In this document: positions 1 to 35,321 of the stretch, in pieces
How the letters are laid out: every line of letters begins with the position of its first letter
How positions within the stretch are numbered: the first letter of the stretch is position 1
DNA from: Clostridiales bacterium
GTDB lineage: Bacteria; Bacillota; Clostridia; Oscillospirales; Ruminococcaceae
Direction: 5' to 3'
Length of the DNA stretch: 35,321 nt
Assembly (NCBI GenBank): GCA_012518465.1
Contig: JAAYSD010000113.1
Coordinates: 1 to 35,321 of the forward strand
Program-made: the position numbers and the translations under genes
Notes under the pieces: generated by a model
The model's input: the letters and a program-made list of their open reading frames with translations, nothing else
What the model was told of the DNA's origin: nothing
Databases searched by the model: none

Positions 1-1
1 C

Positions 2-1192
2 ACTGCTGCTAAAACAACTAAAAAACCTACAACTACAACAATTAAAACAGATTATAAAAACCCTCAAAATGTAGCCACACTAAAGCCCGATGGAGAAAAA
101 CCATCTAAAACTACTATTAGAAATAAAACCACTGCTCAAATCGTTCGCAATATGGGCATTGGTATAAATCTTGGCAACACCTTTGAAGCTACAAGCAATC
201 AAGCCAAAACAGTAACAGAGTTTGAACAAGCTTGGGGCAGCCCTGTTATTACAAAGGCCATGATTAAAGGCATTGCAAATGAGGGCTTTGGCGTAGTAAG
301 AATTCCCGTAGCTTGGTCAAATATGATGGATACAGGCTACAATATATCTTCTGATTACATAAACCGTATTAAAGAAGTTACCGATTGGGCAATTGACAGT
401 GGCCTATATGTTATTATAAACCTGCACTGGGATGGCGGTTGGATTACACAATTCCCTGCCAATGAAACTGAAAGCATGAAAAAATACACTGCAATATGGA
501 CGCAGCTTTCTAGTGCATTCAAAAATTACGGCGATGCTGTTATGTTTGAATCAATGAATGAAGAAGGCGATTGGCAAGATCTTTGGAATAGATACGGAGG
601 TAGCAACACAGTAAAAGATGGCAAAAAGAAAGCCTATGCCTTATTCAATAAAATCAATCAAAAATTCGTCGATATAGTAAGGGCAAGTGGTGGAAACAAC
701 GCTAAGCGTCATCTGCTAATTGCCGGATATGTCACAGATATTGATCTAACTGTTGATTCCTTATTCAAGATGCCTACTGACCCAGCTAAGAGAATGGCTT
801 TATCAATCCATTACTATAACCCTTCAAGCTTCACTATCATAGAGAATGATGAAAGTTGGGCTAAGGCTAGAGCTACTTGGGGTACTGATGCCGATTATAA
901 AGAGCTTGAAAAATACATGACAAAGCTAAAAACTACTTTTGTAGACAAAGGCATACCTGTAATAATAGGTGAAATGGGCGTTGCCAACACGGCATTTAAA
1001 ACAAATGGTGTAAGAAAATCCAGAGACCAATTAACAAACTATAATCTTGCAGTTATGCGTTCCGCTTATTATAAGGGAATGTGCCCTATATTATGGGATA
1101 CCCCCGATGCTAGGAGTTATTACAACAGATACTCATATACAATTCGTGATAAGGACTTAAAACAAGGTATTCAACAAATACTTAAAAGCTAA
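2..1192 (+). CDS. GH5 endoglucanase-like glycoside hydrolase, N-terminus cut off by window edge
   Basis: The reading frame is open from base 2, so the gene starts upstream and the ATG at 152 is internal. The first 50 visible residues are a Thr/Lys-rich linker like that of the next gene. The catalytic domain then opens with GINLGNTFEA, typical of GH5 endoglucanases. Counting from the Met at 152, the acid/base motif is FESMNEE (Glu137) and the nucleophile motif is VIIGEMG (Glu274). LHWDGGW (His92) and SIHYY (His220) match other conserved GH5 active-site positions. The family hydrolyses internal beta-1,4 bonds of glucans by a retaining mechanism, here probably outside the cell. No dockerin or binding module follows the domain. 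Cellulase, lichenase or xyloglucanase specificity cannot be separated by eye; the GH5 call itself is firm. It heads a run of three GH5 genes. Confidence 0.9.
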   Translation, partial: TAAKTTKKPTTTTIKTDYKNPQNVATLKPDGEKPSKTTIRNKTTAQIVRNMGIGINLGNTFEATSNQAKTVTEFEQAWGSPVITKAMIKGIANEGFGVVRIPVAWSNMMDTGYNISSDYINRIKEVTDWAIDSGLYVIINLHWDGGWITQFPANETESMKKYTAIWTQLSSAFKNYGDAVMFESMNEEGDWQDLWNRYGGSNTVKDGKKKAYALFNKINQKFVDIVRASGGNNAKRHLLIAGYVTDIDLTVDSLFKMPTDPAKRMALSIHYYNPSSFTIIENDESWAKARATWGTDADYKELEKYMTKLKTTFVDKGIPVIIGEMGVANTAFKTNGVRKSRDQLTNYNLAVMRSAYYKGMCPILWDTPDARSYYNRYSYTIRDKDLKQGIQQILKS

Positions 1193-1273
1193 TTAAGTAA
1201 CAAGTATTATATTTTACTTAAATTATTTTATGATTAATAGTTATTTATAAATAAATTAAGTATTTATACATAT

Positions 1274-1309
1274 AAAAATGCTGAAATCTATTGAAATTTC
1301 AGCATTTTT
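1274..1309 (+). terminator. Intrinsic terminator after first GH5 gene
   Basis: A 14-bp stem (1274-1287 with 1296-1309, core ATGCTGAAAT) closes an 8-nt loop and runs into a T tract. It lies 82 nt after the stop codon and separates the first GH5 gene from the next two. Confidence 0.85.
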
Positions 1310-1376
1310 TTGTTATAGTTAATAATAGTATTAATTTTTGTTAAGTTATAAAAGAATATTTAAGGAGTTTATGGGA

Positions 1377-2624
1377 ATGAAAAAGAAAATCCACACACTT
1401 ACAGCTTTATTTTTATCTTGTGTAATGCTCTTTACATCTTGTGTTAGTGACAATTCCAATACATCTAATTCAACTAATAGTTCTACTTCTACAAAGGATA
1501 CTATGGTTTTTACAACAACCGATACTCAAACAACTGCTTTTAATACAACTACCTCCACTAGCTCCACTACCTCCACAAAAGCAAAAACCTCTGCTTCCGC
1601 TACAACTGAAAAAACATATGTTAATCCTGCTTTCACAAAAGCAAAAACCAATTCAGCAACTAAGAAAAGTACAAAATCCTCTGATAATTCAAGCACCCCA
1701 ACTGATGCAAGCAATTTTGCAAAAACTCATGGAGCTTTGAGCGTTAATGGCACTAATCTTGTTGACAGCAAGGGAAATAAAATTCAGCTTTATGGAATGT
1801 CCACCCACGGTATAGCGTGGTTTCCTCAATATGTAAGCAAGGACACCTTTAAGACCCTTCGTGATGATTGGAATATCAATGCAGTTAGACTTGCCATGTA
1901 TACCGCTGAATACAATGGCTATTCTGAGGGCGGAGGAGATAAGACTTATCTTAAAAATCTTGTTAAAAAAGGTGTTGATGCAGCTACCGAGCTGGGAATG
2001 TACGTTATTATAGACTGGCATATACTAAGTGACCAAGACCCTAATAAGCATAAATCAGATGCAATTGCATTTTTCAATGAAATGGCAAGCCTTTATAAAA
2101 ATCACACAAATGTTATTTACGAAATATGCAATGAGCCAAATGGTTCTGCTACGTGGGATAGTGTTTATTCCTACACTAATGAAGTTATACCCGTTATCAG
2201 AAAACATGATAAGGACGCTGTAATAATTGTAGGCACACCTACATGGAGTCAAGACATTGACAAGGCTCTAGCAAAGCCCTTAAAGTATGATAACATTCTG
2301 TATGCTTTACATTTCTATGCCGCTACTCATACTCAATACTTAAGAGATAGGTTAAAGCAATGCTATGATGCTGGTTTACCTGTTATCATAAGTGAATTTG
2401 GATTAGGCTCAGCCGACGGCAATGGCTCAATAGACTATACTCAATCAAAACTATGGCTGCAAATGCTTGATAAATACAACATTAGCTATTTCGCATGGAA
2501 TATTGCAAATAAAAATGAAACAAGCAGTATTTTACTTCCCTCAACTAATACTGTATCTAACTGGTCAGAAAGTCAATTAAGTGAGTCTGGCAAGTATTTA
2601 AGAAACTGGTTTAGAAATAAATAA
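1377..2624 (+). CDS. GH5 (subfamily 2-like) endoglucanase lipoprotein
   Basis: Predicted endo-beta-1,4-glucanase of 415 residues anchored outside the membrane. I start at the ATG at 1377 because AAGGAG (1362-1367) lies 9 nt upstream; the ATG at 1371 is too close. MKKK, a hydrophobic core and the lipobox LFTSC (lipidated Cys22) form a lipoprotein signal. A Thr/Ser/Lys-rich linker covers about residues 23-115. The GH5 domain follows: Arg171 in NAVRLAMY, the acid/base in YEICNEPNG (Glu253), His312 in ALHFY, and the nucleophile in VIISEFG (Glu340). The end pattern YFAWNIANKNETSS resembles Bacillus-type GH5_2 cellulases. The linker DNA holds a 16-bp direct repeat (1574-1589, 1634-1649). The mannanase gene follows after 12 nt, so the two are probably cotranscribed. 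The product specificity is inferred from family resemblance. Confidence 0.92.
   Translation: MKKKIHTLTALFLSCVMLFTSCVSDNSNTSNSTNSSTSTKDTMVFTTTDTQTTAFNTTTSTSSTTSTKAKTSASATTEKTYVNPAFTKAKTNSATKKSTKSSDNSSTPTDASNFAKTHGALSVNGTNLVDSKGNKIQLYGMSTHGIAWFPQYVSKDTFKTLRDDWNINAVRLAMYTAEYNGYSEGGGDKTYLKNLVKKGVDAATELGMYVIIDWHILSDQDPNKHKSDAIAFFNEMASLYKNHTNVIYEICNEPNGSATWDSVYSYTNEVIPVIRKHDKDAVIIVGTPTWSQDIDKALAKPLKYDNILYALHFYAATHTQYLRDRLKQCYDAGLPVIISEFGLGSADGNGSIDYTQSKLWLQMLDKYNISYFAWNIANKNETSSILLPSTNTVSNWSESQLSESGKYLRNWFRNK
1574..1649 (+). repeat. 16-bp direct repeat in GH5 linker
   Basis: CACAAAAGCAAAAACC occurs at 1574-1589 and again at 1634-1649, in the same reading frame 60 nt apart, inside the Thr/Ser-rich linker of the GH5 lipoprotein. 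Recombination between the copies would remove exactly 20 residues in frame. Confidence 0.7.
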
Positions 2625-2636
2625 AAAGGAGTTATT

Positions 2637-3746
2637 ATGAAAAAAATTGCTGCACTTATTCTATCACTAACACTTGCACTTTCGCTAGTGGGCTGTAATG
2701 ATGGTGACAATTCCTCTGATAAGGAAGAAACAACACCGAAAGCAACACAAAGTGAAATTGCAACTACAACCTTCGACTTTGAAATTCCCCCAGACACTAC
2801 CGAGGCACCCGATATACTTCCTCCTATCGTTGATAAAACCTTTGATAAGGGATTTACTGTTGATGGAAATAACCTTATCGATGCTAACGGAAATCCTTTT
2901 GTTATGCGTGGAGTCAATCACTCCCACACTTGGTTTCAAGATAAGATAAAAACCGTTATTCCTGCTATTGCTGAAACAGGATCTAACACAGTTAGAATCG
3001 TGCTTTCAAATGGCATACAATGGAAGAAAACAGCTCAAAAGGATGTTGAAGATATTATAAAAAGATGTAAGGCATATAAAATGATTGCAGTGCTTGAGGT
3101 TCATGATGCCACAGGTAGAGATGATCCTGAAGAAATTGAAAAAATTGTTGACTATTGGATTGAAATAAAAGACGCACTTATTGGAAATGAAGCCTTTGTA
3201 ATCCTTAATATTGCTAATGAATGGCCAGGCAAAAGTGATAGCGAAATGTGGCGTGACGCTTATGTAAAGGCTATTCCCCGTTTGAGAGATGCAGGAATTA
3301 AAAATACGATTATGGTTGATGCCGGTGGCTGGGGACAATATGCACAAAGCATAGCTGACTATGGAAAAGAAGTTTTTGAATCAGATCCCGACAAAAACAC
3401 CATGTTCTCTGTTCATATGTATGGAACAGCTGGAAATTTTCCAAGAACTATCAGCGACAATCTAAGGAAAATTACCGAGCAAGGCTTGTGTGTGATTGTT
3501 GGTGAATTTGGCTACAAGCATTCCGATGGCAATGTAGATGAAGAATATATTATGAAGTATACAACGGAAAATAACATAGGCTATCTTGGTTGGAGCTGGA
3601 AAGGTAATGGTGGAGGAGTTGAATACCTCGATCTAGCTGAAGATTGGGAGGGAAATACACTTTCAAAGGATTGGGGAGAGGTTTTAATAAACGGTGAAAA
3701 TGGTATTAAACAAACCTCAAAGCTCTGTTCAGTTTTTGACGAATAA
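2637..3746 (+). CDS. GH5 (subfamily 8-like) beta-mannanase lipoprotein
   Basis: Predicted endo-beta-1,4-mannanase, 369 residues, displayed on the cell surface. AAAGGAG (2625-2631) precedes the ATG by 5 nt. The N-terminus is a lipoprotein signal with lipobox LVGC (Cys20), followed by an acidic/Thr-rich spacer to about residue 70. The catalytic domain carries features I recognise from Bacillus GH5_8 mannanases: LEVHDATGRDDP, then NIANEW (acid/base Glu195), MVDAGGWGQ, FSVHMYG (His260), VIVGEFG (nucleophile Glu290) and the signature GWSWKGNGGGVEYLDL. No carbohydrate-binding module or dockerin follows. It sits 12 nt behind the GH5_2-like cellulase, so the pair would attack mixed glucan/mannan plant cell wall. 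GH5_8 assignment is strong; preference for glucomannan or galactomannan cannot be read from sequence. Confidence 0.93.
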   Translation: MKKIAALILSLTLALSLVGCNDGDNSSDKEETTPKATQSEIATTTFDFEIPPDTTEAPDILPPIVDKTFDKGFTVDGNNLIDANGNPFVMRGVNHSHTWFQDKIKTVIPAIAETGSNTVRIVLSNGIQWKKTAQKDVEDIIKRCKAYKMIAVLEVHDATGRDDPEEIEKIVDYWIEIKDALIGNEAFVILNIANEWPGKSDSEMWRDAYVKAIPRLRDAGIKNTIMVDAGGWGQYAQSIADYGKEVFESDPDKNTMFSVHMYGTAGNFPRTISDNLRKITEQGLCVIVGEFGYKHSDGNVDEEYIMKYTTENNIGYLGWSWKGNGGGVEYLDLAEDWEGNTLSKDWGEVLINGENGIKQTSKLCSVFDE

Positions 3747-3755
3747 CAAATTAGT

Positions 3756-3784
3756 AAAAGGCTTGTCACATTGACAAGCCTTTT
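3756..3784 (+). terminator. Intrinsic terminator after mannanase gene
   Basis: A 13-bp perfect stem (3756-3768 with 3772-3784, core AGGCTTGTCA) closes a 3-nt loop and ends in TTTT. It starts 10 nt after the mannanase stop codon and closes the GH5 transcript. Confidence 0.88.
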
Positions 3785-3868
3785 GTATATTTTAGATATT
3801 TTTGCATTTAAGTTTATTTCACATTTGTTAAATAGTAATAAAATTATTATATTTTAAACTTTATTGCC

Positions 3869-3905
3869 ATAGTACCATGCATTACACAATACTATATGTT
3901 ATAAT
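3869..3905 (+). promoter_or_regulatory. Extended -10 promoter with possible PadR operator
   Basis: TGT-TATAAT at 3897-3905 is an extended -10 element, 23 nt before the padR-like start codon; no good -35 hexamer is visible. Just upstream, ATAGTA (3869-3874) and TACTAT (3890-3895) form an inverted repeat with a 15-nt spacer over the -35 region. PadR regulators commonly autorepress from such dyads. The promoter is plausible; the operator is inference. Confidence 0.45.
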
Positions 3906-3927
3906 ATAATCATGAAAAGGAGGTATT

Positions 3928-4263
3928 ATGAATTCTCAATTAAAAAGAGGTGTGCTTGAGCTATGTGTACTCTCCATTGTCAAAAATGCTGATTGCTATG
4001 GTTATGAGTTAGTAAACAAGATTTCAGATTTCATGCACATTACGGAAGGCACGGTTTATCCATTGCTAAAGAGATTAAAGGATAATAAGCAAATTCAATC
4101 CTATATTGTTGAGTCGAATGAAGGACCAGCACGAAAATATTATAAAATTACCGAAAATGGCTTGGAAACACAGGAAAAAATGCAAAAGGAGTGGCTGGAT
4201 TTTGTGGAAAATGTAAATAACCTTATAAATAATGAGATGCAAGGGAGGGGAGCGAATGAGTAA
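3928..4263 (+). CDS. PadR-family transcriptional regulator
   Basis: A 111-residue DNA-binding repressor of the short PadR (PadR-s1) type. The winged-helix N-terminus shows LKRGVLELCVLSIV, then YGYELVNKI and the wing/recognition region TEGTVYPLLKRLKD, all diagnostic of PadR. RKYYKITENGLE follows, and a C-terminal helix serves for dimerisation. A strong AAAGGAGG lies 5 nt before the ATG. The stop codon overlaps the next start by 8 nt, so it is translationally coupled to the HAAS membrane protein and the DUF4097 protein. Such operons respond to envelope stress or antimicrobial compounds in other Firmicutes, and the regulator is usually autoregulated. The inducer cannot be inferred here. Confidence 0.93.
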   Translation: MNSQLKRGVLELCVLSIVKNADCYGYELVNKISDFMHITEGTVYPLLKRLKDNKQIQSYIVESNEGPARKYYKITENGLETQEKMQKEWLDFVENVNNLINNEMQGRGANE

Positions 4264-4819
4264 TCCAACTACAAAAAAAGAGTTTATCAGGCAACTTCAC
4301 GAGCAAATGGATATACTCGGTATTAGCTTTGATTCCGATATACTATCGGATTTTGAGCAGCACTTTGAAAGTGGAAAGGAACAAGGTTTAACCGAAGAAG
4401 AAATATGCAATAACCTTGGTGATATAAAGGAAATTGCTCTAGGGTTTTTACCACAAGGGCAAGAACCAATCACGGAAAAACACCATTTACATGGGAAAAA
4501 TACAACTGCATTTGTCTTTTTAATTATAGCTGATGTTTTACTGTTATTCTGGTTAATGTTTGCACTTGGTGCTACTGTTTTTGGATTATGCTTTACACCT
4601 TTAGGCTTACTCATAACTGCTATTGATTTAATCTTCTATTCAAGTGTTATCAATAATGTGCTTTTTTTAATTTTCAATTTAATAATGATTACCGGTGCTA
4701 TAATTTTATCAGTTATTGGTGTAATATATCTAGTCAGATTATTTATTATGCTTTGTAAATATTATATAAACTGGCATTTGCACTTACTAGGCAAAGAAAA
4801 ACTTGAGGTGAAGCTATGA
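4256..4819 (+). CDS. HAAS-domain (DUF1700-like) membrane protein
   Basis: A 187-residue protein. I start at the ATG at 4256 because GGGAGGGGAG precedes it closely and the 8-nt overlap with the padR-like gene is typical coupling; an upstream ATG at 4232 lacks this site. Residues 1-65 are soluble and helical (KEFIRQLHEQM, DFEQHFESGKEQGLTEEEI, NNLGDIKEIA), the pattern of the HAAS/DUF1700 domain that partners PadR regulators. Three hydrophobic segments follow at about residues 83-105, 108-132 and 138-165. The role is thought to be membrane sensing or signalling with the neighbouring PadR and DUF4097 proteins; the mechanism is unproven. The stop overlaps the next start as ATGA. Confidence 0.85.
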   Translation: MSNPTTKKEFIRQLHEQMDILGISFDSDILSDFEQHFESGKEQGLTEEEICNNLGDIKEIALGFLPQGQEPITEKHHLHGKNTTAFVFLIIADVLLLFWLMFALGATVFGLCFTPLGLLITAIDLIFYSSVINNVLFLIFNLIMITGAIILSVIGVIYLVRLFIMLCKYYINWHLHLLGKEKLEVKL

Positions 4820-5766
4820 AAAAAATATCAATAATAGGTCTGTCATTATTTGTTGTTGGATTGATTGGTTCAATTATAACCTTGCAATTTGTAGATAAAA
4901 GCGAGCAATTGATTACAGATAATATTACTATCAGTAATAACTTGTATGATATTAACGATATAGATATTAATTTAGAGTATTTTGATGAAATATATTTAGT
5001 AGCTGAGGAAAGGCAAGATATAAAAATTGAATATAAGGTTTTTAAAGAATCTCATATTCCCTCTATATCCTCTGAAAATAATAATTTAACAGTAAAACAA
5101 GGCGGAACATTTTTCAGCTATTTTAACTCAGGTAGTTTAAAATGGTATTTAAATAATAATGGTAAAACTAGCATTACAATAAATTTACCACAAAAACAAT
5201 ACAATAGGATAAATTTTTCAACTAGTATCGGTGAGGGGAAAATAACCGATATTAACACAAATAGCTTAGTGTTTTTCTCAAATATCGGTAATTTTAATAT
5301 AACAGCAAACTCCAATTTTGTTGATATTGAAAGTGATTTAGGGAGTTTAGAATATACCTCCCTAGCTAAAAGAGGCAGTACATTAGAGGCTGACACTAAT
5401 TCTGGCAGCTTAACTATTAATAATGCCAGCTTTGATGAATTTGATATTAATGCTGATATAGGAGAATTATTCATTAATGGACTTACTGGTAAAGGCAAGA
5501 TAGAAACAAATGTAGGTAGCGTTGACGTTAATTATGCTAAGTGGGATGGTGATTTAGAACTCTCAAACAATATAGGGGATGTTAATATAACCTTGCCAAA
5601 TGGCTCAGGTGCTTATATAGAGTCTGCGAGTGATATTGGAAAAGTGGCGGTACAGCTTAAAGATTTTAATTCTACTATATCCAGTGGCATTTATTCAGTA
5701 AATGGCGATGGAATGCATAAAATAAAGGTTGAAACAGATATAGGAAATGTTAAAATCCGAGATTAA
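4816..5766 (+). CDS. DUF4097 beta-repeat envelope protein
   Basis: A 316-residue protein with an N-terminal membrane anchor (MKKISIIGLSLFVVGLIGS) and an extracytoplasmic body rich in short beta repeats. Repeated motifs such as SIGEGKITDIN, SNIGNFNITAN, ADIGELFINGL, NNIGDVNITLP and TDIGNVKIRD recur about every 20-25 residues. This is the parallel beta-helix pattern of DUF4097 ('adhesin-like') proteins. It overlaps the HAAS gene by 4 nt and completes the PadR-HAAS-DUF4097 operon. Proteins of this type are induced with bacitracin/lantibiotic-type resistance operons in Bacillus relatives, but no biochemical activity is established. The family call is confident; the function is open. Confidence 0.85.
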   Translation: MKKISIIGLSLFVVGLIGSIITLQFVDKSEQLITDNITISNNLYDINDIDINLEYFDEIYLVAEERQDIKIEYKVFKESHIPSISSENNNLTVKQGGTFFSYFNSGSLKWYLNNNGKTSITINLPQKQYNRINFSTSIGEGKITDINTNSLVFFSNIGNFNITANSNFVDIESDLGSLEYTSLAKRGSTLEADTNSGSLTINNASFDEFDINADIGELFINGLTGKGKIETNVGSVDVNYAKWDGDLELSNNIGDVNITLPNGSGAYIESASDIGKVAVQLKDFNSTISSGIYSVNGDGMHKIKVETDIGNVKIRD

Positions 5767-5784
5767 AATCTGTATTATAACACA

Positions 5785-5812
5785 AAAAAGAGGGGATATT
5801 TCCCCTCTTTTT
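5785..5812. terminator. Bidirectional terminator between convergent operons
   Basis: A perfect 12-bp stem (5785-5796 with 5801-5812; AAAAAGAGGGGA on the + strand) closes a 4-nt loop. It has T runs on both sides, so it can end both the DUF4097 operon (+) and the ten-gene ABC operon (-). Confidence 0.9.
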
Positions 5813-5827
5813 ATTATTGTAAATTAA

Positions 5828-7081
5828 TTAGTTAGCAAAGCCCGAACGTTCAATACCTTCTGTAAAATGCTTTTGCAAGAAAATATACATTAGAATAATT
5901 GGTATAATAGCTAGTATACAGCCTGCCTGCATCCATACAAGTACCGAAACCGGTCCGCCGCCCATACCTGTCGGCAGCAGCTCAAGAGGAAACTCTGTAC
6001 CCATTAGCGAAACCTTCATTGATACTGTAATCGTGTTTTGTAAAAACATAGAGCTTTCATAATAATCATTCCAATACCAAACTATTGAGAAAATAAATAC
6101 GGTAAGGAATGAGCTAGCTGCATTTGGTACCATTATTTTAGTAAAAGTCTGAAATGGACCACAACCATCTAAATATGCAGCATCCTCAAGCTCCTTAGGC
6201 AAGCCTCTAAAAAATTGCCTGAACAGTAATATAAATAAGCCTGAGCGAATACCATTACCCATAATCGCTTTAATGTAGAATAGCATTGGCGTATCAGTAA
6301 GTGTTAGTGGCGCTCCATCTAAAGCTGAAAAAATACCTAGTATATCAAAGTTTCTAAAAAGTGAAAATTGAGGCATAATAATTATTTGTATAGGTACAAT
6401 GATTTGTAAAATTACAATACCAAACAAAAGCTTTTTGCCTTTGAAATTGAACCTAGCAAATCCATAGCCCGTCATAGCACAAACTGCAACAGATAATACA
6501 GCCGATACTAAATTGATTGACAACGTATTTCCTACCGCCTGAGCATAGCTCATTGCGTTCCATGCTTCAGAGAAGTTTTCCCATCTAATGGTCTTTGGTA
6601 TCCACATGATTGAAGGGTCACTCATTTCAATCTGCGGCCTAATTGCAACCGAAATCATATATATAATTGGATAAAGTACTACAAAGCACAAACCAAAAAG
6701 TATTAAAAATCTAAATATCGGCCAAACCTTCATACCTATTCTTCTAAAAAACACATATCTATAATGCTTTCTTTCATCAGATGAATAGGATTTAAAATTC
6801 TTTAATATATCAAAATTTGATACATGATATGGATTTTTATTCTGCTTTGATTTTTTTGTTTTCTTTTTTGATTCAACAGCCGATGTTTCCATCACTGTTC
6901 CTTCACCAAAGCTATTTATGTCTGCAATCGCTTTTGCTACACTTTCAGCAGATGCCTTAACCTCACCGTCTGATTTTTCAGCAAAGGGTGAATCCTGCCC
7001 CAGCTCCTCGAATATATCGGAGGAATCCTTAGGCTGAATAATGTCCTTATCTTCCAGACCGTCAAACTTATTATCAGTCAT
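5828..7081 (-). CDS. MalG-type carbohydrate ABC permease with long cytoplasmic tail (second pair)
   Basis: A 417-residue binding-protein-dependent transport inner-membrane subunit, last gene of the operon. About 125 N-terminal residues are hydrophilic and charged (including KKKTKKSKQNKNP near residue 75). Six hydrophobic segments follow. The EAA loop that docks an ABC ATPase reads ELEDAAYLDGCGPF. The C-terminus FTEGIERSGFAN is typical of MalG/LacG permeases (GAxKG-type end). Ordinary family members are about 275-300 residues, so the tail is additional. It is preceded by its MalF-type partner at 12 nt. Substrate unknown; no solute-binding protein is adjacent to this pair. Confidence 0.92.
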   Translation of the reverse strand: MTDNKFDGLEDKDIIQPKDSSDIFEELGQDSPFAEKSDGEVKASAESVAKAIADINSFGEGTVMETSAVESKKKTKKSKQNKNPYHVSNFDILKNFKSYSSDERKHYRYVFFRRIGMKVWPIFRFLILFGLCFVVLYPIIYMISVAIRPQIEMSDPSIMWIPKTIRWENFSEAWNAMSYAQAVGNTLSINLVSAVLSVAVCAMTGYGFARFNFKGKKLLFGIVILQIIVPIQIIIMPQFSLFRNFDILGIFSALDGAPLTLTDTPMLFYIKAIMGNGIRSGLFILLFRQFFRGLPKELEDAAYLDGCGPFQTFTKIMVPNAASSFLTVFIFSIVWYWNDYYESSMFLQNTITVSMKVSLMGTEFPLELLPTGMGGGPVSVLVWMQAGCILAIIPIILMYIFLQKHFTEGIERSGFAN

Positions 7082-7093
7082 TTTTATCCTCCT

Positions 7094-8236
7094 TTACTCT
7101 ACCTCATAGTAAACAAATTTGTTTACTACTGCTGTGACTATTGCAAGCGCCGCCAAAACTATCAAAAAGTATACCCAAGCTAACGCTGCTGCATAACCAT
7201 GTTCCCACGCCTGTGCTCTACCCATTACATATTCCATAACAGGGTTTTGTGGGTCGATAAATGCATCTATTACTGTATAAACGATGTTTGCAAGAATCAT
7301 AGGGCTTATATATGGAAGTGTAACCTTCCAGAAAAACTCCCATGCTGTTGCACCCTCTATCATTGCAGCTTCCTTAGCTGGTCGTGGTATATTCTGCAAT
7401 GCTGCAAGGAATATCAAAATCTGAATACCCGAGTTCCAAACAAGGTTGAAAATATCGCTTGTCATAGTACCGATAAATTCTGTAAACTGCGGACTTATAT
7501 TACTAAGTCCCATAAAGGTCATCAATTCTCCCACAAGGTCCGTCTTAAATAATGCACTAAACTGCTCAGCATCAGCTACACCCTGTGTCGCTATCGCTTC
7601 ACCATTGATAACGGATATAATCGGACCTGTTGCGATAAGCACGGGTAAAAAGAATACGGATCTTACAAAAGTGCGTCCCCTAAATTTTTGATTTAATATA
7701 ACAGCAATAAACAAAGAGAACACTAAAATTAAAATTACCTTAGGTGCTAAATCAGCTAAAGAGCTGGTTAGGGCCTTTATATAATCCGGTTCCTGCGTAA
7801 ATGCTCGCTCAAAGTTTCCAAATCCTATCCACTGTGTGTGCATACCAGCACCCGTCATACCCTTTTTAAGACCAAGCTCATTATCCACAATAGCAGTTTT
7901 ACTAAATGCATAATGAATTGAAGTAATCAAAGGATTGATAAATAACCAAAGCACACCAACAAGCCAAATCGATATAAAACCATATCCATATAACTTTTTC
8001 TTATTTTCATAAGAAATTTTCGATGTTTTTATCTTTTTCTCTTTTCGGCCAGACTTACGGCGAACATCAACTTCCTCTCCTTCTGCTAAAATATGTGCTG
8101 CACTAGCAGTGTTGTGGGCAGAACGATAAACCTTTTTTTCTTTGGAGTCATTAGTCATGTCCTTTTGCTGCAAACTTTCCTGTGCTAAAAGCTCTTTTTC
8201 ATCGCTTTTAACCTGCTTATCCTTTTTTTCGGACAA
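7094..8236 (-). CDS. MalF-type carbohydrate ABC permease with charged tail (second pair)
   Basis: A 380-residue permease subunit. The start is TTG (8236-8234), supported by AAGGAG 9 nt upstream; no ATG fits. Residues 1-85 are highly charged (KKDKQVKSDEKE, RRKSGRKEKKIKTSK) and predicted cytoplasmic. Six membrane segments follow, first at about 88-108. The EAA loop reads PRPAKEAAMIEGATAWEF. It begins 1 nt after the DUF5696 stop codon and is followed after 12 nt by the MalG-type partner, so the pair should form one heterodimer. Its ATPase would have to come from elsewhere, probably the MsmX-like protein at 24473-25612. Family call secure, substrate unknown. Confidence 0.92.
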   Translation of the reverse strand: MSEKKDKQVKSDEKELLAQESLQQKDMTNDSKEKKVYRSAHNTASAAHILAEGEEVDVRRKSGRKEKKIKTSKISYENKKKLYGYGFISIWLVGVLWLFINPLITSIHYAFSKTAIVDNELGLKKGMTGAGMHTQWIGFGNFERAFTQEPDYIKALTSSLADLAPKVILILVFSLFIAVILNQKFRGRTFVRSVFFLPVLIATGPIISVINGEAIATQGVADAEQFSALFKTDLVGELMTFMGLSNISPQFTEFIGTMTSDIFNLVWNSGIQILIFLAALQNIPRPAKEAAMIEGATAWEFFWKVTLPYISPMILANIVYTVIDAFIDPQNPVMEYVMGRAQAWEHGYAAALAWVYFLIVLAALAIVTAVVNKFVYYEVE

Positions 8237-8237
8237 C

Positions 8238-10604
8238 CTACTCAGCTCCTTTCATATTTGTCACACCATAATTAGAAAAATCAATTGTTTCACCGTTTAA
8301 TTCTAAGGTGAGATTTTCTGTATCAATCTTTATAGTCGTGCCATCTTCAAATTCCGTTTCCATGATACTGCGTGAAATCATCTTATGGTCAACAATTTTT
8401 TTATTTATTACGGAACCTATGATGTCCTTAGCCATCTTATACTCATTAGCGGCCATTTCCTTCCAACCGTCAAAGAATGTATAGTAATAATCCTCGTATT
8501 CAGTTGTTGCAAAGGTGTTTGGCTTTTCCTTCATAAATTCATATTCCAAGGCTGTGCCTGTTGAAAGAGATAATAGTAAATGCTTAGCAGCATCTGAGCT
8601 TTCATTTACAGCAGTTGATGACATGGGAATAACTCCATGTAAAGCTATCTGATAAAATGGTATATCATAATCGAACAAATCATAATTACTGCTATATAAA
8701 GGTGAATCCTGAATAAAGGATACATATGGAAGTGCATAATGATTCGCACCCTCTGCCATTATTGAAATGCCATTGTCTTTCAGAGCTTGATAGCTTTCTT
8801 GAAGCATAGAAACAGCGTCTGTACGTGAAACATTTCTGATACCAAAATCGCTGTAAAGCATTGTTGTAGCATTAGCAAGACTTATATTTTGAATATTATT
8901 TTTCTTAAAGCTATTCGCAATATTCTTTACTGTTTCAACATAGAAAGCTGGCGACATAATTGTATGCACTGTTCTAGTTGGATGCTCAGTACCATATGCC
9001 ATTTCAAAAGGAAGTTGCGTTGCATAGCTTTTGCTCAATCTCACTGCTGAATTTGTGGTCTTAGAGTATCCATTTCCACTTCTCTTATATTCTTGAATAT
9101 CCATTTCAGGGAAAAGTGATATGCCATTTGTATTAGCATATTCCAGCAGTTCGTCAAAGTCCTTTTTGCCACCAAGCTTGCTTGAATAGTCAACTTCATC
9201 AGTCATTCGCTCAGTTATGCCCGCTTTATTAAACTCGCTATAATTAACTACCATGTTTTCAACGCCAAGCTGCTTTAATTCCTCAAGCATCTGCTTTGCA
9301 TCTTTATACTTTGTAGCCGGAGTCTGAAGACTTACAGGAAATCCTGCAATACTCTTATCAAGCATCGTACCACCATAGAAAATAAGTGATAATGGTGAGT
9401 CGGACTCAATTTCTTCTATATTTAAATCATTTAACAAATAATCTTGATATTTTAAAGCTACATCAGCATATGAAATTTCATCTTTGTTCTTATCAGAAAT
9501 AGGATAATAACGTACCTTAATCTTTTTAAGGCTGATAGGTCCGGTTTCTTCAGCAGTTAAAGACTCACTCCTAGTACCCATGAAAAAGCTGTCCTTACTC
9601 CTTGTTTGAAATTTAAACCAAGCCATATTATATGAGCTGCTTTTTATTGTAGTTTCACTAACATTAGCATTAATGCTAGCATTTGCATCTCCGCTTTCTA
9701 TAAGTGCTAGAAGTGCATTATCCTGCTTTACAATACCTAGCAGCGGAAGATTAACTGTTTGCGTTTTAGCAGGAGCTCGTACTAATGCAAGATTGGAATC
9801 TCGACCGTAGATTTGCCCCTCATAATTAATATAGTTTTTCTTTTGATTATTAAATTCAATAACTGCACCTGAGCCATCTGGAATTACCATATAACCATCG
9901 TCCTTAGTTGAACCTGCACCAAAAGACATCATTAGATTAATTTCTGAAATAATAGGATTACTATCAGAAAGCCCTAAATTAGTTATATCAGTTTCTGTAA
10001 TTTCATCAGTAGGTATTTCTGCATCAAGATAGTCCTCCTGCAATGTATAATAAACAGGAATCTTTATATCCGTACCTACAAAGTCATAAGTTACTTTAAA
10101 ACCATTGTCAATTTTTTCTATTGACATACCACCTTGTGCAACTGAATTTGTATATGAAAAATACTCATCAGCAGCAAATGTTTTAACAACTAGAGCAGAT
10201 TTTATTTCTTCCTTTCTAGTCTGATTTGATAACTTATCTGAATCAACATCATACGGATAAGACCACCATATATAATCGTTTTTCTTATCCTTAAGAGCAA
10301 TTAAACCTGTTTCCTCAGAAAGATATACAGCTAAATTGCTGTTTTCAGCCATAAGAGTAGTCTTAGCCAAAGCCTCTTCCTCAGTAATAGGTTCTGCTAG
10401 CTCGGCAGAATCATCAGGTGCATCCTGCTGATCTGACTGTGTTTGATCCGTTTCAGTATTATCTTGAACGGTCTGGCTGTTATCAGCATCAGATACATTT
10501 CCCTCTTCCTGCTGAGCTGTATCTGATAAAACGCCCTGCCCTGTCGAAATGAGCATAACGGCAGCTAAAATTCCTGCCATTAACTTTTTTCTTAATTGAA
10601 GCAT
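8238..10604 (-). CDS. DUF5696 secreted protein, possible glycosidase fold
   Basis: A 788-residue exported protein. Residues 1-28 are a signal peptide without a lipobox; 29-75 are a Gln/Asp/Glu-rich low-complexity spacer. Residues about 85-390 look like a beta-sandwich, with the family hallmark IPDGSGAVI at 241-249. Residues about 395-700 alternate helices and strands and resemble a TIM barrel (QLGVENMVVNYSEF, ISLFPEMDIQEY, NGISIMAEGANHY). A short beta domain ends the protein. I recognise DUF5696 from ABC-transporter loci of Paenibacillus and clostridia. Acidic residues in strand-end positions (EMDIQ, EGANHY) suggest a glycoside-hydrolase-like enzyme, but no activity is known to me and this is inference. 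The ribosome binding site is weak (GGTGGTG). It sits between the YIP1 gene and the second permease pair. Confidence 0.85.
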   Translation of the reverse strand: MLQLRKKLMAGILAAVMLISTGQGVLSDTAQQEEGNVSDADNSQTVQDNTETDQTQSDQQDAPDDSAELAEPITEEEALAKTTLMAENSNLAVYLSEETGLIALKDKKNDYIWWSYPYDVDSDKLSNQTRKEEIKSALVVKTFAADEYFSYTNSVAQGGMSIEKIDNGFKVTYDFVGTDIKIPVYYTLQEDYLDAEIPTDEITETDITNLGLSDSNPIISEINLMMSFGAGSTKDDGYMVIPDGSGAVIEFNNQKKNYINYEGQIYGRDSNLALVRAPAKTQTVNLPLLGIVKQDNALLALIESGDANASINANVSETTIKSSSYNMAWFKFQTRSKDSFFMGTRSESLTAEETGPISLKKIKVRYYPISDKNKDEISYADVALKYQDYLLNDLNIEEIESDSPLSLIFYGGTMLDKSIAGFPVSLQTPATKYKDAKQMLEELKQLGVENMVVNYSEFNKAGITERMTDEVDYSSKLGGKKDFDELLEYANTNGISLFPEMDIQEYKRSGNGYSKTTNSAVRLSKSYATQLPFEMAYGTEHPTRTVHTIMSPAFYVETVKNIANSFKKNNIQNISLANATTMLYSDFGIRNVSRTDAVSMLQESYQALKDNGISIMAEGANHYALPYVSFIQDSPLYSSNYDLFDYDIPFYQIALHGVIPMSSTAVNESSDAAKHLLLSLSTGTALEYEFMKEKPNTFATTEYEDYYYTFFDGWKEMAANEYKMAKDIIGSVINKKIVDHKMISRSIMETEFEDGTTIKIDTENLTLELNGETIDFSNYGVTNMKGAE

Positions 10605-10633
10605 CGTTACACCACCATTTTCATTATGTTCGG

Positions 10634-11407
10634 CTATATTTTTGAAAGCTCAAGGCTTTTATTCTCCTTTTTTTGCAAATGTATATCATGCAGCTTGTAT
10701 AATAAATGAATTATAGCTACTACTGCAATAATAGCACCCACGCTTATTAATCCCAATTGCCATGGCTGCATACTTGGAAATCTGTAAAGCAGCTCAGTAA
10801 ATACAGAATAGCCAAATACATACACCTGCTGAAAGAGCATTGCCAACAGTACAAGCAGAATAACAATGATAGCCATGCCAAACGCTGTAAAGAGCATTGC
10901 TAAAATAGTGAGTGGTATTGTATACTGATGTACTGTCCTAATTCCTGAAATCATTAATAATAAGGACCATGCCGTACCAAAAAGATATATAAATGTCAAA
11001 AAAGATTCTTCAGAGCGTGACAGCATGAAACTTATTACAAATCCTAAATACCTTGACCCTACATAAGGCACTAAAGCATATGCCGAAGTAACAAAAACCC
11101 TTTTCATAGTACCTTCACCATTGAACAGAGTACATAACGCCCAGTTTGCTACAACCCATGTCAAAAATAACAAAACCGTCGAGCTGAAATCAGGAATAAC
11201 ATTATAAACCCTCTCATTAAAAACCCTGTGCAAAAATGGCATTTCAGTAGATTCAAGCACTCTGATAACAAACCATAATGCAACAATAATTATTGCATAA
11301 CGCATTTTATATGCTTTTTTCCATCTTAAATCTTCAAAACCTTCAAAAGGGTGTCTTGAAACATAAAAAGGCCATTTCCAATCAGGAACATTTACTTCAT
11401 ATTTCAT
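10634..11407 (-). CDS. YIP1-family membrane protein
   Basis: A 257-residue integral membrane protein. I use the ATG at 11407, 7 nt after AGGGGG and overlapping the previous TGA by one base; a GTG directly upstream is possible. A short cytoplasmic N-terminus (about 40 residues) is followed by five or six hydrophobic segments, including YAIIIVALWFVIRVL, VLLFLTWVVANWALC and LTILAMLFTAFGMAIIVILL. The region around TLFNGEGTMKRVFVTSAYALVPY matches the Yip1 domain pattern, where a polar segment precedes an Ala/Pro-containing helix. Bacterial YIP1 proteins are poorly characterised; in this locus it may support assembly or trafficking of the permeases or of DUF5696. That role is inference from its fixed place in the operon. 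Confidence 0.8.
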   Translation of the reverse strand: MKYEVNVPDWKWPFYVSRHPFEGFEDLRWKKAYKMRYAIIIVALWFVIRVLESTEMPFLHRVFNERVYNVIPDFSSTVLLFLTWVVANWALCTLFNGEGTMKRVFVTSAYALVPYVGSRYLGFVISFMLSRSEESFLTFIYLFGTAWSLLLMISGIRTVHQYTIPLTILAMLFTAFGMAIIVILLVLLAMLFQQVYVFGYSVFTELLYRFPSMQPWQLGLISVGAIIAVVAIIHLLYKLHDIHLQKKENKSLELSKI

Positions 11408-13029
11408 CACGCCGCCCCCTTCTTCTGCTTGAGCTTTTTACTGATTTTGATTACTTTTTTAATTACAATAGGTATTATAATTACTGCTAAAATAATTCCT
11501 AAAATAACACTGAAATTGTTTCTTACATACTCCATTCGGAAATTTCTAAAAGCTTGATTATATCCGCCTCTGCTATTCATATAGAAATAATCCATTGCCT
11601 TATCATATTCGCCTAGGAACAAATAAGCATTTCCTATCGCTACATAAGCAAACCAGTAGTTGTTATCACGACGTAAAACCTCATCCCACAATTCCATAGA
11701 CTCAGTATATTTACCGTCACTATAAAGCTCAATTGCATCATTTACAATAGCTCCAAACTCCGTCTGCTTGAATATTGTGATATTTGCCTTTTCCATATCA
11801 AGCACATAGGATTTATCGCCATATGTTTCCAAAGCCTTAGGAGTAGTAAAAGTACCTTTTTGATTACCTAATCCTCCATAAATATATAACAAAAGGCAAT
11901 CCTGATCATATACAAAAACTCTACCTGTTTGTGCGTCCAAGAGATTTATCAAACCATTTTCACTGATATCTACATCAATAATCTGTGAGCTGTATGTTAC
12001 ATCACGATAACGAACACTGTAAAAATCGCCAAAGGTTGTATCGGATATCCCCATTGATTCAAAAACATTTGTTCCCTTTGGGCTTACCTTTTTCAATACG
12101 TCTATATCGGCACTTTTTACCTCGGTAACCGTGTAGATAAAGTTATCATCATCTATATCAAAATTCGAAAACTCAGCAGATACATTCTTCTTGGACTTTT
12201 GAAGCTGCTCCTCAGTCATGAAAAATTGCCAAACCTTACTAGCTAATACCTCTGCTGTTCTCTTAACCCTATTAGCACCAAAATATCTGTTAAATTCGCC
12301 TGTTTCGGAAAATTCCACAGCTCCCTTAGTAATTGATTTAACATTGGCGTATACATTTTTCGCTCTGTCTACAACTACTTTAGTCGGCTCAAAGGCTACA
12401 TTTTCGTCATAATCCTTTTCATCAGGCCTTATATAAATATACTTAGCTACGAAAATATCATTTCCCTGACTATCTTTTCTCTGATAACCTGCAATAACCC
12501 TGCGGTTTTTACTATCTGCTACATAAAGCATATCGTCCGGAGTCACATACACGCCAGCAGGAATATTAAATCCTTGTGCTGTAATTGCATTGTACTCAAT
12601 TTCATCGATTTCGCCACTGTCAAACCTTTCCTTTTGAGCTGACAGCCAATCACCAACCTCAGATAAATCAACTCTATCAAATACAGCAGTAGCTTTTTCC
12701 ATATCATTATCAATTTTAACGATTCTGCCCTTTGAATAAGTACCGTCATCAAAATTCGTTTCAAACTCTGAATCTGCTACATAGAAATCGCCTTCATCGG
12801 TAGCAAAAATATCTAAAGGAACCTTAAAATCTCCAATCCCTAAATCATTACCCGTTACTTGCCTTTCAGGAACATAACCGGTCTGAGAAGGGATAGCTTC
12901 GTTCCACCAATCGTATAAATAACCGTCATAAGCTTCCTCAGCCAAAGCAGGAACTGCAAACATAGACCCCGCAATAAGTGTCGCCAAGGCAGTGCTTAAA
13001 ATACGTTTTGTTATGCGTATTCTTTGCAA
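11407..13029 (-). CDS. NHL-like beta-propeller/TPR protein with C-terminal membrane anchor
   Basis: A 540-residue envelope protein. I choose the TTG at 13029-13027 because AAAGGGTGA lies 5 nt upstream and it yields a complete signal peptide ending PALAEE; upstream in-frame codons overlap the preceding permease gene. Residues about 50-420 contain repeats such as PLDIFATDEGDFYVADSE, TPDDMLYVADSKNRRV and TPKALETYGDKSYVLDMEKA, typical of NHL-type beta-propellers. Residues about 420-500 hold TPR-like helices (GKYTESMELWDEVL, AYVAIGNAYLFLGEYDKAMDYF). A single membrane span at about 506-526 and a Lys-rich tail end the protein. The topology places the propeller and TPR outside the cell, suited to binding glycan or partner proteins. 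Function unknown; it may organise the SBP and DUF5696 proteins at the membrane (inference). Confidence 0.8.
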   Translation of the reverse strand: MQRIRITKRILSTALATLIAGSMFAVPALAEEAYDGYLYDWWNEAIPSQTGYVPERQVTGNDLGIGDFKVPLDIFATDEGDFYVADSEFETNFDDGTYSKGRIVKIDNDMEKATAVFDRVDLSEVGDWLSAQKERFDSGEIDEIEYNAITAQGFNIPAGVYVTPDDMLYVADSKNRRVIAGYQRKDSQGNDIFVAKYIYIRPDEKDYDENVAFEPTKVVVDRAKNVYANVKSITKGAVEFSETGEFNRYFGANRVKRTAEVLASKVWQFFMTEEQLQKSKKNVSAEFSNFDIDDDNFIYTVTEVKSADIDVLKKVSPKGTNVFESMGISDTTFGDFYSVRYRDVTYSSQIIDVDISENGLINLLDAQTGRVFVYDQDCLLLYIYGGLGNQKGTFTTPKALETYGDKSYVLDMEKANITIFKQTEFGAIVNDAIELYSDGKYTESMELWDEVLRRDNNYWFAYVAIGNAYLFLGEYDKAMDYFYMNSRGGYNQAFRNFRMEYVRNNFSVILGIILAVIIIPIVIKKVIKISKKLKQKKGAA

Positions 13030-13051
13030 AATAATCACCCTTTCTTTTGGC

Positions 13052-13936
13052 CTAGTCCTTAATTCCTGATTGAGCCATTGTTTCGATAATATTACTTTGA
13101 GCAATAAGGAATAAAACAATTGGCGGTACCATCATGATTACAACAGTAGCTGCAGCCACACCCGCACGCTTGATTACCTCAGTAGCTATCTGCTGTAATA
13201 CTGCCGGAATCGGCTTTAGCTGTTCTGAATAAATAAAAGCATATCCGTTTATCTGCCATGCGCCTTGGAAAGCAAAAATCATAAGCGTTAGCCACGCTGG
13301 CTTAACATTCGGCATAACGATTTGCCAGCATATTCTTATATGACTGGCTCCGTCAAGCTTTGCCGCCTCAATCATAGCATCATGTATTTGCCCCATGAAC
13401 TGTATCATTAAGAATAGTCCCATTGCTGTTGATATTGCCGGTAAGATAACAGCAGCCAAAGTATCGATTAGATTTAAGCTTGCCATTACAAGATACTGCA
13501 TTATAAACAATACCTGACTAGTAAAAAGCAAAGCAAGTGTAATTAATTTATTGAAAAATTTAACACCGGGGAACTTTACCTTTGCCAAAGCATAAGCTGC
13601 TGATGATGCAAATACAAGCTGTAAAACTGTAACTGAAACTGCTATTACAACAGAGTTAAAAGCATATCTAGAAAACGGAACCCACTGGCTGCCTACAAGC
13701 TTCATCATATCTGTGTAGTTTTGGTCAGTAGGATTTACCGCATAAAGCTTAGGAGGAAATTCAAATAATTCCTGAGGCGGTTTTATCGATTGAATAACCG
13801 ATAAGTATATCGGAAAAATCATAAATACGCCTAGTAAAATAAGCACAAGAAACAAGAAGAATGCGCCAGCCCTTGAGCCGCCATATGACTTTCTATGCTT
13901 ACGATCTCTGTTTTTAAATTTACTGAAAATAGACAC
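13052..13936 (-). CDS. MalG-type carbohydrate ABC permease (first pair)
   Basis: A 294-residue permease subunit with about six membrane segments and EAA loop MIEAAKLDGASHIRICW. The start is GTG (13936-13934); AAAGGATGG lies upstream with a rather long spacer, and no Met codon occurs before the first membrane span. A basic N-terminus (KFKNRDRKHRKSYGG) precedes the first span. It follows its MalF-type partner by 31 nt and belongs to the same transcript as the large solute-binding fusion, so the three probably form one importer. The ATPase is missing from the operon in MsmX-like form. Substrate unknown, probably an oligosaccharide. Confidence 0.92.
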   Translation of the reverse strand: MSIFSKFKNRDRKHRKSYGGSRAGAFFLFLVLILLGVFMIFPIYLSVIQSIKPPQELFEFPPKLYAVNPTDQNYTDMMKLVGSQWVPFSRYAFNSVVIAVSVTVLQLVFASSAAYALAKVKFPGVKFFNKLITLALLFTSQVLFIMQYLVMASLNLIDTLAAVILPAISTAMGLFLMIQFMGQIHDAMIEAAKLDGASHIRICWQIVMPNVKPAWLTLMIFAFQGAWQINGYAFIYSEQLKPIPAVLQQIATEVIKRAGVAAATVVIMMVPPIVLFLIAQSNIIETMAQSGIKD

Positions 13937-13968
13937 GTTTATCTACCATCCTTTCTAGAGATTATTCG

Positions 13969-14907
13969 TTAATCGTTTAAGTATCGACCTAGAATACGCC
14001 TGATGAGTGAATTAGCAAACAGCATTACAATAAATAATATAAAGCATATCGCAGATGCATACCCCATCTCAAAACGAATATATCCATAGTCATAAGCATG
14101 TGTCATTATCGTATGTGCAGCATAGTCAGTACTTGGGAAAGCAGTAAGGAATCTTCCTATATCACCAGCAGTAAATGAGCCTGTAATAGTCATTACTGCC
14201 GCAAACAGCAGCTGAGGCCCCATGCTGGGAACAGTAATATAAAGCAGCTCCTGTGTCCTATTTTTAATACCATCAATAGCGCCCGCCTCGTAGTAAGAAC
14301 GGTCTATACCCTGAAGTCCCGCACGGATAGCAAGGAAGCCAGCACCTAAGCTCATCCAAATCTGCACTATTATAACCGATGTTAATATGTAGTTAGCATC
14401 AGTCAGCCACTGAATAGGACCGTTTATAATACCTAACTGTATAAGCCATGAGTTTAATATACCATAAGTATCACCAGAGAAAATTAGCTGCCATGTTGTA
14501 TAAATATTTCCCGCTAGTGTAGGAGCATAAAATACAAAGGTAAACAATGTCTTTAAAAATTTAGGCATCTCATTTATTGCCCATGCTAGTAAAAAGCACA
14601 TCATATAACCAACCGGACCTGTAATAAAGGCAAATATCATGGTATTTTTAATAGCTATTAAAAATACTTCATCCTGTAAAAATAAAGTGTAAAAGTTATC
14701 CATTCCTACCCATTTAGGAAATTGAACCATGTCAAAGTTTGTAAAACCTATGGGCAGTGAAATTAAAATAGGTACAACTAAAAATACAATAAACAGTAAG
14801 AAAAACGGTGCAATAAGTAAATATACACTAGCGTTTTTCTTGATTTCACGAAGCGTATATTTGAAGCGACTATCTTCAATATACTTTGTCTTTTCTTTTG
14901 AAAGCAA
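13969..14907 (-). CDS. MalF-type carbohydrate ABC permease (first pair)
   Basis: A 312-residue permease subunit. The start is TTG (14907-14905) with a strong AGGAGG 7 nt upstream; no ATG is available before the first span. About six hydrophobic segments are present, first YLLIAPFFLLFIVFLVVPIL. The EAA loop reads SYYEAGAIDGIKNRTQE. It lies 82 nt downstream of the solute-binding fusion gene, and that gap holds a strong hairpin (14934-14959). With the MalG-type protein encoded next it should form the translocation pore for the substrate delivered by the fusion protein. Confidence 0.92.
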   Translation of the reverse strand: MLSKEKTKYIEDSRFKYTLREIKKNASVYLLIAPFFLLFIVFLVVPILISLPIGFTNFDMVQFPKWVGMDNFYTLFLQDEVFLIAIKNTMIFAFITGPVGYMMCFLLAWAINEMPKFLKTLFTFVFYAPTLAGNIYTTWQLIFSGDTYGILNSWLIQLGIINGPIQWLTDANYILTSVIIVQIWMSLGAGFLAIRAGLQGIDRSYYEAGAIDGIKNRTQELLYITVPSMGPQLLFAAVMTITGSFTAGDIGRFLTAFPSTDYAAHTIMTHAYDYGYIRFEMGYASAICFILFIVMLFANSLIRRILGRYLND

Positions 14908-14933
14908 AACGATTCCTCCTAAGCTTTATGGAT

Positions 14934-14959
14934 TTCTGTCACGCAAAAGCGTGACAGAA
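14934..14959 (-). promoter_or_regulatory. Intergenic stem-loop between SBP and permease genes
   Basis: A perfect 11-bp stem (TTCTGTCACGC at 14934-14944 with its complement at 14949-14959) closes a 4-nt loop. No T run follows in the direction of transcription, so it is not a good terminator. Such hairpins after solute-binding-protein genes often protect the upstream message from 3' decay, giving more binding protein than permease. That role is inferred. Confidence 0.65.
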
Positions 14960-14989
14960 TATCTTGATTCTAGTAAATCAGTCAATCCA

Positions 14990-17965
14990 CTAATCCATGC
15001 CCAATCCTTGGCGTTTTCTAATAATTTCATTATTAATATCTCGATTATATTTAAGGATTGAATAATTCAGATAGTCATGGTCATTTACAACGGATCTGAA
15101 AATATTATTAACATTTCTTGTAACAACATATGAAGCAGGAATTATAGGAACCTCCTTCAGCTGTGCCATTTGTGCAGAAATTTTTTCGTACTCAGCAGTT
15201 GACCATGGCAATTCCTTTAAAGCCTCAAGATTAGCTGTGTCATAACGTCCCAAGGGGCCCATTACAGCCTCTTGCGCTCTACCATAATCCACCTGAGTCT
15301 GCGTTTCAGTAAACCATTTTAAGAAAGTCCATGCAGCACGCTTATTAGCAACCTTTTCAAAAATAACAATACCAGTTGAAGTAGAGTTTGTAAGGTGGCT
15401 TATAGAACCGTCTGCCTGCTCAGTACCAGGAATAAGTGTAAAGTCCCAAAGTCCTCTAATTTCAGGGGCTGCAACAGTCAGCTGATTGTAGAAAGTATAG
15501 GGCTGAATAACAATCGGCATTTCACCTGTTCTAAATCTTGAGAAAGCATCATACTGCTGATCAAAGCTATAATTAACATAAAAGTCTGTCCAGTATTCAA
15601 ACTTTTCATTTGCTTCAGGGGTGTCGAATGTTGTCTGCTTTAGATCCTCTGTATAAATCTCTTGTCCTGACTGAAGCATTAATGCAATTAATGTATGTCC
15701 TGCATCAAAAATCTGTGAAGTAACTGTACCCGGTAAAATCAAGCCTACCTGTAAATGCTTAGATTGAATTTTTGACAGCATATTTACAAGTTCGTCCCAT
15801 GTTTCAGGAGGGCTATCAAAGCCTAGATCCTCAAGCACATCCTTACGATAGAACATCATAGGGAAAGTCTGCTGTGATGGCAGGCCATAAACACCATCGT
15901 TAAATTCATAGTGAGTCAAAACATCTTCATTAAATCTAGTTGCCACATCGTCAAAGTCTGAAAACTCACTTTTCAGATCAACTAACAATCCTCTCGCCGC
16001 AAGGTTAATCGGATAGTCGCCGCCTAAGAACATGGCAATCTCAGGCCCTTTTCCTGCAAGGCTCGCTTCAATTACCGAACCGATTACAAGGCTTACATTT
16101 ACATTTATGTTTTCTTGTGGAGTAAAAGATGAAGTAACTAGCTCATTAACTATTGAAGCTTGGTCTCTGGAAGTACCAACCCAAACATTAAGTGCCTGTG
16201 TGGTAGAATCAGAAATTGAGCTATAATCTTCAAAAAATGAGCCTATAAATGCTCTAAATCCAAAAGAAAAAGATTCAAAGAAATTGTATTTTTTATTTCT
16301 ATAAGAATCATGAACCGTCTTAACTTCTAAAAAGTCCATTTCCAAAGGCTGATTTCTAAAATCTCTCATCCATGCAGAAACTGAAGAAATCTGACTTTTT
16401 AAAACATCAAGCATTTTAGGAATTTGCCTTGGCTTATCAACTGCTCGCTGCAAGACCGTTGCCAAAGCATTAAGCTCGGAGCCCTCTGAGCTTTCGCCAC
16501 CTGCTATCCTATCTATTTCTGCCTTTTCTTCTTTTAATCTATCAATCATTTCCTGCAATACAGATTGCAATTCAGGAATAGAAACATGCACATTATAGTC
16601 AGTATATTCATCAGGTGTAGGGCCTGTGATCATAAGAATTCTTATATAATAGTTGTTTAATATATAAATAATATTATCAAGCCTTTGCATTACCTCGCCA
16701 ATTTCACCGGGAATAGCCTCAAGGGTGATAGTATGCTTTTCACCGCCTGTTAAATATATATAATAAGGCTTGCCATTCTCATCACCAATTTCTTTTTCAT
16801 ACCACTTACCATTGTATTCAAATTTAATCTGGTTAAAAGCTTCATTTGGTACTTCGCCATCAACGTAAAGTCTGCGGTTTGTATAAAGTCCCCTCATTGT
16901 GCTTTGATTTACACGCATATTAATGCTGTAATATCCATCATTAGGAACAGTAACCTCCCAAGTTATGCTCTGACCCGCCTTATTCCATGTATCCTGTCCA
17001 ACAGTATTATATCTCTGCTTAACAGGGTGTGATGGGCTAGCCATATAATCAGTTCTATCCTTAGTAGCATAAAGAGTAGCAGAATTTTTGTATAAAGAAT
17101 TTTCAGCCTCAATTAAAATAGCTTTATTATCAGGAAGTGCAGGAGTATTTTCCAGTTCCTCCTCAGTCGGCGCTACATACTCATCAAGCTCTTCTTGATT
17201 ATAAAACCTAAAGCTATCAAAAATTAAATTCATTTTAACACCAGTGAGCGTAATAGTATGCTCACCTTTTGTAAGATAAAATGACAAAGGCTCGTTGTAA
17301 ACCCCGTCCTTATCCTTGATAGAATAACTCATCCACGCATCATATGCAACAACCTGTGGGCGTGACTGATTGTCCTTCTTATCCGTTGTGATTTCAGTAG
17401 CGTCCTTAAACAATCGATCAATCTGAATCTGTGCCACTTGATCATAGGGTGCTTCACCATCAAGAAGAATACCTAATTCAATTTCATTTGCCCTGCCAGA
17501 TATAGGAAAATAATTCATTTCAAGCTTATAAAGACCTTCAGTCTTTACATTAAACTTAAAAGTAACCTCGCCTGTATCATTTGACCAGCGTAAAACATTA
17601 TCTCTGCCCTCAAATGAACCTATTTCAACCTCAGCCTCATCATTAGCTTCACCCACATTAGCAGGAATAACTATTTCTTCCATTGGTTCAGCCTTATCAG
17701 AATACTTTTCTATGTATTGGTAATACGGATTACCCTTTACCATAGATTCCAAAGCCTCTTCTAAAGCTAGCTCAATATCTGCTTCATCCAGTTCTATCGG
17801 CTCTTCAACCTCCTCGGTATTTTGAGCAGCATCTTCCGTTGCTTGTGTTTGTTCCTCAGCCTGTGCAACAGCCGAAATAGGAGAAACCACCATGCTAAAA
17901 GCACATACTCCTCCTAAAATCGCAGATATTATCCTTAAAAATTTTGATTTTTCTAAGCTGGTCAC
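14990..17965 (-). CDS. Carbohydrate-binding/extracellular solute-binding fusion protein
   Basis: A 991-residue exported protein, GTG start at 17965 with AGAAAGGTGG 9 nt upstream. Residues 1-36 form a signal peptide ending AVAQA; no lipobox is present. Residues 37-95 are acidic and helical. Two beta-sandwich segments follow (about 95-257 and 283-436), each with CBM6/CBM35-like features: TGEVTFKFNVKTEGLYKLEM, LTKGEHTITLTGV and DSFRFYN in the first; AENSLYK, VPNDGYYSINMRV and LTGGEKHTITLEAI in the second. A helical spacer spans about 460-545. Residues about 590-991 are a family 1 solute-binding domain (PMMFYRKDVLEDLGFDSPPETWDEL, STGIVIFEKVANKRAAWTFLKWF). Ordinary sugar-binding proteins are 420-550 residues, so this is a real fusion. 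It should capture or hold a polysaccharide and pass oligomers to the permeases encoded next. Confidence 0.88.
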   Translation of the reverse strand: MTSLEKSKFLRIISAILGGVCAFSMVVSPISAVAQAEEQTQATEDAAQNTEEVEEPIELDEADIELALEEALESMVKGNPYYQYIEKYSDKAEPMEEIVIPANVGEANDEAEVEIGSFEGRDNVLRWSNDTGEVTFKFNVKTEGLYKLEMNYFPISGRANEIELGILLDGEAPYDQVAQIQIDRLFKDATEITTDKKDNQSRPQVVAYDAWMSYSIKDKDGVYNEPLSFYLTKGEHTITLTGVKMNLIFDSFRFYNQEELDEYVAPTEEELENTPALPDNKAILIEAENSLYKNSATLYATKDRTDYMASPSHPVKQRYNTVGQDTWNKAGQSITWEVTVPNDGYYSINMRVNQSTMRGLYTNRRLYVDGEVPNEAFNQIKFEYNGKWYEKEIGDENGKPYYIYLTGGEKHTITLEAIPGEIGEVMQRLDNIIYILNNYYIRILMITGPTPDEYTDYNVHVSIPELQSVLQEMIDRLKEEKAEIDRIAGGESSEGSELNALATVLQRAVDKPRQIPKMLDVLKSQISSVSAWMRDFRNQPLEMDFLEVKTVHDSYRNKKYNFFESFSFGFRAFIGSFFEDYSSISDSTTQALNVWVGTSRDQASIVNELVTSSFTPQENINVNVSLVIGSVIEASLAGKGPEIAMFLGGDYPINLAARGLLVDLKSEFSDFDDVATRFNEDVLTHYEFNDGVYGLPSQQTFPMMFYRKDVLEDLGFDSPPETWDELVNMLSKIQSKHLQVGLILPGTVTSQIFDAGHTLIALMLQSGQEIYTEDLKQTTFDTPEANEKFEYWTDFYVNYSFDQQYDAFSRFRTGEMPIVIQPYTFYNQLTVAAPEIRGLWDFTLIPGTEQADGSISHLTNSTSTGIVIFEKVANKRAAWTFLKWFTETQTQVDYGRAQEAVMGPLGRYDTANLEALKELPWSTAEYEKISAQMAQLKEVPIIPASYVVTRNVNNIFRSVVNDHDYLNYSILKYNRDINNEIIRKRQGLGMD

Positions 17966-18009
17966 TGTAAAAATCCACCTTTCTGTTTCATAATATAAAA
18001 ACAGTTTTT

Positions 18010-18039
18010 ATTTTAAAAAGTAACTTGACTTTTAATCAA
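18010..18039 (-). promoter_or_regulatory. Possible internal promoter before the SBP fusion gene
   Basis: Reading on the minus strand, TTGATT (18039-18034) and TAAAAT (18015-18010) are separated by 18 nt, about 45 nt upstream of the GTG start at 17965. It could give extra transcription of the solute-binding gene independent of the two ATPase genes. AT-rich sequence makes chance matches likely. Confidence 0.35.
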
Positions 18040-18053
18040 CATAATTAAATAAT

Positions 18054-18767
18054 CTAAACAAAAGCATCAACAGCCACTCCATCTTTAATCCTTACAACAT
18101 GGTCTATTGACTTTGCCAGAGAATTGTCATGCGTCACTATTATAATAGTGACATTCATTTCTGTGTTTAATGTTCTAAAAATATTTATAATATTATCAGA
18201 TGTCCTAGAATCCACTGATCCCGTAGGCTCATCTGCTAAGAGAAGCTTAGGACTATTTGCAAGAGCAATAGCAATCGCAACTCTTTGCTGCTCACCACCG
18301 GAAAGCTGATCTAGCTTGTTATTCTCCCTGTGAGAAAGACCCACAAGGTTTAACAGCTCCCTAGCCCTTTCCCGTCGCTTGTTGTTTCTGGAAAAAAGCA
18401 AGGGCACTTCTACATTTTCTACTGCTGTAAGATAGGGAATGAGATTTCTCGCATTATTCTGCCAAACAAAGCCCACTGTATCCCTCTTAAACCTTATATA
18501 ATCCTCCTCCGACATGGAAAGCATATCCCGCCCATTAATAAATAGTTCTCCGGACGTAGGCTTATCCAAGCCACCCAACATATTAAGCACCGTTGACTTT
18601 CCGCTGCCACTAGCACCAATTATCGCCATAAGCTCGCCTTTTTCAACCTTTAAATCAAGACCTCTTAATGCTTTCACTTCACTTTTTGAGGATTTATATA
18701 TCTTTACTAGTCCTTCACACCGCACCATATACTTGTCAGGTTTTGGTATGTAAATTTTTTTCGGCAT
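18054..18767 (-). CDS. LolD/MacB-type ABC ATPase (second of a pair)
   Basis: A 237-residue ABC ATPase. I prefer the ATG at 18767 (GAGTGGTG just upstream) over tandem GTG codons at 18776 and 18773. Walker A is GASGSGKST (51-59), the signature is LSGGEQQR (155-162), and Walker B is LLLADEP (Glu180). LLNLVGL and the overall length place it in the MacB/LolD/FtsE group, not the MsmX group (no C-terminal TOBE domain). The Q-loop region VWQNNARNLIPYLTAVENVE is distinctive. It follows the first ATPase by 40 nt. No FtsX/MacB-like permease is present in the operon, so the partner is unknown; four MalF/MalG-type permeases lie downstream. Key catalytic residues are intact. Confidence 0.9.
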   Translation of the reverse strand: MPKKIYIPKPDKYMVRCEGLVKIYKSSKSEVKALRGLDLKVEKGELMAIIGASGSGKSTVLNMLGGLDKPTSGELFINGRDMLSMSEEDYIRFKRDTVGFVWQNNARNLIPYLTAVENVEVPLLFSRNNKRRERARELLNLVGLSHRENNKLDQLSGGEQQRVAIAIALANSPKLLLADEPTGSVDSRTSDNIINIFRTLNTEMNVTIIIVTHDNSLAKSIDHVVRIKDGVAVDAFV

Positions 18768-18807
18768 ATTCACCACTCTTTTTTGCTAACGATTACATTG
18801 AAAAATT

Positions 18808-19503
18808 TTACTCTTGCGAAATAAGTTTTCCATCACTAAGAGTGTAAATTTTATCTGCCACAGACATCATAGCTGTATCATGTGTTGTCATAAGAATTGA
18901 TATCCCTTGATTATGTGCCAAATTCTTAAACATATCTACAACAATTCTTGCTGAAGCTGAATCTAGCTCGGCAGTAGGCTCATCAGCAAGGATTATCTCA
19001 GGCTCATGAGAAATTGCACGTGCTATCGCCACCCTCTGTTGTTCACCACCTGAAAGCTGGTGAGGGAAATGACTGACTCTATCCTTTAATCCGACAGCCG
19101 CCAAACATTCTAAAGCTCTTGCTTTTCGCTTGTTAATGGGATATTTCGCTAATCTAAGTGCAAGCTCTACATTTTCATATGCTGTCATTGTAGAAATGAG
19201 AGCGACAGACTGAAAGACAAAAGCCATATTAATTCGTCTTAATCTATCACGCTTTTCATTAGAAAGCTTTACTATATCAGTTTTACTTCCATCTCTTGAA
19301 GTAAAAAAAACTTCACCAGATGTAGGCTCATCCAATGCGCCAAGAATGTTAATAAACGTTGTTTTCCCTGAACCAGAGCGCCCTTTTAATATAGTGAGTT
19401 TTCCTCTCTCTACATCAAGGCTGGCAGATTTAAGAGCATTAACAACGGATTCACCGACATTAAAATCACGTGAAACATTCTTTGCTTGAATAACATAAGA
19501 CAT
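18808..19503 (-). CDS. LolD/MacB-type ABC ATPase (first of a pair)
   Basis: A 231-residue ABC ATPase that opens the ten-gene operon. Walker A is GRSGSGKTT (41-49), the signature LSGGEQQR (150-157), Walker B IILADEP (Glu175) and the H-loop TTHD. All catalytic residues are present. The family (LolD/MacB/FtsE) normally energises lipoprotein or peptide export with an FtsX-like permease, absent here. Its ATG overlaps no other gene; TAGGGGG lies just upstream. The 5' leader carries a hairpin whose loop can pair with that site (19514-19544). The two ATPases differ enough to be a heterodimer rather than a recent duplication. Partner and substrate are unknown. Confidence 0.9.
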   Translation of the reverse strand: MSYVIQAKNVSRDFNVGESVVNALKSASLDVERGKLTILKGRSGSGKTTFINILGALDEPTSGEVFFTSRDGSKTDIVKLSNEKRDRLRRINMAFVFQSVALISTMTAYENVELALRLAKYPINKRKARALECLAAVGLKDRVSHFPHQLSGGEQQRVAIARAISHEPEIILADEPTAELDSASARIVVDMFKNLAHNQGISILMTTHDTAMMSVADKIYTLSDGKLISQE

Positions 19504-19513
19504 AAAGCCCCCT

Positions 19514-19544
19514 AAAAATAGTATGTAGGGAAATACCTATTTTT
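19514..19544 (-). promoter_or_regulatory. Leader hairpin next to the first ATPase ribosome binding site
   Basis: On the minus strand AAAAATA-G-GTAT pairs with ATAC-TATTTTT (11 bp, one bulge) around an 8-nt loop containing CCCTA. The ribosome binding site immediately 3' contains TAGGG, so the loop could pair with it and occlude it. The hairpin is visible; the pseudoknot and control are inference. Confidence 0.5.
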
Positions 19545-19585
19545 CTCAATTAAATGCATAACTTATATATCAGCATTGCTTTATA

Positions 19586-19614
19586 ATTATATCAAGTTTG
19601 TTCGATACTGTCAA
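19586..19614 (-). promoter_or_regulatory. Consensus sigma-A promoter of the ten-gene operon
   Basis: On the minus strand TTGACA (19614-19609), a 17-nt spacer and TATAAT (19591-19586) match the consensus exactly. The predicted transcript start, near 19579, leaves a leader of about 75 nt before the first ATPase gene. All ten downstream genes are on the same strand with gaps of at most 88 nt. Confidence 0.88.
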
Positions 19615-19718
19615 TATATATAAAGAAATAAGTGAAAATTTATTAATTTTAATCAAGGTGACTATACGAAATTTTTAGATAAATAATCGGTAAAACATTC
19701 TGAAATTCCTAAAATATA

Positions 19719-19854
19719 GAGATTTACTTGTGGGATTTGTAGAAATAGTAAGTTTAAAATTGTATAATATGCACAATCAATTGGAGTTATGTGTATGGCA
19801 ATGCACGTTTTGACGAATTTGAGTGTGGTTTATTGTGCAAAATGTACAAATCTC
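19719..19854. other. Nested inverted repeats, possible structured RNA or small element
   Basis: Three arms nest in order: GAGATTT (19719-19725) with AAATCTC (19848-19854); TGCACAAT (19770-19777) with ATTGTGCA (19832-19839), perfect; and a 6-bp hairpin with loop GGCA at 19791-19806. A TATAAT at 19763-19768 could initiate a + strand transcript. I recognise no known RNA family here, and AT-rich DNA yields chance repeats. Confidence 0.25.
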
Positions 19855-19932
19855 CGACCATCACCAACAATACAGCCAATTACAAAATTAAACAAGGCTC
19901 GGATAAAATTCCAAGCCTTGCTTAAGAGTTAA
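19795..19932 (+). CDS. Possible 45-residue small ORF
   Basis: GGAG (19783-19786) lies 8 nt before an ATG that opens 45 codons, with a TATAAT 27 nt upstream of the ATG. The peptide (MAMHVLTNLSVVYCAKCTNL at its start, then a basic C-terminus) has a CxxC and no membrane span. Codons such as CTC, CGA and CGG are unusual beside the neighbours, and the frame crosses a strong hairpin (19893-19920). It could be a chance ORF or part of a dispersed element. I recognise no family. Confidence 0.2.
   Translation: MAMHVLTNLSVVYCAKCTNLRPSPTIQPITKLNKARIKFQALLKS
19893..19920 (-). terminator. Probable minus-strand terminator
   Basis: Read on the minus strand, an 11-bp stem with one G-U pair (CAAGGCTTGGA with TCCGAGCCTTG) closes a 6-nt loop and is followed by TTTAATTTTG. 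It lies 283 nt beyond the stop of the surface-protein gene and just before the ABC operon promoter, so it would insulate that operon from upstream transcription. Confidence 0.6.
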
Positions 19933-20152
19933 AATGAAGGGAGGTTATTTCATTTTTTAAAAATCATAATAAAGTAAGTTATGTTCAATTAAGTAGTAGG
20001 TGAGAGTTAGTAAAAAGTTTCGCTTTATTTACGCTTTTTTTAAAAAGTGAAAAGCAAATCAAAACAATGCTATATAAGTAACCTATTAATCCCATCATAT
20101 TATAAAACTGCTTTAAGCGACGGCTGAAATAACATCAGATAAATGCATTATC

Positions 20153-20176
20153 ATAGGGGGAGTATACTCCCCCTAT
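20153..20176 (-). terminator. Perfect 24-bp palindrome after surface-protein gene
   Basis: The half-site ATAGGGGGAGTA is followed directly by its exact complement. It begins 26 nt after the surface-protein stop codon, where a terminator is expected, but no clear T run follows on the minus strand. It may be a weak terminator, a 3' stabilising hairpin or a protein-binding dyad. Confidence 0.5.
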
Positions 20177-20202
20177 AATTAAATGTAACGAAACAACCTA
20201 AA

Positions 20203-21289
20203 TTATTTCTTCTTTTTAACAACAATAAATACTATAACAGCAATAACAATTACACCGGCCGCAATTCCGCCAATAATGCCCCAAGGCACTCCGTTTTTAT
20301 CACTGTCCTTGCTTGAAGTATCACTTGCACTATCACTATTTGAGTCATTGCTGCTAGAATCATCAGTGCTTGTATCAACATCACTTGAATTATCATCTGA
20401 TTCATCAGTCAAAGGAACATTCGGCTTTACAAATTCTTCAGTTGGCTCAAATTTGCCACCTTCAGCCTCTACAAGGTCCTTCGCCTTTTGAGCATACTTG
20501 TTAATAATTTCTTCATCGCCTTTAACAGAAAGACCTGTAAACTCAATGTGGTATTTATCAGACTTAGGCTCAGCATCAGGATCATCATTCAGAAGGAATT
20601 CTTCATCCCACTCAGCATTAGCCACTTTCATGCCCATTTTCAAAATACCATCATTTTCAAAAGCCTTAGCATTATCCGGATCTTCCATTATACCTTTAAT
20701 ATCAAATGTATATTCAATCTCTTCACCATAAGCAATTGGGCCACCATCAGTTTCCGGTTTAATTTCATCCATATACTTCTGATTTGCATATATTGCATCC
20801 GTCCACAGCCAGCCGCTGCGCTTACCTCCTTGAATGTAGAACTGCATCCAGTCAAATTCAATATCCTCAGTAGGCTCGCCTGCTTCTTCCTTGGCTGCAT
20901 TGTCTTTTATCTTATTGATAATATCATCAGTTGTCAATCCAATGCCGTTATCTGTCAAATCACTTGTCTTTTTTGTAATAATAAAACGAACGGTAATAGA
21001 ATCAACAGCGTGCCAAAGCTCCTTGTTCTGCTGTAATTTGCTGTCTAGATCATCTTCGGCAGGGCCGCCTCCCGGAATTAGTAAAATAGTGGTGCTATCA
21101 TCGCTAAGAAGCTTGTCCCCACCTCTGGAAACCTCAAAGTCAGAATCATAAACTTGGAAAATGCCAGCCGAATACTTAGGCTGTGGTACATCTTTAATAT
21201 CTACATTTGCTGTCGCACTTGCAGGAACTATTGTAGATGCCATCATCAAGCCGGACGCAACTAAAGAAATGATTTTTTTTAGCTTTCAT
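20203..21289 (-). CDS. Secreted surface protein with Ser/Asp-rich stalk; signal peptide out of frame by 1 nt
   Basis: The body encodes about 340 residues: an N-terminal globular region (about 240 residues, rich in Asp, Trp and Tyr), a Ser/Asp-rich stalk, one membrane span (WGIIGGIAAGVIVIAVIVFIVV) and a KKKK end. It lacks an LPXTG motif. The open frame begins at 21273 without a good start. GGAGG (21300-21296) and ATG (21289-21287) lie 6 nt apart upstream but in another frame, separated by eight A residues (21280-21273). With seven A residues the product would start MKAKKIISLVASG and end its signal at PASATA, a textbook signal peptide. So the gene is either slippage-controlled, mutated or affected by a sequencing error. 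I recognise no family; a ligand- or glycan-binding role is possible. Confidence 0.75.
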
Positions 21290-21327
21290 ATAAAACCTCC
21301 ATAGTTTTCTATACTCTCATTATTAAC

Positions 21328-21346
21328 TAGATTTAAGATAAATCTA
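21328..21346 (-). promoter_or_regulatory. Inverted repeat in surface-protein leader
   Basis: TAGATTTA (21328-21335) and TAAATCTA (21339-21346) are exact complements with a 3-nt spacer. The dyad lies between the predicted promoter and the ribosome binding site. It may be an operator or leader hairpin; the low GC content makes stable RNA folding doubtful. Confidence 0.35.
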
Positions 21347-21385
21347 AAGTAATAAGAAGCATTTTAAATATGTTATTACGGTTTT

Positions 21386-21414
21386 ATTTTAGCATTATTT
21401 AATTAAAAAATCAA
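21386..21414 (-). promoter_or_regulatory. Sigma-A promoter of surface-protein gene
   Basis: On the minus strand TTGATT (21414-21409), a 17-nt spacer and TAAAAT (21391-21386) form a good promoter, strengthened by TGC directly before the -10 (extended -10). The predicted leader is about 90 nt. Confidence 0.65.
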
Positions 21415-21528
21415 TGTGCAATTAACATAAATATTCAGCAGGTCTATTAGTGAAAGTGCTTAAAATTAAGATATTTTTTTACTTAATTTAATTATTAAAT
21501 TACTTAAATTAGTGCTTTTACTATCTAT

Positions 21529-21894
21529 TTATGGCAAAGTGCCAAATTTATATTCATATATTTGTTTACTCTGCTCATTAACTTTGGAAATCAACTTCTG
21601 ATTTTTATTTTTTTCAGAAAAAACCATTCCGCCAAGGATTCCACAAATAATTGATAAAATAAGGATAAAAGCAACATAAATCGGTGCTGAATTCCTTTTA
21701 TCACTATCCTTTTTCTCATCAATAGATGTATCAATGACAATCTGAGAATTCTTCTCCAAATTATCATCAGAAGCTAACTGTTCTTTATATCCACCTTTAT
21801 AAGCAGCGTTGGAATCTTCAGATTCCCGAACATATTCATGAAAATCGCTATTGTTTTCATTAGTATTAAGATTATCATTGGTTTGACTTTGCAT
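21529..21894 (-). CDS. Single-pass membrane protein of unknown function
   Basis: A 121-residue protein. Residues 1-68 are polar, rich in Asn, Asp, Glu and Ser, and predicted disordered. A single membrane span (YVAFILILSIICGILGGMVF) covers about residues 72-93, and a short Lys/Asn/Gln-rich tail follows. The ATG overlaps the end of the DNA glycosylase gene by 20 nt, and AAAGGACGG inside that gene is its ribosome binding site, so translation is coupled. I recognise no family and no link to DNA repair. The initiation signal makes it a real gene. Confidence 0.75.
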   Translation of the reverse strand: MQSQTNDNLNTNENNSDFHEYVRESEDSNAAYKGGYKEQLASDDNLEKNSQIVIDTSIDEKKDSDKRNSAPIYVAFILILSIICGILGGMVFSEKNKNQKLISKVNEQSKQIYEYKFGTLP

Positions 21895-22711
21895 ATTTTT
21901 CCGTCCTTTCGCTATTATTTCTTATATAATCAAAGAGTATCTGCTGAGCAATGCCCTCATACCCTTTAAAGCACAGAGGTATTCCTTTTGGATAAAACTC
22001 ACTAAGAACCCGTTTTATCCACACATCTTCAGGAAAAGACTCCATCTTATAAAACCCAAATAAAAGCACACAATCAGCTACCTTGTTTCCTACTCCTGTA
22101 ATCTTTAAAAGCTCAGCTTTAGCCCCATCATAGCTCAAATTATACAAATCGTATAATTTAACATCGCCATAATACACCTTTCTTGCTCCGTCAATAATAT
22201 ATCTATTTCTAAACCCCGCTCTAATAGGAGAAAGCATAGGTTCTTCAAGACTTGCAAGCACCTCGGCTGTGGGAAATGCCTTATACACCCCTTCATCTGA
22301 AACAACATCTTCGCCAAATTCATCGCAAAGGCGTTCTACAATTCCAGATATTCTCTTAATATTATTATTCTGACTAATGATGAAGCTGATTAACGTTTCA
22401 AAAGGCTCCTGCCTTAAAAGTCTGATTCCACCATGATTTATAATAGCCTCTCTCATTATACTATCCTGAGATAATTGCTCTAAAACCTTTTTATAATCAG
22501 TTTGCAAATCAAAATAATTTTCCCAAAAAGGAATGTCCTTTTCGCATATATTATGTAAAACCGCCCCATCCTCTGCTTGAGATAATTTCAAATAATGATT
22601 ATGCGCCACTCCCTCATACAAGCCCTCATCAATCTTTTTCCATCTGAAAGCCTGCCCGCATAAAAGCGTTTTTTCCAAATCAATTAACGGTGCATTTAAA
22701 AAATAATCCAT
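21875..22711 (-). CDS. ogg: 8-oxoguanine DNA glycosylase (OGG1-type)
   Basis: A 278-residue bifunctional base-excision repair enzyme that removes 8-oxoguanine and cleaves the abasic site. The N-terminal OGG domain shows LLCGQAFRWKK, which the HhH-GPD family uses for base recognition. ISFIISQNNNIKRI marks the start of the HhH-GPD fold. The helix-hairpin-helix ITGVGNKVADC contains the catalytic Lys210, and FPEDVWIKR contains the catalytic Asp229, both intact. The length matches bacterial OGG1-like members (long form). Transcribed from a good promoter at 22784-22756, it is divergent from the DUF6062 gene and overlaps the downstream membrane-protein gene. An AlkA-type specificity is possible but less likely given the OGG N-domain and the Lys. 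Confidence 0.92.
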   Translation of the reverse strand: MDYFLNAPLIDLEKTLLCGQAFRWKKIDEGLYEGVAHNHYLKLSQAEDGAVLHNICEKDIPFWENYFDLQTDYKKVLEQLSQDSIMREAIINHGGIRLLRQEPFETLISFIISQNNNIKRISGIVERLCDEFGEDVVSDEGVYKAFPTAEVLASLEEPMLSPIRAGFRNRYIIDGARKVYYGDVKLYDLYNLSYDGAKAELLKITGVGNKVADCVLLFGFYKMESFPEDVWIKRVLSEFYPKGIPLCFKGYEGIAQQILFDYIRNNSERTEKYAKSNQ

Positions 22712-22755
22712 AGCTACCTGCTTTTTAATGTTTTTACTGTTGAAATATTATAAAT

Positions 22756-22784
22756 ATTATACTATAATAATAATATAAAAACAA
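22756..22784 (-). promoter_or_regulatory. Sigma-A promoter of the DNA glycosylase gene
   Basis: On the minus strand TTGTTT (22784-22779), a 17-nt spacer and TATAAT (22761-22756). The leader would be about 40 nt. Confidence 0.6.
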
Positions 22785-22835
22785 GCATTGAAAAAATAAT
22801 TTAATGTTAAATAATTTCCAACAAGGAGTTTATAT

Positions 22836-23540
22836 ATGAGAGAAAGTATTCTGACAATCCCTATAAATGAGGTTTTCGAGCCTTGCAGTGGCTGTCCTAT
22901 CTGCCGTATGAGAAATGATGTTGAGCAGCATATAGCAGAGTATATTATGGGAGCTGCTATGATGGAGCCTGATGTTCGCATGGAAACTAATCGCCTTGGC
23001 TTTTGCTATCAGCATTTTAATGATTTGTTAAAACAAAACAACCGACTCTCCCTTGCTCTTATGTTAAATAGCTATTTAGCTGAATTAAGAACAGGTGTTT
23101 TTGAAAATAAGAATATTTTCTTTTCTAAAAATGCAAAAGCAAAAAAATCAGCCGAAAGTACGCAAACCTGCTTTGTTTGCTCTAAGGTCGAGTGGGGAGT
23201 AAATCATATGCTGGAAACTGTATTTACGATGTTTGTAAATGACGCAAAATTCAGGACTCTGTACAATTCTCAAGAATATATCTGTGTTCCCCACTACAAT
23301 TTGCTAATGGTAAAGGCTCAAGAAAAGCTATCAAAATCCGATTTAAAGGCATTTGAAAAAGCCACTAATGCTCTAATAGAAAAATATATTCACAGCCTAA
23401 ATAAAGATGTCGATTCCTTCTGTAATAGCTTTGATTATCGAAATGCTAAAAAGCTTCATTCGCCCGAAATGGAGCATGTAAGAAATTCAATCGAACGTGC
23501 TGTTGAATTCCTTACTTCACGCAAGCCTTATGAAAAATAA
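22836..23540 (+). CDS. DUF6062-like cysteine-rich protein
   Basis: A 234-residue soluble protein with AAGGAG 7 nt before the ATG. It contains two matching cysteine/histidine modules: CPIC (20, 23) with CYQH (57, 60), and CFVC (112, 115) with CVPH (150, 153). Each is CxxC followed about 35 residues later by CxxH, so the protein looks like an internal duplication with two metal sites, probably zinc. An extra Cys17 precedes the first. I assign DUF6062 from the overall pattern and clostridial context. No signal peptide or membrane span is present. Function unknown. The gene is monocistronic, ending at a strong bidirectional terminator. Confidence 0.75.
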   Translation: MRESILTIPINEVFEPCSGCPICRMRNDVEQHIAEYIMGAAMMEPDVRMETNRLGFCYQHFNDLLKQNNRLSLALMLNSYLAELRTGVFENKNIFFSKNAKAKKSAESTQTCFVCSKVEWGVNHMLETVFTMFVNDAKFRTLYNSQEYICVPHYNLLMVKAQEKLSKSDLKAFEKATNALIEKYIHSLNKDVDSFCNSFDYRNAKKLHSPEMEHVRNSIERAVEFLTSRKPYEK

Positions 23541-23542
23541 AA

Positions 23543-23579
23543 AAAGGAAGCTTTCAGACAAAGTCTGCAAGCTTCCTTT
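23543..23579. terminator. Bidirectional terminator between DUF6062 and SpoIIQ-like genes
   Basis: An 11-bp stem (23543-23553 with 23569-23579; AAAGGAAGCTT) extends past one mismatch into a 5-bp inner stem (CAGAC/GTCTG) and a 3-nt loop. A/T runs flank both sides, fitting the two convergent genes. Confidence 0.85.
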
Positions 23580-23590
23580 ATTATTATAAA

Positions 23591-24310
23591 TTATTCGCCT
23601 TGCTCCTTATTCCCTTCAATAACTTTTACAGGGTCAACCCATTTATTCGACAGCTTAAGCCCAAAATGCAGATGAGATGGCTCTGCTATTTCTATTTCAG
23701 CTGTTTTTCCAACTGTGCCGATAACTGTTCCACTATCAACCTTCTGTCCATTTTTCACTGGAACAACTGGTGAAAGATTGCAATAATACCCTTCATATCC
23801 GTTTTCATGTTCGATTATAACAGTTATTCCCCAAAGAGGGTCTTCCTTAACCTCTTTTACCGTTCCACTTGTCATAGATTTTACTTCAACACCCTCTTCA
23901 GCAGCAATATCAACCCCATCATGAGTTTTCCATACACCAAGAGTTTTTGATTCCACCATCTCATTATTGCTGAATTCCTTTAATATCTCACCATCAATCG
24001 GCATAATAAGAGGGTCAGTATGGACAGGTCTATTGGTGCTTTCATCATCAATAGCAGTAGATGCCTCATTATTATCTGCAGAATCATCCTTTGGAACATC
24101 TGACTGAGGATTATCGACGGGCTGGTCATTTCCAGGATAAACCCATACATTTGAATCCGTAGTATCGGGAGGACTTATTTTATTCATAGTCTGTATTGTT
24201 GCTATATATGTTGATGTACCTATGGCCGCCACACTCAGCAACAAGGCAAGTACAAAGCCTTTCCCCTTAAAAAAAGCCTTTGTCTTTTCTTTAAAGCTTA
24301 CTTTTTTCAT
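23591..24310 (-). CDS. SpoIIQ-like membrane-anchored M23 (LytM) peptidase
   Basis: A 239-residue protein; I start at the ATG at 24310 because AAAGGATG lies 6-7 nt upstream. The N-terminus is basic (KKVSFKEKTKAFFKGKG), followed by a membrane anchor (about 19-38) and a Ser/Asp/Pro linker to about residue 98. The LytM domain has THDGVDIA (His130, Asp134) and PSHLHFGL (His213, His215), so all four zinc-site residues are present. GVWKTHDGVDIAAEEG and EGYYCNLSPVVPV resemble SpoIIQ, the forespore protein that zips to SpoIIIAH during engulfment. Clostridial SpoIIQ retains the active site, as here, while the Bacillus protein does not. The gene is monocistronic. A cell-separation endopeptidase is the alternative. 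No clear sporulation-sigma promoter was found. Confidence 0.8.
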   Translation of the reverse strand: MKKVSFKEKTKAFFKGKGFVLALLLSVAAIGTSTYIATIQTMNKISPPDTTDSNVWVYPGNDQPVDNPQSDVPKDDSADNNEASTAIDDESTNRPVHTDPLIMPIDGEILKEFSNNEMVESKTLGVWKTHDGVDIAAEEGVEVKSMTSGTVKEVKEDPLWGITVIIEHENGYEGYYCNLSPVVPVKNGQKVDSGTVIGTVGKTAEIEIAEPSHLHFGLKLSNKWVDPVKVIEGNKEQGE

Positions 24311-24414
24311 TAAAAACATCCTTTCACAGATAAAATATTTACCTTGCAAAGATAGTTTTAACAAATAAATGAAAAATATTCACTTAAAAATGGAATTTGT
24401 TTATCGTATTAACA

Positions 24415-24444
24415 AAAACAGCACCCTTTAAAGAGTGCTGTTTT
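24415..24444 (-). terminator. Terminator of the MsmX-like ATPase gene
   Basis: AAAACAGCAC (24415-24424) pairs with GTGCTGTTTT (24435-24444), and on the minus strand the hairpin runs into TTTTTGTT. It lies 28 nt past the ATPase stop codon. Confidence 0.85.
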
Positions 24445-24472
24445 GAAATTTATTATATTATTTTAAATTATA

Positions 24473-25612
24473 TTAGCTTAAAATAGAATGTTCATCAGTA
24501 ACATCAAACAGATGAATCTTATGTGGGTCAAGGGCTAGCTTTACAACGTCTTGAGGACGTGCAGAGGCTCTAGGTGAAACCCTTGCTGTCAAAGGAATAC
24601 CCTCACAAGTAAGATATAGATATGTTTCAGCACCCATCATTTCAGTAACGTCAACAGTAGCCTCAATCAAGCCTGTTTTAGCATTGGACAAGAACATTTC
24701 CTCGTCATGAATGTTTTCAGGACGGATACCAAGAGTAACGTCTTTGTCAACATAGTATTGAAGTGCATCAACAACCTTAGAATTAGGAATTTCAACGAAG
24801 AATTTTCTGCCTCTAGTTGTCTTTGTATCTTCAGAGCCAAACTCTACTGTGTATTTTCCATCAACCAAGCGAAGCTTAGCGTCAATAAAGTTCATCTGAG
24901 GAGAACCCATAAATCCAGCAACAAACTTGTTTACAGGATTTTCATATAGATTAATAGGTGAATCAATCTGCTGAATATAACCATCCTTCATAACAACGAT
25001 TCTATCACCCATTGTCATAGCCTCAATCTGGTCATGAGTAACGTAGATAAATGTTGTACCCAGTTTCTTATGAAGCTTAGAAAGCTCTGTCCTCATCTGT
25101 GCACGCAGCTTAGCATCAAGGTTAGACAAAGGCTCGTCAAGTAAGAATACTTGAGGGTCACGTACAATAGCACGGCCTAAAGCTACACGCTGTCTTTGAC
25201 CACCTGAAAGTGCCTTCGGCTTTCTATCAAGAAGATGTGAAATATCAAGAACCTTTGCAGCCTCTTCAACAAGCTTTTTAATCTCGTCCTTGCGAACCTT
25301 ACGTAATTTAAGACCAAAAGCCATGTTTTCAAATACTGTCATATGTGGGTAAAGAGCATAGTTCTGGAACACCATCGCTATATCTCTGTCCTTTGGTGCT
25401 ACATCATTTACAAGTCTGTCGCCTATAAACAACTCACCCTCAGATATTTCTTCAAGACCTGCAATCATACGTAGTGTAGTGGACTTTCCACAGCCTGAAG
25501 GCCCTACAAGAATAATAAATTCCTTGTCCTTTATGTTCATTGTAAAGTCGGAAACTGCTACAACGCCACCTGGATAACGTTTGTAAATTCCTTTCAAAGA
25601 TAAACTAGCCAC
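24473..25612 (-). CDS. msmX: MsmX/UgpC-type sugar-importer ABC ATPase
   Basis: A 379-residue ATPase for CUT1 carbohydrate importers. The start is GTG (25612-25610) with AGGAGG 7 nt upstream. Walker A is GPSGCGKST (37-45); the signature is LSGGQRQR; Walker B is VFLLDEP; and the family mark [12 protein letters not shown] follows. The C-terminal third (from about residue 235) is the TOBE/regulatory domain of MalK/MsmX proteins. The gene stands alone with its own terminator. This is the usual arrangement of an ATPase shared by several importers whose operons encode only binding protein and permeases. In this window both MalF/MalG pairs lack such an ATPase, so it is the obvious partner. The gene symbol is by similarity; UgpC and MsmK belong to the same group. 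Confidence 0.93.
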
Positions 25613-26030
25613 TTAAAAACCTCCTAAAATTATTAAAAATTGCAATTCATCAATTCGCAAATTAAAGCAACATTTTTTCAATATTAATGTCCTTCATAAT
25701 CATATCAGAAAACTAATGAAAATGGAATTCACTTATTACCCAAATATTTTCACCTTAGTTTATATAAAATCACAACGAAAACAAAGCGATAGATAAATTT
25801 ATAACGGTTTATCGTCATTTTGCACAAAAATCAAGGTAAAATCTCTTTGTGCTAGAGCAATAAAGGGTTTGTGAAATCGTTTTTCACAAAAAACACAATT
25901 ATTTTTGTAAGAATATACATAAATTTAATTGAATTTCTGTGAAACTAGCATGATTTTTAACATACAAGCATAATATTTTTTATACAAAAACAAGATATTG
26001 TGAAAGATATGTGAAAAGGGGAAATTTAAA
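25613..26030. other. Intergenic region between msmX-like and DUF4830 genes
   Basis: About 420 AT-rich bases separate two divergent genes. It holds the GTG-gene ribosome binding site, an imperfect dyad at 25640-25660 (TTGC...GCAA ends), the arms GCACAAA (25822-25828) and TTTGTGC (25846-25852), and the strong inverted repeat at 25868-25890. TGTGAAA recurs at 25870, 25938, 25999 and 26010. I see no ORF or clear promoter. Confidence 0.5.
25868..25890. promoter_or_regulatory. Perfect 9-bp inverted repeat, possible operator
   Basis: TTTGTGAAA (25868-25876) and TTTCACAAA (25882-25890) are exact complements separated by 5 nt. Three further TGTGAAA half-sites follow downstream. It resembles a CRP-type site, but TGTGA and TCACA are 9 nt apart instead of 6. 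It may control msmX or the DUF4830 gene. Confidence 0.45.
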
Positions 26031-26492
26031 ATGGAAATCAACAAAGAAAAATTAGGAAGATTTTTTGTTATTATAATTGCTTTTATAATAATGCTTATAC
26101 CTATATTGTGGCACATATTTAAATCGGAAGGAGAATTGGCTATGTTTGTATCGGGAAAAACATCAGTCAGCCGAATAGAGTTTTTAAAAAGCTATGGTTG
26201 GGAGGTAAGCAGCAATGTAACAGAGGAAATCATAATTATCCCCCCTCAATTTAATGAAATTTATAAAAATTATAATGAAATGCAAAAACAGCAGGGCTTT
26301 GATCTAAGCAATTTTAAAGGTAAGACAGTAACAAAATACACCTATGAAGTTATTAATTATCCAAAATCAGCTTCCGATGAATATGCTCCCAATGTGTTTG
26401 CAAACCTGCTTGTATATGAAGATAAAATTATAGGCGGGGACATATGCTCTATGGAGCTTGACGGATTTTTACACGGATTTAACCTCCCATAA
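26031..26492 (+). CDS. DUF4830-family membrane-anchored protein
   Basis: A 153-residue protein with AAAAGGGGA upstream of the ATG. One membrane anchor (RFFVIIIAFIIMLIPILWHIF) occupies residues about 10-30; the rest is extracytoplasmic. FLKSYGWEVS, IPPQFNEIYKNYNEMQKQQGFDLS, GKTVTKYTYEVINYP, VYEDKIIGGDICSMELDGFLHGF are the conserved blocks I recognise from DUF4830 proteins of clostridia. The family has no established function; presence in spore formers has been noted, which would need checking. It is convergent with the pyridoxamine kinase gene: its TAA ends at the base before the kinase stop codon, so no terminator separates them. Confidence 0.82.
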   Translation: MEINKEKLGRFFVIIIAFIIMLIPILWHIFKSEGELAMFVSGKTSVSRIEFLKSYGWEVSSNVTEEIIIIPPQFNEIYKNYNEMQKQQGFDLSNFKGKTVTKYTYEVINYPKSASDEYAPNVFANLLVYEDKIIGGDICSMELDGFLHGFNLP

Positions 26493-27347
26493 TCACAATT
26501 TCGAAAAATCACTTAACGTCACATCGGAATTAAGCCAGCCCACAACCTTTTCAAACAACACACCCTCCCTTGCCGGTGTGCCGTAGCTATAAGTTGTTTT
26601 AACAGCAATCTGTGTGAAAGCTGTCGCTCTGTTTATTGCAATGGGCAAGCTCTCCCCTTTCATCAAGCTGCCCGTAAGTATGCTTGCAAAAATATCCCCT
26701 GTTCCGGGATAATGGATAGGTACAAAATCACAATCTACTCTCCAAAATGCTGAATTTCTTTTATCATAACCAAGATTTGAAATCTTTCCTTCCAATAAAG
26801 GAACGCTTGTAATTACAACTGTTTCAGCATTATCCGACAATCTAACAAGCCAGCTTTTCGCCTGCTGAACGCTCAGTTCATGAGGGAAATCCTCACCTAA
26901 AAGTATTGCCGCTTCCGTAAGATTAGGCGTTATAACATCAGCATATTTTACAAGCTTTTTCATAGCGTCAATAATACAAGGGGTTATTGTGCGATACGCC
27001 TTTCCGCCATCTCCTAAAACAGGGTCAACTATCTTTAAAGCGCCTTTGTTGCCTTCAAAAAAAGCCAAGCACCCATCTATCTGTGCTTTACTAGCTAAAA
27101 AACCACTATATATTGCATCAAATTCTATCCCTTGAGTATGATAATGCTCAAAGCAAGGAATGATATAATCGGTTAAATCCCTCATTTCAACATCCCCAAA
27201 GCCCCCTGTATGAGCTGATAAAACAGCAGTAGGAACAGCACATGCTTGTATTCCCATAACTGATAGAGTAGGTAAAATAACTGACAAGGAGCATCTGCCT
27301 ATTCCCGATATATCATGAATAGCAGCTACTTTTTTTAAAACTGACAT
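26493..27347 (-). CDS. pdxY: Pyridoxamine/pyridoxal kinase
   Basis: A 284-residue ribokinase-fold enzyme that phosphorylates pyridoxal and pyridoxamine in vitamin B6 salvage. AAGGAG lies just before the ATG. The N-terminus AAIHDISGIGRCSL and TAVLSAHTGG form the B6 substrate pocket, VDPVLGDGGKAY is the characteristic PdxK/PdxY motif, ITPNLTEA follows, and the anion hole/catalytic segment is PGTGD (Asp218 as base). The length matches PdxY. It is monocistronic and ends directly against the DUF4830 gene. Pyridoxine versus pyridoxal preference cannot be read from sequence, so the symbol is approximate. Confidence 0.9.
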   Translation of the reverse strand: MSVLKKVAAIHDISGIGRCSLSVILPTLSVMGIQACAVPTAVLSAHTGGFGDVEMRDLTDYIIPCFEHYHTQGIEFDAIYSGFLASKAQIDGCLAFFEGNKGALKIVDPVLGDGGKAYRTITPCIIDAMKKLVKYADVITPNLTEAAILLGEDFPHELSVQQAKSWLVRLSDNAETVVITSVPLLEGKISNLGYDKRNSAFWRVDCDFVPIHYPGTGDIFASILTGSLMKGESLPIAINRATAFTQIAVKTTYSYGTPAREGVLFEKVVGWLNSDVTLSDFSKL

Positions 27348-27450
27348 AAAATCTCCTTATTTTTTCCATAAAATAATAGTTATAAATTTGATCGTTCTGT
27401 AAAAAATAATTGTGCAAGTAAAAGCAATTATATATAAAGGACGGTAAAAA

Positions 27451-27621
27451 ATGGCTAAATCAAATGGATATGTAAAAAGTGTAGCAGTAGGTCTTGCATT
27501 AGGTTCAGTTGCTTTTGCAGCAACTCAAATGATGCACAAGCCTAAATCTGCACAGCTAAAGCGTGCTGCCGGAAAAGCTATGAAGGCTGTCGGAACAGTT
27601 TTAGAAACACTGCAAATGTAA
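27451..27621 (+). CDS. 56-residue small hypothetical protein
   Basis: A short gene with AAAGGACGG 5-6 nt before its ATG. The product (MAKSNGYVKSVAVGLALGSV at its start) has a Gly/Ala-rich hydrophobic stretch at residues about 9-25, then a basic helix (KPKSAQLKRAAGKAMKAVG). It resembles the small YtxH-like or phasin-like proteins that associate with membranes, but I recognise no named family. Normal codon use, a good initiation site and a perfect terminator 22 nt after its stop support a real gene. It is divergent from the kinase gene and convergent with the regulator gene. Confidence 0.75.
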   Translation: MAKSNGYVKSVAVGLALGSVAFAATQMMHKPKSAQLKRAAGKAMKAVGTVLETLQM

Positions 27622-27643
27622 TATCTTTTTAAATTAAATAATT

Positions 27644-27678
27644 GGATATTCAGGCATTGTAAAAATGCCTGAATATCC
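27644..27678. terminator. Bidirectional terminator with 15-bp stem
   Basis: GGATATTCAGGCATT (27644-27658) pairs perfectly with 27664-27678 around a 5-nt loop, followed by TTTTATT on the + strand. It separates the small gene from the convergent LuxR/MalT-like gene, which stops 6 nt away. Confidence 0.9.
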
Positions 27679-27683
27679 TTTTA

Positions 27684-30206
27684 TTACATATCCCCATCAA
27701 TCATATGGAATAATTGCTGCCTTGTTCTTATTCCTAATTTTTTAAAGGAACGATACAGTGCTTGTTTAACGGTATTTTCACTTATATTAAGCTCTTTTGC
27801 TATTTCAGCATTTTTATATCTCTTCCCTGCAAGCTTAGAACATTTTACCTCAATCTCAGTCAATTCACATGGAAATCGATTATCAATATTTTTATTATCG
27901 ATTCTTGCTATTGCTAATTTAATCTCCTCGTGTGTCACCTGCTTGCTTTGTTCTGTGAAAATACCTGTAAATATATTATCATAGCTTTGCTTAAGCAAAG
28001 AGTACAGAGAAAAAACTTTATTAATAAATCTAGTATAAAAAGGATTTGAGCCAAAGGATACTAATAAATCCTTATAATAATCTAAAAACTCAGCAAAGGG
28101 AAGGCAAATTTCTTCTTGAACAGCATATTCGATAGCTAAAAACATATATCTTTTTGCAGCATCTACATTATCCATATTGTAATTGCTTGCAGCCATGAAT
28201 ATATGTCCGTAAATAAGCACAATCTGTGATGAACCAAGCCCCGTATTATCCAGAGAATAGTCACAATATTTTATAAGCTTTTTATATTCTTTTTTATGAA
28301 GCAGCACAGCTCCGGTTATTTTCAATGCCTGAGGAGTAGCAGTGTGCTTATACCTTTTATTAATAGATGATATTGAATAAAAATACTCAGGAACAACTTC
28401 ATATCTCTTTAAAAAAACGGCAATATCGTTTTCTATCAGCTCAAACATTTCCTCTACCAAAGTACTTTCCATTTTGGAAAACAATATTTTCACTTCAGCA
28501 TACACCTTGCTTATATTCACTACCTCACCCATCATTAGATAACATTTTAAAAGCATACATATCGACCTAAGCTTAATACAATAATCATCAATTGAGGATT
28601 GAGCAGCTTTCATATAATATAGTTTTGCCTTACTTATATTCCCTTTGAAATACTCTATATCACCCTTTATATGCTCAAAAGCACCCTTAGCCTTTCCGTC
28701 TGTCAACCTGTTTATATACATTACTATTTTTTCATATTCATCAACAGATACTCTACGTTCCGTTTGATTTATATGAAAAAGATTAACTATGTTTAACAAG
28801 CCTCCAAAAAATGGCGAAATATTATCAAGCACCTTAGAGCTGCCGCCTATCATCTCATACATTCTTCTAAACTGTATAACGGTTGAGGACATGATATTCT
28901 TCGATGCAAAGCTTTCAAGTAAAAATAGCTCGCCACGGAGATTTCTTGCCGCTGTTTTTGAGATATTAGACCTAGTCATGACAACCGCCTTATTAAAAGC
29001 TGCTATATCCCCTATCAGAAACATTTCTACCAGTATTTTAAATAAGGATGTAGCATTACCTTCATTAACGTATTTAATCATGTTAAAGCACACCTTCTGC
29101 AATAAATCCTTATCACTTCTAGCACATGAATAGGATAAATCGGAAAGTGTAAACGAAAGCTTAAAAATCTCATCATACATATCTATTGCAGATAATATTC
29201 TAAAAGCTTTTATAATATGCTTTTTACTAGCAGCTATTTTTGCTATACTTATGGCACAGCCCGACTTTACTTTGTTGCTATTTAAGCAATAAAATGCATA
29301 ATGCACAAGACCTTTATACACATAAAAAACTTTGGTTGAGCTATTATAAGAAATAAAAAAGCTTCTTTTTACAATCTTTTTTAAGGCTTGCTTTAAATCA
29401 TAAATCTCTTCATTTCCATAGGAGCTTTCAAAATTAACAGCCTGTAAAAGCTCATTAAATGTAAAGCTTTCTAAAAGTGCCGCTTTTATTAGCAGATTTT
29501 CCTCCTCCGCAGAAAAATTCTGGGATATATATGCACAAATGATTTCATTCACTGTTTGCAAAGCTAAATTTTCTCTTTCTTTCAGCCTTAAGTACATTAT
29601 ACACATAATAAAGCAGCCTTTTGATATTTCAAAAAGGCTTTTTGCCTGCACTTTGTCGATAATGGATTTTTGCTGTTCTGCAAGAAGTTTTATATCGTTT
29701 TCATCAAGAGAAAAATCATCGCTGCAGATAAAGTTTGCCTTTTTACCAACAGCTATTTTATCAAAAAAATCTATATAATCGCTTTCAAGCATTGCTATTA
29801 TTCTAATATTGGAAGATAGCACTTCTAAGCACCGTGAAAGGTAAAAGGTATTTTTAAAATGAGGTAAAAACCTCTTGAACTTAAATATTACATAGCATTT
29901 TTTATCGGATTTAACGCTTGAAAATACATCCTTTAAATTGTCCTGATTATATTCACTATTTATAGAATACGATTTATTAAATCTGCTATCTATCTTTGTA
30001 AAAGCATTGCACATTTCATTATAAAAAGAATTTATCTCATTGAAATTATTTATATAATAAACATTTCCTCTGTCTTTTAAATAATAATCAATAACAAGGT
30101 GCATATAAAATCTGCTATCCTTTTCTACAACGGTTAAAGGACAATTATCGATATTATTTAATTTTTCCTGTAAAGCATCATGAATACGTGGCTTTTTAAA
30201 ATTCAT
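27684..30206 (-). CDS. Large LuxR-type regulator, MalT-like, with degenerate P-loop
   Basis: An 840-residue transcriptional regulator. The C-terminal 64 residues are a LuxR/GerE helix-turn-helix (ELTEIEVKCSKLAGKRYKNAEIAKELNISENTVKQ, residues about 780-815, and KKLGIRTRQQLFHMI). The preceding long region (about 400-750) is helical and TPR-like, as in the MalT/LAL family. The N-terminus aligns in plan with MalT, but at the expected Walker A position (about 28-36), the sequence is EKDSRFYMH, with no GxGKT/S, so it should not bind ATP normally. MalT-like proteins are inducer-activated STAND ATPases; this one has probably lost that switch. It lies 36 nt after hslO on the same strand, with no strong ribosome binding site. 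No known target; GH5 or ABC genes would be candidates only by speculation. Confidence 0.8.
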   Translation of the reverse strand: MNFKKPRIHDALQEKLNNIDNCPLTVVEKDSRFYMHLVIDYYLKDRGNVYYINNFNEINSFYNEMCNAFTKIDSRFNKSYSINSEYNQDNLKDVFSSVKSDKKCYVIFKFKRFLPHFKNTFYLSRCLEVLSSNIRIIAMLESDYIDFFDKIAVGKKANFICSDDFSLDENDIKLLAEQQKSIIDKVQAKSLFEISKGCFIMCIMYLRLKERENLALQTVNEIICAYISQNFSAEEENLLIKAALLESFTFNELLQAVNFESSYGNEEIYDLKQALKKIVKRSFFISYNSSTKVFYVYKGLVHYAFYCLNSNKVKSGCAISIAKIAASKKHIIKAFRILSAIDMYDEIFKLSFTLSDLSYSCARSDKDLLQKVCFNMIKYVNEGNATSLFKILVEMFLIGDIAAFNKAVVMTRSNISKTAARNLRGELFLLESFASKNIMSSTVIQFRRMYEMIGGSSKVLDNISPFFGGLLNIVNLFHINQTERRVSVDEYEKIVMYINRLTDGKAKGAFEHIKGDIEYFKGNISKAKLYYMKAAQSSIDDYCIKLRSICMLLKCYLMMGEVVNISKVYAEVKILFSKMESTLVEEMFELIENDIAVFLKRYEVVPEYFYSISSINKRYKHTATPQALKITGAVLLHKKEYKKLIKYCDYSLDNTGLGSSQIVLIYGHIFMAASNYNMDNVDAAKRYMFLAIEYAVQEEICLPFAEFLDYYKDLLVSFGSNPFYTRFINKVFSLYSLLKQSYDNIFTGIFTEQSKQVTHEEIKLAIARIDNKNIDNRFPCELTEIEVKCSKLAGKRYKNAEIAKELNISENTVKQALYRSFKKLGIRTRQQLFHMIDGDM

Positions 30207-30242
30207 TATAATTTTCCACCACCCATATCAGTACCCAAAGCA

Positions 30243-31127
30243 TTACCCTCCATTGGAGTTTCTTAGTACTTCTTTTATTTCTTCCCTTGAAAAGCTGTGC
30301 TTTTTATCGCAAAAATGACAGCTCAGCTCTATATTTTCCTGTGTGTCAGCAAGCTCCTGCAGGTCACTTTTACCTATGCTTATAAGTGCTTTTTTCATCC
30401 TTTGACGAGAGCAAGTGCATTTATATCCAACCTCCCAGCTATCCAGTATACTAGGATTGAGAGTGTCAAGTGCTTTGTTGACAATATCTTCAGGAGAAAA
30501 GCCCTTTTCCATCATTTCAGTAACTGACGTTATATTTTTTATATTATTTTCAACTATTCCAATAGCATCCTCATTTATAGGAGGAACAAGCTGTACTAAA
30601 AATCCACCGGCCTTTTTTATGCTCCAATCTCTGTCTACCAGAACACCAAGCCCGCAAACAGTAGGAATCTGTTCGCTAATTGCATAATATGCAGTAATAT
30701 CATCGCCAATCTCTCCCGAAACCAATGGAATCTGTCCTACATACGGCTCTTTCAGTCCCATATCCTTTATTACTGATAAATAACCATCTTTTCCCACACA
30801 TCCACCTACATCAAGCTTTCCCTTTGAGTTTAATGGCAGCTGAACATTTGTATTTGCACAATAGCATTTTACATTTCCCATATAATCAGAAACAGCAATA
30901 ATCATGCCGCAATGCCCTTTTCCATCTATTCTAAGTGTTAAAGAATCCTCTTTATTCTTTAATAAAGAACCCATCATTACAGCAGCAGTAGCAGTACGTC
31001 CTAAGGCAGCCGAAACAACCGGTGTTGTCCTATGAATTTTAAATATCTCATTAACTATATCAGTAGAATCAACTGCTATACAAAGCACGCTGCCATCTTC
31101 CGACAAAGCTCTAACTATCTTACCCAT
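30243..31127 (-). CDS. hslO: Hsp33 redox-regulated chaperone
   Basis: A 294-residue cytosolic holdase activated by oxidation. The zinc-binding redox switch at the C-terminus has CTC (Cys237, Cys239) and CHFC (Cys270, Cys273), the full CxC...CxxC set that releases zinc under oxidative stress. The N-terminal body shows LGRTATAAVMMGSLLK, RIDGKGHCGMIIAVSD and YYAISEQIPTVCGLGVLV, typical of Hsp33. AGGAAGG precedes the ATG, which begins 1 nt after the methyltransferase stop codon, so they are coupled. It fits an oxidative-stress role in an anaerobe. It is transcribed with yerC and the methyltransferase from the promoter at 32253-32225. Confidence 0.95.
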   Translation of the reverse strand: MGKIVRALSEDGSVLCIAVDSTDIVNEIFKIHRTTPVVSAALGRTATAAVMMGSLLKNKEDSLTLRIDGKGHCGMIIAVSDYMGNVKCYCANTNVQLPLNSKGKLDVGGCVGKDGYLSVIKDMGLKEPYVGQIPLVSGEIGDDITAYYAISEQIPTVCGLGVLVDRDWSIKKAGGFLVQLVPPINEDAIGIVENNIKNITSVTEMMEKGFSPEDIVNKALDTLNPSILDSWEVGYKCTCSRQRMKKALISIGKSDLQELADTQENIELSCHFCDKKHSFSREEIKEVLRNSNGG

Positions 31128-31128
31128 T

Positions 31129-31872
31129 TTATACCTTCCTCGCTAAAAAAACAAATTTTTCATTATCCTCTGATGCTTCTTTTTCTGTCAAATAGTCATA
31201 GCAGTTCAATATTTCAAACCCTGATTTTATCAAAAGCTCTTCTACTAGCTTAATGGGATATGCTGTTTCTGAAAAGCTTTCCTGATGCCTTATATATTTT
31301 CCCCGTTTTTCCACAAATAAATCAAGCATTATATCGACTCTATTGTTTTCTTCAAAATATTCATTCTGCCACGCACAAAAAACACCCTCAACATCATAAA
31401 CGAAGGTGTTATCCCCTAAGACTTCTCTGTGCTTTTTTACACTGTTCATGTCAAATGCAAAAATCCCGCCCTTTTTCAAGGAATTAAAGACGCCGCAAAA
31501 CGCCTTATTTAATTCACCTGCATCGCTAAGGTGATTTAGACTATCAAGCCCACAAATTACAGCGTCAAATTCATTATTAAAATACAAGCTGCACATATCA
31601 CTTAGCAAAAGCCTTGTATTATTAAGCTGCTTTGCACTTGCCATTGAAAGCATATCGGTGGAAATATCAGCAGCTGTAAAGTCAAAATGTGACTTTTCAC
31701 AAAGCTTAACAGTCAAATTTCCCGTACCACAGGCAAGGTCAAGCAAATTTCCCTGCTTCACCCCTTGCTTTTCAAAAAGAGATAAATAATAATCTGCAAT
31801 TTTATCATAATCAATATTTTGCGTCAAACTATCATAATAAAGGGCAAAAGCTCCATAGCCCGCATTATTCAT
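31129..31872 (-). CDS. Class I SAM-dependent methyltransferase
   Basis: A 247-residue cytosolic methyltransferase. I start at the ATG at 31872, with AAGGAAG about 9 nt upstream and an 8-nt overlap with yerC; a frame extension upstream has no such support. The SAM-binding motif I is LLDLACGTGN, followed by FTAADISTDML (motif II acidic residue), LLLSDMCSL and FDAVICGLDSLNHL. A C-terminal insert of beta strands resembles small-molecule methyltransferases of the Methyltransf_25/YqeM-like group. The substrate is unknown. It sits between yerC and hslO in a compact operon, but co-function is unproven. Confidence 0.85.
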   Translation of the reverse strand: MNNAGYGAFALYYDSLTQNIDYDKIADYYLSLFEKQGVKQGNLLDLACGTGNLTVKLCEKSHFDFTAADISTDMLSMASAKQLNNTRLLLSDMCSLYFNNEFDAVICGLDSLNHLSDAGELNKAFCGVFNSLKKGGIFAFDMNSVKKHREVLGDNTFVYDVEGVFCAWQNEYFEENNRVDIMLDLFVEKRGKYIRHQESFSETAYPIKLVEELLIKSGFEILNCYDYLTEKEASEDNEKFVFLARKV

Positions 31873-32173
31873 TTTCTGAATCTTCCTTGCTTTCAAGACG
31901 CTCAAAAATTATTTTATAGCCATCCTGCCCATAATTAAGCATACGATTTACACGGCTTATAGTTGCTGTGCTGGCACCGGTTTCAGTGACAATTTGATTA
32001 TACACTTTATTCTGGCAAAGCAAGCGTGCTACGTGCAATCTTTGCGAAAAAGCCTTAAGCTCCTGCACTGTGCATAAATCCTCAAAAAAGCGGTAGCATT
32101 CATCAAGGGATTTCAGCTCCATAATAGCTTTAAAAAGATAATCCATTTTTTCGTCTTTTAGCTTATTGCTCAT
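31865..32173 (-). CDS. yerC: YerC/YecD-type TrpR-like DNA-binding protein
   Basis: A 102-residue protein with the TrpR-superfamily fold. FFEDLCTVQELKAFSQRL and the helix-turn-helix QIVTETGASTATISRVNRMLNYG are typical of YerC, widespread in Firmicutes and distinct from true TrpR. It is the first gene of the yerC-methyltransferase-hslO-regulator transcript and overlaps the methyltransferase start by 8 nt. GAGGG precedes the ATG. It probably binds DNA and may autoregulate through the dyad in the promoter spacer (ACAC...GTGT, 32231-32244). The effector is unknown. Confidence 0.93.
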   Translation of the reverse strand: MSNKLKDEKMDYLFKAIMELKSLDECYRFFEDLCTVQELKAFSQRLHVARLLCQNKVYNQIVTETGASTATISRVNRMLNYGQDGYKIIFERLESKEDSENE

Positions 32174-32224
32174 AAAAATACCCTCATTATTTTAAATAAT
32201 AGCTGTTTTAATTAGTTTAAATCA

Positions 32225-32253
32225 ATTTTAACACAATGAAGTGTAAAAGTCAA
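32225..32253 (-). promoter_or_regulatory. yerC: Sigma-A promoter of the yerC operon
   Basis: On the minus strand TTGACT (32253-32248), a 17-nt spacer and TAAAAT (32230-32225). The spacer holds ACAC-6-GTGT (32231-32244), a small dyad that might be an operator. Confidence 0.75.
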
Positions 32254-32409
32254 CTACTTATAATAACAACAATTTAAAATTCTTTCAATAAAATCATCAC
32301 AAAATCAATTAACTTAAGCTTTTGTTTAATTTAAAAGCATTTTCAATCATACCTAAGCGTTGTCATATAATAATCTTCTTTAGTGTGCTTAAAACATTAA
32401 ATAATTTTC

Positions 32410-32438
32410 TTGATTAAAATAAGCTTTCATGTTAAAAT
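32410..32438 (+). promoter_or_regulatory. prfB: Sigma-A promoter of prfB
   Basis: TTGATT (32410-32415), a 17-nt spacer and TAAAAT (32433-32438) lie about 50 nt before the prfB start codon. Confidence 0.6.
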
Positions 32439-32490
32439 AATACTATAACTATTAAATAAATTCAAAAAAATATGTATATCAGGGGATTTT

Positions 32491-33603
32491 ATGATTCAAT
32501 TAGATGAAGTTAAACAACAGATAAACGCTTTATTGCCTGAATTAAATGAGCTTTCACAAGCTTTGAATTTAGAAAGTAAAAAGCTTAAAATCGATGAGCT
32601 TGAACAAAAAACAGCAGAACCAAATTTTTGGGACGACTCTGAAAATTCAAAAAAAATTCTTCAACAAATTAGCGAACTTAAAGGAAGTATTGAGGACTAT
32701 AACAATTTGAAGCAAGGCATTGATGACACTTTAACAATGATAGAGCTGACACAGGAGGAGCAGGACGAAAGCCTTCTTCAAGAAGTAAAGGATATGAGCG
32801 AAAAGGTAATTTCTCAGCTGGAAAGATTAAAGCTCACTACTTTATTAACAGGAGAATATGACTCAAACAATGCTATTTTAACCTTTCATGCGGGTGCTGG
32901 TGGAACAGAGGCTCAGGATTGGGTTGAAATGCTGTATAGAATGTATAATAAATGGGCTGAAAAGCACGGCTTTAAAGTAGAAGTGCTAGATTATCTTGAT
33001 GGTGAAGAGGCGGGCATAAAAAGTGCCTCTGTTTTAATTTCCGGATACAATGCCTATGGCTTTTTAAAGTCTGAAAACGGTGTGCATCGTCTTGTACGTG
33101 TATCGCCCTTTGATAGCTCGGGCAGAAGGCACACAAGCTTTGCAAGCGTTGAAGTTATGCCTGAAATTAATGATGACACCGGCATTGATATTCACCCTGA
33201 TGATATTAAGATGGATGTTTTTAGAGCAAGCGGTGCAGGTGGTCAGCATGTAAATAAGACAAGCTCAGCAGTTCGTTTAACTCATATTCCAACGGGAATT
33301 GTAGCCTCATGCCAAACTCAAAGAAGTCAAGTACAAAACAGAGAATATGCTTTAAGAATGATTAAATCAAAGCTAATAGAAATAAAGGAACGTGAGCATC
33401 TTGACAAAATTTCCGATATTAAGGGCGAACAGCTGCAAATAGCTTGGGGTGCACAAATACGCTCATATGTATTTATGCCATATACTCTTGCAAAGGACCA
33501 TAGAACGGGATTTGAAAACGGAAATATAAATGCAGTAATGGACGGTGAGCTTGACGGCTTTATTAATGCTTATTTGAAAGGGAAAAGTCGGGGGGATATT
33601 TAA
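32491..33603 (+). CDS. prfB: Peptide chain release factor 2, without programmed frameshift
   Basis: A 370-residue RF2 that recognises UGA and UAA and triggers peptide release. The anticodon-like motif is VSPFDSSG (SPF, 205-207), and the catalytic loop is GAGGQHVNK (GGQ, 250-252). The PCRF domain occupies about residues 40-150. Most RF2 genes contain an in-frame UGA after about 25 codons, bypassed by +1 frameshifting on CTTTGA. Here the full protein is in one frame: the CTTTGA hexamer is still at 32561-32566, but it is read as GCT TTG AAT (Ala-Leu-Asn), so autoregulation by frameshift is absent. The ATG follows GGGGATTTT with a moderate ribosome binding site. The stop is directly followed by the next start. 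Confidence 0.96.
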   Translation: MIQLDEVKQQINALLPELNELSQALNLESKKLKIDELEQKTAEPNFWDDSENSKKILQQISELKGSIEDYNNLKQGIDDTLTMIELTQEEQDESLLQEVKDMSEKVISQLERLKLTTLLTGEYDSNNAILTFHAGAGGTEAQDWVEMLYRMYNKWAEKHGFKVEVLDYLDGEEAGIKSASVLISGYNAYGFLKSENGVHRLVRVSPFDSSGRRHTSFASVEVMPEINDDTGIDIHPDDIKMDVFRASGAGGQHVNKTSSAVRLTHIPTGIVASCQTQRSQVQNREYALRMIKSKLIEIKEREHLDKISDIKGEQLQIAWGAQIRSYVFMPYTLAKDHRTGFENGNINAVMDGELDGFINAYLKGKSRGDI

Positions 33604-34008
33604 ATGCCTAGCTTCATAATAACAGATTTTTATGGTACATCTTCAGAAAGCTTAATCAACTATGCAAGTAATTTAGGACACGATACTCATTTATTTAATA
33701 ATGATAAACTGGAAAATGAAACTCAAATCATTAACACTATAAACTTAGGTAAAAATTTTATTTTTCAAGGCTTAAAAACAAAGATTTCAAATAACGCTGG
33801 AACTTCTTTTTGTAATCATCTTTATTATCATGGGCTAAAGCATATTTTTGAAAAAAAGTTAAATAGTAAAATAGTTTTTTTGCATATGCCTTTTGAAAAA
33901 AATATTACAGATATTGATGCATTTTTTAAAAAAATTATTAAAGGTATAGAATTGTTTAGTAGACAAAGCAATAATACTTTAAAACAAATAAATCAGAAAG
34001 TATATTAA
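33604..34008 (+). CDS. Shortened pyroglutamyl-peptidase (C15)-like protein
   Basis: A 134-residue protein starting the base after the prfB stop; GGGGGGA lies 7 nt upstream. NNAGTSFCNHLYYHGLKH (Cys70) and KIVFLHMPFEKN (His94) correspond to the catalytic Cys and His segments of pyrrolidone-carboxylate peptidase, which removes N-terminal pyroglutamate. Normal Pcp proteins have 200-215 residues with a Glu in the middle third; that segment is missing and the N-terminal strand IITDFYGTSSES only partly resembles the usual VTGFEPF motif. So the triad is incomplete. It may be a reduced, inactive or repurposed member, or an early-stage pseudogene. Codon use is AT-rich, like its neighbours, and the frame is intact, so I keep it as a gene. 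Confidence 0.65.
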   Translation: MPSFIITDFYGTSSESLINYASNLGHDTHLFNNDKLENETQIINTINLGKNFIFQGLKTKISNNAGTSFCNHLYYHGLKHIFEKKLNSKIVFLHMPFEKNITDIDAFFKKIIKGIELFSRQSNNTLKQINQKVY

Positions 34009-34011
34009 AAT

Positions 34012-35321
34012 ATGTTAAATAAAAATCAAATTATAGAGCTAGATATAACTTCACTTACCAGTGAAGGCAGCGGACTAGGGAAATACAATGGTTTTGCGAT
34101 ATTTGTACCCTTTACAGCCATTGGCGACAAAATCTCTGCAAAAATATTAAAGGTAAAGACAAACTACGCTTATGCAAAGATAGAAAAAATCATTTCCCCG
34201 TCAAAAGACAGAATAGAAAATGATTGCCCCGTATTCACAAAATGTGGTGGCTGTCAGTTCAGACATTTAAGCTATGAAGCTGAAAAAAAAGCAAAAAATC
34301 AAATTATAATAGATGCATTTGAGCGTATAGGAAAAATCCGCGCTGAATTTATGCCATTTATTTCAAATGATATTACAGACGGATATAGAAACAAGGTTCA
34401 ATTCCCTGTTTACAAAGATAAATCTGTTGTATACGGATTTTATGCACCATATTCTCACAGAATTGTCCCTATAAACGAATGTAAAATCCAGCCTAAAATT
34501 TTCAATCAAATTGCTGATTTCGTTACTAAATTCTGCACTGAAAACAAAATTTCTATATATAACGAGGAGAAGCATCATGGAGTTTTACGAAATATTTATA
34601 TAAGGCAAGGTCATTACAGCAAGCAAATATGTGTTTGTCTAGTCGCTAGAAGGAATATACCGGAATTTAAGAAGCTTTCACATTTAATAACAAGGCACTT
34701 TGAAAACATAAATTCCATAGTAATTAACATAAACAAAGCAAATACAAATGTTATTTTAGGAGAAGAAGAAATCGTGCTTTATGGTTCTGAAACAATAAGC
34801 GATAAAATGTGCAATAATATTGTAGAAATTTCTCCAAAATCATTTTATCAAGTAAACACAAAATCTGCCGAGCTATTATATTCTACTGCTAAAACTCTTG
34901 CTTTACAAAATCGTGAAAGCTTAGGCAATGTGCTAGAGCTATACTGTGGAATAGGCACTATCGGAATGGCATTTGCTGATTGTTCTACCAAAGTTATTGG
35001 AGTTGAAATAGTTCCACAAGCTATTGAAAATGCAAGAAGAAATGCAAAAGCAAACAGCATAAACAACATCGAATTTTTTTGTGGAGATGCTGAGCAATTT
35101 ATAAAAAACTTTTCATCAAGCATAGACACAATAATCATTGACCCACCACGAAAAGGCTGTTCAGCCGAAACCTTAAACTCAATTTGCCGTCTATCCCCCG
35201 AACAAATCATTATGATTTCATGCAACCCATCAACTGCCGCAAGAGATTGTAAAATCTTAAGTGATAGCGGCTATAAAATCACCAAAATCGCAGGAGTGGA
35301 TTTGTTTCCGAGGACAAGGCA
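34012..35321 (+). CDS. rlmCD: TrmA/RumA-family RNA m5U methyltransferase, cut by right edge
   Basis: An open frame of 436 codons from the ATG at 34012 to the edge of the window, so the last few residues are missing. It begins with a TRAM-like RNA-binding domain (about residues 1-60). The Fe-S cluster ligands are Cys72, Cys78, Cys81 in CPVFTKCGGCQ and a later Cys in INECKIQ. The Rossmann fold carries VLELYCGIGTIG; the catalytic block has IIDPPRKGC and MISCNPSTAARD, whose Cys is the nucleophile that attacks uridine C6. VDLFPRT, near the edge, is the usual C-terminal motif. In Firmicutes such proteins (RlmCD/YefA) make m5U in 23S rRNA. The start lies 3 nt after the previous stop; no strong ribosome binding site is seen. 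A tRNA-directed TrmA is less likely because of the Fe-S and TRAM parts. Confidence 0.9.
   Translation, partial: MLNKNQIIELDITSLTSEGSGLGKYNGFAIFVPFTAIGDKISAKILKVKTNYAYAKIEKIISPSKDRIENDCPVFTKCGGCQFRHLSYEAEKKAKNQIIIDAFERIGKIRAEFMPFISNDITDGYRNKVQFPVYKDKSVVYGFYAPYSHRIVPINECKIQPKIFNQIADFVTKFCTENKISIYNEEKHHGVLRNIYIRQGHYSKQICVCLVARRNIPEFKKLSHLITRHFENINSIVININKANTNVILGEEEIVLYGSETISDKMCNNIVEISPKSFYQVNTKSAELLYSTAKTLALQNRESLGNVLELYCGIGTIGMAFADCSTKVIGVEIVPQAIENARRNAKANSINNIEFFCGDAEQFIKNFSSSIDTIIIDPPRKGCSAETLNSICRLSPEQIIMISCNPSTAARDCKILSDSGYKITKIAGVDLFPRTR

Follow-up and report, generated by a model that had tools for sequence, protein, structure and literature searches.

The window, that is the complete stretch of 35,321 nucleotides analysed here (contig JAAYSD010000113.1 of a Clostridiales bacterium assigned to the Ruminococcaceae), carries on its minus strand eight genes in the order SBP, permease F1, permease G1, NHL-TPR protein, Yip1 protein, DUF5696 protein, permease F2 and permease G2 (Table 1). 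The coordinates given for the DUF5696 gene by an earlier sequence-only reading were right and its strand is minus, the plus-strand frame at these positions being full of stops. The encoded protein matches PF18952 (DUF5696) with residues 162-779 (E=5.1e-155, 517.9 bits against a gathering cut-off of 25.6) and covers positions 4-612 of the 612 in the profile. This was the sole match in a Pfam scan at E<=0.01, in which neither Glyco_hydro_129 nor Glyco_hydro_101 appeared. Export, as had been surmised, is well founded, with an N-terminal hydrophobic segment that recurs in 102 of 106 DUF5696 relatives and is followed by a disordered linker (residues about 22-70, with low pLDDT at 22-61 in the AlphaFold2 model). 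The IPDGSGAVI motif is likewise found at the residues where it had been reported.

Table 1. Positions of the eight-gene cassette and of the features of the DUF5696 protein in the window.
Feature	Position	Strand	Remarks
Cassette gene 1, 991-aa SBP	14990..17965	(-)	two N-terminal beta-sandwich (CBM35-like) domains, helical linker, C-terminal SBP domain
Cassette gene 2, MalF-type permease F1	13969..14907	(-)	PF00528, 1e-10
Cassette gene 3, MalG-type permease G1	13052..13936	(-)	PF00528, 7e-9
Cassette gene 4, NHL-repeat (propeller-like) and TPR protein	11407..13119	(-)	C-terminal transmembrane segment
Cassette gene 5, Yip1-domain polytopic membrane protein	10634..11410	(-)	PF04893, 1.4e-8
Cassette gene 6, DUF5696 protein	8238..10604	(-)	788 aa; GH129/GH101-like, three domains, probably non-catalytic
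Cassette gene 7, permease F2	7094..8236	(-)	one base past DUF5696; PF00528, 4.8e-5, under the Pfam cut-off; conserved place
Cassette gene 8, permease G2	5828..7081	(-)	PF00528, 4.1e-16
N-terminal export signal or membrane anchor, residues 1-27	10524..10604	(-)	hydrophobic segment 8-27; helix 2-22 in the AlphaFold2 model
N-terminal beta-sandwich, residues about 83-393	9426..10358	(-)	predicted strands; aligns with the N-terminal domain of 5opq
IPDGSGAVI motif, residues 241-249	9858..9884	(-)	Asp at 243 in 103/106 members; Gly at 246 in all
TIM barrel, residues about 404-700	8505..9395	(-)	predicted alternating strands and helices; Foldseek matches to GH129/GH101 barrels
A577 codon	8874..8876	(-)	aligns with D435, the nucleophile of NagBb (GH129); an acid in 13/106 members
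D586 codon	8847..8849	(-)	one well-conserved barrel acid, 99/106
R594 codon	8823..8825	(-)	105/106; common to GH129 (14/14)
E618 codon	8751..8753	(-)	aligns with E478, taken as second catalytic acid of NagBb; D/E in 63/106
C-terminal beta domain, residues about 737-770	8295..8396	(-)	AlphaFold2 model; second stretch matched to 5opq

The DUF5696 gene had been described as lying among sugar permeases, and indeed four MalF/MalG-type permease genes and an SBP gene flank it. In the 991-aa SBP, residues 305-405 resemble the CBM35 part of a CITase (E=1.6e-8), and its SBP domain is of the oligosaccharide type, with Lin1841 as best match (3.7e-29) and CbpB also found; beta-1,2-oligoglucan and cellodextrin binders are the closest to this part of the protein. 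The bound at 13119 of the NHL-TPR reading frame is mechanical, and translation probably starts at a codon further in. The cassette, which spans positions 5828 to 17965, encodes two MalFG-type permease pairs but lacks an ATPase gene.

Relatives were gathered from genomes of the same family and phylum and from genome contigs, the latter providing 80 loci in which gene order was followed. Of the 58 loci that were testable, i.e. belonged to relatives with enough contig, 56 have all eight genes in an unchanged order on a single strand; the gap between DUF5696 and F2 has a median of 2 bases. No other gene accompanies DUF5696 as constantly as that for the NHL-TPR protein: among 20 loci of distant genomes, which mostly belong to other families of the phylum, every one has an NHL match together with DUF5696, and most contain the entire cassette. 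The Yip1 gene is missing from some lineages, and one distant group possesses only NHL-DUF5696-F2-G2, without Yip1 or the first half. DUF5696 is thus genetically linked to MalFG-type permeases and an SBP. One cassette genome (L153) has Omp85/POTRA genes nearby and probably comes from a member of the phylum that possesses an outer membrane. Genes for two LolD/MacB-like ATPases (18054-19503) lie immediately upstream of the cassette in the window; they were rejected as part of the core since they accompany the cassette in about 25 of the 80 loci and in no distant locus. Upstream of these follows a minus-strand open reading frame of 348 aa without Pfam match (20203-21249).

An alignment of 106 DUF5696 members sharing less than 80% identity served as input for AlphaFold2 and yielded a model with a pLDDT of 91.8 and a pTM of 0.90. 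In a Foldseek search against the PDB the top match was DagB (5opq; E=2.6e-30, TMt 0.68), followed by the GH129 enzyme NagBb (E=2.6e-29, TMt up to 0.74), by GH101 structures (E about 4e-20 to about 1e-19) and then by GH36, GH31 and GH97. Profile searches agree with the structural matches. While a single DUF5696 sequence gave zero matches in a PDB search, the 106-sequence profile found 5opq (9e-10) and NagBb (1.7e-5) among the PDB sequences, with no direct match to GH101, and comparison by hhalign with a profile of 14 GH129-like proteins resulted in a probability of 99.95% (E=6.8e-37). Profile matches to designed PPR and alpha-solenoid proteins were discarded because no individual repeat was significant, and a viral structure library did not contain a full-length match to the model. 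Taken together, the predicted fold and the remote homology seen by the profiles identify DUF5696 as a relative by descent of the GH129/GH101 group that has the same fold as NagBb, DagB and GH101. The sequence-only reading, which had asked for a structure prediction and a search for glycoside hydrolase matches, was therefore right in its guess of a glycosidase-like plan, with GH129 as the closest family; of its two-half layout both the beta-sandwich and the TIM barrel stand, and a third, C-terminal beta domain had been missed.

The gathering cut-off of PF18952 (25.6 bits) also lets in proteins of a different kind. Three weak "members" of about 640 aa (L028, L029 and L030), scoring 60-76 bits, in fact belong with NagBb (E about 1e-224) as GH129-like proteins and became a positive control, so that annotation at this threshold gives the DUF5696 label to proteins that are likely real enzymes. 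In Pfam, the GH129-like proteins of related genomes give weak GH101/GH129 matches. The control set comprises 14 such proteins, in all of which the motifs YLDVF and SSEE are conserved, with aspartate at the nucleophile site and glutamate at the second site in 14 out of 14.

Using the profile of these 14 sequences, hhalign mapped NagBb D435, at the end of barrel strand 4, and E478, on strand 5, onto residues 577 and 618 of the DUF5696 protein; an early run against three sequences, in which strand 4 was a few residues off, is superseded by this result. E478 is the residue we take to be the second catalytic acid of NagBb, going by the conserved motif. D435 is the sole catalytic residue of NagBb that is shared by DagB, where mutation of the equivalent Asp486 results in an inactive enzyme (PMC5698469). 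Among the 106 DUF5696 members, position 577 is occupied by G (42), N (15), S (12), D (10), A (9) and others, and position 618 by D (40), E (23), S (11), N (11), Q (7), T (5) and others, G included. Acids are present at both sites together in only 5 of the 106. In one unrealigned hhalign variant the nucleophile site shifts to N578, and if the nucleophile is allowed at either 577 or 578 it is paired with an acid at 618 in 17 of the 106. With respect to variability (entropy) among barrel positions, residues 577 and 618 rank at percentiles 72 and 66, their GH129 counterparts at 0 and 0. Both sites vary already in the 16 closest sequences, where 577 reads AENNDGANNGNDKSGS and 618 reads EDQQQSSQESEQEDES.

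A conserved pair of barrel carboxylates was not found anywhere among the 106 diverse members, neither at 577 and 618 nor elsewhere, and the alignment does not bear out the acidic residues that had been assigned to the strand ends as a conserved feature. The earlier proposal of a new enzyme had named the lack of a conserved carboxylate pair, or of a barrel fold, as refuting it; the pair is absent, so that catalysis is not supported, whereas the barrel fold itself is present. Judged from the alignment, the GH129-type catalytic pair is lost at the level of the family and the fold is kept.

That DUF5696 is still a glycosidase, with E618 or D586 as general acid and the nucleophile replaced by the neighbouring group of the sugar or by another acid, is in our estimate unlikely. 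It possesses the complete GH129/GH101 architecture, its position 618 is acidic in most members and D586 is very widely kept, and even in DagB the second catalytic residue is already displaced relative to NagBb (PMC5698469). On the other hand, the remainder of the family, closest relatives included, has S, N, Q, T or G at 618, and D586 aligns with a non-nucleophile aspartate of GH129 in the loop after strand 4 and lacks a barrel partner acid of equal conservation, D645 and D/E647 being conserved to 85-89%. Activity by way of a substrate-assisted mechanism, or of one with displaced residues, may nevertheless occur here, because E618 is retained in the 788-aa protein and half of the pair could still act, or in single members, because 17 of the 106 combine an acid at 577 or 578 with one at 618.

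Since the pair is not kept and the gene has a constant place in a sugar-uptake gene set, the protein is probably a docking part of an importer rather than a new enzyme. The reading that we favour, and hold to be somewhat more probable than not, is that DUF5696, a relative by descent of the GH129/GH101 group, serves an oligosaccharide ABC importer as a tethered ectodomain subunit without catalysis, with an old pocket that is lectin-like. The importer role is the most likely one, and gene order suggests placement beside the permeases. DUF5696 would remain anchored on the outer side of the membrane, close to F2/G2 and to the NHL protein, where it would bind or present glycan; together with the CBM35-like/SBP fusion it would hold or feed the glycan chain. 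Within the membrane, the NHL-TPR protein and Yip1 may organise the complex, and the two MalFG-type permease pairs would import the sugar, powered by an ATPase encoded elsewhere. The former active-site pocket would act as a lectin-like binding site with a lining that depends on the glycan. As the positions of the old active site are highly variable, such a site is probably ligand-specific.

That the protein binds no sugar and instead helps to assemble or stabilise the permeases or the NHL/Yip1 complex appears quite unlikely. Such a role would account for the constant linkage with the NHL protein and the permeases, the residues retained in common with GH129 (Y386, R594 and H656) may be structural, and there is precedent in rBAT and 4F2hc, whose alpha-amylase-like ectodomains mainly serve transporter stability and trafficking (PMC8537225). 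A changing ligand is, however, suggested by the variable pocket positions and by the CAZyme-rich surroundings of paralogous cassettes, which neighbour genes for GH26 with CBM27/CBM35, pectate lyase with GH106, GH3 with a GDSL esterase, GH35, GH31 and extra SBPs. In view of these varied neighbours the cassette follows glycan use, but not the use of one single glycan. The GH5 genes that the sequence-only reading had noted in the same window are present (three genes, 152-3746), yet a GH5-linked enzyme of a polysaccharide utilisation locus is very improbable, as they run on the other strand, are separated from the cassette by two further genes and lack any homologue in the flanking sequence of up to 10 kb covered around 80 DUF5696 relatives; the association is not conserved, the genes are thus incidental and were rejected as support for function. 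The plus strand also encodes a HAAS-domain and DUF4097 Toastrack pair (4232-5766), which is situated between these GH5 genes and the cassette.

Neither the fold nor the concept of a pseudo-glycosidase is new. In the literature searched, which was mostly without subscription papers, no publication was found on DUF5696 or PF18952 by name, on a link between DUF5696 and GH129 or on the cassette. DUF5696, a domain of unknown function widespread in Ruminococcus-type bacteria of rumen and gut, can hereby be given a fold and an ancestry as well as a role open to testing, and a conserved uptake cassette is exposed beside genes for the degradation of mannan, pectin and other glycans. If our reading is true, annotation of DUF5696 as a glycosidase would be wrong and a retired glycosidase would serve as part of a bacterial transporter.

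Among the closest known systems is DagB (ZGAL_3152), a GH129-like alpha-1,3-(3,6-anhydro)-D-galactosidase which is the top match by Foldseek and by profile and has the same three-domain plan, namely a sandwich (35-299), a barrel (300-620) and an Ig-like domain (621-693) (PMC5698469). DagB requires Asp486, Glu517, Glu531 and Asp202, whereas in DUF5696 the Asp486 position is not a conserved acid and the column aligned near Asp202 is mostly Gln or Gly. NagBb (5wzn), a GH129 alpha-N-acetylgalactosaminidase, resembles DUF5696 in fold (TMt 0.74) and in the positions of Y386, R594 and H656; it differs in that the D435 position is replaced and the E478 position not conserved in DUF5696, which has lost all but a few of the polar residues that are invariant in GH129. 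The GH101 endo-alpha-N-acetylgalactosaminidases (3ecq, 2zxq) match in fold but are much larger multidomain proteins with catalytic D764 and E796 according to the mutant entries 5a58/5a59. The likeness to rBAT and 4F2hc is one of working principle: these animal proteins derive from alpha-amylase (GH13), partner with SLC7 transporters and are not claimed as homologues, but they would share with DUF5696 a membrane-tethered, glycosidase-like ectodomain in the service of a transporter. It is conceivable, albeit doubtful, that the cassette represents a new kind of carbohydrate importer in Bacillota, in which two MalFG pairs, a CBM35-like/SBP fusion, an NHL-TPR protein and Yip1 form one complex with a retired GH129-type barrel, the latter being an ectodomain that is obligatory and presents the glycan; bacteria would then have a counterpart of the fake glucosidase subunits found in animal amino-acid transporters.
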